Source of the DNA: Sphaerolaimus hirsutus | Taxonomy: Eukaryota; Nematoda; Chromadorea; Monhysterida; Sphaerolaimidae | Direction of reading: 5' to 3' | Assembly: GCA_964036195.1 (NCBI GenBank) | Contig: OZ038452.1 | Location: 19,789,785 to 19,853,784, forward strand | Length of the DNA: 64,000 bases | In this document: in pieces, positions 1 through 64,000 of the stretch | Numbering within the stretch: position 1 is the first letter of the stretch | How the letters are laid out: each line of letters begins with the position of its first letter | Notes under the pieces: generated by a model | The model's input: only the letters and a program-made list of their open reading frames with translations | Told to the model about the DNA's origin: nothing | Database searches by the model: none | Position numbers and translations under genes: made by a program

Positions 1-418
1 TAAAAGTACTGAGGGAAAAATAACTCATCCCCTTGAATAACATCCCCCTTGAATAACTCCCTCCTCCAAAACTGCTGACGAAATGATAACTCCCCGCTAA
101 TAAAACTGCTTAATAATAACTGACGAAATAATAACAACTCAAGGGGGGCTTATTATTTCGCCAAATTTTTTTGGAAATTCCAGTAATAAATTGTTATCTG
201 TACTGTGACGTACACAGAGTACAGACATAGAAAAATGCAACAATAACCGCTATATATAAGAGTCTATTCACTTATATAAGTATGTAACATTGTTCTAATG
301 TAACAATTTATTGGTTTTAACATGTGTTTTGCATTGCCTAATCACAAACCGCAGTTATGTCATGTACGTCCTTTGTACACTCAATTTGGGGGGGGGGGGG
401 TATTTCGAGGAAATACGG
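1..418. mobile_element. G-rich TA-flanked MITE, cut by window start
   Basis: The right arm ends in the family terminus TATTTCGAGGAAATACGG followed by TA. Runs of ten or more G precede it, and the left part carries the related ATAACTCC / CCCTTGAATAA motifs. This is the commonest repeat family in the window. The complete copies show terminal inverted repeats beginning CCGTATTTCCTCGAAATACC and a TA target, like mariner-type MITEs. No coding content. Confidence 0.6.
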
Positions 419-589
419 TATACTCGGAGGTCACTAAGTATGAAAATGAACCATAATCTACCTGAATAATGAACCAAAAATTATACAGCTTGTATATCAT
501 AATATTCAGTTTTTACTATGAAATAATTAATTACAAAATTTATCACAAGATTTCATTCATCAAATTATGGTAGGTTTCCATACTAGGTG

Positions 590-1800
590 TGCTATCGTCT
601 GAGTAATACATTTTTACAATTGTGGTGCAGAGCGACCAAACTCTAGTGGGTGTAAAAATTGCAAAAACAGCACATTTTATACTCAGCAAAATTTTACTGT
701 ATCACAATCGAATACTAATATCAAGACACAACAATTGATAGTAATTAAATGAAAGTAAGGTAATTAAAGTAAGCTGTAATTAAATATAAAAACAAAGCGC
801 ACTGCCATATAATTACGGGGCAGACAATAATAAAATGGAACAACATGAATTCAAAAAAAAACACAGGGGTGCAAACATAATTAAATACTGCACTAATTAC
901 CAAATTTAGAAGTGTCACAAATGGGCTTTTATTCTTTAGTTACGGTACCAGTTAGAACAGGTGGTGTGTCGCTATGTTATCACCCTGCGCCACTAGGCAA
1001 AAATATTTCATTGCCCGCCCAACCAAGTTTGTTGAAAATATGTTTCACGGGGGTTTGTTCAAGGTTACATCATTGCTGGGTAAAGGGTGGGAACTTTGGG
1101 CGAAAGTACATACTACATTGACACTAGCACTTTTGAGTTCACCAGATCACCCTGGATGATGGGAATTTTAATTGGCACTGCTGTGCTCTTCACTTCATGC
1201 TGTGCTCTGCGCGTGTCGCGGGTATTTACGTATGTTTTAATTAAGTAGTTCATTGCCACTTTCCTGCCCATTACCTATTCCTATGTAAAATGCACTTGGT
1301 TGGGGGACATTTTGAAGGTTATCTCTTTAGGTGCTAAAGCGTGCTAACAAAGTGCACACCTTTCTGACTTGACAAAAATTTCAATACCTTTTAAGCCCAT
1401 TTTCAGACATTACACTTTCAAAAAAATGCAGTCAGTCAAAATCAAATAAATGGCAAAACTGAATAAATGGAATAACAGGTCCAATTAACTCTACCTATTA
1501 ATGAATAGAAAACGACAATAAGAAAAAACGTGGGAAAAAGAAAAAGAAACATAAACGTATAATTAATGGAAAAATTAAAATGTTTCATGGCTGTGGCAAG
1601 TTCCATTCGGGCGTACCGTCCTGGTGCTGTGGCCTAGTTGGCCGAGTGGCAGGGCACAGCAAAGTTTGCATTCACTGTGACTTCCCTGTGCATCGCAATT
1701 CTTCATTCGGTCACACATGGTCGTTTTCGAGTCGTCAGGTTGTTTGCGCAAAGGGGACCGTTACTTTTTTCATGCATGGTTTACTAGCCATATTTCTACA
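590..1800 (-). mobile_element. Diverged LTR, second LTR family, reverse orientation
   Basis: Read on the minus strand, this stretch aligns by eye along its length with the solo LTR at 10,106-11,756. Shared blocks include CACCCACTAGAG, GGGGGTTTGTTCAAGGTT, the GCCCGACCAAG region and GGTCACACATGGTCGT. The right boundary (…TTTCTACA near 1,800) matches the LTR start. The left boundary is too diverged to fix, so the first coordinate is approximate. It is older than the 10-kb copy. The short ORFs in it (912-1,159) are incidental. Confidence 0.55.
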
Positions 1801-3620
1801 CACAAATGTAAATGTAAAGTATTTATTGTTTAGTCACAGGTGAGTACAGAAAATGTGAAGTATTTATTTTTTTACATTTATTCATGAGTAAACATGAGTA
1901 AATTACTTTTGTCTCCAGAAAATGTAAAAGTGGGTATTTTTGAGAAATTTTGCCCCAATTTTCACTCAAAATCACTAATTTTCAAACTTTTTCACCATCA
2001 TATTCACTATTTGATGTGTTTGCCTATTTTTATGCAATTTTGGATATTTTGTCCCAATTTTTCTCATTTATGCCTTGAAAAAGCCTGTTTGAAATACGTT
2101 TTCTGTACTCGTGTACTTTTAAAAAGTACGTGAGTAAGTGAGTACCAGTATTTTTTGGGAGGAAACGTAAATGTAAATGTTGTGTTGACCGTGGCAAAAT
2201 GGATGGATAAAGAAATACAGAGAATTGATAATTAGGTTCATTTTGTACAATATTTATGTTCATGCACTTTATCTATTTCATGCACTATATAAATTCACCT
2301 CGTAAATATATTTCCTACACTATATTATTTATCCATGGAGAATATTCAATTAAGAAAGTGTCTTATAAGTTATTGATAGGTTTATGTGGAATATTTAAGT
2401 TAAAAGGACAAATAAGTTATTATTAGGTTTATGAACATAAAATTAGGCTTATTCGATTCACCATAATTTTCTGATTATTATTATATATACATTTACATGG
2501 TTTGCTTGCAATTTGGGAAATTCAAATCTTGTAATTATTTATGTTCTACGTATTTACTTAGGCCAGCGTCCTAATAGAGAAATGGTGCCCTGTGTGTAAC
2601 TAGCATTTACGGTATGTATTTACCAAGCCCTTCGCGTAGGCATAATTATTGTAGCTTTGCAATGTTTATAATTATATTACTTTGACATTTATGATAAATA
2701 CCCTGCTCAAATTATATTAAATATATGATATTAACCCTGCTCAATTAATATACCCATTTACCTTGAATAAGTCCCAATTTGCCAATCATCAAATACACAT
2801 TTTCAGGAAGTGATTATTGTTATATTAAATGTACTCTGCTCTACTTACGTCATTAGGAACATTTGCACTGCTACTCACAATTCCAAACACTATTATATTA
2901 GTTTCCAAAGTGCGTCAATGTTTTCTGACAAATTGAAACAGATTAGTAAATCAGCCAAGTTTGCTGACTTCGCGCCTCACAAGATTAATAGTTTTTCTAT
3001 TAGCCCAATTTGTACCTGGTATTTCTTTACCATAATTGTTTGAATGTATGCACGCGCAGTATAAGCCAACTGTTCCGACCCAGAAAATAAGCTAGCAATA
3101 GAAACTTCGACTAGGAAGCTAGCAAGGCTTTGCACTTTTGTATTCAAGCTGTATCTGATCAAATAAAGTACCTGAAACAATCTCGAAACCCCTTTCAACA
3201 CGCAACCACAAAATAAACTCAACTTGGCTGTCGACAAGTGGACGTTCGGCTACAACGGGAAATCAAACCACTCTAAAGGCCGTTTCTCACTACAGTCTTG
3301 AAGTTGCTGGATTCGGTGGTAGAAGACGCTGACTTCGGTGGCTTCATCACAAATGTAATGCAGTACTCAAGTATACTTGGCAGACACAATACTCTACAAA
3401 CAGATAGGAGTTACGTACCTTTTTTTTCAAAGTCAAATATCTGTGTCAAACTGAAAATTTTAATGACTGATTTTTCACAACAGAATCAAGACAATAATAG
3501 ATTTGCCATATGCCGGCCAACCCTACTGTTTTCAAGTATAGTCGACAGACATATTTATCATTCTACAGAATCGGAAAGTTATATTTAGTTCTTGTACAGA
3601 GCGAACGAGAAAGGAAAATA
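1801..3620. other. AT-rich noncoding DNA with MITE debris
   Basis: No gene recognised. 1,801-2,200 has the GTAAATGTAAAGTATTT style of the hAT-like family seen intact at 7,998, 9,350 and 24,719, but I could not find both ends. 2,200-3,600 is AT-rich sequence with short ORFs that resemble nothing. Confidence 0.4.
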
Positions 3621-3740
3621 CCATATTTCCTCGAAATACCCCCCGGGGGTATAGTGCTCCCGAGAGGGGGGTTAAACGAGGGGGGGTATTTTGAGGGGGG
3701 GGGTTATTGTTTCGCAAGAAATTTTTTGAAATCCTAGTTA

Positions 3741-6470
3741 ACTGCATCCGGATCAAGTCCGGCAGTCAGTTTACAAACTTACAGCTGACGCCAAATCTCC
3801 CGCTATGGGGGGCTCAACCTGTATTTTTGGGGAAATATAGACAACCCCCCCCCCTCTACTATATAGCAATTGAGGGGCAGCGGCGACCCCCCGATGTAGG
3901 GTAACCGCATAGGCAACAAAGTTTATGCGATTTTCGCTGTCCGCGTCAAGTCCGGCACCAACTGAATTTCCGCCACTTTGGGTTCCGGACATCTAGATAA
4001 GCGGGCACAATGAAGTTGGAACTTGGTGGGGATAAAACCGACATCCCCACCACACTGTGCACTACTTCAAGTGTCAGCGGCCACCCAAAAGCAATGCTCA
4101 TCTCGCATTATCCATTTAAAGCTGTGTGCGCATCATGTCCAGCACCCATTGGCCTTTTCAAAAAAGTAGGCAATGGATAACTTATTTTACAATATAATAG
4201 CACAGTAGCACACCATACCATGCGATGAAATCAGCTTTTTCTGCAACTGCTTAACAGGAACTCTACACCCGCCCCCTCTAGTCTAACGATGGCAAAAAAA
4301 GATTCGAAAATTCGAAAACATTTTCGAATTTTCGAATTTTTTCATAATTTTCGATTTTTTATTTCACCCCTTGAAAAAACACTTAAAAATCGATTTTTTC
4401 CAAAAAATTCGAAAATTCATAAATTCGAAAATTCGAAAATAATTTTCGAATTTTTCAGGAAATGCAAGGTCACAAAACGCATTCTCACGTTACATGTGAT
4501 ATTTCAATCAACAATTGATATGAGGTGTGTCTGAGAAACAGTAATCTAACAAATAAAAACGTCAGAAAAGCGGTCTTGTGTTAATTGTAAAGACATTCTA
4601 AAATCATGTAAAAATAAGATCTAAAATGAAAAGTTGTGTTATTGTTGCAAGTTGTTGAACAGAGCACTGTCCAACAAGTCCATGCGACATGTTGCCGCTT
4701 CCAGTTCCAGACCCTGCAAAATGTCAGGTAGACTTTAGAGTGTCAAATGTCATGCAACGTGTCAAAGTCATGGAAAATGCTCTGGAAAATGGCAAACTTA
4801 TTTGAACAAACCCCCGAATCCTACAAATCCTCGATTAAACCCCCCTTGAATTAACTCCCCTTGACCTAACCCCCCTCAAAATGAGCTGGGGAAATAATAC
4901 CCCCCTGGAATGAAGTAAATACATCATGTATTCAATGTAGATGATGTATTAATTGCAACCAACTGCATCGCAACTACACATAGAGACTAGTTTGTGTAGC
5001 GATGCACGTTGAGTCCTAATATATCCAGTTTGAATGCATTTATTACATGTTTTGGTACGTAAATGACTACTCTTTACTACAATACTTACAAAAATTTCTG
5101 ACAAAATAATAAACCCCCCTTCGAATTAACCCCCCCTCAAATTTTGATGACAAAATAACAAACCCCCATGGGGGGGGGGGTTTTGAGGTAATACGGTATA
5201 TCAAATCACAGTGAAAATACCCACTCAGAGGGTTCATTTTTTCAGAGTGGTCACTCTGACCTGGCAGTATTTAGAGGGGAGGGGCTAATTCAAGGGGGTG
5301 GTGGGGGATATTTTGAAGAAATACAGTAATTTTAAAAAGCGATTCAACCATCAAAACTATATGAATACTGCATTCAAAGCTTCAAATTAAACATTTCTTC
5401 AAGAAAATTCGAAAATTATTTCAAAAAATTCGAAAACTACCCAAAAAAATTCGAAAATTGCCAAAAAAGATTCGAAAATTCAAAAATTCAAAAAATAAAC
5501 TCGAAATTCGAAAATTAATTTGAGGAAAAATTCGAAAATTCGAAAATTAATTTGAGAAAAAACACTTAAAAATTTAAATACTTTTTTTCAGGGTGTTTGC
5601 CATCGTTACTCTAGTCACATACAGAAGTAACCACAAATCAATTTTTTTCAATGACACTTGAAAAGTTGGTTAAACTCACTGAAGAATTTAAATGGGGGTG
5701 AATGCAATGACGTCATTTATGACATCATTACAGTACAAAATGATGTCATAAGTGACATCATCACATTCACCCCCATTAAAATTCCATGGTGAGGCATTTT
5801 TAAGGTAAGGTCTTTTACACAATTTTATACCTTAAACCCTCCAAAAGAGGGCATCCTAAACCAACTTTAAAAGTGTAAAACAAAAAATCAATTTAAAGTG
5901 AATTTTTGGTATGCGACTCTAGGGGGTTGCGGTGTTACCATTCAACGGTGCTGAACAGGAAATTCCACTGTATTGCACAAAATGGTATGGTACTGTGGAA
6001 TTTTAATAATCACTAAAAAAATGCTTTTTATTGTAAATACCATCAAAATATTCCACTGGCAGAAAAAATCAATAGGAGACAGAAAATCGAGGCGAGCGAC
6101 ACCTTTGGTGAGACGCTGGTGCCCTCCCCGCAGTGTACAATGGGATAGGGGATGTCGGCTATATCCTCCCAAGTTTCAACTCCATCAAGCCCGCGTTTCT
6201 GTAGGTACGGCACCCGAAGTGGTCGAAATCCACTGGGTGCCGGACTTGATGCGGACAGATAAAATATCGATTTTTTACTGCATATACGGCGACCGACATT
6301 TAGTTAGGTGGGTCGCCGGCGTACCCGCGTTAGTATATAGTAGGGGGTGGATGTGGGCTACATCCTCCCCAGATTTGACATCTTGACTCCCACCATAGCT
6401 GGAGATATGGAGTCAGCAGTACCTTCAAAAACTGACTGCGGGACCTGATCCGAACGCAGTTTACAATATC
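3741..6470. mobile_element. Harbinger-like foldback element, 3-bp TSD TTA
   Basis: Long imperfect inverted arms: 3,741-3,920 (ACTGCATCCGGATCAAGTCC…) matches the reverse complement of 6,300-6,470. Both ends are flanked by TTA. The palindrome centre near 5,690-5,790 contains mirrored GGGGGTGAATG and TGACGTCATTTATGACATCA blocks, as in the element at 37,463-41,484. A hAT-like MITE (4,284-5,608) is inserted in the left arm. The 3-bp TSD and lack of coding sequence fit a non-autonomous PIF/Harbinger derivative; that assignment is inference. Confidence 0.65.
4284..5608. mobile_element. hAT-like MITE (TTCGAAAA word), 8-bp TSD CTCTAGTC
   Basis: Terminal inverted repeats TAACGATGGCAAA / TTTGCCATCGTTA are flanked by perfect 8-bp duplications (4,276-4,283 and 5,609-5,616). 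Both flanks of the interior are built from iterations of TTCGAAAA / TTTTCGAA. A G-rich MITE-like stretch (about 4,800-5,335) is inserted in the middle. No transposase. Confidence 0.75.
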
Positions 6471-6771
6471 GTTGTTTGTGATGTGCGCTGGGGTAGAAAA
6501 ATGCATCAATAACTGACATGTATAGACTCCTGTAGACTAATATTAGTACGTAGATGGTATAAACATTGTTCTAACGTGAATCCGACACTGTTTTGACATG
6601 TGTTCTGCACTATGCAGAACACATACTGCAGTATTTGTCATGTACATTCTCTTTACACTCAATCTGGGGGGGGGTATTTCGAGGGGGGTGATTGTTTCAT
6701 AGTGGTCTCGAGAGGGGAGGGTCAAACGAGGGGGGGGGTATTTAGAGGGGGGGTATTTCGAGGAAATACGG

Positions 6772-7575
6772 TAGTAAAAAAGAAAATAGAAAGATAGTAA
6801 GAAGGAAAATAAAAAGGACTGTTCTTTATGCACTCATTTACTCCAATTTTTGTGCTGATTGGTGTTGCAATTTTTGATTATACGTTTACCTATGTTTAAT
6901 CTAATTCATGTTCAGAAAAGTTACATGCTATCGATGCATAGGCACCAGTCACCAAAACAGAGTTCCACGGGTTGGATACAGCGTGCGTGATATGACGTCA
7001 TGCGACTGTTTGTAGGGTGATACGTCCGCCGACTATACCCGTATTTATCGAGTAAACGTAAATACGTTGTAAACTATGGTGTGGTGGGCCCCCAGCCTCC
7101 CATTTCTCTATGGTGAAAAGTCTCAACTATTCTGACCGCTAGTATATTTGTGTTTTGGCACCCGTTCAACGTAATTTCTACCTGATGTTCTATTGAAGCT
7201 GCCGTTCTATTGGAGGCTGTCGTTCTATTATTTTCATGGGTGTGAAAAAGTGCCAAAACCTGCCGTTCTATTGGAGATGCCGTTCTATTGGAGGTATGCT
7301 GTTCTATTAGAAGAAATATGATACCTGTGTTTTGAGCTTTTTTGCAGAAACAAAACTTGAGTAAATCCGTTATCATTTCTGTGTTTTTGGTGAGAGTGCA
7401 AGTTTTTGCCCAAAGGCAGTGTTTAATGCAAAACCAGATGTTTTCTCATTACACATTGTAAGACGCCATGTAAAATTGAATGTTTTCACTGAACATTTAC
7501 TGTGCTTTTGGCGCGTGGCGCAAAAACTCGGGCGCTTTTCGTATCACTAGGATGCGTACACTTGCGGACTAGGTA
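6772..7575. other. Noncoding; short TTCTATTGGAG iterations
   Basis: No gene recognised. 7,175-7,320 contains several imperfect copies of GTTCTATTGGAGGCTGCC-like units. The same word recurs at the right end of a small MITE near 31,440. ORFs on either strand are short and unremarkable. Confidence 0.35.
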
Positions 7576-7790
7576 AGCCCAACAAAACAATACACTCATG
7601 CAGATCAATTAAACCGCGTGATAGAAGAACGGCAAATAAAATGCAGCGAAACCAAAATTTATACTACAACGCAAGCATCCAATGATTCCGATGATGACAA
7701 CCAAGAGAGCGTGAATATTTCAATGGCAATACAAAGTGAATCCATAAGTCCAGGCAATGGTGAAACTACTGAGGAGAGTGCAAGGGAACC

Positions 7791-7997
7791 TACGAGCCAA
7801 AGCATCGGCAAAGCAACGAGCCAAAGCATCGGCAAAGCAACGAGCCAAAGCATCGGCAAAGCAACGAGCCAAAGCATCGGCAAAGCAACGAGCCAAAGCA
7901 TCGCCAAAGCAACGAGCCAAAGCATCGGCAAAGCAACGAGCCAAAGCATCGGCAAAGCAACGAGCCAAAGCATCGGCGCAGCTACGAGCCAAAGCAT
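7791..7997 (+). repeat. 24-bp tandem repeat, about 8.6 units
   Basis: The unit GGCAAAGCAACGAGCCAAAG plus CATC repeats with few changes and encodes the ATSQSIGK octapeptides of copy A. The unit lacks stop codons in several frames, which creates spurious ORFs on both strands. Confidence 0.9.
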
Positions 7998-8398
7998 CAG
8001 AGTTGATAGTGGGTATTTACTTTTACTCTGAAGTATGCGTAAAACTGCGGGTAAATACTCATGGGCACTGGGTAAGTACTGGGTAGATACTCATGGGTAC
8101 AATACTTTAATTGTACCAGTACCCATCTGTATGCGTACTTTTTCATCAGTACTGGGTCCTTCTGAGTATTTCAGAAAATGTAAATACCTATGCACCCAAA
8201 AAGCAAAAAGTTACCATGTATTAACTGTATGCCTGCATTAATCAATATTTTATTGTGTAATTTGTTCTTAGAATGCAGGCATCTATTGTCTAAACCTAGT
8301 ATTACTTCCCTTAAGCACCCATGTACCCCAAAAATAATAGAAATAACAGCTCCTGTGACGGGTGCTTTTGAAAAAGTTCAGTACTTATAACAACTCTG
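7998..8398. mobile_element. hAT-like MITE (GTAAATAC word), 8-bp TSD CAAAGCAT
   Basis: Ends CAGAGTTGATA… and …TATAACAACTCTG, with perfect 8-bp duplications at 7,990-7,997 and 8,399-8,406. The interior is rich in GGGTAAATACTCATGGG-type iterations. It interrupts the Ser-Gln repeat gene copy A. Confidence 0.8.
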
Positions 8399-8617
8399 CA
8401 AAGCATCGGTACAGCTACTAGCCAAGGCAGTGGTCAAGCTGTGACTGCGACTCAAAGCAGCCGAGAAGCTGTCCCCAGCGAATCAACAAACATAACAACG
8501 GCACCGGACAATGACAATATGGGGACAGTGGCGGCGGTGATATGCATCGCTGCAGTGCTCCTGTTCGCACCATGCATCATACTTTCCATCGTGGCCATTG
8601 GTTGGTCACTGATTTAA

Positions 8618-9349
8618 TCAACTTGGTGGTGTTTACAGGTAATGACCATGTGACGACCAACGCTTTGATTTTTAGACCATTTGGGGTTATTATGATGAAA
8701 TACGGTAGGGGAATTTGGCCGGGAAATACCGTATTTCTTCGATTTTATTGACCGCCAATGTATTGTTTCATAAGCCATTTTGGGGGGCAATGTAAACGAG
8801 CAGGGCAAAGTGAATGAACATGGCAATGTATAATCCACACTGTTATTTTCATGTGCATTTCTCAATTAGATATGAATGTGGAATAAGTATAATGAAAACT
8901 ACACTCTGCGTTCATCATAAATTAGGTAAATTTTCGCAATAGTAGAGTTGTTAGACTCCTTAGAGCGGCAAACAAAGTGATGAATCAAATCTATTTTTCA
9001 TCTATTTTTTCATACGCCAATGTATTCGAACATGGCAATGTATTTTTCAGAAGGCCCGCAGACCCGATAATGTAAACGAGCAAGGCAATGTAAATGAACA
9101 GTCAATAAAATCGAAGAAATACGGTATGCGTTGTTCCATGAGTTAGTAGCTAAAAGTTGGACACACCATATTTCTAATTCTAATTTCTGCAGTTTATTTG
9201 AACAAAAGACGTGTCTACCGAATCTCATTGTCGCAGCTGCCTGTTTGGACGAGACGCGTGCAGCTGCAGAACCGACAACGACATGAATGCAAACTTTTAC
9301 AAGAGCGACGCCACTCGCTGTTGACTGCTTATCAGACACGGCACTGAAG
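8618..9349. other. 3' flank shared with copy B duplication
   Basis: No gene. 9,226-9,349 (CTCATTGTCGCAGCTGCCTG… CACTGAAG) is clearly homologous to 31,661-31,787 downstream of Ser-Gln copy B. The two repeat-gene copies therefore belong to a larger duplicated unit. 8,700-8,760 and 9,110-9,125 carry short MITE ends (AAATACCGTATTTCTTCGAT). Confidence 0.5.
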
Positions 9350-9822
9350 CAGAGTTGTTAAAAGTACTGAACTTTTTTTAAGTAAACGTAAACGTAAACT
9401 ATTTTTATTTTACTCACACATGCGCACAGAAAACGTAATGTATTTTATTTTTACTTTTACACTGTGTAAAAGGTGAGTAAACTACTTTTTCGAGGAAACG
9501 TAAAAGTGGGTATTTTTCTCAAAGAAAACGTAAAAGTGGGTATTTTTCTCACAAAAACAACACAAAAATTGGTGTGTTTTTTTACTCTGCAATACATCAA
9601 AGTTGTGTGTTTTTCTCTCCTGATAAGTATTTCTTAGGAAAATCTCCTATGTTTGTCACTTTCTGTCTGACAAAATGACATTTTCTGTCCCCTTAAAATA
9701 CGTTTTCTGTACTCGAGTATGTGAGTACCAGTATTTTTTTCGGGAGGCAACGTAAATGTATTTACGCAGTACGCGAGTATACGTATTTATCGAGTAAATG
9801 TAAATACGTTTTAACAACTATG
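9350..9822. mobile_element. hAT-like MITE (GTAAACGTA word), 8-bp TSD CACTGAAG
   Basis: Begins CAGAGTTGTTAAAAGTAC and ends TAACAACTATG. Perfect 8-bp duplications lie at 9,342-9,349 and 9,823-9,830. The homologous site at 31,782-31,790 lacks the insertion (CACTGAAGCATTGG), an empty-site proof of the boundaries. The interior iterates GTAAACGTA and GTGGGTATTTTTCTC words. Confidence 0.85.
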
Positions 9823-9850
9823 CACTGAAGCATTGTCACTTTGTGATATA

Positions 9851-11872
9851 CCGTATTTTATCGAAATACCCCCGGGATTTTTCAGGGTGAGATTTTTGAG
9901 GGGGAGTTAAACGAGGGGGGGGGTATTTCAACGGGTTATTATATAGGCAGAAATTTTTACCCAAACCTAGAACAATGCAACAATATGCACCATGTAAATA
10001 TAAGAGTCTATAGACTTATATATCTAAGTATGTAGATGGTGTAAACCATGTTCTAACATAACATAGTCATTGTTTTTAACATGTGTTCTGCATTGCTCAG
10101 ATCACTGTAGGTGGAAATATGGCTAGCCAATCATGCGTAAAAACGTAACGACAATTTTGTGCAGACACTCCGACGACTCGAGGACGACCATGTGTGACCG
10201 AATGACGGCCCGCGGTGCACAGGGAAGTCACAGTGAACGTGCGGTTCGCTGTGCTCTGCAAATCCGCCAACGAAGCCGCAGCCCCAGGACGGTACGCCCG
10301 AATGGACACTACTGCGGCCATGACTTTATTAATTTTTCTTTTCCGTTAATTACGTAATTACTTCCCGTGTGATGTTAATTTTTCATTTCATGTTTTATTA
10401 ATTAAGCTAATTAGGTTACCCGCATTTTAAGTTAATTAAGTGATTACTTTCGTTTTTTAAATGCAGTTTCTGATATGTACGTTCGAATGTTATAATTTTT
10501 AGGCTTTTTATCAAGTTTAAATACATATTTTGTCAAAAGGGTGCAGTGTCTGGGAATGGGTTAGAAAAGCGTCAAAGTTTCTTGTTAAGCTAAAAGGTGT
10601 TGACTCTGTTAAACACCTAGACGCCCCAATAGATAACATTCAGAAAATTCCCCGACCAAGTGCATTTTTATTTAGGACTAGGTAATGGGTGGAAAAGTGG
10701 CAAACGGCAATTATTGTTGACATGCGATTACAAGACACATGCAGAGCACAGTTTACAGTGAAGAGCACAGCAGTGCCAATTAATCATTCCCATCACCCAG
10801 GGTGATTGGTGAACTCGCAAGTGCTAGTGTTTTGTAGCGTGTGTTCATGCCTGAAGTTCCAACCCTTATCCGGCAATGCAACAACCTTGAACAAACCCCC
10901 GCAAATGAGCGTTCTTTCTGTGGCCTTGGTCGGGCGCGCTATAAAATGTTTTTCACCTAAAGGGGCGCAGGTTGATAACACGTGTCACACCACCTGCTCT
11001 AAAATGTACCGTAACCCTTGAATAGAAACCCAGTTTATGACACTCACCTATGAGATAATTTGTATTTTAATTACGTCATTGTTAATTACAGTTACTTCAC
11101 GTTTGGTTTAATTCACGTTTGCATCCTTTTATTTAATTATTTGCTTGTGCCTTGTACGCTACGTTAATAGTTTTCTAGTGATCATTGATTTTGCCTTATA
11201 ATTCGCTCATTACGGTTAATTGTTGTGTCTCAGATTTAGTATTCATTTCTATTATGGTAGATTTTGGTGATTATAAAACGCGCTGATTTTACATTTTTTC
11301 ACCCACTAGAGGCTATAAGACTCACTTGAGCTATTGTGAAATTGACTCTGATTATATTGCTAAATAAAGTTCCTGTGAATCCAACTTGGTCCCCCTGAAG
11401 CATACTAACTGCTTGAATTTTAATTTGAATTTTTATTAATTACGGCTTTAATTTTATTTACAGCTTATTAACAAGTAATCGAAGTAAACCGCCGGCTGCA
11501 GTTACGAAAGGGATTGGTAAGTTGCCGTGTCCGTCCTCAGGAACTGTCAGGACCCCAAGGGGTACTGGCGCCGTTCCTGATTTGCGTGTAAAATCCCCGT
11601 ACCATAAAAACAAACATATATTTAATTACGCACGCAATTAAAAGCGCAAAGGGACTGGAATTTACAATTCTCCGCCGCGGCAAATTCGACGAGTGGCGTA
11701 TTTTTGTGGTAAAAACGGAAACTAGTAAAATTAGTAAAAACGTAAAATATCTGACATCACAAACTGCAGCTTTTGTCATTTATGTTCTCTTTACACTCAA
11801 TTGGGGGGGGTATTTCGAGGGGGTTTAAACATTCGTAGTCTCCATTTGAGGGGGTATTTCGAGGAAATATGG
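9851..11872. mobile_element. G-rich TA-flanked MITE split by a solo LTR
   Basis: Left end CCGTATTTTATCGAAATACC after TA; right end TATTTCGAGGAAATATGG (the TA is mutated to TG). Subtracting the solo LTR (10,106-11,756) and its 4-bp duplication leaves about 367 bp. Confidence 0.7.
10106..11756 (+). mobile_element. Solo LTR, second LTR family, TSD TCAC
   Basis: Starts TGTAGGTGGAAATATGG and ends …AAATATCTGACA (TG…CA). It is flanked by the 4-bp duplication TCAC (10,102-10,105 and 11,757-11,760). Length 1,651 bp. It carries AATAAA near 11,365 followed by CAACTTGGTCCCCC, resembling the 3' part of the 1.93-kb LTRs (CAACTTGGACCCCC). The families are therefore probably related. No internal region remains, consistent with LTR-LTR recombination. 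Confidence 0.8.
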
Positions 11873-11949
11873 TGATTCCCTCTTATTATAATGCGGCTCA
11901 CTTGCAGCACGCACTACCGTATTTCCCTGTTTTAAGCACCCGGGTATTA

Positions 11950-12399
11950 CCGTAAATCCTCGAATAAGTCCCCCCTCGAATAACTCCCCCCCCCTCGAAT
12001 AACTCCCCCCCCCTCGAATAACTCCCCCCTGCAAACTGACTGAGGAAAAAATAACTCCCCCCCCCTCGAATAACTCCCCCCTCTTTTATGGGTGGGAACA
12101 AAGTCCACGTATAAAAAACGTATGTATGTATATGATCATTAAAAGCATTCATTATTTTGTAGTTTATGCACACTAGCATTGATTTTATTGCATGAATTAC
12201 GGGATTTCTATTCTGGCTCACACATTTATGCAGCCTACTTAACCCCATTCAGATGATATATTGATCATGCTTTTTACTCAATATTCCGACGAAGAAATAA
12301 CTCCCCCCCCTCGAATAACTCCCCCACTCGAATAAGTCCCCCCTCAAAAAATTCTGAGGAAAAAATAACTCCCCCGGGGACTTATTCGAGGATTTACGG
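11950..12399. mobile_element. TA-flanked MITE, CCGTAAATCCTCGAATAAG type
   Basis: Inverted termini CCGTAAATCCTCGAATAAG / CTTATTCGAGGATTTACGG flanked by TA on both sides (11,948-11,949; 12,400-12,401). The interior is C-rich (AACTCCCCCCC) and shares a TATGGGTGGGAAC block with the copy at 26,631-27,058. Confidence 0.75.
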
Positions 12400-12945
12400 T
12401 ATATAAAATTGAAGCACTTTTCAGCAACATTTTTCAAACTTGTATAACACCTGGGTGTTATTAAATGTATGGGTGTGTTACACATGGAAACTTTATTATA
12501 GGTAACAATAGCACTTGATTAACATGATATTTTTGACTTTTTTGTCATTACTGATGGACGTGTGTAGTGACGTGTTATTTGTTGTGTAGGACGTGCGGGG
12601 CCCATTGTGCAATCAAAATTCAACCAAGCAAAACAGCAAAATATCAAGTGTAAAAATTCATGTGTGGTTTCATTTTCTATGAACATCACTTCATATTTTT
12701 TGGTTCCCAGCGTGCAGCTAATTCAATGGAAAAATGTGTGTGCTATGGAAGTACAATGGGTGGTGTCAGTCACGCACAATATTCAAACAGTTCAATTCGA
12801 GTGTATGTTTTTTGCAACCGAGCATAGCACCCCCAGGGTACGCAGTATATACACACCTTTTTGTTGTTGTTGAGATGATAATACCTGGATTTTATGAGTT
12901 GGCTGGCAGACAGGCTAGTATTTCCAGCGCGTTTATTTATCCTTA
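12400..12945. other. Noncoding, nothing recognised
   Basis: Moderately AT-rich single-copy-looking sequence. The two ORFs of 70-88 codons have no recognisable features. Confidence 0.4.
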
Positions 12946-13217
12946 AGCCAGAGTTACTTACAGTACAGCATAACGATAAATAGATGGAGATAAATATGAC
13001 AAATAAAACGTCACCGATAAATCCATTATTTTCACGTTTACAAGTTTTTTATCGAATATAAATGTTCAATACTCGAATTAGAATGACAAAAATTTGAACT
13101 CGAGTATTGAACGTTTATTTTCAATAAAAAATTTGAAAACATGAAAATAATGGATTTATCGGTGACGTTTTATTTGTCGTATCACCTTCTATTTATCGTT
13201 ATGCAGTAAATCCGGCT
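12946..13217. mobile_element. Foldback MITE
   Basis: Nearly the whole element is an inverted repeat. The left arm AGCCAGAGTTACTTACAGTA…GCATAACGATAAATAG…ATTATTTTCA is mirrored by the right arm ending TGCAGTAAATCCGGCT. The centre has mirrored CAATACTCGA / TCGAGTATTG. A target duplication was not clear. The boundaries are those of the inverted arms. Confidence 0.65.
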
Positions 13218-13734
13218 ATTATGGAAAAAAACTTTCCTCTCGAACAACACCCCCTTGAATAACTCCTCTCAAAAACTTCTAACGGAATAATAGATAACTT
13301 CCCTGGGGTCTCACTCAAGGATATGCGAAAATAAAACACATGGTTTTCATATTTTTATCAAAAATTAAATTTTATGTGTTGAGTCAAGAAACATTTTGTG
13401 GTACACTTATGCAGATAGCAGAAATTAAATTTTTAATTCATTACTACTTTTCTTCTAATAGAAGAGCACCTTTCAATTGATTTCATCAACTTTTTTACCA
13501 ACCTTACTGTTCGAGACGCCCTTTTATTGGAATTTTTTTACATTATTTTCATATTTTCACGCAAAAATTCTAAACATAAATATTTGTGTTACCTTTAAAC
13601 CCATAAAACGATACTCCAAAACGTTGATTTCTCAAAGTTTTTTTCTTAACTTTGCTTGCAAAACCTAAGTACATATCCACTTGCTGTGCCTTACATTTCA
13701 TTAATTTATCGCAATTTATCGCCGAGATGCCTAA
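13218..13734. other. AT-rich noncoding DNA
   Basis: 13,225-13,325 has the CCCCCTTGAATAACTCC motif of the C-rich MITEs, without clear ends. The rest is AT-rich and holds no gene I recognise. Confidence 0.35.
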
Positions 13735-14205
13735 TGCTACGATTACAGCTCGACATAAAATTCCAGCATAAAATTCCATCGCAAAATTTATTACATGAAA
13801 GTGGATTTTCTGACAAGTCTGCATTTTTTCATGGACAATATGTTACTCAATACCTTCATTGTGTCCCAGAGTCATCGTCCACGGTCACTACTATTTGATT
13901 GTGAAAGTTCAAAAATTACAATTTTACATTGAAATTTTACGCCAGCTGAAGAAAATCCAATTCTGCAATGACATAGCGTGGAATTGATTTGTCTTCAGCT
14001 GGCGCAAAATTTCAATGTAAAATCGAAATTTTTGAATTTTCAAAATCAAATAGCACAGTGGACGATGACTCTGGGACACAATGAAGGTATTGATAAACAT
14101 ACTGTCCATTAAAAATTACAGACCTGTATCATCATCCACTTTCATGTAATAAATTTTGCAATGGAATTTTACGCTGGAATTTTACGTCGAGCTGTAATCG
14201 AAGCA
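13735..14205. mobile_element. Harbinger-like foldback MITE, TSD TAA
   Basis: Near-perfect palindrome with arms TGCTACGATTACAGCTCGAC… and …GTCGAGCTGTAATCGAAGCA, flanked by TAA (13,732-13,734; 14,206-14,208). The centre near 13,970 keeps mirrored TTTTACGCCAGCTGAAGA. It shares its terminus (TGCT-CGATTAC…AGCTCG) with the element at 17,485-19,314. It lies just downstream of the EML stop codon. Confidence 0.75.
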
Positions 14206-14345
14206 TAACAGCCAACAAAATGCATCCTTTCCTGAGGAAGGTCCTGCGCAAAATGATAATGGAACGCGACAAAAACAATGAATGAAGGGTGTTGAACCAT
14301 GCTAAACATCACTATCGCAGTTTAACTAAATCATTTTGTCGTCTG

Positions 14346-15855
14346 TTAGCTTCGTCTGCTCCAGACAAAGATGCTGAATAAACACAAAAAAACATATGTT
14401 AGTCGGGAATTTGTGTAGAAATGAACATTGTGATAACCCACCTGCCAGAGGGAGCAATCCCTAGCAAAAATTTATCTGCATTGGTGAAACGCAGTTGGTC
14501 CAGAAATTCACAGTCGCTCGAAACTTTTATCTGCTCCACCTGAATAGTGTATTGATTTTTCCATCACTGTTTCAATAACCATGGCAAACTTGAAAACTAT
14601 TTCAAATGTTCCTGGACATACGAGTTCTCTAAAAAGTCCTCTACAAGACAAACATTGTATTTCCCAAAAATTGAAAAATCTTTGAGTTCAGAAACTTCAA
14701 ATTTTTCATGGTGTATAGGACACATGTCAAATTCAAAAACATTTTAGAATAAATAGACAAAAATATAAACACTTTTCTCCAGAAAGTTTTGCGACCGTTA
14801 TTGTCCAGTAAATACTACCAAGCAAACTTTTTATCGCTATTGTGAATTTGGAAATATTGGAAATGAGTGACAAGTGAAAATATTTTGTCAGCTGGAGACC
14901 ACCTGATTTTTACTTTCATCGATTCTATAGCAAGGGAACTTGTAAACTCTGACATCGCCAATATTAGCATGCTGATCTGAAGGTATCGCTCTGTGGCACA
15001 CAGCCAGAAATGCACCAGATTGAGTAGCACAGCATGATGTGATAGAAGTTGAACTCCATACTTTGCTCGCTGGCCAGATGCCAGCAACTTCAAGTCCACA
15101 AATACTGCGAAAGAAAATGTGTTGCCTTTACTTAATTGTATTTTTGGTCAATGTTGGTCAAAAATGTAAAATTGAAAGTTTACTCTGTCCATTTTGCCCA
15201 CGTGATGTTTTGTGCTTCTGGACTACTCCCTGAAATGACGGTGCCCTTTGCAACGCGGAAAATGACGCTTTCAAGCTGGTCAGTAGACACCTGCATAATA
15301 AAATGTGAAAAAATCCAAGTATTATACACAATAGAAACGCTACATACGATAAAAAGATAGGTACTCACCTTTAAAAATTTACCATCAATATCAAAATCGG
15401 CAATGTAGGGGTCTCCATGTGGTGTCTTACAAAAGCTTATTCTTTGAAGCTGTAAGGCATTTTTTTCGTCGGCGCCACACAACGAATAAATCCGTACCGT
15501 GGAGCCAACGTGGCCAATAGCGAGGCGAGTGCCGTCGGCCGAGAAACTGGCAAAGTTCAATGAAATGTAAGTCAATTTCTTACATAGAAACTCCCAGCAA
15601 AACGAACCAGACAAGTGAAACTCTCTCCCTTCTATCTTTCACGTCAGCCACCCGCTCACATTTCCACTTGTTTGGTTCATGTTCATTGCTGTCGTCTTGT
15701 TCGGACAGCTCAAAGAGCTGCACGAGCCCGTTGAGCAGGCCGACGGCGACCAGGGCGCCTGGCTGGCTGCCTTTGTTTGGGTGCGGCGCCAGGGACACGC
15801 ACGCGGCCGAGTCGGCCAGCGGCTCGCAAAGCAATTGCGTCTGCGTCAGGCGTGG
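14346..15855 (-). CDS. EML: EML exons 10-15 (second propeller and C-terminus)
   Basis: Exons 15622-15855, 15369-15578, 15184-15290, 14903-15104, 14442-14539 and 14346-14373. Introns are 43, 78, 79, 363 and 68 bp. Exon 10 begins after …CATACAGAG and reads PRLTQTQLLCEPLADSAAC then VAVGLLNGLVQLFEL. The exon 11-12 join restores GKFLKVSTDQLESVIFR. The exon 12-13 join gives AKWTDICGLEVAGIWP, and KVYKFP-type residues follow. The last 28 bp supply SIFVWSRRS and TAA (14,346-14,348). The donor at 15,622 (GTTTCA) and the 43-bp intron are weak, so 15,560-15,640 may need adjustment. No good AATAAA follows the stop before the foldback MITE at 14,205. Confidence 0.8.
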
Positions 15856-18800
15856 CTCTGTATGATGCTGCAGCCGCTAATCAGATCAGGTTATAAGTGC
15901 GGCTTTTCAAAAGTACCCGATCTGGTAAATACTTTCATTTTTACCTATGCTCAAAAAAACAGGTAAAAATACTTTTTTTAACCAGTACTTGGGTAAAATC
16001 GTGTAAAAGTATTTTGAGTAAATTGGATATTTTTTGTCATGGGAGCATAAAACCGATTATTTTTGGGTTTATGCAGGAGAGTCCATCATCACCATCCCTA
16101 CTACCGAGTTTCAACTTCGATGATTTCTGCAGGCTCCACCATTTTTAGAAACAGGCACGTAGCTCTCTTCGTTTTAAATTGTACGTCATGCCCAGGGTTG
16201 GCAAAATATCAGAAAAAAATAAAATAATAAAATGGAAAATTTCAAAATTAAAATTAAAATTGTATAAAAATTCAAATTTTTGTAAAATTGTATAAAAATT
16301 CATATTTTTGTAAAATTGTATAATAATTCATATTTCTGTGAAAATATATAAAAATTCACATTTTTTTTGTAAAATTTTAAATTGTGTTCCTTGAGTTTCT
16401 CCCTGTAAAGCCGGAATTAGAGCTCAGCGTCGATTCGACGTGAAATCACGACGTGAAATGACGTCGTGAAATTAATTACACGAGTGTGGATCATGCTACG
16501 GGTCTACAATTTTCTAAGGATAATATATGAATCAATACCTTAATCGTGTCCAATACTGAGTGTTATCAGCCACAACTAGAACGAATTGAAAAATTCAATT
16601 TTTATCATTCCACGTCATCATTTTACGTCAGGGAACAACTTGACATTTCACGTCAGACTATTGCTTGCATTCCGCATTTGATAACACTCAGTATTGGACA
16701 CGATTAAGGTATTGATATTATCCTTAGAAAATTGTAGACCCGTAGCATGATCCACACTCGTGTAATTAATTTCACGTCATTTCACGTCGTCATTTCACGT
16801 CGAATCGACGCTGAGCTCTAATTCCGGCTTAATCGCAATAATAATATTTTTGTACTCACAAAAAAATACTCTACTATACTCGATACTCTCAAAACGTAAG
16901 CATATAGGCAAGTACAGAAACTTTTTTCAAAGTATGCGTATGCGTATTTACTCGGTACTCGAGTATGCTTACTTTTTGAGTAAAATTGAATACGCATTAA
17001 CGACTGTGCTGTGTACCGACGAGGTGCCGGTGGGGTGCGATGCCATATTTCCCAGTGCCTTTTCCATCACTACTCTGTATGCAGTTTTACGTTTTATTTT
17101 TTTTGTACGAGTATTTTAGTGTAAACGTTAATACGCAATATCAACTCTGCCGCTAAGTGCCGCCGCTCGCAATTAGGGCCCATCGCAGCTGCGATTCACT
17201 TTACCGCCGCTTTCCACCAAGCGCCCATGAACACTGCGGCCGGAACACTCCCGCAGACTACTCTTCACCTTGAAGCAGACTGGATACTTGCGACATGCTC
17301 AACAACGGGCTGACGAAATTGTTTGTGCAACTTTTCTTCATGATGCAATGGCTTCCAATTAACAGTGGACAAACACCATGCCCTACTCGTATGAAAATCA
17401 ACTTCGCACTGACGCACGACATGTTGCCTAAGGACCCCGACAGTGGAAATCCATGCACGTGCCAGATTAAAAGTATGTCCGTACTGCTGCGATTACATAC
17501 AGCTCGGGCGTAAAATTAATTGCAGATGAATGGATAAAGATGCGACATTGTTATTTCAGTCAAAGAAAGCTTAGATGCAATTCTTAGTTTCTTGCGTCCA
17601 AAGCTCATGAGTTTATATTAATCGTACTGGGAGTTATGAATTTTAGCACAATTTTTTCAATTACCGTATTACCTCGAAATACCCCCATGGGGGTTTATTA
17701 TTTCGCCAGCAAAATTTGAGGGGGGGTTAATTCGAGGGGGGGGTTAATTCGAGGGGGGGTTTTATTATTTCGCCAGAAATTTTCGTGAAATTCATACTAA
17801 AGAATACGCCTTTTCTTACACAAAAACGGTAATAAATGTGAGAAAAAAGGTCATATTGGGGCTACAGATGTACATGTGTACACAAATGAGCGTATAAGTG
17901 TAGCTGCGATGCAAATAAGTAGTAATAAATACATCATGTACATTGCATACATGATGTACATCATTCCGGAGGGGGGGTATTTCGAGGGGGGGGGTTTATT
18001 ATTTCCCCAGCACATTTTGAGGGGGGGTTAATTCGAGGGGGGGTTAATTCAAGGGGGGGATAATTTGAGGTAATACGGTATATGCTGTGAGTAGTGATGG
18101 AAAAGGCACAGGGAAAAATGGCACCACACCGCACCGCACCGGCACCGGTGCCATTCCTCAGAAAGGGCACCTGGCACCTTGGGCACCGGCAAAAAAATGG
18201 CAGTGCACGGCACCGGCACCGGTGCCATTCTGAAAAAATAGCACCGGCACCCTGGGGCACCGGCCGGTTGCCGGTGCTAGCACCTAAAGGCACCGCATTG
18301 GGCTGAAAGTTCCGAAGGATTCATCGGGTATTTTCTTAGAGGCTGCATCTTCGGAAGTGCATTTTTTCATGAATTCTCTATCGATTTTGATGTGTGAGCA
18401 TTCAAAATGATCAGAATGATGTGGCGATCACTTAATGAAGCCATTAGAATAATTACAAATGATAGCTCAAATATTGAAGCTGCTCCAATACACAAATTGG
18501 TAGTCACTATTGTTTACTGTCTGGGGTGGATATTGTACAGGAAATGTTATTATATTTTGTCATATACTGACAACAAATTATGAACAAAATGGCAAAACAA
18601 ACGTAATACTTATGATTGAAGAAAACACAACCATGCATTCCCTCTTCAGAAGGGTATGGCACATTTCAAAGTAAATTTGACAAGACGTTCTTTCTAAAAA
18701 TGACTAAAAGCAGTTGAATCTAGAATATTGATCTTATAAATATGAATAAGCACATGCTGTTGATGAAATTTTGCACCCTATTATGACTTGGCCGGTGCCT

Positions 18801-21800
18801 TACCCGGTGCCTTTTACTTTGGCCCTGGTGCTAGCACCTTTGGCACCGGCTGAAAAATGGCACCGCACCGCACCAGCACCGGTGCTATTCTGGAAAAAAA
18901 TGGCACCGGCACCAGCAGGGCACCTCCAAAAAACGGCACCGCACCGCACCAGCACCGGTGCTATTCTGGAAAAAAATGGCACCGGCACCAGCAGGGCACC
19001 TCCAAAAAACGGCACCGCACCGCACCAGCCCAGCACTGGGGCACCGGTGCCCTGGTGCATTTCCATCACTAGCTGTTAGTTGTAGGTTGTAGTAAAATTA
19101 GGGCGTAAAATTGGAAAAATTTGTGCCAAAATTCATAACTTCTAGTATAATTAAAATAAACTGATGAGCTTTGGACACAAGCAACATCTACATGTGTGCT
19201 TTCTTTGACTGAAATTACAATGCCATATCTTTATCCATTCACCTGTAATTAATTTTACGCCCAAAAATCAATTTTATGCCAGGTCAATTTTACGCCCGAG
19301 CTGTAATCGCAGCATACTAGATATTTGAAGTCCGTACTAGGGTTGGAAAGACTCGATTTTTTAACGCACTGATTTTTTTTGTAAATCGATTTATCGGACC
19401 GCGTGCTGCGATTTATCGGATTACAAATTCGCTTTAAAAATCTGTTTGCCAACCCTAGTCCGTACTATTTACCATTGCAACGTTTACATTCGATTTGTCT
19501 TTGATTTCAGCTCGCTACAACGAAAAAATTAATCAAACTAGTTACAAAGGGGGAGAGGAGTGCGAGAACTTCTACCGCGCCTTCAGAGCCAGCAAAATGC
19601 ACTGCAATCACCGCGCTACAAAAATGGCCCAGTTTCGACCAGACAGAAAATTGCACATTGAAAAATCGAAATAAAACGTTAAAGTGATTGCAGTGTAACG
19701 TGCACCTGTCCCATCTTCGATCAGGAGCAATTCGAACACACTAATCTAACAATAAGCCTGGCTCAATTTTTAAAGCGAGCCCAGTGCCAGTCGGATGAAA
19801 CGATTGAACCGCACCTGCCAAAAATTTGGATCTGTTTGAATTTTTTCTTCTCCCCCAATCTAATGAATCCACGGGAAATATTTAAACAATATACTTTCGA
19901 AAAAACGTGCCTAGAAGAGTTGCTTGATGTGGAAGTGGAAAAGAACATGTGTGCAAATCCAAGCGGACGCCTAGATCCCGCAGCCCCCAAAGTGCATCGC
20001 CTGCACTGCGCCACTATCGGTGAGTACCTAGTGCATAGGAAAGAACACGTAGGTATACTCGGCGGACCGCAAAGTGTGTGCAGAATCCTACCGTAATTTT
20101 ATGAATAAAGTCTTGTGGTAAGTCCCGTAATTCATTATTCCATAGTATAAATGAAATATTATGATGAAAAAACTGTAATAATTTTGGTTCATTATTCAGA
20201 TGGGTTATGGAAGTTTCTATACTAAGTGTGATGTCCGCCGAGTATATGAATTTTGATGTCACTCCTCCGATTAATTTTTTCATAGTGGCCATTTTGAGGA
20301 GGCGGGGGGATATTTCGAGGAAATACGGTACGTTTTTTTCGAGTAAACGTAAATACGTTTTAACAACTCCGACGTGAAAATTGTAAGTCTCACTAAATGA
20401 ATGAATGACGATGGCAAACAACAATTCGAAATCAAAAACGTTTGAAAGTATTTGAATTTTTTCGCAGTTCTTCCATTTTCTCTTTAGTGGCATTTTTTAC
20501 AGCTATAATTAATGGATATAAATTCTGTGGTAGTTGATGCTGTATCGTTGTGTTATCCATTCACGATACTGTATTCCCTATTCTGGTGGGGAGGGCAGAC
20601 CACTTGAGATTTTCGCGCGTGTAAATAGGTATTATCTCCACCTATACAATTGCGAAAGAACTGCACGCTAAGCATGCTTCAATGCAAAAGATAGGAGGCA
20701 CAATCACAGGCCTCATTGTGCCCGATTCGTGTGTGTTTTTGCACACAACGCAGTCACTATTTATTAGTACAAATGCCCTTTACAAACACGATCCACAATC
20801 TTGACAAACAGGGTTAGTAGATGGCAAAGTTGCTTCCCAAGAATGCAATTGCACATGTATAGGGGGTTGACTTGAGTTTTTAGGGGCTGAGTTTACAATT
20901 CAGGGTTGAGTTGATGGGTGTTGATAAATTAGGGTTGAGTTGACAGAAGTTTAAAGATAAGGGGCTGTTGACACAAGTTTAAAAATTAGAGGCTGAGTTT
21001 ATGGGAGTTGAGTTGATGGGTGTTTGCCAAATTAGGGGCTGAGTTTATGGGAGTTAACAATAACATTACCATAATCCTTAAGTGAGGCCCCCGGGGCTAA
21101 AAAATATAAATTGTGATATAATGCATTTGTGGGTTACTGATTACAATGATTTGAAATATGCACTCCATTCTGACAGTACATTACGATAACCCTGAAATTG
21201 AACCCAAAATGGGGCCAAAATTTTCAAATTGTGAGATGATGCATTGTGGGTTTCTAATTGCACTGATTTGATATATAATGCACTCCATTTTGACACTACA
21301 TTACCATAACCCTGAAAATGAACCACTGGGGCCAAAAACTTTCAATTTGTGAAATGATGCATTTTTGGGTTTCTGGTTGCACTGATTTCAAATTTAGGTT
21401 TCTGATTGCACTGATTTGATAGATGCACTCCATTGACACTACATTACCATAACCCGAAAAATGAACCCATGGGGCCAAATACTTTCAATTTGAGAAATGA
21501 TGCATTTTCAGGTTTCTGATTGCACTCATTTGAAATATGCACTTCATTTTGACACTACATTACCATAACCCTGAAAATGAACCACTGGGGCCAAAAAATT
21601 TCAATTTGTGAAATGATGCATTTTTGGGTTTCTGATTGCACTGATTTCAAATTTGGGTTTCTGATTGCACTGATTTGATATATGCACTCCATTTTGACAC
21701 TACATTACCATAACCCTCAAAATGGACCCATGGGGTTAAATACTTTCAATTTGAGAAATGATGCATTTTCAGGTTTCTGATTGCACTCATCTGAAATATG

Positions 21801-24800
21801 CACTTCATTTTGACACTACATCACCATAACCCTAAAATGAACCCCCTGGGCCAAAAACTTTCAAATCATAAAATGATGGATTTCTGAGTTTCTGAGTGTA
21901 GTGATTTCAAATATGCCCAGGGCTTAAAAAATTAGAAATTGTGAAATGATTCAATGTATGTTTCTAATTGCACTGATTTGAAATATGCACTCCATTTTGA
22001 CACTACATAACCCTGAAAACTACATAACCATAACCCTGAAAATGAACCTCTGGAGCCAAAAACTTTCAATTTGTGAAATCATTCATTTTTGGGTTTCTGA
22101 TTGCACTGATTTCAAATTTGGGTCTATGATTGCACCAATTTGAAATATGCACTTCATTTTGACACTACATTACCATAACCCTAAAAATGAACCCCCTGGG
22201 CCAAAAACTATCAAACCATAAAATGATGGATTTGTGGGTTTCAGAGTGTAGCTATTTCAAATATGCCCAGGGCTTAAAAAATTAGAAATTGTGAAATGAT
22301 TCGATGTGGGTTTCTAATTGCACTGATTTGAAATATGAAATCCATTTTGACACTACATAACCCTGAAAACTACATAACCATAACCCTGAAAATGAACCTC
22401 TGGAGCCAAAAACTTTCAATTTGTGAAATCATTCATTTTCAGGTTTCTGATTGCACTCATTTGAAATATGCACTTCATTTTGACACTACATTACCATAAC
22501 CATAAAAATGAACCCCCTAAGCCAAAAACTTTCAAATCATAAAATGATGCATTTGTGGGTTTCTGATTGTAGCGATTTCAAATATGCACTCCATTTTGAC
22601 ACTACATTACTAAAACTCTGAAATTGAACCCCTAGACCCAAAAATTTCTAATTGTAAAATGATGCATTTTGCAGGTTTCTTATTGCACTGATTTGAAATG
22701 ACTCAATTTCAACTCTACATTACTGTAAGCCTTAAATTGAACCCATGGGGCTAATAAATTAGAAATTGTGAAATGATGCATTTGTGGCTTTTTGATTGCC
22801 TTGATTTGAAATATGCACTTCATTTTGACACTACATTACCATAACCCTGAAAATGAACCCCCAGGGCCAAAAATTTTCAAATCATAAAATGATGTGTTTG
22901 TGGGTTTCTGATTGTAGCGATTTCAAATATGCACTCCATTTTGACACCACATTACTAAAACCCTGATAATGAACCCCTGGGCACAAAAACTTTCAATTTG
23001 TGAAATGATGCATTTGTGGGTTTTTTATTGCAGTGATTTCAGATGTGCACTCCATTTCTACTCTACATTACCATAACCTTTTAAGTCTAACCCTTGGGGC
23101 TAAAAAATTGAAAATTGTGAATTGATGCATTTGTGGATTGATGATAGTGATTTTTTGAAATATTCATACCATTTTCACACTACATTACATAAACCTGAAA
23201 ATGAGTTTACGGGAGTTTCCAAATTAGGGGCTGAGTTTATGGGAGTTTCTAAATTAGGGGCTGAGTTTATTGGAGTATCCAAATTAGGGCTGAGTTTACA
23301 GCAGTTTCCAAATTATGGGTTGAGTTTACAGGAGTTTCCAAAATTGGGGGCTGAGTTTATGGGAGTTTTCAAATTAGAGGCTGAGTTTATGGGAGCTTAC
23401 AAATAAGTGGCTGAGTTTATGGGAGTTTGCAAGTTAGGGGCTGAGTTTACGAGAGTTTGCAAGTTAGGGGCTGAGTTTATAGGAGTTTCCAAATTAGGGG
23501 CTGAGTTTACAGGAGTTTCCAAACTAGGGGCTGTGTTTACAGGATTTAGAGGGGGTCCCCATGGGGTGCCATTTTTGGGGGGTCTCCAGGGGGTGCCATT
23601 TTCTGGAGGTACATATGGGGGTGCCATTTCAAGGGGGTCCACATAGGGTGCCATTTTTTGGGTGGTCCCCAGGGGTGCCATTTTTTGGTGGTCCTCAGGG
23701 GGGTGCTATATTTTTTTTTGCAGGGGGGTCCTAAGGGGGTGCCATTTTGGGGTGGTCCCCAGGGGGTTCCATTTTTGGAGAGTCCCCAGGGGGAGCCAAC
23801 TTTGGGTGGGTCCCCAGGGGGTGCCATTTTTGTGGGGGTTCCTAGGGGGTGCCATGTTTGGGGGGTCCCCAGGGGGTGCTATTTTGGGGGGTCCCAAGGG
23901 GGTGCCATTTTTGGGGGGTCCCTAAGGGGTGCCATTTTTCGGTGGTCCTTAGGGGGTGCCATATTTGTGGGGCCCTAGGGGGTCTCATTTTTGGGCGGTT
24001 CCCAGGGGGTGCCACTTTTGGGGGGTTCCCCGGGGGGTGCCATTTGGAGGGGGGTCCCCATTGGGGTGTCAGTTTTTGCAAGCCTCTGAGTAGTGGGTAC
24101 CTATAGCAGGATTCTCTCCAACCTTCAGTTGGGTTTTGTGGTTCTCTACAATTAATACCACAAGGATTTACAAACACAAAAAGAACAGCAAAGCACAAAT
24201 GTAACCAATTGAAGATTACAACAAAGTTTGACACCTTGCAAAAACCACACTATCATATCACAAAACCTATACCACACAGAATGCACACTGCACACCATCA
24301 TACCAAATCGCAAACTGTCCACATTTTACTACTGAGTTTCATGCCCAACCATTTTACAGTTAACAGTTTTACATTTTACCAACCAAGTTTACAAAAATCC
24401 ATTCCAAAACATTGCATCTTTGGTATTGGTCTTGTTATTGTTGGTACATTACATACTGCATTTCAAAACACATGCCTAGCATGTGGGCAAACTTAACTAA
24501 AGTATCATATTTTCTCCAATGGTATTAATTGTAGAGAACTACAAAACCCGACCGAAGGTCGGAGAGAATCCTGCTAGTAATTACTACATACTCGCACCAC
24601 TTACAAATGGAGGCTGGCCACAACAAAACGGGTGCATGCAAAACTGACAAAAGAGGTAAAAATTTATGTATAATATCAGCAACAGAATTTTGAAGGGTAA
24701 AAGTTGAAGAAACAAAAGCAGAGTTGTTAAAAGTACCGAACTTTTTTCAAAGTACCTATACGTAAACGTAAAGTATTTTTTTTTCTCATCCCCTGAATAC

Positions 24801-27800
24801 AGAAAACGTAAAGTAAATTTTTTTATATTTTTACTCATGAATAAACGTGAGTAAACGTACTTTTTCCTCCGGAAAATGTTAATGTGAGTATTTTTGAGAT
24901 AAGCCACCCTAATGTTCACCCAAAACCACCTATTTTTATAACATTTTGCCGATTTTAAGCACTTTTTGGCTATACATGTACTTATATATCCATTTTTGAC
25001 GATTTTCCAGTATTTTTCACATGTTTTTTTTCTTTTTCCCTTCTATGCCTTCAAAAAATCACCATAAAAGACTATCTGAAAAAAGTATACGTAAAAGCGA
25101 GTACAGGAACTTTTTCGTACTGGAAATGTAAACGTACTTACTCTGTACTCGAGTATACGTATTTATCGAGTAAAAGTAAATGCGTATTAACAACACAACA
25201 AAACAATATAAACATGCATGCAGATCGATTAAACGGTGTGATAGAAGAAAGGCAAATAAATTGCATGGAAACAAACATTAGTACTACAACACAAGCATCC
25301 GATGATGACCAACGATGGAAAAAAGCACAGAAATTGAACACAGAAACTCATTGAGATTTTGTGTTTTTGTTTTCCACAGAAGCATGGCTACTCAATAATT
25401 TCGAAAAACTCAAAACACAAATGTGTTTTCTTGGAGAACACAGAAACACGGAAACATGGAAACTAGGGTGTCGACAAATTTTTTTTACGGAAAATGAAAA
25501 CGGAAACGGAAATTTTTTGCACTTGCCAGAAGACGGAAACGGAAACAGAAAAATATTTGCACTTGCCGGAAAACGGAATGGAAAACGGAAAAAATTGCTG
25601 GCGGAAAGCGGAAACCGAAAAAGGAAAACGGAAATTTGACAACCTAATGGAAACACAGAAAAGTTTTTTTGAATTTTTTCTTTGGATTTGATGAATACTG
25701 TGGGCTATTTACACAGGTCCCGGCGGGAACCGGTCCCCGGCAAAAAATTTTTTTTTCAAAAGTATATAATTGGCGTGTATGGGTTGTTTGCATGTTAATT
25801 AGGTGAATTATCACCAAATTAGCATGCACAAAATTTTTGCAAGACGGTTAAACGCGCTGATGCATTTTCTTTGGGGGAGTGTATAATTTTTTTGGCTTTG
25901 TCTGAATTTTGGCATGTGTGTACTCCTTCGCTTAGTGAGTCCACATGTGAAATTTCAGCTCAGGGCGATTAGTGAATCCTTTTTTTTTACACTTTAATTT
26001 TCATCGATCACTGTATTTTTGTATAGTGATCGAAATCCTGCCATGGACTGGTCCCCGGCAATGTCGAAATCGCCCCGACCGGGGTCAAACATCCCGGGAG
26101 AAAATTTATTTTTCAGTTAACAAAGAATTTTGGTCCCCGACCGGGGACGTTCATCCCCGGCAGGGGACTAAAAATTTGTCCCCTGCTTGGGACGAACGTC
26201 CCCAGTCAGGGACAAAAATTCTTTGCTTACTGAAAAAAATTTCCCACCGGGTAGATTTCATTGTAAGGTGTAATGTCGCTGCAGTATACACATTATGACT
26301 GGTAGTAGTTTTCATTGGTTTTGTGGCAGTTTTAACTGTAGTTGGCAAAAGTTATTTATGTTTGTATTCAAAATAATACGCGTACTCACTCGGTACTACA
26401 TAAATACATTTACGTTTTCTCTAGAAAAAAATACCCGTACTCATTTACTTGTGTATATTTTGAAAGTACGCTAGTACAGAAAACGTATATGTTTGCTTTT
26501 ACACTTTTTTAAATACCAGTATTATTATAACAACTCTGATTTCTGCATTCTACCATGAAATAATAAGCTGTGATATGCTCCTGTAGTATGAAATATCCAA
26601 CCAATGTGCTTACACATGTAAACTTGGGTACCGTAAATCCTCGAATAAGTCCCCCCCTCAAATAACTCCCCCCCTCGAATAACTCCCCCCTGTAAACACA
26701 CTGAGGAAAAAATAACTCCCCCCCCTCGAATAACTCCCCCCTCTTTTATGGGTGGGAACGAGGTCCACGTATAAAAAACGTATGTATGTATATGTTCATT
26801 AAAAGCAATCCTTATTTTGCAGTTTATGCACACTAGCATTGATTTTATTGAATGAATTACGGGATTTCTATTCTGGCACACACGTTTATGCAGCCTACTT
26901 AACCCCATTCAGATGATATACTGATCAAGTATTTTACTGAATATTCCGATGAAAAAATAACTCCCCCCCTCGAATAACTCCCCCACTTGAATAAGTCCCC
27001 CCGCAAAAAATTCTGAGGAAAAAATAACTCCCCTGGGGACTTATTCAAGGATTTACGGTATATTGTTTTTTTGTTGTTCAGCCGATTGTTACCCGATACC
27101 CGGTTTTTTTATTCCCAGGAACCAAAATTTTGATCATTTTAGAACCGAAAGAACTGAACCGGAACCGAGTTTAAGAACCGAACCGAGAACCGGAACCGAA
27201 AATGTTCAGGAACCGAGAACCGATACCCGAACCGAAATCTTTTGGAACCGAGAACCGAGAACCGGAACCAAAAATTTTGAAATTCCCAACCCTAGAACTC
27301 ACTAAGTGAAGGAGTACACACATGCCAAATTTGAGCCAAATCGAAATAAATTTACACACACCCCTCAAAATATGCATGGGTGTGTGTAACCATGTTGCAG
27401 AAATTTTGTGCATGCAAATTTGGTGTTAATTAACCTAATTTACATGCAATCAACCCTGTACACACCAATTACTGACTTTTGACAATTTTAATTTTGTGAC
27501 GGGGACCAGTCCCCGGCCGGGGCCTGTGTAAAAAGCCAATACTGTGCTGTGTTTGACTTAACGTAATTTTGTCTCGATAGATAAATAGTAATATTAATAA
27601 ACAGTGATAGGTAAATAGATTGCTTGCCGATTTGGGGGGCTACACCCAGCCCCCATTGAAGACCCCTCCATTCGATTTTGTTGACCATGCAAAAATGTTG
27701 AATATTGTTGAATATCTTTGTGGTGCTTTTTGCTACATTTGAATGACAAGTGAATTGGTACAGTGATGTTTATATGGTATTGTAAGAGCGTTTTTACGAT

Positions 27801-30800
27801 GGGAAAGACACCACCCCACAAAATTTTAGACAACCAAATGCAATAATAATTCACGGAACGTAAACTGCTACGTATTTTGTAAACTAAATTTGGGTAAACT
27901 TTTTCAGACATTTCGACGGCTTTTTGACGGCAACAGGGACTGCGCGGCATGCACAGCCACGCAGTGGGCTGCGCAGTGCCCCGTCAGAGCACTGCATCGC
28001 AAGATCGACGCCGCTACACTGGCCGACCGAGTTCGCCATGTTTTTTAGTGGTTGTAGTGCTCTGCACAATTTCATTCCCTTATCCCCCCAATTTTAATTA
28101 CTATTTTGTGCGCTAAATCTATTTAAGTCATGTGGGCTAAGTTATGTCTAGCTTAAGTGTAGCTACATTCCACATGGCATAAGGTGAGAGGGGAATTTCA
28201 CATTTTTCACTTTGAAATGCCGCGGCGCGGCGTGTGGCCGCCTTTGAGTTCGCCGGCACACTGTTGTGACTTTCTGGGCGGTCTAAAGCACATTCCACCC
28301 TTTACTTATCTTTGGGCAGAGGCGGAGACTGATGACTGATAGGTAGGTGGCCAGGAAGCCAGGAACAATGAGCTTCACTCAAAAAATACAAAAATCCTGT
28401 TCCGCGTTCCTCCCCATGTTGACTAGATTGTCGTGCGTCATCTAGTATCGGTGGGTGGTAGGAACAGCTTCTGATAGCGCCCCAAGTGACAAGTCACAGT
28501 CCAAAAAATACTTTTCCGCCGCCCCAGCATAAATATCTCCTCGCGCTTGGAAGGGTGTGGCCATCGGGCTGAAACATTTCTCACGGGCGCTAGCTGCCCG
28601 GATAGTCACAATAGTGGGTTGCGGGGTTGGAGGTGATAAGCATTTCGCGCCCGCGAGCATTTTCTAGCTACCGTAATTTATGAATACAAAACCCCCACAC
28701 AGAGTTTCCATGTGACATGTAGAAATCATTGTACATTTCCTTTCACGCCAATGCCTTTCATTCCCACGAGCTTAATTAATCGCCTTGTATCTTAATTAAT
28801 TAACATTAGTTGTAAGCTTGTATTAATTGTTTAATTACTTGTTAGCTTAAATTGTTGTATTAGATTATGATGCCGTAATTGCCTTTGTCCATACTTTGTT
28901 CGTTCCATTCTTTGTAAATATGTGTTGCACTGCGTTGTTATCTGTTTTAAATTGCATTAGATTAAGTAGGGATTTGTAGGTAATTATGGAAGTGAGTAAT
29001 TGTCGCACCGAGTAAACTTGTAAATTATAGAGCAGCCCCATGTTGCATGAAGCCTTTTAATTACCATTGTTAGCTGATACTAATTAGTACTCTTTTCATA
29101 GGCAGCTATGTGTTAAGATTTTACTAAGTATTCATATCAGAGCTTACGTGATTTGAAAGTGATTTTGTACCTTCATAATTTTATGCCTTTTTTAGCTTTT
29201 TATTCACGTCAATTATGGTACTTTCAATTGCCTTATAAGTAGCTGAAATTGTTGTTTTTCACCCAATTCTTCGATTCAACAAAAATTGATTTTGCTTCTA
29301 CTCTGCCGCTACTGTTCTTCCATTGCCCTAAAAATAAATTCTCTTCTCAACCCAACTTGGACCCCCTTTTGTATTAGCACTAAGTACTAACTGTTTTCCC
29401 TAAGTTAGCTAATTAACAGCTGCTCTAATTGCCGCGCTGCTTGTGCTAAGTGTAAGTGCTGTGCGTGCTGCGGGAAACGGAACAGCGTGAGCCACCGAGT
29501 GGTTCACTGCACGTTCTGAAAAAACCTACCGTCTTCGGACACGTTTCCTTAAAATTTACAACACGCATTTATAATCTGGACCTCCAGGCCCAGTGCAGTG
29601 CACTGCAGCGGCAAGCGGCCAGTGAAGTGGGAATAGAGGGAAAAGTGTGGTAAACAACACTCGTGAATTGTGTAGACAAAAAACAGCTGAATACACGGAT
29701 TCATGACAGTATCAATTGCAGTCCCTGTAAAATTTCATGTGAAGAGTAAACAGTAAAGTAAAAAGTCATTGAAAATCCCAAAAGTCTAGTAAAAAAATTT
29801 AATTTGACATTTTGCATGACTGTTTACACTTTTCAGCACATCTTTCAGAGTCTTCGAGTGCTCCCTAAAGATGCACAAAGAAATTTTTAATGAGAAAACC
29901 ACTGTTTTTGTATTGAAACACTGGATTTGTGTAAAAACCTACATATTTTGAAAAAACTCAAAGCACAGAAAAGTTTTTTAAAGAAGACTTACCCATCGTT
30001 GATGATGACAACAAAGAAAGCACCGATATTTCAATCACAAAACAAAGTGAATCCACTAGTCCAAACAGCGGTGAAACTACTAGCGAGAGTGCAAGGAAAG
30101 CTACAAGCCAAAGGGTCAGCAAAGCTACGAGCCAAAGGGTCAGCAAAGCTACGAGCAAAAGGGTCAGCAAAGCTACAAGCCAAAGGGTAAGCAAAGCCAT
30201 GAGCCAAAGGGTCAGCAAAGCTACGAGCCAAAGGGTCAGCAAAGCTACGAGCCAAAGGGTCAGCAAAGCTACGAGCCAAAGGGTCAGCAAAGCTACGAGC
30301 CAAAGGGTCAGCAAAGCTACGAGCCAAAGGGTCAGCAAAGCTATGAGCCAAAGGGCCAGCAAAGCTACGAGCCAAAGGGTCAGCAAAGCTACGAGCCAAA
30401 GGGTCAGCAAAGCTACGAGCCAAAGGGTCAGCAAAGCTACGAGCCAAAGGGTCAGTAAAGCTACAAGCCAAAGCAGTGATCAAGTTGTGACTGTGAGCCA
30501 AAGCAGCCCTGAAGCTGTTCCCAGCGAATCAACAAACACGCTACACGGTATTGAACCAGAGCCACCGGACAATATGGCGGTGGTCGCGATTGGCATCTCC
30601 GCCGCGGTCCTGTTCGCTCCAGGCATCATACTTTCCATTGTTGCTATTGGTTGGTCACTGATTTACCGTATTTCTTCTACTAAAAGGGGTCATCCTATTT
30701 TTTGTCAACGTTTTTACCTGCCATTCTTCGGATGTATGCCGTAAGGTGTCAAAAAAATTTTACAGAAATGGAAATGCAAAACATATGTCACATGCCGGAA

Positions 30801-33800
30801 AATGGAAAACGGAAAGCAAAATTTGCACGGAAACTTGCAACAAAACCTGAAAATTTGCCTGAACACGTAAAATGAGCCAGAAAACTGAAACTGAAAAATT
30901 TAGTGGTCAAAAAACGGAAACAGATACCGTATTTCCTCGAAATACCCCCCGGGGGGTGATTGTTTCATAGTGGTCCCGAGAGGGGGGGGGGTCAAACGAG
31001 GGGGGGGTATTTCGAGGGGGGGGGGTTATTATTTCACAGGAAAATTTTTGAAAACCAAGTACGAAATTGTCGTCTGAAACGTACGCAGACGTCGAAAAAT
31101 GCAACAAAAACCGCCATTTATAAGGTTCTGTAGACTAATATTAGTATGTAGATGGTATGTACACTGTTCTAACGTGATTCAGACATTGTTTTAACGTGTG
31201 TTCTGCACTACGCAGAACACAAACTGCCATATTTGTGATGTACGTTCTCTTTACACTCAATTTGGGGGGGGGGGTATTTCGAGGGGGGGGTGATTGTTTC
31301 ATAGTGGTCTCGAGAGGGGGGGGGTCAAACGAGGGGGGGGGTATTTCGAGGGGGGGGGGTATTTCGAGGAAATACGGTATACAAATAATTTTGCCTGCAC
31401 AAAGAAGAAACGGAAAACAGAAATTTGACACTCAAGTATGCTGTTCTATTGGAAGAAATACAGTAATAAACTAAATACCTACGTCCTACGACTCGAGAAA
31501 TGTTTTTGTCAATATAAAAAATAGCCTCAAATATTTGGTAAATATGATCCATATTGGGATGAAAAGTGCAGAAGTATCTGGCATAGAAATGGTAATCGTT
31601 GTCGGCATCGCAAATGAGTCACCTATTTAGACTCGAGCAAATATTTTAGCTGAACAGTTGAGCTCTCATTGTCGCAGCTGCCTGTTTTGACGAGACGCGC
31701 GTAGAACCGACAACGACAACGACAACACAGACTTGTACAAGAGCGACGCCACTCGCAGTTGACTACTGATCAGACACCAGCACTGAAGCATTGGCACTTT
31801 GTGATATAATTCTCTCTCTTATTATACGACTCACTTTCACCGCGCATTAAACATTTCCCTTTGAAGCGGCAAAAAAAAATAAAGAAAATCGAAGCAGGTG
31901 CCAGTTCCACAAAATAAGAAGTGAGAAGTGAAATGGCAAAGGCGAAATGAAATGGCAAGTGAATTGGCAAGTGAATTGGCAAGTGAAATGGCGAAAGCGA
32001 AGAGAAATTACTTTTTATTTTTCTTTACTTCGCTTTTGCCAATTGCTTTGCCGTTTCACTTCGCCTTTGCCAGTTCACTTCTCACTTCTCATTTTGCGGA
32101 ACTGGCGCCAGGACTAGTGATGTAAAAGCGCCATGGCGCTGGCGCTTGGCGCTAGCGCCAAAGCAAAAAGCGCCATGGCGCTTTTGGCGCTTGGCGCCTT
32201 TTTGCTGTGGCGCCATTGGCGCTTGGCGCTGTGCTACCGAAAAGCGCCATGGCGCTTGGCGCTATGATGTTGTGGCGCCATTGGCGCTTGGCGCTAGTGT
32301 TCTATAAAGCGCCAAAAAAGCGCCAAGTAGTACAAAAAATAATCATTTTTCTTATGTAAAAAGACCTTGCCTACATGAGTTAGAGTCGGCAGAGATATCA
32401 GCCTACAAAAAGTCAGAGTTAGGATTCGTTGTTGCACAGGGTGACTGAGAAACTCACATCCGATAAAAAAAGCTGCACGTGGCTTTGTGATTCACGTTTC
32501 ACGTGCAACGTCTGATTATCGCTGCGCGCATCGCACAAACAGACGCCGCAATCGTCGGAAATACAACTCCCCGCATTTCGCAACAATTTTCGCTTAAGGA
32601 TTTTTACCGCTGCGCCAAAAAATTTGCACACGTCATGGTTACCTTTTTTTGCACAGTATCAAACCCTCTACTTGCTTAGTTTGTAAACCATGTCCATGCA
32701 ATTGCAAGGATATTCAAAACTTTTACCAAAAAATGGGCCTACACGCACTAGTTTTCAACGACATTTTATGTCAACTGGTTTTCATCCCAATTCAGGGCTT
32801 GAGGACGAGCCGACGAACAGCGTTCAAATGATAGTGTTGCATTATATTGCAAATGAAGTTGTATAGTACCGGCATGAAGTACCTTCCGTATTTCCTCGAA
32901 ATACACCCAGGGAGTTTATTTTTTCAGGGTGCAAATTTTGAGGGGAGTTTCGAGGGGGGCTTATTCGGGGGGAATTTTTATGAAGGTTTAAATCAAAGTA
33001 AAGTGTTTTTGTACCCAAAATGTAATTAGATGAACAAAAAGGATATTAAGGATGTTCATATTATCAAAGATGGTTCCGTGAAAAAGGCCATGTATAGCTG
33101 CGATGTAAATTCGCAGCTATAAATGTATCATGTTCATTGGATACATGATCTACCTTATTCCAGACGGGGTGTTTTTCGAGGGGGGGGGGGTAATTGAAGG
33201 GGGGTATTTCGAGGAAATATGGTATATGTGTATACACTAGATAGTGTTACTTGTCAGCAAGCTTTGAATTGGGATGGGAACCAGTTGACAAACAAATAGA
33301 TAGCACTGCATTTGCATCTCTGCACTTTATGCAGCAAAATTTTTTGGCGCTGGCGCTATTGGCGCTTGGCGCTATCATCCCCTGGCGCCATTGGCGCTTG
33401 GCGCTATGGTCTAGAAAAGCGCCATGGCGCTTTTGGCGCTTGGCGCTATTTTGCTGTGGCGCCATTGGCGCTTGGCGCTCGCATGCCAAAAGCGCCATGG
33501 CGCTTTTGGCGCTTGGCGCCAAAAGTCTGGCGCTTTTTACATCACTAGCCAGGACTAACCCGTAAGCTGACATCCCAAATGCGCAACGTGGCATCAGCAG
33601 CTACACTGGCAAATATATTTGGCTTCTCTGGGTGTGGTGAGATGGCACCAGTACTCTGGCTGTCTAAAGAACTTTGAATGGTACCATGCGCCCACATCAG
33701 AAGTTTTGGGCGCATTTCCTTTCCTTCGTCCAGTGTGTAAACAGCGCCCGACTTGGTGGCGATGCATATTTGATCGTTCTGCGTGTTAGGCCGGAATTAG

Positions 33801-36800
33801 AGCTCAGCGTCAGGGTTGGTTTTATAAAAATTCATTTTAGTAAAATTGTATAAAAATTGTATAAAAATTTTATTTTATTTTTATTTTATTCTTGTTTCAT
33901 TTTATTTTATTTTATTTTATTCCCAAAAGTCATTAATAAAATAAAATGACACATTTTACAAAAATTTTACAAAAATTGTACAAAAATTTTACACAAAATC
34001 AGAAACATGCATGCAAGGCCAGAAAAATGTTATAATTAGACCTATACATGAAAAACCTGTGACAAATTTTTCCCTTTCTTTTCAAAAGTTGCATGCAGTA
34101 TGTATTGTTAGCTAGCTGCAAGTGTAAAGTTACAATTATTGATAAGAATTGTTTGCATTTTCAGTAGAAGGACTACTGGAGTGTGCTTGGCACATTTGTA
34201 AAATGTCATGCAAAGTGTCAATTGTCATGACAAATGTAAAGTAAAGTATCAATTGTCATGCAAAATGTCAAGTGTCATGTAAAATTTCAAGCACAGTGGC
34301 AATTGTCATGACAAATGTCATGCAAAGTGTAAATTGTGTATCGAAATCTTGTGTTTTTGTATCCATAGTATGTTTTATATCCAAGTCTTATGTTTTTGTA
34401 TCCAAATGTTCACATAAGATTTGGAGTCAACAACAACATAATTTGGATACAAAACATAAGATTTTGAAATAAAACATGAGATTTGAACACAATTTGCTTG
34501 ACAATTGATACTTTAATTTTTACATGTCATGACAATTTACACTTTACTTTACATTTGTCATGACAATTGACACTTTGCATGACATTTTACATGACATTTG
34601 ACACTTAACAATGCTTGGGACTGCCCCCAGATCCATGAAAAAACAGGTAGAGACTCAAGCAATGAGACAAAATTTTACAAAAAATATGAATTTTTATACA
34701 ATTTTACAAAAATTCGAATTTTTATACAATTTTTATTTTTATTCTTAAATTTTCCATTTTATTTTATTTTATTTTATTCTTGAATATTCCATTTTATTTT
34801 TATTTTATTTTTATTTTTTTCTGAGATTTTGCCAACCCTGCTCAGCGTCGATTCGACGTGAAATGATGACGTGAAATGTCGTCGTGAAATTAATTACACG
34901 AGTGTGGATCATGCTACGGGTCTACAATTTTCTAAGGATAATATATGAATCAATACCTTAATCGTGTCCAATACTGAGTGTTATCAGCCACAACTAGAGC
35001 GAATTGAAAAATTCAATTTTTATCATTTCACGTCATCATCATTTCACGTCACAGTGTCAGGGAACAACTTGACATTTCACGTCAGACTATTGCAAGCAGC
35101 AGTCTGACGTGAAATGTCAAGTTGTTCCCTGACACTGTGACTAGCATTCAAAAAATAACCCGTGATTTATATTTTCAAAAATCACAATAAATATAAATAA
35201 CCCGTGATTTATATATATTTATATTTTTTTCAAATTCTGAGTGATATATTTATATATATTTTTGAAATTTGAAAAAAAATCACTGAGAAAATCACTCATA
35301 CTAGATATATTGTGCTTTATGACTACACAAAAAATAGGTATGTAAGCACACATAGTACAAAAAATTGCTGAAAATAGGCAAAAACACGAACTAGTGATTT
35401 TGAAAGTGAAAATCTATAAAGGGGTATGAAAATTAGTGATTTTGGACAAAAATTTGGGTAAAATTTTGCAAAAATCACTCCAGATAGGGGTTAACCCCTA
35501 CCAATCCCTCCATTAGGAGACCCCTCGGCAGTTGTTGTAAATGTGCCTGGTCTTGACACCATAGTTGTTAAAATGTATATACGTTTACTCAAAAAGTACA
35601 TATACTCAAGTACTCACTAAATACATTTATCTATACTTTAAAAAAGTACCCGTACTGACCTTTACATATACTTTTTGAAAGTAATCAAGTACAGAAAACG
35701 TATTTCAGATAGGTCATGTTATTGGCTTTTTCAAGGCATAGATGGGAAAAAGGGAGAAAAAGTGAGAAATAGGAAAAAAATTGCCGAAAAAAGCTGAAAA
35801 TATGCACATAACCCATGAACTAGTGTTTTTGAAGGTTAAAATGGTATGAAAGGTATGAAAATTAGTTATTTTGAGTGAAAATTATGGCAAAATTCCTAAA
35901 TAAATATTAACTTTTACATTTTCTGGGGAAAAAGTATTTTTCTGATGTTTACCCATGAGTAAAAGTAAAAAATTTTACTTTCCATTTTCTATACTCAGGG
36001 GGTGAGTAAAAAACTAAGGGGGTGATTTTGCACTAAACTTGCTCAGCCTACTGTATTGAATGAATAGTGCTTGTGAAATCATAATTAATGGATTGGGGGA
36101 TATTAGAGTATATTTTCTGTGCTTGCAAATAGTAAATAAAACCCATAACATCAACTGGAATTGAAATAAAGCATGAGTGATTTTTTGAGATTTTTTTTGA
36201 GCTTAGAGTTATTTTTTCAGTAATTTAATTATATTTTCTGAAGACCTAGAGTGATTTATATATATTTATATTTTTTCCAAACTTGGAGTAATATATTTAT
36301 ATATATTTTCCAAAAAATAAGTGATTTTTTCGAATGCTAACTGTGACGTGAAATGATGATGACGTGAAATGATAAAAATTGAATTTTTCAATTCGCTCTA
36401 GTTGTGGCTGATAACACTCAGTATTGGACACGATTAAGGTATTGATTCATATATTATCCTTAGAAAATTATAGACCCGTAGCATGATCCACACTCGTGTA
36501 ATTAATTTCACGACGACATTTCACGTCATCATTTCACGTCGAATCGACACCGAGCTCTAATTCCCGCTTTACCGATCGTGTCAAGATGGTTCATTAACGT
36601 TGGCACAGTAAACATAGTAGTCAAAAACAGGTAATTATGAAGAAAAACAAACAAATAGTTTTGGAGATAATAATGGATGAAAAGTGACGTAAGTAAAAAT
36701 TTCAGCAAAAATTTGGCGCGGCATTGCAAATAATTTTTTCTATATGGGTAGGTCGCAGAGCAATTTTGGGGGTGGGGGGTTTAGGGATAGCAACCCATAT

Positions 36801-39800
36801 TTTCCTATTGGCATAGAAGGCGAAGTAGGCCTGGGGTAGATGGACTGCCAGAGAATTTGTGGGTAAACTCCCATTGTAGACAGAGACACCCAACTCACTG
36901 GTAACGTGCAAATGGCTTTCACCACTGCAGAATGGCCAGACTGCATCATATCGCTCCTCATTGATTCTAGCTGCTTCAAGTCAGAATCCCACATAGTGAC
37001 CAGACTTTTGACACTTCTGTTGTGATGGGGTTTATATATAATATTCGAGGGGGGTTCTTTTTCGAGGATATACGGTACATAGAAATCTGTGTGAATTTTC
37101 ATCAGATCAACACATACGCGGGGAGAAAACAAACACACCCTTTCACTTTTGTGCCAGTGAATATTCGAGAACCAGATTCTGTAGCACGCACAGCTAGGGC
37201 AAAGATAGGACTTCCGTTGTGCGGCGATATGATGTTTTTGACATGATTGTCCCGCCAGATGCACATGCACCCGTCAAATCCGCCAGTTATGGTTGTTTGC
37301 TTGTCCTGCGCGAAGCAGAGATCTCAAACAGCTCAACATGTGCCATATCTAGCATTCCAAAAATGGGTAATGTTTTGAAAATATATTCATTATAATCTAC
37401 ACAAAATTCTCTAAGGGAAAGTATAATAACCTACATCCCTCCCATAAAAGTCGAACACAACGTAAACACCTTCCCAGACAAGTTCACCACCCATTTTCTT
37501 ATCTCACTTCGAACGCAATATCTCCGTCCATGGGGGTGTTATAAGGCTGAAACTTTGTATATATAAATTTGTAAAAACCCCTTACTCCCCAACAATGGGG
37601 GGAGGTGCGGCGACTCACTACAGGGTGGGTCGCCCTATATGCAACATTGGCGCTACGCACACTGAAACCGAATATTTCGGCATACGCACGTTTTTGACAA
37701 ATGCCGAATTAAATGCTGAATAGAAAAAAAGCTTGCTGAATCAAAATCGTCCGGACTCCTGAAAATTGGGCGGTTTGTCAATTCAGCGTGCGACAACGTC
37801 CGTACACTTTTTTAATGCTGAAACATTTGGCATCAAATAAAATCTCAAATGCTGAATTGCGAAGTTTAGCAAGCGCTGAACAAAACATTAGTAACCTCAT
37901 ATTTCCATGAATTCTCAGCAGATTTTGATGGTGTAGCACTTGAAATGATCAGAATGATGTAGCGATCACTATAACGAAGTGATTAGAATGATTACACATG
38001 ATAGCTCAAATATTTCATATTCTCCAATTCACATACCTTATTTTCAACGTTATTTAAGCACTATTCCATGCCAAACTTCACTTGAAATCACAAATGTTCA
38101 ACAAAAGGTGATATACGTAAGAAGTCGACACAAAATGGATATTTTTGACATAAATTACCAATTATAATGCTATCCTATGGCTCCACAGCCATTCTATGGT
38201 TACATATAACATCACAAAGTACTGCCAGTTGTCTAATGTACCTGTATATGGGGACCAATAACCATATCTGGTACTTTTTGAAAAAAACACATTTTATTTT
38301 TAAAAAACGGGGTTGTTGAAAAAAAACATGTTTCATTTTAAAAGGGGGTCATTGAAAAAACGTTTTTTTCCATCCCTACGTTGGGTATCAGATCCAAAAA
38401 AATTTCGGGTCGGGTATTGGTTCCTAACAATTTGCAGGTATCATGTTTGGGTTTGGGTATTGAGGTCAAGTATTGGGTCGGGTTTTCAGGTCAAAATGTT
38501 GGGTATTGAGTAATAGAATTGTTGGGTATTGGGTAATAAAATCATCTGGTATTGGATTGAACAACAAAAATACATCATGGTGTAGTGTATCTATCACAAG
38601 GTGCAACGACACGTGTAAATGCAGCATTTTTTCCAAAAAGGATCATCTTGCTCAAGAAAAAAGCATTACCATGGTTTGTGACATTAAACATAGCTCCATT
38701 TGTAGGGGGATACCATTACAACATTGTGGCTGAGGCCCCCAAAAATAGTGAAAATATTGAACTGTGGGAAACTTTTGTGGGTATTTTAGGGTTTTGAGTG
38801 CAGGTTCGGGTATTGAAGTTGGGTATCGATTTCAGGGTTCGGGTAGTAGAGTCAGGTTTGGGTATCGGGTTTCGGTTCCAAAAAGTGTGCAGGTATCGGG
38901 TTTGGGTTGGGTTGGGTTCCCAACTCTATTACATATTTACAAATTGACATTGGTTTTAGGGTTCTAACGGGATCCCAATCCCGGATCCTGTGAAATTCCG
39001 GGATTTAGCAGTCCCGATCCCAATCCCAAAAATTCGAATCCTGATACGAGAAAAATTAGTGGAAATAGAAAAAATGACATTTTTGCATGCAAAAATGTGA
39101 ACACAAACACCCAGCATCCATTTTATGCCAATTTTCTGGCATCCAACAGTGTTTTGAGACCTTTATGAACAACTGTGGATGCCAGAACATTGGCCAAATC
39201 TCTATCCCAAGACCCCAATCCCAATCCTGAAAAAATGCCAATCCCGATCCTGCTCCCGTGACCTCAATCCCGGCCAATCCCAATCCCAAAATCTCAAAAA
39301 AACCCAACCCTGATCCAGAAAATTCCATCCCGTTTGAACCCTAATTGGTTTATGGCATTTTGATTGTCAAAGCTTCCATTTATGATGGCTACGCCATGTA
39401 ATAATGAGATGAAATGTGTTAGTGTAGTAAATATATAATTTTGTGCCACAGTGCTTACATAATGTTGAAAACAAGGTCAATATTCTATATTTTTTCAAAA
39501 TTTTCCATATCGATGTTAAATATGAAAAATTAGTTGATATCCGATATTCGATACAATACATCGTCCCAACCCTAGTATTGGGGCATATGAAATATCTGAG
39601 CTATCATTTGTAATCATTCAAATCGCTTCTTATAGTGATCGCCACAAAATTCTGATCATTTTTAGTGCTGAACCATCAAAATCGGTTGAGAATTCGTGGA
39701 AATGCTGTTCGGAAATTACAGCCACTAAGAAATTAACCAAACTATCCCAAATGGTTTGAACGTTTTCTTGTTTACACACTTTTGAAAAATGCTGAACTAC

Positions 39801-42800
39801 AATATCTCAAGTATGAGCAGTTTTTAAAAAAAAATTCTGGTCTTCATTTTTGAAGATAATGTTCATACATGCTCATAAAAAATGTTTCATGAAGATGTAT
39901 GAAAAACTGGATGAGATCTGGATCATTTTACAGCAGTAGATTTTCTGCCAAATGCTGAATTGGTTTGCTGAAATGAAAATGACTGGATACAATTTTTTCA
40001 CAAGATGCTGAAATGTTGAATTCAGCATTTGACCAAAAATGCTGGAAAATGATCTAAATCCATCTGAATTTGTCCGAATTTGTACGGATGCTGAATGTCT
40101 GGACCCCAAAACGCTGGTCTAAAACTGTCCAAACAGCAATTTTTTAGTTCGGATTCGGCAGATGAAAACGTGCGTATGCCGAATATTTCGGCTTCAGTGT
40201 GCGTAGCGCCATTGTGGCGTTTTTGGTGTCCCAAGCAAGTTCACCACCCACTTGATTAGCTACACTTTGAAGGCTATATCTCCAGCTGTGAGGGCAGTAG
40301 AAAGCTGAATTTTGGGGGATGTCTTGCCAACAACCCCCCTCACAACACACCAGTGGGGCGGCTGCCGACGACCCACTTAAGCATGGGTCACTGCATATAA
40401 AGTTGATAATTTTTTTAAGAACAGCCCAAGTGTCAGAAACAAGTTCGCCACCCAACTGCATTACAAAAAAATGTTGTGAGAACATACCCGATATAAAATT
40501 GAATCCGATTTGAACCCTAGTTCTGCTCATAAAAATTTTTTCAGTAGGGCACCCACCCTGTCCCATAAACAGCGGACTGAAAATTTCACTTTAAACCAAT
40601 TTTTTGTATCACACTTAAAAAGTTGGTTTACAAAGTTCACTAGGGGAGGGTCTGAGGTTCAAAGTTTTGTAAACAACATAACCTCTAAAATGCTTCCATA
40701 AGGAAATTTATTTGGGGTGAATGAAAAAGTGAAAATTGTGTCAAATTTTGTTCCTGAAATGACATCATTTTGACATCATAGAATTCACCCCAAGTAAATT
40801 TCCTTATGGAGGCATTTGACAGGTTATGTTGTTCACATAACTTTGAACCTAGACCATTCTCTAGTGAACTTTGTAAACCAACTTTGTAAGTGTGAAACCA
40901 AAAAAATGGTTTGAAGTGAAATTTTCATTCTACCGTTTATGGGACAGGGTGGGTGCCCTACTGAAAAACATTATTTTGGCTGAAATAGTGTTCCGACCTG
41001 ATTCAGTATTATATTAGGTATGTTGTTGCAACATTTTTTCAACGCAGTTGGGTGATAAACTTGTTTGGGACACTTGGGCTGTTTTTAGAAAATGGTCAAC
41101 TTTATATGCAGTGAAACATGCTTTAGTGGGTCGTTGGCAGCCGCCCCACTGGTGTATTGCGAGGGGGGTTGTTGGCAAGACATCCCCCAAATTTCAGCTT
41201 TATACCGCCATCACAGCTGGAGATATGGGCCTCATAGTGTAGCCAATCAAGTGGGTGGTGAACTTGTTTGGGACACCAAAAATGCCAAAAAAATTGTTGC
41301 GTATAGAGCGACCCACCCTGTAGTGAGTCGTCGCACCTCCCCCATTGTTTGGGAGTAGAGGGGTCTTACAACTTTATGTATACAAAGTTTCAGCTTTATA
41401 ACACCCCCATGGACGGAGATATTGCATTCGAAGTGAAATAAAAAAATGGGTGGTGAACTTGTCCGGGAAGGTGTTTATGCAACGAATACACTCGAGAAAC
41501 GCCCTGGGGGTTTATTTTTTCAGAGTGAGTACCGTATTTCCTCGAAATACCCCCCCCCCTTGAAATACCCCCCCCCCTCGTTTGACCCCCCCCCCTCTCG
41601 AGACCACTATGAAACAATCACCCCCCCCCCCTCGAAATACCCCCCCCAAATTGAGTGTAAAGGGAACGTACATGACAATAACTGTAGTTTGTGTTCAGTG
41701 TACTGCAGAACACACGTTAAAACAATGTCGGTGTCACGTTAGAACAGTGTACATACCATCTACATGCTAATATTAGCCTACAGAACCTTATAAATGGCGG
41801 TTTTTGTTGCATTTTTCGACGTCTGCGTACGTTTCAGACGACAATTTCGTACTTGGTTTTCAAAAATTTTCTTGTGAAATAATAACCCCCCCCCCTCGAA
41901 ATACCCCCCCCTCGTTTAACCCCCCCCCCCTCTCGGGACCACTATGAAATAATCACCCTCCGGGGGGTATTTCGAGGAAATACGGTATTTTGAGGGGGAC
42001 GGTTAAACGAGGAGGGTATTTCGAGGGGGTTACTATTTCGCCATAATTTTTTTGAACCCACGGTACTTACTAGGTAACTTGTTGTCTGTAACGTATGCAG
42101 ACGTAGGAAAATGCAACAATAAGCACCATGTATACGAGTCTATAGCTTTATATAAGTATGTAATTAGTTAAACCATGTTCTCACGTAACATAGTCATTGT
42201 TTTTAACGTGTATTCTGCATTGCCCGAATCACAAACCGCAGCTTTTGTTATTTATGAACGCTTTACACTCGATTTGGAACGGTGTTTCGAGGAGAGGGTG
42301 GTTTATAAGTTCATGGTGTCCATTTTGAGGGAAGGTATTTCGAGAGAGGGGTATTTCGAGGGGGGGGTGGGGTATTTCGAGGAAAGACGGTATTTTCTTC
42401 TCAATATTTATAAAATTTCAGGGAGTGTTCTTCAATCGCTCTGGTTAAACCCGCAAAACCTATAAAGGTATATTATTTTTGATATTTCTATTTTCTTATA
42501 GCAAATTCAAAAATATTTCCTGAATTTTTCGCACCCTGCGATTCAAGAATACTTAGAAAGAAATGCTATAAAAGTTGAATAATTAATTTTATCTGAGTAG
42601 TTCATGAGTTTTATCAAGTTCAATACAAGGCAGTAGATGCTTGTAGACAGTCATAACAAGGTGGACACTGAAGATAAGTCACACGATAGAGAAACTATAC
42701 AGGATACAATTTATAACTAGCGCTGGCGCACCGGCAAAAATGCTAGACTAAGTGCCGAGTGCGGTCGATTGTTGCCATCCGCAGGTGGAATTTCTCCCTT

Positions 42801-45800
42801 GCTCTTTACCAGATGCCCACCGCATACCTGACAGATGGGTGTGAAAAATTGTGAACATAACGTACACAAAAAGGAGTAAATCACGTAAGTAAAATACGGA
42901 CCTTCCAGAAACAGACATGCGCTGGTCCCAACGTTACAAAAACGCCTTCCACATCGGGGCGAAATTTGGCCGCAAAAAGTATGCTACGAGTGATGCTTCG
43001 CTGTGCCGCTAACAGGGCGCCTGCATTGCAAATATTACTATATACCAGTGAAAATATATGAAATTGTGTGAAGTGAGAATGTCCAACCATCACTCCAGCG
43101 CCACACGGACACTGCAGACTGGCTGTCATTTTCTACATTTCCGCTGCACACCAGCAGGTGTTTCCCGCTGGCTGAAAGACTCACATCGAAGATGATCTGT
43201 GACAACGATCTGTATTCAAGTACCTGTAACTAGGGCTCGAAATAGACTCGACTCGACTCGTGATTCAAGTCCAAAAATGGGTGGACATACCATAGTTCAT
43301 CGAAATACCCCCAGGGGGTTATTTTTTCAGAGTGAGAATTTTGAGCGGGGTATTTCGAAGGGGCGGGGGTTATTCGAGGGGGGGTTAATTATTTCGCCAG
43401 AAATTTTTTGAAATACCAGTACTAATTCGTTGTTTGTAAGGTACGCAGACGTAGATACATGCAACGATAATCGACAAGAATAAGTGTTTCTATACTTATA
43501 TAAGTAAATATGTAGGTGGTATAAACACTGTTCTAACGTCACACAGTCATTGTTTAAACGTGTGTTCTGCATTGCCTGAATAACAAACAGCAGCTTTTGT
43601 GATGTAGGTTCTGTTTACACTCAATTTGGGGGGTATTTCGAGGGGGGGTCTATTAATTCATAGTGCCCATTTTGAGGGGGGGTATTTCGAGGCGTGGGGG
43701 GCAGGGTTGGTTTTATAAAAATTCATTTTAGTAAAATTGTATAAAAATTGTATAAAAATTTTATTTTATTTTTATTTTATTCTTGTTTCATTTTATTTTA
43801 TTTTATTTTATTCCCAAAAGTCATTAATAAAATAAAATGACACATTTTACAAAAATTTTACAAAAATTGTACAAAAATTTTACACAAAATCAGAAACATG
43901 CATGCAAGGCCAGAAAAATGTTATAATTAGACCTATACATGAAAAACCTGTGACAAATTTTTCCCTTTCTTTTCAAAAGTTGCATGCAGTATGTATTGTT
44001 AGCTAGCTGCAAGTGTAAAGTTACAATTATTGATAAGAATTGTTTGCATTTTCAGTAGAAGGACTACTGGAGTGTGCTTGGCACATTTGTAAAATGTCAT
44101 GCAAAGTGTCAATTGTCATGACAAATGTAAAGTAAAGTATCAATTGTCATGCAAAATGTCAAGTGTCATGTAAAATTTCAAGCACAGTGGCAATTGTCAT
44201 GACAAATGTCATGCAAAGTGTAAATTGTGTATCGAAATCTTGTGTTTTTGTATCCATAGTATGTTTTATATCCAAGTCTTATGTTTTTGTATCCAAATGT
44301 TCACATAAGATTTGGAGTCAACAACAACATAATTTGGATACAAAACATAAGATTTTGAAATAAAACATGAGATTTGAACACAATTTGCTTGACAATTGAT
44401 ACTTTAATTTTTACATGTCATGACAATTTACACTTTACTTTACATTTGTCATGACAATTGACACTTTGCATGACATTTTACATGACATTTGACACTTAAC
44501 AATGCTTGGGACTGCCCCCAGATCCATGAAAAAACAGGTAGAGACTCAAGCAATGAGACAAAATTTTACAAAAAATATGAATTTTTATACAATTTTACAA
44601 AAATTCGAATTTTTATACAATTTTTATTTTTATTCTTAAATTTTCCATTTTATTTTATTTTATTTTATTCTTGAATATTCCATTTTATTTTTATTTTATT
44701 TTTATTTTTTTCTGAGATTTTGCCAACCCTGGTGGGGGGTATTTCAAGGGAGGGGGGGGGGTTAATTCGAGGAAATACGGTATATGACCAAGTGTTTTTG
44801 TGTATCTTGATGTTGGGCTGTTGGATTGAACACTGTTGCAATTTAGATTTCATAATGTGTACGTGAAAACATTGCTTAAAAAACCGGTATCTAAAATTTC
44901 CGCAAGGCATCATACCAAAAAGGTAACGCGTCCAACTCGAATTGAAAATTTGAGTTTGAAAAAAATTGTGTTTCGATCGAGCCCTAAGATGTTGTGTATC
45001 TTAATGTAAGAGCGTTTTTACGATGGGAAAAACACCACCCCACAAAATTTGAGACAAACAAATGCAATAATAATTCACGGAACGTAAACTACTATGTATT
45101 TTGTAAACTAAATGTGGGCAAACTTTCTCAGACATTGTGACGGCTTTTCGACGGCAACGGGGACTGCACGGCATGCACAGCCCTGCAGTGGGCTGCGCAG
45201 TACCCCGTCAGAGCACTGCATCGCAAGATCGACGCCGCTACATGGGCTGACCGAGTTCGCCATGTTTTCTAGTGGTTGTAGTGCTCTGCACAATTTCGTT
45301 CCCTTACCCCCCAATTTTAATTACTATTTTTGTGCGCCAAATCTATTTAAGTCAAGTTGGCTAGGTTATGTCTAGCTTAGGTGTAACTGCATTCCACATG
45401 GCATAAGGTGAGAGGGGAATTTCACATTTTTCACTTTGAAATGCCGCGGCGCGGCGTGTGGCCGCCTTTGGGCTCGCCGGCACACTGTTGTGACTCTCTG
45501 GGCGGTCTAAAGCACATTCTACCCTTTACTTATCTTTGGGCAGAGGCGGAGACTGACGGCTGATAGGTAGGTGGCGACCGGAAGCCAGGAACAATGAATT
45601 TCACTCAAAAAAATACAAAAACACTGTTCCGCGTTCCTCCCCATGTTGACTAGATTGTCGTGCGTCATCTAGTATCGGTGGGTGGTAGGAATAGCTTCTG
45701 ATAATGCCCCAAGTGACAAGTCGCAGTCCAAAAAATACTTTTCCGCCGCCCTAGCATAAATATCTCCTCGCGCTCGGAAGGGTGTGGCCATCGGGCTGAA

Positions 45801-48800
45801 ACCTTTCTCACGGGCGCTAGCTGACCGGATAGTCACAATAGTGGGTCGCGGGGTCGGAGGTGATAAGCATTTCGCGCCCGCGAGCATTTTCTAGCTACCG
45901 TAACTTATGAATACAAAACCCCCAAACTAAGTTTCCATGTGACATGTAGAAATTGTTGTACATATCGTTTCACGCCAATGCCTTTCATTCCCGCGAGTTT
46001 AATTAATCGTTCTGTATTTTAATTAATTAACATTAGTTGTAAGCTTGTATTAGCTGTTTAATTACTGGTTAGCTTAAATTGCTGTATTAGATTTTGATGT
46101 CGTAATTGCCTTTGTACATACTTTGTTCATTCTATTTTTGTAAATATGCGTTGCACTGCATTGTTATCTGTTTCAAGTCGTCTTAGATTAAGTAGGGATT
46201 TGTAGGTAATTATGGAAGTGAGTAATTGTCGCACCAAGTAAACTTGTAAATTATAGACTAAGCCCCATGTCGCATGAAGCTCTTAATTACTGTTGTTAGC
46301 TGATATTAATTAGTACATTTTCCATAAGCAGTTGTGTTACGTACGATTTTACTAAGTGCTTACATCAGAGCTTATGTGATTTGAAAGTGATTTTGTAACC
46401 TTGCCGTTTTTATGTCTTTTTAGCTTTTTATTCAAGTCGATTATGGTAGCCTTGATTGCCTTATAAGTAGCTGAAATTGTTTTTCCCCCCAACTTTGTCG
46501 ATGCGACGAAAGCTGATTTTGCTTCTACTCTGCCGCTACTGTTCTTCCATCGCCCTAAAAATAAACTCTCTTCTCAACCCAACTTGGACCCCCTTTTTGT
46601 ATCAGCACTAAGTACTTACTGTTTTCCCTTAGTTAGCTAATTAACAACTGCTCTAATTGCCGCGCTGCTTATGCTGAGTGTAAGTGCTGTGCGTGCTGCA
46701 GGAAACGGAACAGCGTGAGCCACCGAGTGGTTCATCACACGTTCTGAAAAACCTACCGTCTTCGGACACGTTTCCTTAAAATTTACAACACGCATTTATA
46801 ATCTGGACCTCTGGGCCCAGTGCAGTGCACTGCAGCGGCAAGCGGCCGATGAAGTGGGAATAGAGGGAAAAGTGCGGTAAAAAACCTCGTGAATCGTGTA
46901 GTCGAAATACAGCTGAATACACGGATTCATGACAACTTGGTAGCAGACGCGAGTGGTTTGCTTAATTCACTTCAGTGAACGGTGCGGCGCCTGATCAACG
47001 CCAAGCCGTTAAGTGATAAGTAACAAACAATCTGTCGCGCCGGGTGGAAACGCTGCGGTCAGGAGGGCCAGCGTCGATCCCAGGGTCAGTTGAGGAAGTG
47101 TGGAGAGCTGCAGAACAGCTACAGAAGCGCACGCGCCGAGAGGCGGCTTTGCGCAGGGCACAGCAGACTGCGGACGCGCAGGACGCTGAGGTTGAACAGG
47201 TAAGAGTTGAAGCAGGTGCGCAGGAAGCGGAAGCGGAAGCCGAGCGCGCACAGGAAGCAGCGACTTGGACCAGACGCACAGAGGATAGCACTCCCGTTGT
47301 CCGGCCAGTGCTGCAATTTGGAATTGCACATGCAGGAACAGGCGGCAGCCGTTGGGATACGCCGGCTTGCGCGCCAGGTGCGCTACCGACTGGGGCGGCC
47401 TGACTAGCGTCCAGTGGAGGCACAGAAACAGAACGCCCACCAGATAGTCCGCTCCTGCGACCCGACAGGCCAGTAAGTGCTGAGCCCGGGCGAGAGCAGC
47501 GGAAATCAAGTAAGTGGGGTTTATTTCGACGATTGTGGGGAAAAAGCGGCCGTAGCTCCCCGGTGTCGACAGGGTCTGGATCACAGGCTGATTCAGCAGG
47601 GTACGCTGGTGAAGACGAGCCCGTGAGTTCGTCTGCATACCAGCGTAGAAGTGGTGAGACTTCTGTAAATCTAATTGATACCCCAGTAGTGATCCCAGAT
47701 ATAAATATTGAATTTCCCTCGTTAGCCGAAGAGCTCGAAGAGGCGGAAAATTCATTGGGGGAGCTTCAATTAAGTGCCCCGCGAAGTTCTTCCACACCAC
47801 GTGAGCTTGCGTCTGCGCAAGGCTCGATTGAAAGCTGTGTCTCTTCGAACAGAGCACGGCGTAGAATCGTAGGACCGTCTCCCATAAATCAAAGCAGAAT
47901 GACTAGCACCCCGCCCCCAGGATCGAGTGTGACGACCGCGCCGGGCACGCTCACCACGGCGACGACTACCCCGGCGGCGACCAACCAAGTGACGCCGGGC
48001 CAGATCTTGACGGCGGCGACTGTGGCGGACCCGGGCAGGGAAACCACTGGGTACACTAGAGAAGGTTGGACCTTCCCGGGCATGATACAACTATTGCACC
48101 AGTGGTCTGGGGAACTTACTCGCGCGGGACCAGCGGCGATTTCAGTTAATGCTTCCACAGCAGATAAAAATAAGCTACAGGCCATTAGGCTAGGCTTGAG
48201 TATGTACACCAGCGTAGGTAACCCCAGCGCGCTGGAGCAGTCCACCACTCAATTTTTGGCGTTTTGTTCTAACAGGGGATTAATTCCACCCATTGCATCG
48301 GCAGCTAATGCTACCTTAGGCGCAGGAACGGCCCCTGGGAACACAACCGCGCAGACTGTGCCCCCGCCGGCGAGTGTAAGCGGATCAGCGGGCGGCAGTG
48401 GAGCGGCGCCTGCGCCTGCAAACGCTACGGCTCAGCCAGCTACCAGTGTAATCAATTTGGCGGGACAGCCGGGTCCCTCCTCCCCAGGATCGTCAGGATC
48501 GATTTCACCTGCACCTAATCCTACGGATCCAGACTATCTGGCGCAGCACCAGGTGCCGCACGGCACGGCTGCTACGCTGACCGCCCTGGCTACGCAGTGC
48601 GATGCATTCACAGGAAGGGCTGACAAGAGTTTCAAGGACTGGAGACGTAAGTGGGATATTTTGTGTGATGCGCTAGGTGTTTCAATGCGCTCTAGGCAAA
48701 AGTTGCTGCCTATCTTTTTACAAAAGAATGCTAATTCTATTTTTGTAGCTAGAAGGCGGGAACTGCGCGCACTTGATTACAAAGCCATGATGGACCGTTT

Positions 48801-51800
48801 GGAAGAACTGTTTGCAAATCCGAACGCTCAGCATCATGCACAACGCGAGTTTATTGAATCGACTCAAAGCCCTACTGAATCTGTGTTGGACTGGGCAACT
48901 AGATTGGAACGTGCGGTAAAGCGCACATACCCAATGCTGCATTCCGCCCAAAGGGAAGGCATGTGCATCACTAAGTTTCACCAGGGGTTGGACAAGGACA
49001 TTAGGCGCAATCTGGCAATGCATGCCAATATAAGTTGGAAGGAATTAGTTGATAACGCGCGCATGCAAGAAAGCTACAAAAATCTTGAAACCGTTCAGAA
49101 GGAACATGCGAAGTCGGCCAGCGAGATCGTCGCCGAGACGTCGAACCAGGTCATGGAGCGCATCATGGCCATGAACCTGCACCCCTCGGTCCAGTCGATG
49201 GAGGCCGAGAGTGCCGAGAATGCGAAGCTCAAGGCCAAGGAACAGGCGCTTGACGAACGACAGAAAAAACTCGACGCCCAGGAAGCTAAGATGATGGGCG
49301 CGCCGCGCCCGAGGCGTGAGTTACCGCCCAAGAGGTTTGAAAATGGATGTTGGGAATGTGGATCTCCTGATCACTTTCGCTATCAGTGTCCAAATAAGCC
49401 CCCTCCCAAGCCATCTGCTGGCAACAATAGCAATCAGCGTGGCCGCGGAGGCGACTTTCGTGCGCGCGGTAGAGGTGGCGGCCGAGGGCGAGGCCGTGGA
49501 CAGGGAGGACAATATCCACAAAACTTTGGGTATCCAGGTGGATGGGTACCGATGCAATTAAGTCAACCCATGACCGTGCCTTCCTCGCAGATGATGCAGC
49601 CTGTGTACGTCCAGAGCCAGCAGCCCGCGGCCATCGGATGGCACCCGCAGCCACAACCGGCGCAACGGCCGTTGGAATCGCAGCAAGGCCAGAGCAGTAG
49701 CGTGCCGCTGTTGAACCCGACAACAGTGACACAGGTGGGTGAATGCACTTACAAGGCCGTGACCGAGTCATAGCTGTCTTACGCTAGAATTCTCTTCCAT
49801 CATGATCAACTATTGACATTGCAAGGGCTGGAACCGGAAGCCCCTGAAGAGGAGGAGATGGAGGAGCAACCTGTAGCTAGTCTTCAGTGTAAAATGCATG
49901 CGCTCATGGTAGATCGGGAACAGTGGATTAGCCACTGGGCGTATCAACGCGAAGCCACGTCAATCCTATTTCGTACCAGTTGGTTAGATTATCTGAGGCG
50001 CACTGCAATGCATGACCTGAAGGATGAAGATTGTGTGGTGCTCCCAGACTGTCGCCCGCATGACGACCACAACGATACGCTCACCAGAATCGAGTGGAGG
50101 GTTTTGCGTGACGCCCCATTAGACCCATTTCTAAATGAGCCCCCTATGATTTTGTCCCCGCGTACGTTCTCGAGCACATGCGTTGATAAAATGGCCGAAT
50201 TTAGAGACAAAACGTCTGCAGTGCCTCGCCAGCGAGCTTATTCTGAACCACCGTATAATAATCAAGTCTTTGGCGCCTTGTTTACCGTGTTCACCATTGC
50301 CGCTGTGATGGCGTGCTTGAGCTTGATGCCTATGGCGGCGGCCTCGACGATGCCGGACACGCCACTGCTGTGCAGCGACTTGACCGATCACTATGACTTG
50401 TACACCTACCCCGACTTGCCTAACTGCACCGCGTTAGTCGATTCTGCTGTGTCGTTGACTAAGCCGGTCCCCCTGAAACTCACCATTTACAAACGCAATA
50501 TGGTAGAGTATCGCGCCACTGCGTATCGATGTGTAGCGGCCACGCGGTCGGCTCATACATACCAGAACTTTTGGGGTGACGTCACTTTGGAACATTTTGA
50601 CTAGCAGCCGCGTGCGGTAGATCCCTCGGAGTGTGAGAGCATGATGAAGTACCGTAAGTGCAACGACGGTGCGCTTCAGCCAGTGGACGAGCTGAGCAAC
50701 GCATGGGACACTCAATACCCGACAAACGTGAGTTATTCGGGGCACGGGCTGTACTGTTGCGGCTGGTTAATTACCAAAACCCCGCAGTGTGGGTTGTTCA
50801 AGGGAGATGTACGCATGCGCTACGGCGCCAAGGTCATGCAAAGTACGCTAGGAGAAGTGTCAAAGTGTAATTACGAGGAGGGCACCTGTACCCTGCCCGA
50901 CGGTAGCCAATTAGTCTGGAAACCAAATCCAAAGGCTGAATGCCCCTATGAGAAATGGCAAGAAATAGCTGGGCTAATTAGACAAGATATTTGGCTCGCG
51001 CGTGATCACACTTTGGCATTGTCATTTTGAGCAAAAGAAGAAATTATTTCATGTGGTAAAAAATTATGGAAATCAGACCAGGATATTGTCGTGGCACCGT
51101 TCGAAATCCCCCCAATTAGGTATGTGCGGGAGAAGCGTCGCGCAGTACGCCCCGGATTTGGCGTAGTGGACACCGGTCACTTGGCCGCAGCGATGCAAGC
51201 GGTGTACGAGACATCTGAGCAAACCATGCGTGCGCAGGCCGTGTCTACTTGTAGGCATGTGCAACATTTCCAGGAACTTCTCCGCCTAGCTATGACCGAG
51301 CACCCGACGACCACAGCGCGCTGGTACATGCGCGACAATGAGATTTTGGCCAAGGCGGCGCCAGACGGATTTCTAGTGCATAAGTGTTTTGCGGTAAAGA
51401 CTTATCAGTTGGGCACCAAAACAGGTAAAGGCGCGTGCCACGCTACGGTCCCTATTCGAATGAAATTACATGGACAGAACGTGACCTTACATTTGGATAC
51501 AATTACAAATGCCCTTCTGTTCCAGCCGGTTATGGGAACGTGCACAAATCGCCACAACCGCGTGTTGAAATTGCATGGGCAGTGGTATAAGTATTTACCT
51601 GAGAAAGGCGCCCTGGAACATATCCCCGTTTACAACACCCACAGTTTCCCACACAGGTGGCAGCTCGAACGACCGACGGACGTGCACCATCAGATCTTTG
51701 CCGCAACGACAATGTACAATTTGTCTGAGCTGCTGCCGACCACCACGCTGAACGACGTGTGGCACTCATACGCGATTGTGCGGCGCGTGCATGGAATGCC

Positions 51801-54800
51801 GACGCATGCAGTTGATGGCAGTTTACAATCGCATTGATTAATGGCCAGGTCAATGGTGAGTGTGGGATTTTGGGACTTTGACGCCGTGAGGTCATGGCTG
51901 CAGATATGGATTTACCTGGTGTGCGCCATAGTAACTTGCCAGTATTTATTAGCAGCTTTGTTAGCCGCCGCGCCCCCGGCAGCTACGACGCTAATCAAAC
52001 GTGTGCGCCGACGATTGCGGCGGGAGTCAAGGCCGCTAATTACCAGACACAGAGACGCAGGTAAGCGTAGCTTTATGAAAAGCTATGACGGCCGACTGAC
52101 CGTGTTGAATCCGACAACAGGTGCGTCTGAGTGCGCACCAGATGACACGGTAACGGTACAGATGTTTCCATCAATTGAATATAATCACCAATTAGAAATG
52201 GCGGAAATCTCCATGAGCCCATCGGTGGAGAGAATCCGAATGATTACGCTATCAAAAGATGAACAGGAAAATATAAAGTCTGTCGTCGCGAGGCGGAACG
52301 GGCCTGTGCATGTCTACTACAGTCCTGCAGTGCCCGTGTGCATGGACGGCATCATGTACCACAGATGTTTGCTGGACACTGGCGCCATGCGCTCGTTATG
52401 CAGCAGAGATGTGTTCCAGGAGCATCGACATGGACACGACGCCGTTGAAGAAACTTCTCCCATTTCCCACATGCGATGCGCTGCGGATTCCAAGCTAATG
52501 ATAATTGGTCAGTTGGAAATGCCCATTGAAATTGGGGGACACACATTTTGTGTCGTTTTTCAAGCCATCGATGGCCTGGTTGACAATTTAATTTTGGGCG
52601 CGGATGTGCTGCGGCACATGATAATAGATATGCCTGCGCGCCTCTTAAAAATCCCCTCAGTAGGCGTCAGCATTCCATTTGATAACCACAAGCCGGACGT
52701 GCAGATCCGCGCAGTGTTTGCATTAGTCACAGCGGCTACCGAAATCAAGGCAAGACATGAAGCAATGGTGCCGGTGCGCCTATCAGCTCCAGTTAGCTAT
52801 CGTACATTTACTGTCACTGGGCTGGAATCCGTAAATTTGAAGGATGGGGTAGTCGCCGCATCCGCGGCATATGAAACAAGTGACGAGGTATTTCTAATGA
52901 GGGTCGCAAACGTGCGTGATCAACCGGTTACTTTGCAGATGGAACAAAAAATCGGTTTGGTTGAGCCCGTCGATTGTGTTCTGAAAGTCAAAGCCGGCGA
53001 CCCCCCTGAGGAATGGATACGGCAGTGCCGCGCCAACGAAGCGACAGAGCCGGCATCTTCAAGTGTTCCAGAAAAGGTAATTGAAGACCAATTAGGTGAG
53101 CCATTGCATGTGAAATGTCCAGATGGACACGAAATGGAATTTTCTGTGCCCCAAACATTGTCGGAAAATGAGCGCAAGGAACTTGCAGCCGTACTTTTGA
53201 AGCACAAAGGCGCTTTTGCGAGACACAAGTCTGACATAGGGTATAGCGAATTGGTTGATTATCAACTGCAATTAACCGATCGAAAACCGATTGCGTGCCG
53301 CATGTATCGTTGAGCCTGGATGACCAACAGTACTTAGAAAAGCACCTGCGCTGTCTAATTGAACATGACATAATTGAAACAAGTACAAGCCCATATTGCG
53401 CTCCCACATTAGTCGTTTCTAAACCTGATGGTTCTAAACGCATGGTCATTGATTACAGGCGATTAAATTTGGTTTTGCATGCGCCGCAATTCCCATTGCC
53501 GAGGCTGGATGACACCGTGGATGCACTCAGCAACTGCAAGTTCTTTTAGCAGCGCCGATATTAATCAGGCCTTCTATAACATTGCATTGCATCCCGACGA
53601 CAGACACATCACTTCGTTCCGTAATATTTTTGGTCAATTCCAATTAAAGAGATTACCTATGGGATTAAAATGCTCACCAAGTTTGGCACAAAGGTGTTTT
53701 GAGCTTGCAATGGCGGGATTGATTCATCGCAATGTGCTATTGTACATTGACGACTTGTTAATTTACAGTCAGGACTGGAAAACCCATTTAAGTGACATTG
53801 GCCAAATTTTGGATCGACTGATCAAAAACAACTTCAAAATTAGTCCCCGTAAGTGTTTTTTCGCACGCATCACTGCGGTAAAATTTCTGGGCTTTATGAT
53901 CGGCCGCGAGGGCATTTGCATTCCCATGGACAAACGCAATATTATCTCAGAATGGCCCCTCCCGAAAACTGTCAAGGAAGTCAAAGGGTTTTTGGGAGCA
54001 GTGGGATTTTTCAGATGCATGATACACAGGTGCGCCGAAATAGCAGTGCCGCTATCGAATTTGACACGCACCGGTCCGCGCGAGAACTACGATGGAAATG
54101 TGCCGGTAGATCTCAACGATAACCCTGAGGCTCTGAGAGCCTTCTTCCAATTAAAAGAAATTTTATTACACAGCCCCTGTTTGCAATACCCGAACCCAAA
54201 TAAAACATTCATCGTAATTACAGATGCTTCACAAATTGCGGTCGCCGGAGTGCTGGTGCAGCGAGCCGACGAAAAATCTGGACTGCATGCGTGCGCTTTC
54301 TACAGCCGGAAGTTGACTGAGGTTCAGAGCAGATGGCCCGCCATCACTCTAGAGGCTTACGCAATTTTTGAGAGCGTTCGAAATTGGCATTGCTACCTGG
54401 CGGGACGCCCCTTTGAAGTGTGGACTGATGCCAAAAGTATCCCTTGGGTGAAGAACCCCAATTTGGAAGCTACACCACACGCCCGCATTGCATAAGTTTG
54501 CGTTGGCCATTGCCCCGTATCAAATTACATTCAAGCACTTGAAAGGAAAGTGCAATGAGCTCGCAGATGCTCTGTCCCGAAGGCGCGATGCGCCAATAAC
54601 TTTCGACGAGAAATTAGAACTTGACGAGGCATTTGAGCAATTTGCACTCATTAAAATATCGCACAATAAAACTGTCGCGACGCAGACCGCAATCGACCCG
54701 TGGGATACGGTAGCTACTGTTTCCAGACGCGCGCCCACCAAGGAACCAATGAGGACACGCGCGCGTGCGAGGGCGGAGTCTGCGGCGCGTGACCACAACT

Positions 54801-57800
54801 CTGGGACAATGGACACGCGACAGCCAGCAAACAATGGGGTGGAGCCAATTACCGGACTCACTACCGTAGGTCCACAAACAATGGCTGGTGGCCCCGCGGC
54901 TACCGAAGTGCGCGTCAACGGTTTTCACACGGATCACGTTTTGCCCCCGTTTGTCCCCATAATTGAATTAAAACGCTTGCAAATGCAAGAGGCGTATATA
55001 GTGAATTTGATGGAAGTTTGTAAGGATGCACCTGGACAATGTGTGCCACCGTTTTTCATTGATCAATATGGAATCATGCGAAAAAGGGCTGAGGCTTCAA
55101 TAGTACCGGGGATCAAGTTGTATGATCCCGTGTGTATTCCAGCCTCATTGTGCCCGCTAGTATTCGAACTAGCGCACAATCACCCTACAGCGGGACATCT
55201 GGGAATAATGAAAACTTTTGAAAGATTACAGGAATTTGCGTGGTTCCCAAATATGCGCCCCAAAAGCGCGCATTGGGTCGCCTAGTGCCCTTTGTGTTGT
55301 GCGCGAAAAGGACTCAGGCAGTCGATGCAGACCTTGATGGCGTGCCGGAAAATCGCGCGATCTCCCGGCGATGTCATCGCAGTCGACGCCGTTGGCCCGC
55401 TGCCATGCACGCGGCGCGGGCATAAACACGTGTTGGTTTTCGTTGACCAGTGCACGCGATTTGGTATCGCCGTGCCGGTACCCGATATCCGGCAGGATAC
55501 TGTAGCGTTTGCATTCTTGCTACACATTCTGCCCATATTTAGCGTACCCGGCGCCATTCTGAGCGATAACGCGCCAAGCTTTGTCGAAGGGGCATTCAAA
55601 AGATTGTTATTGTATTTCAATACCCTTCAGCATCGTTCATTTGCGTATATGCCAAAAGGCAACGGAATGGTGGAGCGCCGAAACGGTGTTCTGATGGAAA
55701 TCGTGTCCCATTATGTGAACCAAACTCATTCTGATTGGGGTTACCACTTAGGCGCCGCGGTGCACGCGTATAATACGTCGAAACACCCGGCAATGGGCAC
55801 CACGCCATACGCACTTTTGTTCGGGCGCCCAGCCGCGTCGCTATGGGAAAGAATGTTGACGCCCCCCGCGCCCGGCGCAATGCTACCCGAGTCGACAGAT
55901 AAGCACGGCGAACCTACCGAGCTCGCGCAGCATCTCTCGGCGGCGCGCAATGCGGCGCATACCGCGCTTAGGAATGCTCAATTGAAAGAGCAATACTACG
56001 CCAATCGCCGCGCCCGTCATTTGAATTTGAAGCCGGGCCAAGCGGTCCGTATTTTCACTCCGCGTTTGACCGATCAGACCGGCCCTTGTAAAAAATTTGC
56101 TGCTTTCTTTTTAGGCCCCTACGAATGCATTCGCTATGCTCATCCGCTTGTAACTATTTATAACGATACTAATGATAAGATTTATGTAGTGCACGCAGAC
56201 CGCTGTAAACCAACGCTTGAAAACATTATCCCCACATGTACGCAGAATCTCGGCCCTACTTAGACTCTCATTGCGGTAAAGCCCTTAAGTGGCTATCGAC
56301 GTAGCCACTGAATAAATTAATTAATTGTGTTCCCGTAATTCGAATAATTCCCCCATCACGTAAGTTTGATAAACTTGTGATCTCAAGTGCGTGTGACTGT
56401 GTGTTCGTGTGTGTGTGTGAGTGCGGTTGTAAATTTGCTGGTACACTAGTGGGCTCCGAGAGTCCACTGCAGTGCCGGTGATTGATTGTGATTAATTGCA
56501 CTCTTCCTTAAAACTTAAAAACATAACATGGCCGGAAGGAGCATGGGCGCCAAACGACAGCACAACGGCCGGCGGGCTAGCGCCGCGGGCTCGGGCTTCA
56601 CGAAAGCCACCACCCAACGTGGCGAGCCGGGCGCCACCATACCGCCCCCCAAGGTAGATCACCAGTGGGGTGAGAACCAGCGGCCCCCGCCGCCCGTCTA
56701 CGCGAAGCGGATGTTCGCCGGCTGGGTGGACCGTGTCTACTGGAGACACGACACTGCGGACCGGGAATACTACCAAGCCCACGTGCGGCTTCACGACGAT
56801 GCGCTGGCCGAGCTGGCCGAGAACGACAAGTGGAACGACGCCGACAACGTGTACCCGTTCTTCACCTACTCGACCAACATCGCGCGCAGCGCCCGCGATC
56901 GCCGCACGTCGGTCGTGGTGGCGCAGTACGCCAACATCAACGAGAAGTACGGCCCGGAGCTGCACTTGCCGCTCGTCAGACACGGTATGAAGTTTACGGC
57001 AAGGTATGTGCAGCGTTGCACTGCTAAACCCGACTATTGGGAGTTCTTTGACATTAAATTGGACATGAACAAAAGCGCTAGCCCCCTATTGGTGGCAGTG
57101 CCCGTCGTCGTAACCGTACAGGGACGCGCCCCGGCCGACCATGAGTATGACGCGCAGCGCGACGAGGTCGGCTACCAGCGCTACTCAACAAACTGGCGCT
57201 CGCTACGGCTGCGAGTTGCGTTCACGCCCCGTCGCTACAAGGAGCTGCCGGAGTTGGGCGCGGGCGAGCGCAACAATTGCGGCCCGGAGCGCTTGGCGTT
57301 CGCGCACCGCGAATACACCATGCCCGGCAACCCGATCCCGAGTGCAGGTATGTTGGGGATTGCGCACGTCGAGTTTCACGACCTGAACAACGACGTGTTT
57401 GACAACGTCTATTACGCACATGCGTATGGCGTTTTCTTGCTCGAAAAATCAGCGCTGGAAGATTTTTACTTCCACGACCCCCACGAGGTGTCATTGAACC
57501 GGGTGCACCCGCCGCACCTGCGCACCAAGTACGTGATGCTGGCCGCAGCATACATGTACCACGAGTCTTTGTTGCGTTTCCGAGCGGCACGCGCCACGGC
57601 GGTGCGCGCGCTAATTGAGTGGGAAGCGACCGACGCAGGTACCAAGGCATGCATCACGATCAACAGGCCGGACCTGGCCGATGCCGTCAACGACGAGCAA
57701 GAGCAGATGGACGAGCAGCAGAGACGCGCGAACGCGCAAACCAACGCTCTACCTCAGCTGCTGGTCGGTGCCGGACCGATGTCGGTGCTGACGTTGACCA

Positions 57801-60800
57801 AGGCGATGCCCGACGACGACAGGCCCGACCCGACGCAGCCAAAGTTGCAACTGCGAGTGGCCACTTTAGAGGTAAGTCCGGAGCAGGCTGTAATTGTGGG
57901 CAATTTGGACTTGAAGTTGAGCCAGGCGGCGCTCCCGGCCGAGCTCGAGAACGGCGACTACATGGTGCGCACCACCAATGAGTCGCCCAACTATGTGCAA
58001 ACCATGCGTTCCTTGCAAGGCGCTATCGAGCGCCTGAACGAAGGTTGGAGACCGTCCAACATACGCTCGGGCAATGTCCTCAAACTGGGTGACCAGATCG
58101 CCATTGCCATTGTGTATGATGACCGGTTGTCCGACACGTTCACCCAGTGGTCGCACATCCGCGCCACGGCCGCGCCCCTAGAAGACGAAATCCGTCAGGG
58201 CACGTCCAAAGCGCTGCTGGTGAGTGAGCCGGGCGAGTTCAAGCCACTGGGCGGCCAGGCGAAAACCCTGGCGGCCGTTTTAGCCGCCTTGAAGCTGGCG
58301 TGGCCGCTGTTGCTCATGTGCGACTCCCTGTTCGGCACTGGCAAGACCACTGTGCAGAACCAGGTGGCGTACATGTGCTCGTTGTACTTCAACCAGTTTA
58401 ATGGTCGCAAATTCCCAGACAGTAATTCCGCCCTTTCCTCCGACATCACTTCCAACGCCAAATACCACTCCACCATCGTCACGTGCACCGTCAACTCGGC
58501 GACGGACGAGAGCGCTAGGCGCGCTGTGCAAAACATGCGGCGCACCGGCTGCGACGGCGTGCACGAGGCCGTGCGCCGCCTACTGCTGGGCCGCAAGCAG
58601 TGGTCCGAACTGCCCGCCGCGCAAGTCAAGGACATGCTGCAAGTGCCCGGGTACGTTGAATATTTGAAATTGAGAGCGGTGTTCGCTGTAAGGGTGCTGA
58701 GCCCCCTGTTGGAAACCCAGGAGGTGTACAGCGACCTCGCTGTAGACGACCTGCCCGCGTTGCACAAAATAGCGCAGGATACCCCATTCTCGGTCGCACG
58801 GGCCGACGCCCAGTGGGTAGAGCTGGTAGACCAGTACTGGGCAGTGAAAACTGAGTACGAGACCGTGCACTCCATCGTCGCAGGTCCCAACCAAACCCCC
58901 CAGCAGGTGATGAAGGCGCTAATGGAGCAGGTGCCGCACCTAGTCGTCACTGGCGAAGATGACGATGAAGAATGGGATGACGACGACGACGAGGTCGTAG
59001 TGGGTCGCACGGGCGTCGATGTGAACGACCCGGACCTCGAGGACACGGACTGGGGCCGCGTGCTGCGCCGGGCCGCCAGGAGGTACGCCAAGGGCACCGT
59101 CAAGCTGCACAAGTATGTTCTGGATTTGTTGCAGCCGGGTCAGATCCACGTGACTGTCGATTCGACACATGATGTGCGCATCAAGCACATCAGGTACTGT
59201 GCCATGATAGTGGACGAGGCGTCGCTCGTCACGAACATCTCCATGGTCACAGCGTTGAACCCCGTGTCGCTCCCCCACAACGGCTTAGTCTTGCTGTTCG
59301 GCGACAGCAAGCAACTCACCCGAAAAGTTCAGACCCAGCGATGGGTTGAACCCTTCCTTAATCCCTCTCCATCGTTGATTGATGGACTCACAGCTTCCAA
59401 AATGTGCCCCCTGCTGCGGCTAGAAACGGTTTTCCGCGGGCACCCCCAGTTGATCAACGCCAACTCGCACGCGGCGTACGAAGGCCGGCTCCGCCCCTAT
59501 CATCAGAAATCGCCGTGCAGGGATGACAACTTGCTGCGCGTGCCGGGCGACCACGTCCCAATCCCGCTGTCCACGGTCATCAACCACACCGGACTGGAGA
59601 CCAAGGAGGGCACGTCGACCGTCAATGTACCCGAGCAGCTCATCGTAGTGCAGTTGGTTAAACATTTCGTGGAATTGGCGGCCCAAGACGGCGTGCCCTG
59701 GAGTGACTTGAGTCGGGCGGATGCCATTTTGGTGGTCACTTTTTATGCGGCGCAGCAGCGCGCGCTGATCGACAAATTGGCAACCGACCCGTCGTTGAAG
59801 CACTACGGGCGAGAGTTCTGGGCGACTCGAGTGCTCACCGCCGACAAAGCACAGGCTAGAGAAGCTGAGGTGACCATCGTGTCGTGCGTGCGCAGCAGCG
59901 AGCCGCCCGCGCGCGACAGGTTGACCACCCAGTATTCTCAGCAGACCACTCGAGTCGGCTTTGTGGCTCAGCTGGAGCGTGGAAACGTGGCCACCTCCCG
60001 CTCGCGTTGCGCCAGAGTCGTAGTGGCCAACGTGGAGACCTTGCTGTGGTCTGACTTCTTCCACATTTTCTTTTCATATGAATTCGCTTCGGCTGGTCTT
60101 TACCAGTATCACGCAGAGAAAATCTGGGGATCCAGGATATGGACCTGGTCGCCCGACTGGAGGCCACAGGCCCACTGCCCCGAGCACCAGTACGACAACG
60201 ACTACGAAGCCGCTCAGACTGAGCTCGCCCAGCCGGACGTCAATATGGACGAGCCCGTGGACGTACAAGACGCGCTCCAGCCGGCGGACGAGCCGCTGCC
60301 GTACGACCCCACGGACGAAGTCGAGGACATCGCCAGCACCTCCGATGGCGATGGCGACGACGCCACATTCTCCGCGCCGATGAACCCGTGGCGGTCGCTG
60401 CGCCAGCGCCGGCGCCGGCAAAAGAGGACAACATGCAGCCCGAGGTCGCTACCGAAGAAGATGTGCCGATGGAGGGCACTAACGAGGGAGTTTGAGTAAA
60501 CCCAGGACAATTTTTGTTTTGAAAGTTTCTTTTGGAAACCGATAACGTAATGGAAACTATAAACAACAGTGAAACAAACAAAACAATTAACTAAGTATCT
60601 CGAAATCACACACCAAATAGTTTCCAAGACGTTCGCTGCGGCACCGAATGGCCGAGTTTTGTCCCCCCGAGTTGACAAATGTAACCGCCGCCCCCAGTTG
60701 ACCGTCCAAAATTGGCACTATTCTGGACAAAAAACAAGTTTTTGTAAATTTGAAAAGAGTAAAATAATTTTGAAAATGGAAATACCTTAAGAATCCAATT

Positions 60801-63800
60801 GGCAACTCCATTATAAAGTCCCGACTGCAAAAGGCAGGGCAGTTGATTAATTCCCATACCGTCCTCAGCTTATTATTGCATTTTTGTAATTGCCAGCCAC
60901 GTTCCGGAATTTGATTTTCGACTGTGAAATGCACGCAAGCCATTTTTGCATGCAAATAACCACTTTTGAAAATTTCGAAAAGATGAACAACTTTTATATT
61001 TTACAAAAAATTTTGTGCATGCGATCGTAAAAATAATCACCAGTCACACCTCAATAGTTTAGCCAGGAGGTAAACCGCAATGGCTGGTGGGTTGTAAGAG
61101 CGTTTTTACGATGGGAAAAACACCACCCCACAAAATTTGAGACAAACAAATGCAATAATAATTCACGGAACGTAAACTACTATGTATTTTGTAAACTAAA
61201 TGTGGGCAAACTTTCTCAGACATTGTGACGGCTTTTCGACGGCAACGGGGACTGCACGGCATGCACAGCCCTGCAGTGGGCTGCGCAGTACCCCGTCAGA
61301 GCACTGCATCGCAAGATCGACGCCGCTACATGGGCTGACCGAGTTCGCCATGTTTTCTAGTGGTTGTAGTGCTCTGCACAATTTCGTTCCCTTACCCCCC
61401 AATTTTAATTACTATTTTTGTGCGCCAAATCTATTTAAGTCAAGTTGGCTAGGTTATGTCTAGCTTAGGTGTAACTGCATTCCACATGGCATAAGGTGAG
61501 AGGGGAATTTCACATTTTTCACTTTGAAATGCCGTGGCGCGGCGTGTGGCCGCCTTTGGGCTCGCCGGCACACTGTTGTGACTCTCTGGGCGGTCTAAAG
61601 CACATTCTACCCTTTACTTATCTTTGGGCAGAGGCGGAGACTGACGGCTGATAGGTAGGTGGCGACCGGAAGCCAGGAACAATGAATTTCACTCAAAAAA
61701 ATACAAAAACACTGTTCCGCGTTCCTCCCCATGTTGACTAGATTGTCGTGCGTCATCTAGTATCGGTGGGTGGTAGGAATAGCTTCTGATAATGCCCCAA
61801 GTGACAAGTCGCAGTCCAAAAAATACTTTTCCGCCGCCCTAGCATAAATATCTCCTCGCGCTCGGAAGGGTGTGGCCATCGGGCTGAAACCTTTCTCACG
61901 GGCGCTAGCTGACCGGATAGTCACAATAGTGGGTCGCGGGGTCGGAGGTGATAAGCATTTCGCGCCCGCGAGCATTTTCTAGCTACCGTAACTTATGAAT
62001 ACAAAACCCCCAAACTAAGTTTCCATGTGACATGTAGAAATTGTTGTACATATCGTTTCACGCCAATGCCTTTCATTCCCGCGAGTTTAATTAATCGTTC
62101 TGTATTTTAATTAATTAACATTAGTTGTAAGCTTGTATTAGCTGTTTAATTACTGGTTAGCTTAAATTGCTGTATTAGATTTTGATGTCGTAATTGCCTT
62201 TGTACATACTTTGTTCATTCTATTTTTGTAAATATGCGTTGCACTGCATTGTTATCTGTTTCAAGTCGTCTTAGATTAAGTAGGGATTTGTAGGTAATTA
62301 TGGAAGTGAGTAATTGTCGCACCAAGTAAACTTGTAAATTATAGACTAAGCCCCATGTCGCATGAAGCTCTTAATTACTGTTGTTAGCTGATATTAATTA
62401 GTACATTTTCCATAAGCAGTTGTGTTACGTACGATTTTACTAAGTGCTTACATCAGAGCTTATGTGATTTGAAAGTGATTTTGTAACCTTGCTGTTTTTA
62501 TGTCTTTTTAGCTTTTTATTCAAGTCGATTATGGTAGCCTTGATTGCCTTATAAGTAGCTGAAATTGTTTTTCCCCCCAACTTTGTCGATGCGACGAAAG
62601 CTGATTTTGCTTCTACTCTGCCGCTACTGTTCTTCCATCGCCCTAAAAATAAACTCTCTTCTCAACCCAACTTGGACCCCCTTTTTGTATCAGCACTAAG
62701 TACTAACTGTTTTCCCTTAGTTAGCTAATTAACAACTGCTCTAATTGCCGCGCTGCTTATGCTGAGTGTAAGTGCTGTGCGTGCTGCGGGAAACGGAACA
62801 GCGTGAGCCACCGAGTGGTTCATCGCACGTTCTGAAAAACCTACCATCTTCGGACACGTTTCCTTAAAATTTACAACACGCATTTATAATCTGGACCTCC
62901 GGGCCCAGTGCAGTGCACTGCAGCGGCAAGCGGCCGGTGAAGTGGGAATAGAGGGAAAAGTGCGGTAAAAAACCTCGTGAATCGTGTAGTCGAAAAACAG
63001 CTGAATACACGGATTCATGACATTAATACTTATTGTATTTAGCACTAGTGATAATATTGACTGATATAATCCGAACCTTGTCATTTTCCGCCAACGTGAC
63101 GATCGAAAGTGTCTGCAAATCGTTCACACTCCACACGTGCACGCACGCCCTATGTCTGGCATCACCACTAGCACACTGGCCGCTAGCCACCAATGCACTA
63201 CCCTTAGCTCGAGCTTCACCACTGACTGGTGCCCTACCCAAACCCTGTAAAATGCCGTGTAAAAAGTCAAATGTCATGCAAAGTGTCAATGATCATGTAA
63301 AATGCCCTGTAAAAAGGCAAAAAGAACGTTTGCCATTTTACAGGGCATTTGACATGAGTTTTGACACTCTGCATGACATTTGACCTTTACAGGGCATTTT
63401 ACAGGGTCTGGGAGTGCCCCCTGAGCTCTGTTGGTGCGCAGTGACGCAGCGCACAGTGTTCGTATGATGGGTGTAGTAGCGCTGAGCTCCATCTTTGAGC
63501 GCGTGCAGCACGCACAACCCCTCCACCGCGTAGAGCAATTCGCCGGTGCCGTTGGTGCCAGGCACGCAGTGCAGGCCGGCCGATGTATTCAAGCCGAACA
63601 CGTGCTGCAGGTGCAGGCCCTGCAAATGGTTAGTCAGTTTGGACGCAATATCATTCTCTAGAACGGATTTGTTTTTGGACGTACAGTTATCGGTGTTTTG
63701 GGCGCGTCACCACTAGAAGCCACCAATGGGGTGTCGCGGGGCCGCAGAATGCGATTGAAACCCTGCAATATCGGAGGTTTATAATTTTTCAATTCAACAT

Positions 63801-63950
63801 CTCGAACGTTGCTTTTTAAAACCACCTGAGAGCCTTCGAAACTGCTCATCCACGGGGGTATAGGGATTTCGGAAGAGTCGTTTTGATAAGTAGCATTAGC
63901 GGATTTTGCACGGGAAAATGCAGGCTGAATATCCAGGTCACTATCGTAGC
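14346..63950 (-). CDS. EML: EMAP-like (EML5/6-type) HELP/WD40 microtubule-associated protein, 3' part
   Basis: Fifteen exons can be joined, 5' to 3': 63685-63950, 63403-63619, 63077-63207, 43088-43223, 42902-43020, 42732-42827, 37139-37305, 36899-37016, 33560-33778, 15622-15855, 15369-15578, 15184-15290, 14903-15104, 14442-14539, 14346-14373. All introns are GT-AG and phases agree throughout, giving about 781 codons ending in TAA. The product has an acidic linker (GYDSDLDI), one HELP motif (LHLQHVFGL…LHCVPG…ELLYAVEG), then two WD40 propellers with family landmarks (VASGQ, AVSVWRWSDG, FAAKFRPD, VCFWK, TITGGFDGCMCIWRDN, GHSAVVKAICTLP, DATLRIWDV, LVAVGLLNG, FSADGTRLAIGH, ITWAKWT, EVAGIWP, LRFTNADKFLL, SIFVWSRRS). 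EML proteins bind tubulin and microtubules through this HELP-propeller unit. The upstream acidic linker resembles inter-module linkers of the three-module EML5/EML6 class, so earlier modules probably lie beyond the right edge. Exon 2/3 and 10/11 boundaries are the least certain. Confidence 0.85.
15856..16408. other. EML intron: MITE fragments
   Basis: 15,890-16,020 has GTAAATACTTT / AAAATACTTTTT words of the GTTAACAACTCTG hAT-like family. 16,194-16,400 starts CAGGGTTGGCAAAATATCAG, the terminus of the 1,030-bp hAT-like MITEs, and continues as TAAAATTGTATAAAAATTC repeats without a recognisable other end. No coding exon seen. Confidence 0.4.
16409..16829. mobile_element. Harbinger-like foldback MITE, TSD TAA
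   Basis: Termini AGCCGGAATTAGAGCTCAGC / GCTGAGCTCTAATTCCGGCT flanked by TAA (16,406-16,408; 16,830-16,832). The arms pair almost end to end and contain repeated TCACGTC / GACGTGA words. The same family, invaded by other MITEs, forms 33,789-36,568. Confidence 0.8.
17295..19674 (+). CDS. Candidate small secreted Cys-containing protein, two exons
   Basis: Exon 1 (17,295-17,472) starts ATG and encodes a hydrophobic leader (KLFVQLFFMMQWLPINSG) typical of a signal peptide. Next come QTPCPTRMKINF…, then NPCTCQIK at a GTATGT donor. Exon 2 (19,511-19,674) follows a TTTGATTTCAG acceptor and reads TRYNEKINQTSYKGGEECEN … KMHCNHRATK, ending TAA with AATAAA overlapping the stop. Phase matches (59 codons plus 1, then 2). 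The total is 113 residues with five Cys and one N-glycosylation motif (NQT). The intron contains a Harbinger-like element (17,485-19,314) and a hAT-like MITE (19,338-19,457). Removing both with their TSDs leaves about 77 bp, matching the uninvaded EML introns. It lies in an EML intron on the opposite strand. Function unknown. No homologue recognised. Confidence 0.5.
17664..18078. mobile_element. G-rich TA-flanked MITE, TATTACCTCG variant
   Basis: Termini CCGTATTACCTCGAAATACC and TAATTTGAGGTAATACGG, flanked by TA. The interior has GGGGGGGTTAATTCGAGG blocks and a mirrored ACATCATGTACATTG centre. Confidence 0.75.
18092..19071. mobile_element. hAT-like MITE (GGCACC word), TSD GCTGTGAG/GCTGTTAG
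   Basis: Termini TAGTGATGGAAAAGGCAC and GTGCATTTCCATCACTA, with a 7/8-matching target duplication. Both flanks consist of degenerate iterations of GGCACC / GGTGCC (18,115-18,300 and 18,790-19,060), including a duplicated 72-bp block near 18,860-19,020. The middle (18,300-18,780) is unrelated AT-rich sequence shared with 37,900-38,060 and, inverted, 39,570-39,760. Confidence 0.75.
19338..19457. mobile_element. hAT-like MITE, 120 bp, TSD GTCCGTAC
   Basis: Termini TAGGGTTGGAAAGA and TGTTTGCCAACCCTA, with perfect 8-bp duplications at 19,330-19,337 and 19,458-19,465. The interior repeats ATCGATTTATCGGA words. It lies in the intron of the candidate secreted gene. Confidence 0.8.
19863..20019 (+). 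CDS. Candidate exon, Cys-containing, unknown gene
   Basis: An ATG follows a strong pyrimidine tract (TTTTTTCTTCTCCCCC). The frame reads MNPREIFKQYTFEKTCLEEL … NMCANPSGRLDPAAPKVHRL … and reaches a consensus-like donor (CG|GTGAGT) at 20,020. Composition looks coding, but no downstream exon was found before the G-rich MITE at 20,091. It could be an exon or alternative 3' end associated with the upstream secreted-protein candidate, or chance. Confidence 0.25.
20091..20328. mobile_element. G-rich TA-flanked MITE, short diverged copy
   Basis: Starts CCGTAATTTTATGAATAAAG after TA and ends GGATATTTCGAGGAAATACGG before TA. 238 bp. Confidence 0.5.
20329..20859. other. Noncoding, nothing recognised
   Basis: 20,330-20,370 has a GTAAACGTAAATACGTTTTAAC remnant of the GTTAACAACTCTG MITE family. 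The rest shows no gene or repeat I can identify. Confidence 0.3.
20860..23200. repeat. Satellite array 1, degenerate 115-190-bp unit
   Basis: A block containing CATTTTGACACTACATTACC, ATAACCCTGAAAATGAACC and GGTTTCTGATTGCACTGATT recurs about a dozen times between 21,150 and 23,190. Spacing is irregular and some copies are duplicated in larger units. 20,860-21,060 is a prelude of GGGGCTGAGTTTATGGGAGT words like array 2. Noncoding. Confidence 0.85.
23201..23545. repeat. Satellite array 2, 30-bp unit
   Basis: About eleven copies of GGGGCTGAGTTTATGGGAGT followed by TTCCAAATTA, with point changes only. The stop-free period creates the 94- and 79-codon ORFs on both strands here. They are not genes. 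Confidence 0.9.
23546..24065. repeat. Satellite array 3, about 28-bp unit
   Basis: About eighteen copies of a GGGGGGTCCCCAGGGGGTGC / CATTTTTG unit follow directly on array 2. Repeated GGTCCCC/GGGG words give it strong G-strand asymmetry. Apparent ORFs are by-products. Confidence 0.9.
24114..24576. mobile_element. Foldback MITE with about 60-bp inverted ends
   Basis: The left end TAGCAGGATTCTCTCCAACC… and the right end …GGAGAGAATCCTGCTA pair over about 60 bp, including a GTTCTCTACAATTAATACCA block. The middle is CA/AC-rich single-copy sequence without a gene. Target duplication not clear. Confidence 0.6.
24719..25196. mobile_element. hAT-like MITE (GTAAACGTA word), TSD AACAAAAG/AACAAAAC
   Basis: Begins CAGAGTTGTTAAAAGTACC and ends GCGTATTAACAACAC. 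It is inserted into the sequence just upstream of Ser-Gln copy B. Copy A keeps the empty site (CCCAACAAAACAATACAC near 7,580). Confidence 0.65.
25464..25646. mobile_element. hAT-like MITE (AAACGG word), TSD ATGGAAAC
   Basis: Termini TAGGGTGTCGACAAATTT and GGAAATTTGACAACCTA, with perfect 8-bp duplications at 25,456-25,463 and 25,647-25,654. The 183-bp interior is almost wholly iterations of AAACGG / GGAAAACGGAA. AAACGG is also the hexamer bound by the maize Ac transposase (established knowledge). Confidence 0.8.
25709..27531. mobile_element. Foldback element, TTACACAGG ends
   Basis: Arms 25,709-25,965 and 27,300-27,531 are inverted repeats (TTACACAGGTCCCGG…; ATGTTAATTAGGTGAATT; GAAGGAGTACACACATGCC). 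A second palindrome at 26,125-26,220 contains mirrored GGTCCCCGACCGGGGACGTT-type blocks. A C-rich MITE (26,631-27,058) is nested. An AACCGAGAACCGGAACCGAA word array lies at 27,140-27,270, ending CCAACCCTA. Confidence 0.6.
26631..27058. mobile_element. TA-flanked MITE, CCGTAAATCCTCGAATAAG type
   Basis: Termini CCGTAAATCCTCGAATAAG and CTTATTCAAGGATTTACGG, each next to TA. It shares most of its interior with 11,950-12,399, including ATTACGGGATTTCTATTCTG. Confidence 0.75.
27781..29708 (+). mobile_element. Solo LTR of the 18-kb retroelement family, TSD GTAT
   Basis: Starts TGTAAGAGCGTTTTTACGAT and ends CACGGATTCATGACA. It aligns along 1,928 bp with the LTRs at 45,005 and 61,093, with several percent divergence. 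The 4-bp duplication GTAT lies on both sides (27,777-27,780; 29,709-29,712). It proves an earlier insertion of the same family followed by LTR-LTR recombination. The 65-72 codon ORFs in it recur in the other LTRs but look non-functional. Confidence 0.9.
30099..30470 (+). repeat. 24-bp tandem repeat, about 15.5 units
   Basis: Unit GCTACGAGCCAAAGGGTCAG plus CAAA, nearly homogeneous. It encodes the ATSQRVSK octapeptides of copy B. The homologous array in copy A has about 8.6 units with a different fixed variant (SIGK versus RVSK), so the arrays homogenised separately. Confidence 0.9.
30742..31435. mobile_element. hAT-like MITE (ACGGAAA word), TSD GTATGCCG/GTATGCTG
   Basis: Termini TAAGGTGTCAAAAAAATTTT and GAAATTTGACACTCAA, with a 7/8 target duplication. 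The native interior has GGAAAACGGAAAG / AAACGGAAAC words, so it is a relative of 25,464-25,646. A G-rich MITE is nested at 30,927-31,377. Confidence 0.65.
30927..31377. mobile_element. G-rich TA-flanked MITE, intact
   Basis: CCGTATTTCCTCGAAATACC … GGTATTTCGAGGAAATACGG, TA on both sides, 451 bp. Almost identical to 41,532-41,985 in the opposite orientation. Its interior carries GGTCCCGAGAGGGGGG and a TAAATACAAAG-free AT centre. Confidence 0.85.
31464..31892. other. Flank shared with copy A duplication
   Basis: 31,661-31,850 matches 9,226-9,349 plus the sequence continuing after the MITEs near 9,823 and 11,873 (…TTGTGATATAATTCTCTCTCTTATTATA…). It is the 3' part of the duplicated unit that carries the Ser-Gln gene. 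No gene recognised. Confidence 0.45.
31893..32110. mobile_element. MITE with GGCAAGTGAAAT word
   Basis: Inverted ends GTGCCAGTTCCACAAAAT… and …ATTTTGCGGAACTGGCGCC. The interior consists of iterated GGCAAGTGAAAT / ACTTCGCCTTTGCC words. Target duplication not resolved, because the next element inserted into its right edge. Confidence 0.5.
32115..33547. mobile_element. hAT-like MITE (GGCGCT word), TSD GCCAGGAC
   Basis: Termini TAGTGATGTAAAAGCGCC and GGCGCTTTTTACATCACTA, with perfect 8-bp duplications (32,107-32,114; 33,548-33,555). Both flanks (32,120-32,330 and 33,345-33,540) are iterations of GGCGCTTGGCGCCATT. The middle carries a G-rich MITE and other sequence. It ends 12 bp from the splice donor of EML exon 9. 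Confidence 0.85.
32886..33222. mobile_element. G-rich MITE, diverged, nested
   Basis: CCGTATTTCCTCGAAATACA … GGTATTTCGAGGAAATATGG, 337 bp, right TA present. Contains a mirrored ATACATGATC/GTATCATGTTC centre. Nested in the GGCGCT-word hAT-like element. Confidence 0.65.
33560..33778 (-). CDS. EML: EML exon 9 (first-to-second propeller region)
   Basis: 219 bp, 73 codons, phase 0 at both ends. It starts after ACACGCAG and ends before GTTAGT. It encodes NDQICIATKSGAVYTLDEGK, then a QGH-like WAHG segment, AISPHPEKPNIFASVAADAT and LRIWDV, the usual blade following the TGTKNGEI-type repeat of EML proteins. In gene direction the acceptor is 10 bp from a Harbinger-like element (33,789-36,568). The donor is 12 bp from a hAT-like element (32,115-33,547). 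Confidence 0.85.
33811..34840. mobile_element. hAT-like MITE, 1,030 bp, TSD CTCAGCGT (copy 1)
   Basis: Termini CAGGGTTGGTTTTATAAAAA and GAGATTTTGCCAACCCTG, with perfect 8-bp duplications (33,803-33,810; 34,841-34,848). The interior has TTTATTTTATTTTATT tracts, iterated GTCATGCAAAGTGTCAATTG words and a palindromic centre near 34,380. Essentially identical to 43,702-44,731. Confidence 0.9.
35142..36339. mobile_element. hAT-like MITE, TSD ACTGTGAC
   Basis: Termini TAGCATTCAAAAAATAACCC and GTGATTTTTTCGAATGCTA, with perfect 8-bp duplications (35,134-35,141; 36,340-36,347). It is built from TTTATATATATTTATATTTT and GTGATTTT words. A GTTGTTAAAATGTATATACG stretch near 35,565 marks another nested MITE without a clear right end. 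Confidence 0.75.
36899..37305 (-). CDS. EML: EML exons 7 and 8
   Basis: Exon 7 is 37,139-37,305 and reads DKQTTITGGFDGCMCIWRDN … SPHNGSPIFALAVRATESGS … FTGTKVK. Exon 8 is 36,899-37,016 and reads SVKSLVTMWDSDLKQLESMR … GHSAVVKAICTLP. They are separated by a 122-bp intron with GTGTGT donor and ACAACAG acceptor. The split codon GG|A restores Gly. These are the blades after the VCFWK segment of EML propellers. Sequence immediately 5' of exon 7 (37,306-37,370) also looks weakly coding in other frames, but those frames do not join. Confidence 0.8.
37649..40210. mobile_element. TIR element, GGCGCTACGCACACTGAA ends, TSD ATT
   Basis: Termini GGCGCTACGCACACTGAAAC and GCTTCAGTGTGCGTAGCGCC, continuing as paired CGAATATTTCGGCATACGCA. 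It is flanked by ATT. The opposite arm of the host foldback shows the uninterrupted sequence, confirming insertion. The interior is filled by GGGTATTGGGT-word sequence (38,380-38,930), a hAT-like MITE and mirrored AT-rich flanks. No coding region recognised. Confidence 0.7.
38957..39343. mobile_element. hAT-like MITE (ATCCC word), TSD ATTGGTTT
   Basis: Termini TAGGGTTCTAACGGGATCCC and CATCCCGTTTGAACCCTA, with perfect 8-bp duplications (38,949-38,956; 39,344-39,351). The flanks iterate ATCCCAATCCCGATCC words. Confidence 0.85.
41485..42390. mobile_element. G-rich MITE containing a second G-rich MITE
   Basis: The outer copy begins near 41,490 (ACTCGAGAAACGCCCTGGGG) and ends GGTATTTCGAGGAAAGACGG before TA at 42,391. 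It is split at a TA by the intact copy 41,532-41,985. Confidence 0.55.
41532..41985. mobile_element. G-rich TA-flanked MITE, intact
   Basis: CCGTATTTCCTCGAAATACC … GGTATTTCGAGGAAATACGG, TA on both sides, 454 bp. Nearly identical in inverse orientation to 30,927-31,377, implying a shared recent source. Confidence 0.85.
42391..42731. other. EML intron sequence, nothing recognised
   Basis: AT-rich sequence between a MITE and EML exon 6. No exon or repeat identified. Confidence 0.3.
42732..43223 (-). CDS. EML: EML exons 4, 5 and 6
   Basis: Exon 4 (43,088-43,223) reads VLEYRSLSQIIFDVSLSASG … NVENDSQSAVSVWRWSD. Exon 5 (42,902-43,020) reads ALLAAQRSITRSILFAAKFR … FVTLGPAHVCFWK. Exon 6 (42,732-42,827) reads VCGGHLVKSKGEIPPADGN … ALSLAFLP. 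Introns are 67 and 74 bp. The exon 4/5 split codon G|GC restores Gly. Donors GTTGGA and GTCCGT are weak, but phase and EML homology fix them. This is the run from the HVW strand to the AFL strand preceding TG-DG in EML propellers. Confidence 0.85.
43290..44780. mobile_element. G-rich TA-flanked MITE split by hAT-like MITE
   Basis: Left CCATAGTTCATCGAAATACC after TA; right GGTTAATTCGAGGAAATACGG before TA. Removing 43,702-44,731 and its 8-bp duplication leaves 453 bp, the standard family length. Confidence 0.75.
43702..44731. mobile_element. hAT-like MITE, 1,030 bp, TSD GTGGGGGG (copy 2)
   Basis: Same length and, by eye, the same sequence as 33,811-34,840, with its own perfect 8-bp duplication (43,694-43,701; 44,732-44,739). 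Two identical copies 9 kb apart with different target sites indicate very recent mobilisation by a transposase elsewhere in the genome. Confidence 0.9.
45005..46934 (+). repeat. 5' LTR of the 18-kb element
   Basis: 1,930 bp, TG…CA. AATAAA at 46,560-46,565 precedes TCTCAACCCAACTTGGACCC. A TATTTAAG box-like motif lies near 45,345. Promoter and poly(A) roles are inferred from position. Confidence 0.95.
46938..46947 (+). promoter_or_regulatory. Primer-binding site, initiator-Met tRNA-like
   Basis: TGGTAGCAGA begins 3 nt after the 5' LTR and is complementary to the 3' terminal 10 nt (…TCTGCTACCA) of animal initiator-methionine tRNA. Complementarity falls off after ten bases. Confidence 0.6.
47020..47403 (+). 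CDS. Leader ORF in frame with gag, ending at TGA-CTA-G
   Basis: Open from a TAA at 47,017 to TGA at 47,401, with no ATG. It encodes an Ala/Glu/Arg-rich, coiled-coil-like stretch (AAEQLQKRTRREAALRRAQQ…EAEAEAERAQEAA). It is in the same frame as gag. The stop is followed by CTAG, the classic leaky UGA-CUA context. A CAG|GTAAGA donor-like site lies at 47,197-47,205. It could be an N-terminal gag extension, a spliced leader exon or untranslated. Confidence 0.35.
   Translation, partial: VTNNLSRRVETLRSGGPASIPGSVEEVWRAAEQLQKRTRREAALRRAQQTADAQDAEVEQVRVEAGAQEAEAEAERAQEAATWTRRTEDSTPVVRPVLQFGIAHAGTGGSRWDTPACAPGALPTGAA
47404..49773 (+). CDS. gag: Gag-like polyprotein
   Basis: Open from 47,404 to TAG at 49,771. 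The first in-frame ATG is at 47,899 (624 residues from there). The 165 upstream codons are also open and read as coding, so a non-AUG start, readthrough or splicing is possible. After a Ser/Pro/Thr-rich region comes a capsid-like domain around 48,600-49,100 (FKDWRRKWDILCDALG, ALDYKAMMDRLEELF, LDWATRLERAV, QGLDKDIRRNLAMH). A charged coiled segment follows, then a CCHC zinc knuckle (CWECGSPDHFRYQC, near 49,348-49,389) and an RGG-rich tail (RGRGGDFRARGRGGGRGRGR), as expected for RNA packaging. A GTAAGT donor-like site sits at 47,510. Confidence 0.8.
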   Translation, partial: LASSGGTETERPPDSPLLRPDRPVSAEPGREQRKSSKWGLFRRLWGKSGRSSPVSTGSGSQADSAGYAGEDEPVSSSAYQRRSGETSVNLIDTPVVIPDINIEFPSLAEELEEAENSLGELQLSAPRSSSTPRELASAQGSIESCVSSNRARRRIVGPSPINQSRMTSTPPPGSSVTTAPGTLTTATTTPAATNQVTPGQILTAATVADPGRETTGYTREGWTFPGMIQLLHQWSGELTRAGPAAISVNASTADKNKLQAIRLGLSMYTSVGNPSALEQSTTQFLAFCSNRGLIPPIASAANATLGAGTAPGNTTAQTVPPPASVSGSAGGSGAAPAPANATAQPATSVINLAGQPGPSSPGSSGSISPAPNPTDPDYLAQHQVPHGTAATLTALATQCDAFTGRADKSFKDWRRKWDILCDALGVSMRSRQKLLPIFLQKNANSIFVARRRELRALDYKAMMDRLEELFANPNAQHHAQREFIESTQSPTESVLDWATRLERAVKRTYPMLHSAQREGMCITKFHQGLDKDIRRNLAMHANISWKELVDNARMQESYKNLETVQKEHAKSASEIVAETSNQVMERIMAMNLHPSVQSMEAESAENAKLKAKEQALDERQKKLDAQEAKMMGAPRPRRELPPKRFENGCWECGSPDHFRYQCPNKPPPKPSAGNNSNQRGRGGDFRARGRGGGRGRGRGQGGQYPQNFGYPGGWVPMQLSQPMTVPSSQMMQPVYVQSQQPAAIGWHPQPQPAQRPLESQQGQSSSVPLLNPTTVTQVGECTYKAVTES
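49774..51837 (+). pseudogene. Envelope-like glycoprotein region between gag and protease
   Basis: Same frame as gag. The region is open except for TAG (50,602), TGA (51,028) and TGA (51,835). An acidic soluble segment of about 160 codons leads to a hydrophobic segment (FGALFTVFTIAAVMACLSLM, about 50,266-50,345) resembling a signal sequence. A Cys-rich ectodomain-like stretch follows, with four N-glycosylation motifs (NCT, NVS, NVT, NLS) and Cys-spaced blocks (GLYCCGWL, KCNYEEGTCTL, ECPYEKW). The matching membrane anchor and basic tail lie just past the last stop, at the start of the protease segment (51,896-52,050). This is the architecture of a type I fusion glycoprotein; which fusion-protein class it belongs to I cannot tell. 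The position before protease, not after integrase, is atypical. Confidence 0.6.
51838..53313 (+). CDS. pol: Membrane anchor plus aspartic protease segment of pol
   Basis: Same frame as gag and env-like parts, ATG at 51,841. It begins with a transmembrane helix (WLQIWIYLVCAIVTCQYLLA) and a basic stretch (KRVRRRLRRESR). Then a retropepsin-like domain: LLDTGAMRSLCSRDV (catalytic D-T-G near 52,375) and NLILGADVLRHMIID (flap/ILG motif near 52,590). The C-terminal part leads into RT (YQLQLTDRKPIACRMYR). The frame then breaks at 53,311 by an apparent one-base loss, continuing in the frame of 53,295-53,549. The helix may belong to the glycoprotein rather than the protease. Confidence 0.7.
   Translation, partial: LMARSMVSVGFWDFDAVRSWLQIWIYLVCAIVTCQYLLAALLAAAPPAATTLIKRVRRRLRRESRPLITRHRDAGKRSFMKSYDGRLTVLNPTTGASECAPDDTVTVQMFPSIEYNHQLEMAEISMSPSVERIRMITLSKDEQENIKSVVARRNGPVHVYYSPAVPVCMDGIMYHRCLLDTGAMRSLCSRDVFQEHRHGHDAVEETSPISHMRCAADSKLMIIGQLEMPIEIGGHTFCVVFQAIDGLVDNLILGADVLRHMIIDMPARLLKIPSVGVSIPFDNHKPDVQIRAVFALVTAATEIKARHEAMVPVRLSAPVSYRTFTVTGLESVNLKDGVVAASAAYETSDEVFLMRVANVRDQPVTLQMEQKIGLVEPVDCVLKVKAGDPPEEWIRQCRANEATEPASSSVPEKVIEDQLGEPLHVKCPDGHEMEFSVPQTLSENERKELAAVLLKHKGAFARHKSDIGYSELVDYQLQLTDRKPIACRMYR
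53295..54495 (+). pseudogene. pol: Reverse transcriptase and RNase H, two compensating indels
   Basis: The first part (to 53,549) is shifted: SLDDQQYLEKHLRCLIEHDI … PTLVVSKPDGSKRMVIDYRR. At a TTTT run near 53,545 an apparent extra T returns the frame, giving SSADINQAFYNIALHPDDR, LKRLPMGLKCSPSLAQRCF and the catalytic YIDDLLIYSQ (near 53,740). RNase H follows (VITDASQIAVAGVLVQ, LEAYAIFESV, VWTDAKS). A third indel (apparent extra G near 54,490) ends this frame at TAA 54,493, and the polyprotein continues in another frame at 54,488. Assembly error versus true mutation cannot be decided here. Confidence 0.85.
54488..56263 (+). pseudogene. pol: RNase H end and integrase, interrupted by one TAG
   Basis: Continues with KFALAIAPYQITFKHLKGKC … ELADALSRR (end of RNase H/connection), a variable linker, then the integrase zinc domain (H-N-H-P-T-A-G-H … CPLC). 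An in-frame TAG at 55,283 falls between WVA and CPLC, the position usually occupied by a sense codon. The core has VIAVDAVGPL, ILSDNAPSF and GNGMVERRNG, with 35 residues between the second Asp and the Glu (D-D35-E). The tail has a GPY/F-like FLGPYECIR module. Final stop TAG at 56,261. Confidence 0.85.
56288..56309 (+). other. Perfect hairpin just after pol
   Basis: AGTGGCTA-TCGACG-TAGCCACT: an 8-bp perfect stem with a 6-nt loop, 25 nt after the pol stop and followed by GAATAAATT. The 264-bp gap before the helicase ORF also has a TGTGTGTGTGTGAGTG run and CAG-ending acceptor-like sites near 56,470. Role unknown. Confidence 0.5.
56528..60499 (+). CDS. UPF1-like superfamily 1 helicase carried by the retroelement
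   Basis: 1,323 codons, uninterrupted, ATG in good context (AACATGG), TGA at 60,497. Residues 1-600 match no domain I recognise. They include a basic start (KRQHNGRR) and Arg/Tyr-rich blocks. The helicase core has motif I FGTGKTT (about 602-608), an acidic loop (DDDEEWDDDDDE, about 815), motif II DEAS (896-899), motif III GDSKQL (925-930), VFRGHPQLIN (motif IV region), TADKAQAREAEVTIVSCVRS (motif V) and SRSRCARVVVANVE (motif VI, about 1,157-1,170). The C-terminus is acidic then basic. The motif set is that of UPF1/ZNFX1-like SF1B ATPases acting on RNA or DNA. It is GC-rich, unlike the flanking AT-rich host DNA. It may modulate RNA stability or reverse transcription of the element; that is inference. 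Confidence 0.85.
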   Translation: MAGRSMGAKRQHNGRRASAAGSGFTKATTQRGEPGATIPPPKVDHQWGENQRPPPPVYAKRMFAGWVDRVYWRHDTADREYYQAHVRLHDDALAELAENDKWNDADNVYPFFTYSTNIARSARDRRTSVVVAQYANINEKYGPELHLPLVRHGMKFTARYVQRCTAKPDYWEFFDIKLDMNKSASPLLVAVPVVVTVQGRAPADHEYDAQRDEVGYQRYSTNWRSLRLRVAFTPRRYKELPELGAGERNNCGPERLAFAHREYTMPGNPIPSAGMLGIAHVEFHDLNNDVFDNVYYAHAYGVFLLEKSALEDFYFHDPHEVSLNRVHPPHLRTKYVMLAAAYMYHESLLRFRAARATAVRALIEWEATDAGTKACITINRPDLADAVNDEQEQMDEQQRRANAQTNALPQLLVGAGPMSVLTLTKAMPDDDRPDPTQPKLQLRVATLEVSPEQAVIVGNLDLKLSQAALPAELENGDYMVRTTNESPNYVQTMRSLQGAIERLNEGWRPSNIRSGNVLKLGDQIAIAIVYDDRLSDTFTQWSHIRATAAPLEDEIRQGTSKALLVSEPGEFKPLGGQAKTLAAVLAALKLAWPLLLMCDSLFGTGKTTVQNQVAYMCSLYFNQFNGRKFPDSNSALSSDITSNAKYHSTIVTCTVNSATDESARRAVQNMRRTGCDGVHEAVRRLLLGRKQWSELPAAQVKDMLQVPGYVEYLKLRAVFAVRVLSPLLETQEVYSDLAVDDLPALHKIAQDTPFSVARADAQWVELVDQYWAVKTEYETVHSIVAGPNQTPQQVMKALMEQVPHLVVTGEDDDEEWDDDDDEVVVGRTGVDVNDPDLEDTDWGRVLRRAARRYAKGTVKLHKYVLDLLQPGQIHVTVDSTHDVRIKHIRYCAMIVDEASLVTNISMVTALNPVSLPHNGLVLLFGDSKQLTRKVQTQRWVEPFLNPSPSLIDGLTASKMCPLLRLETVFRGHPQLINANSHAAYEGRLRPYHQKSPCRDDNLLRVPGDHVPIPLSTVINHTGLETKEGTSTVNVPEQLIVVQLVKHFVELAAQDGVPWSDLSRADAILVVTFYAAQQRALIDKLATDPSLKHYGREFWATRVLTADKAQAREAEVTIVSCVRSSEPPARDRLTTQYSQQTTRVGFVAQLERGNVATSRSRCARVVVANVETLLWSDFFHIFFSYEFASAGLYQYHAEKIWGSRIWTWSPDWRPQAHCPEHQYDNDYEAAQTELAQPDVNMDEPVDVQDALQPADEPLPYDPTDEVEDIASTSDGDGDDATFSAPMNPWRSLRQRRRRQKRTTCSPRSLPKKMCRWRALTREFE
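60500..61092 (+). other. 3' untranslated region of the element
   Basis: AT-rich, no ORF of note. A purine-rich AGCCAGGAGGTAAA and GGCTGGTGGGT stretch precedes the 3' LTR. It is the likely plus-strand primer region, but not a clean polypurine tract. Confidence 0.5.
61093..63022 (+). repeat. 3' LTR of the 18-kb element
   Basis: 1,930 bp. It differs from the 5' LTR by about nine substitutions by eye (for example GCCGCGG versus GCCGTGG, TACTTACTG versus TACTAACTG, GAAATACAG versus GAAAAACAG). AATAAA at 62,648-62,653. Its outer end is 54 bp from the EML exon 3 donor. Confidence 0.95.
63077..63950 (-). CDS. EML: EML exons 1-3 of this window (linker, HELP motif, first blade)
   Basis: Exon 1 (63,685-63,950) follows TTTTTTCAG and reads GYDSDLDIQPAFSRAKSANA … NYKPPILQGFNRILRPRDTP … APKTPIT, ending at GTACGT. 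A 65-bp intron with a CTGAC branch-like motif leads to exon 2 (63,619 down to about 63,403): GLHLQHVFGLNTSAGLHCVP … ELLYAVEGLCVLHALKDGAQ, THHTNTVRCVTAHQQ. The exon 2 end falls at a foldback MITE (63,237-63,412). Exon 3 (about 63,207-63,077) reads KGSALVASGQCASGDARH, RACVHVWSVNDLQTLSIVTL, AENDK, with donor GTTCGG. Phases across the MITE fit with donor CCT|GTAAAA and acceptor CTCGAG|CT, but other boundaries are possible. Exon 1 is not the gene start. Confidence 0.75.
63237..63412. mobile_element. Foldback MITE at the EML exon 2/3 boundary
   Basis: Arms CCCAAACCCTGTAAAATGCC and GGCATTTTACAGGGTCTGGG pair across the element, with iterated GTCAAATGTCATGCAAAGTG words like those inside the 1,030-bp hAT-like MITEs. 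Flanking GGGCACT / GGGCACC hints at an imperfect target duplication. It apparently supplies the splice donor of exon 2. Confidence 0.6.
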
Positions 63951-64000
63951 CTGAAAAAATCTCGTTAAATGACACTATTATTTACAATATCTGGTCATAT

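What the first reader, a model, noticed from the sequence alone, without database searches (positions are those of the whole stretch)
45005..63022. LTR retroelement ordered gag - env-like - pol - SF1 helicase
Retroviruses and env-bearing Ty3/Gypsy or BEL elements normally place env after integrase. Here a signal-like segment, glycosylated Cys-rich region and membrane anchor lie between gag and protease in one frame, and a 1,323-codon helicase occupies the usual env position. LTRs, TSD and primer site all define one 18-kb unit, so this is not chance juxtaposition. I know of no described family with this layout, though I could not search.
Basis: partly seen in the sequence, partly recalled or inferred. 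Interest (0 to 1): 0.92.

Follow-up and report, generated by a model that had tools for sequence, protein, structure and literature searches.

The report
Retrovirus-like element with extra helicase
This is an 18,000-base retrovirus-like jumping element, probably of an animal genome, that carries a borrowed virus entry-protein gene in an unusual place and a large RNA-helicase-like gene; the first trait was already known from flatworm elements, while the second looks new for this class.

Summary
Two 1,930-bp LTRs (9 mismatches, TG..CA ends, TTAA duplication) bound one 18,018-bp unit. Inside lie gag, an env-like region, protease-RT-RNase H-integrase, then an intact 1,323-codon ORF with six SF1 helicase motifs. 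RT is Ty3-like. Two separate env pieces hit the Monjiviricetes fusion-glycoprotein profile (E 1.9e-5 and 0.028), co-linearly but below its cut-off. "No described family" is wrong for gag-env-pol: planarian Burro elements have an in-frame env with mononegavirus-type similarity there (PMC6431247 section 7). I found no described LTR element with such a helicase (openly licensed papers only); insect LINEs with viral SF1 helicases are known (PMC5563155). An in-frame 18-bp repeat encoding LNPTT flanks the env cassette. Other full copies could not be examined: the genome search did not complete (14 tries), so whether the helicase belongs to the family or to this copy is open. Verdict: new variant of a known kind.

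The parts
45001..45004 (.). target site duplication TTAA, left
45005..46934 (+). 5' LTR, 1,930 bp, TGT...ACA; AATAAA at 46560
46938..46947 (+). putative primer-binding site TGGTAGCAGA, 3 bases after the LTR
   Evidence: sequence; tRNA identity recalled
47404..49770 (+). gag frame (789 codons; first in-frame ATG at 47899); PNMA-like capsid, CCHC motif at 49348-49389
49709..49726 (+). left copy of the 18-bp in-frame repeat encoding LNPTT
49774..50601 (+). env-like piece 1: leader of about 164 residues, hydrophobic segment from 50266, start of Cys-rich part; no Pfam match
50605..51027 (+). env-like piece 2, Cys-rich; PF24664 E 0.028
51031..51834 (+). env-like piece 3; REKR furin-type site at 51127; PF24664 E 1.9e-5
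51838..52080 (+). env-like piece 4: membrane anchor at 51892-51972 and basic tail; no Pfam match
52103..52120 (+). right copy of the 18-bp in-frame repeat
52121..53310 (+). protease (LLDTGAMR at 52369-52392) and linker towards RT
53311..54492 (+). RT (YIDD at 53743) and RNase H; frame changes near 53311, near 53540 and near 54490
54452..55282 (+). end of RNase H and integrase H2C2 domain
55286..56263 (+). integrase core (D-D-35-E) and GPY-like C-terminus
56528..60499 (+). intact UPF1-like SF1 helicase ORF, 1,323 codons plus stop, motifs I-VI
61093..63022 (+). 3' LTR, 1,930 bp
63023..63026 (.). target site duplication TTAA, right
27781..29708 (+). solo LTR of the same family, TSD GTAT

Best explanation
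A Ty3/Gypsy-type (Metaviridae-like) LTR provirus that has taken up two foreign modules: a negative-strand-RNA-virus-type fusion glycoprotein in frame between Gag and protease, as in Burro, and a UPF1-like SF1 helicase as a separate downstream ORF. Shown: the unit, the order, the domains, the shared frame, the intact helicase, the broken gag-env-pol. Inferred: intact family members make Gag-Env-Pol in one frame; the hydrophobic segment sends the glycoprotein part across the ER membrane and the anchor returns the chain to the cytosol; the element's protease cuts at the repeated LNPTT sites and furin cuts at REKR; the helicase is made from a second (spliced or subgenomic) message and works on the element's long RNA, most likely protecting it from host RNA decay or small-RNA silencing, or unwinding it for reverse transcription. 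This defective but young copy was probably moved by proteins from intact relatives.
For: LTRs, TSD and solo LTR. RT best match Ty3, E 4.2e-35. Frame statistics. PF24664 in two separate pieces: starts 136 codons apart in the window, 146 positions apart in the profile. Hydrophobic segment, sequons, Cys, REKR site and anchor in the expected order. Helicase: AAA_12 E 1.8e-23, human UPF1 E 4e-5, TIGR00376 E 1.6e-9 though far below its cut-off, six motifs. Helicase GC3 0.78 against 0.54 for gag-env-pol, z 14.7, a sign of separate origin. 18-bp repeat at both env edges: 3 of 3,768 random window pairs scored as high. 0.69 nonsense changes expected since insertion from LTR divergence, 5 or 6 seen, P 7.6e-4 and 8.6e-5, which points to damage before the last move and mobilisation in trans. 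Precedents: Burro; SF1 helicases in LINEs, one with weak silencing suppression; retroviral genomic RNAs with a stop between gag and pol need protection from NMD (PMC10309623, passage).
Against: Both PF24664 scores lie below the curated cut-off of 27 bits (12.8 and 23.3), and piece 3 also matches rubber elongation factor weakly (E 0.028). The two single-sequence folds failed (pLDDT 28.8 and 33.5). The integrase core fits foamy-virus integrase (7.3e-12) better than Ty3 (3.8e-6). No other full copy was seen. Stops within env mean that no continuous product exists here. That gag, env and protease share one frame would happen by chance about one time in nine. The helicase role is not tested at all; its N-terminal 594 residues match no Pfam family. 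No relative for the helicase in the protein collection, and none for any of five queries in viral contigs.
Confidence: 0.7

Rival explanations
1. It is simply a shorter member of the Burro family, whose layout is already described; the helicase is one more accessory domain.
For: Burro: gypsy-like, giant, gag with CCHC knuckles, env in frame between gag and PR with mononegavirus fusion-glycoprotein hits, several accessory domains (PMC6431247 section 7).
Against: The reported Burro extras (BIR, TRAF/MATH, BCL2, ankyrin, dUTPase-like) gave no Pfam match in the element pieces scanned; 18 kb against more than 30 kb; no Burro sequence was available to compare; the host is unknown.
Confidence: 0.3
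2. The helicase is a passenger: a host or viral gene picked up by this one copy or a few, not a working part of the family.
For: Very different GC3 (0.78 against 0.54); no other full copy seen; it is the only large intact ORF.
Against: It lies between pol and the 3' LTR as one uninterrupted ORF with an ATG in a favourable context (A at -3, G at +4; the rule is recalled) and six motifs; no poly-A run is seen by eye after it and only chance-level short repeats near it.
Confidence: 0.25
3. The env-like part is not a captured fusion glycoprotein but another membrane protein with a spurious profile match.
For: Scores below the curated cut-off and a weak second family on piece 3; nothing significant among solved structures (none; best E 0.79, unrelated GTPases).
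Against: Two separate pieces hit the same one of 24,736 families, in order and with about the right spacing, with signal-like segment, Cys-rich part, REKR and anchor around them.
Confidence: 0.1
4. Env is not made as part of a polyprotein but from a spliced message, as in most retroviruses; gag ends at the 49771 stop and pol is reached by read-through or by splicing over env.
For: A TAG ends the gag frame at 49771, and a donor-like CAGGTGGGT lies at 49732-49740 (sequence).
Against: Joining that donor to the AG at 52120 would shift the frame (my arithmetic); in Burro the region is in one ORF.
Confidence: 0.35

Closest known systems
Burro (giant gypsy-like LTR elements of planarians; PMC6431247, section 7 read whole)
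   Same: Gypsy-like pol, gag with CCHC, env with mononegavirus fusion-glycoprotein similarity in frame between gag and protease, accessory domains, large size
   Different: Burro is over 30 kb, with BIR, TRAF, BCL2 and dUTPase-like domains in a polyprotein of about 4,900 residues; no SF1 helicase in that section; here 18 kb, with helicase as a separate 3' ORF
Anakin (BEL/Pao with chuvirus glycoprotein; PMC7642597, passages read)
   Same: LTR element with a captured jingchuvirus-type glycoprotein
   Different: BEL/Pao, not Ty3; the figure legend lists the glycoprotein last, after integrase; the word helicase does not occur in the text
Lokiretroviruses (as described in PMC9040795, passages read)
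   Same: Env with similarity to Mononegavirales fusion glycoproteins
   Different: Dual RNase H, vertebrate hosts; here one RNase H was found
TRAS and Jockey LINEs with viral SF1 helicase (PMC5563155, passages read; also named in PMC5803895, passages)
   Same: Retroelement with captured SF1 helicase; weak silencing suppression reported for one
   Different: Non-LTR elements; helicase of positive-strand RNA-virus type, not closest to UPF1
Vesta and Juno of bdelloid rotifers (PMC5408684, passages read)
   Same: LTR elements with captured env or enzymes in the 3' ORF
   Different: Enzymes are DEDDy exonuclease and GDSL esterase; helicase occurs once, in the references
Errantivirus (named in PMC12440569 part 1; details recalled)
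   Same: Ty3/Gypsy with a captured env; 4-bp duplication (recalled)
   Different: Env after pol (recalled)

Membership tests
Ty3/Gypsy (Metaviridae) | PR-RT-RH-IN order | tested here: met
Ty3/Gypsy (Metaviridae) | RT closest to Ty3 RT | tested here: met
   phmmer against PDB only: Ty3 4.2e-35 and 9.1e-35, next group 4.6e-24; no tree; integrase core is closer to foamy virus
Ty3/Gypsy (Metaviridae) | TG..CA ends, 4-6 bp duplication | tested here: met
   TTAA, and GTAT at the solo LTR
Burro | env in frame between gag and PR | tested here: met
   same frame, but interrupted by stops
Burro | mononegavirus-type fusion glycoprotein | tested here: met
   PF24664 in two pieces, both below curated cut-off
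Burro | BIR, TRAF/MATH, BCL2, ankyrin domains | tested here: not met
   no Pfam match in the element pieces scanned
Burro | dUTPase-like domain between PR and RT | tested here: inconclusive
   no Pfam match; the Burro domains were annotated with the more sensitive HHpred
Burro | sequence relationship of RT to Burro | not testable with these tools
   no Burro sequence found in the tools
Anakin | BEL/Pao pol | tested here: not met
   RT matches Ty3
Lokiretrovirus | second RNase H after a tether domain | tested here: not met
   at Pfam sensitivity only H2C2 is found after the first RNase H
Troyka | CG..CG ends, 3-bp duplication | tested here: not met
   TG..CA and 4 bp; definition from the abstract
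UPF1 proper | Cys/His-rich N-terminal zinc domain | tested here: not met
   only three Cys in the first 560 residues
SF1 helicase | motifs I, II, III, IV, V, VI | tested here: met
   GTGKTT, DEAS, GDSKQL, VFRGHP, LTADKAQARE, NVATSRSR; motif names recalled; the part from before motif II to VI aligns to UPF1

The most novel reading that the evidence does not exclude
An infectious LTR element line that makes Gag, a membrane-threaded envelope and Pol as one chain cut by its own protease at duplicated sites, and that encodes its own UPF1-like helicase to shield its 16-kb RNA from nonsense-mediated decay or small-RNA silencing: a retrovirus-like counterpart of the helicases of large positive-strand RNA viruses.
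Probability: 0.2. Interest if true: 0.8.

Novelty: new variant of a known kind. Interest (0 to 1): 0.52.

Why it matters
It would extend the rare gag-env-pol order beyond Burro and be, as far as my searches reach, the first LTR retroelement with an SF1/UPF1-like helicase. That makes testable whether retroelements take up helicases to protect or process long RNAs, as nidoviruses carry one (recalled) and as proposed for LINE helicases (PMC5563155, passages).

Tried and rejected
Protein searches with the helicase, whole and residues 560-1210, gave no protein at E 0.001 or better among 7,992 and 7,988 scored candidates (by the tool's description the words of the first came only from residues 1-500). 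The RT piece gave 1 hit of 2,014 candidates, 28% identical, a JGI protein without name. Five viral-contig scans (env piece 3, helicase, RT, gag, integrase) matched a few patterns but no relative was confirmed. Structure predictions of env piece 3 and of the helicase core were too poor for a fold search, so none was run. The gag ORF against solved structures gave only a weak match of its basic tail (E 5.1e-4, 'C protein') and a knuckle at E 0.25. A codon-preference test was weak for gag-env-pol because it was trained mainly on the helicase. Splicing over env from the donor-like site at 49735 was considered; it breaks the frame. Uneven damage (all lesions outside the helicase) is no proof of selection: with 8 lesions spread evenly the chance is about 6% (my arithmetic). 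The stop at 47401 stands in the context TGA-CTAG, a read-through context (recalled), but there is no ATG in that frame between 46935 and 47899, so I make nothing of it. Papers opened that had no helicase-bearing LTR element in the passages seen: PMC10675990, PMC5803895 (LINEs only), PMC7175516; PMC8797187 was beside the point. Troyka, lokiretrovirus and Anakin were rejected as homes (see membership test).
Full report
Unit. The LTRs at 45005-46934 and 61093-63022 are 1,930 bp each, differ at 9 positions without gaps, begin TGT and end ACA, and TTAA stands on both sides. A third LTR of the family stands alone at 27781-29708 (BLAST rows 91.4 and 91.8% identical) with the duplication GTAT. So the 18,018-bp unit is one insertion of a repeat family with 4-bp duplications.

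Coding content. Stop-to-stop frames and Pfam give gag (PNMA E 1e-4, below the curated cut-off; CCHC knuckle weak, E 0.021, but with the motif intact), the env-like region, an aspartyl protease (E 0.0071 and 0.011, below cut-off; DTG present), RT (1.3e-22), RNase H (1.1e-28), integrase H2C2 (4.6e-11), integrase core (1.1e-8) and the helicase (AAA_12, 1.8e-23). The frame that runs from gag through env to protease has 4 stops in 1,969 codons, against 115 and 116 in the other + frames. Integrase catalytic residues have D-D-35-E spacing. RT fits Ty3 best among solved structures (4.2e-35 and 9.1e-35, against 4.6e-24 for the next group). The integrase core fits foamy-virus integrase (7.3e-12) better than Ty3 (3.8e-6), which leaves its exact place open. 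No tree was built.

Env-like region. A hydrophobic segment (from 50266), a Cys-rich part with sequons, a REKR site (51127) and a second hydrophobic segment (51892-51972) followed by a basic tail lie in that order. Pieces 50605-51027 and 51031-51834 hit PF24664 (Monjiviricetes fusion glycoprotein) at profile positions 191-229 and 337-471 (E 0.028 and 1.9e-5, repeated); pieces 49774-50601 and 51838-52400 hit nothing. Both hits are under the curated score, and piece 3 also has a weak match to another family (REF, E 0.028), but order and spacing of the PF24664 hits agree (136 codons apart in the window, 146 positions in the profile). Solved structures gave nothing significant.

The 18-bp repeat. 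The best direct repeat inside the element joins 49709-49726 with 52103-52120 (17 of 18 identical, BLAST E 0.59). It stands at the two edges of the env cassette, 2,394 bases (798 codons) apart, and reads LNPTT on both sides; the one mismatch is silent. For 200-base windows drawn at random from the element, 3 of 3,768 pairs scored as high; the windows were chosen after seeing the repeat, so this is not a clean probability. Two readings: duplicated protease cleavage sites (a Pro after the cut is usual for retroviral proteases, recalled), or the scar of the cassette's insertion. The silent mismatch leans to the first.

Helicase. ORF 56528-60499 (1,323 codons and stop) is intact and has six motifs. 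Solved structures matched by the whole ORF: 5 of 6 are human UPF1 (RENT1), 1 a '5'-3' RNA helicase-like protein'; by the core: 5 of 10 UPF1, 2 of 10 yeast NAM7 (its UPF1, recalled), 3 of 10 the helicase-like protein, best E 4e-5. NCBIfam gives the IGHMBP2 family (1.6e-9, far below its cut-off) and RecD2 at 0.083. It lacks the Cys/His-rich zinc domain of UPF1 (three Cys in the first 560 residues), and its first 594 residues match no Pfam family. GC3 is 1032 of 1323 (0.78), against 1559 of 2870 (0.54) in gag-env-pol (z 14.7); the rest of the window averages 39% GC with a maximum of 47.5% over 45 1-kb windows. So the helicase very likely has another origin than gag-pol, and probably did not come recently from this host (inference).

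State of the copy. In-frame stops lie at 47401, 49771 (possibly the natural end of gag), 50602, 51028, 51835 and 55283; the frame changes near 53311, near 53540 and near 54490. From the LTR divergence 0.69 nonsense changes are expected in gag-env-pol; 5 or more has P 7.6e-4 and 6 or more 8.6e-5. Leaving out 47401 as well as 49771, 4 or more has P about 0.005 (my arithmetic from the same mean). The copy was probably already defective when it moved, carried by proteins of intact relatives (inference).

Mechanism. Most likely Gag-Env-Pol is read as one chain in intact relatives, threaded through the ER membrane at the env part and cut at the LNPTT sites; a spliced env message is the main rival. 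For the helicase the precedents are LINE helicases, one with weak silencing suppression, and the authors' own speculation about NMD-like RNA control (PMC5563155, passages), and the need of retroviral RNAs with a stop between gag and pol to avoid NMD (PMC10309623, passage). None of this was tested here.

Literature. Burro elements of planarians were reported with env in frame between gag and pol and mononegavirus fusion-glycoprotein hits (PMC6431247, section 7 read whole). Anakin is a BEL/Pao element with a chuvirus glycoprotein, and a later survey found no clear capture by Gypsy, though Gypsy fragments often flank such glycoproteins (PMC7642597 and PMC10084718, passages). For a helicase in an LTR element I found nothing in searches, of whose lists I opened only some papers; they cover openly licensed PMC papers only, so absence is weak evidence. 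Read in part only: PMC12440569 (outline and part 1 of 5), PMC10309623, PMC5408684, PMC9040795, PMC11410931, PMC10675990, PMC5803895, PMC7175516 (passages).

What could not be done. The host genome search did not complete in 14 tries, so I saw one full copy and one solo LTR only. The host is not identified; an EML-like exon (E 1.5e-4, below cut-off) hints at an animal.

Judgement. A real and well-bounded Ty3-type, Burro-like provirus with a UPF1-like helicase: new variant of a known kind. Interest 0.52, rising if the helicase proves to be a conserved family part.

Noticed in passing
33811-34840 and 43702-44731: Two 100% identical 1,030-bp copies of a hAT-like non-autonomous DNA transposon (ends CAGGGTTGG...CCAACCCTG, 8-bp duplications CTCAGCGT and GTGGGGGG); very recent movement. 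The hAT label is recalled from the 8-bp duplication and ends.
   Followed up: partly
7573-8031 and 29935-30744: Two related ORFs with a 24-bp coding minisatellite (KATSQSIG / KATSQRVS), 97% and 95% matches between units, the second with a hydrophobic C-terminal part; perhaps part of an unclassified repeat.
   Followed up: no
21063-24078: Complex satellite array with units of about 115-145 bp and a 350-bp unit, then 30-bp and 27-bp units.
   Followed up: no
15180-15638: Minus-strand ORF similar to the second beta-propeller of EML proteins (E 1.5e-4, below cut-off), a host gene clue.
   Followed up: no
47401-47407: Stop in gag's upstream frame stands in TGA-CTAG context, a read-through context (recalled); the frame has no ATG between 46935 and 47899.
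   Followed up: partly
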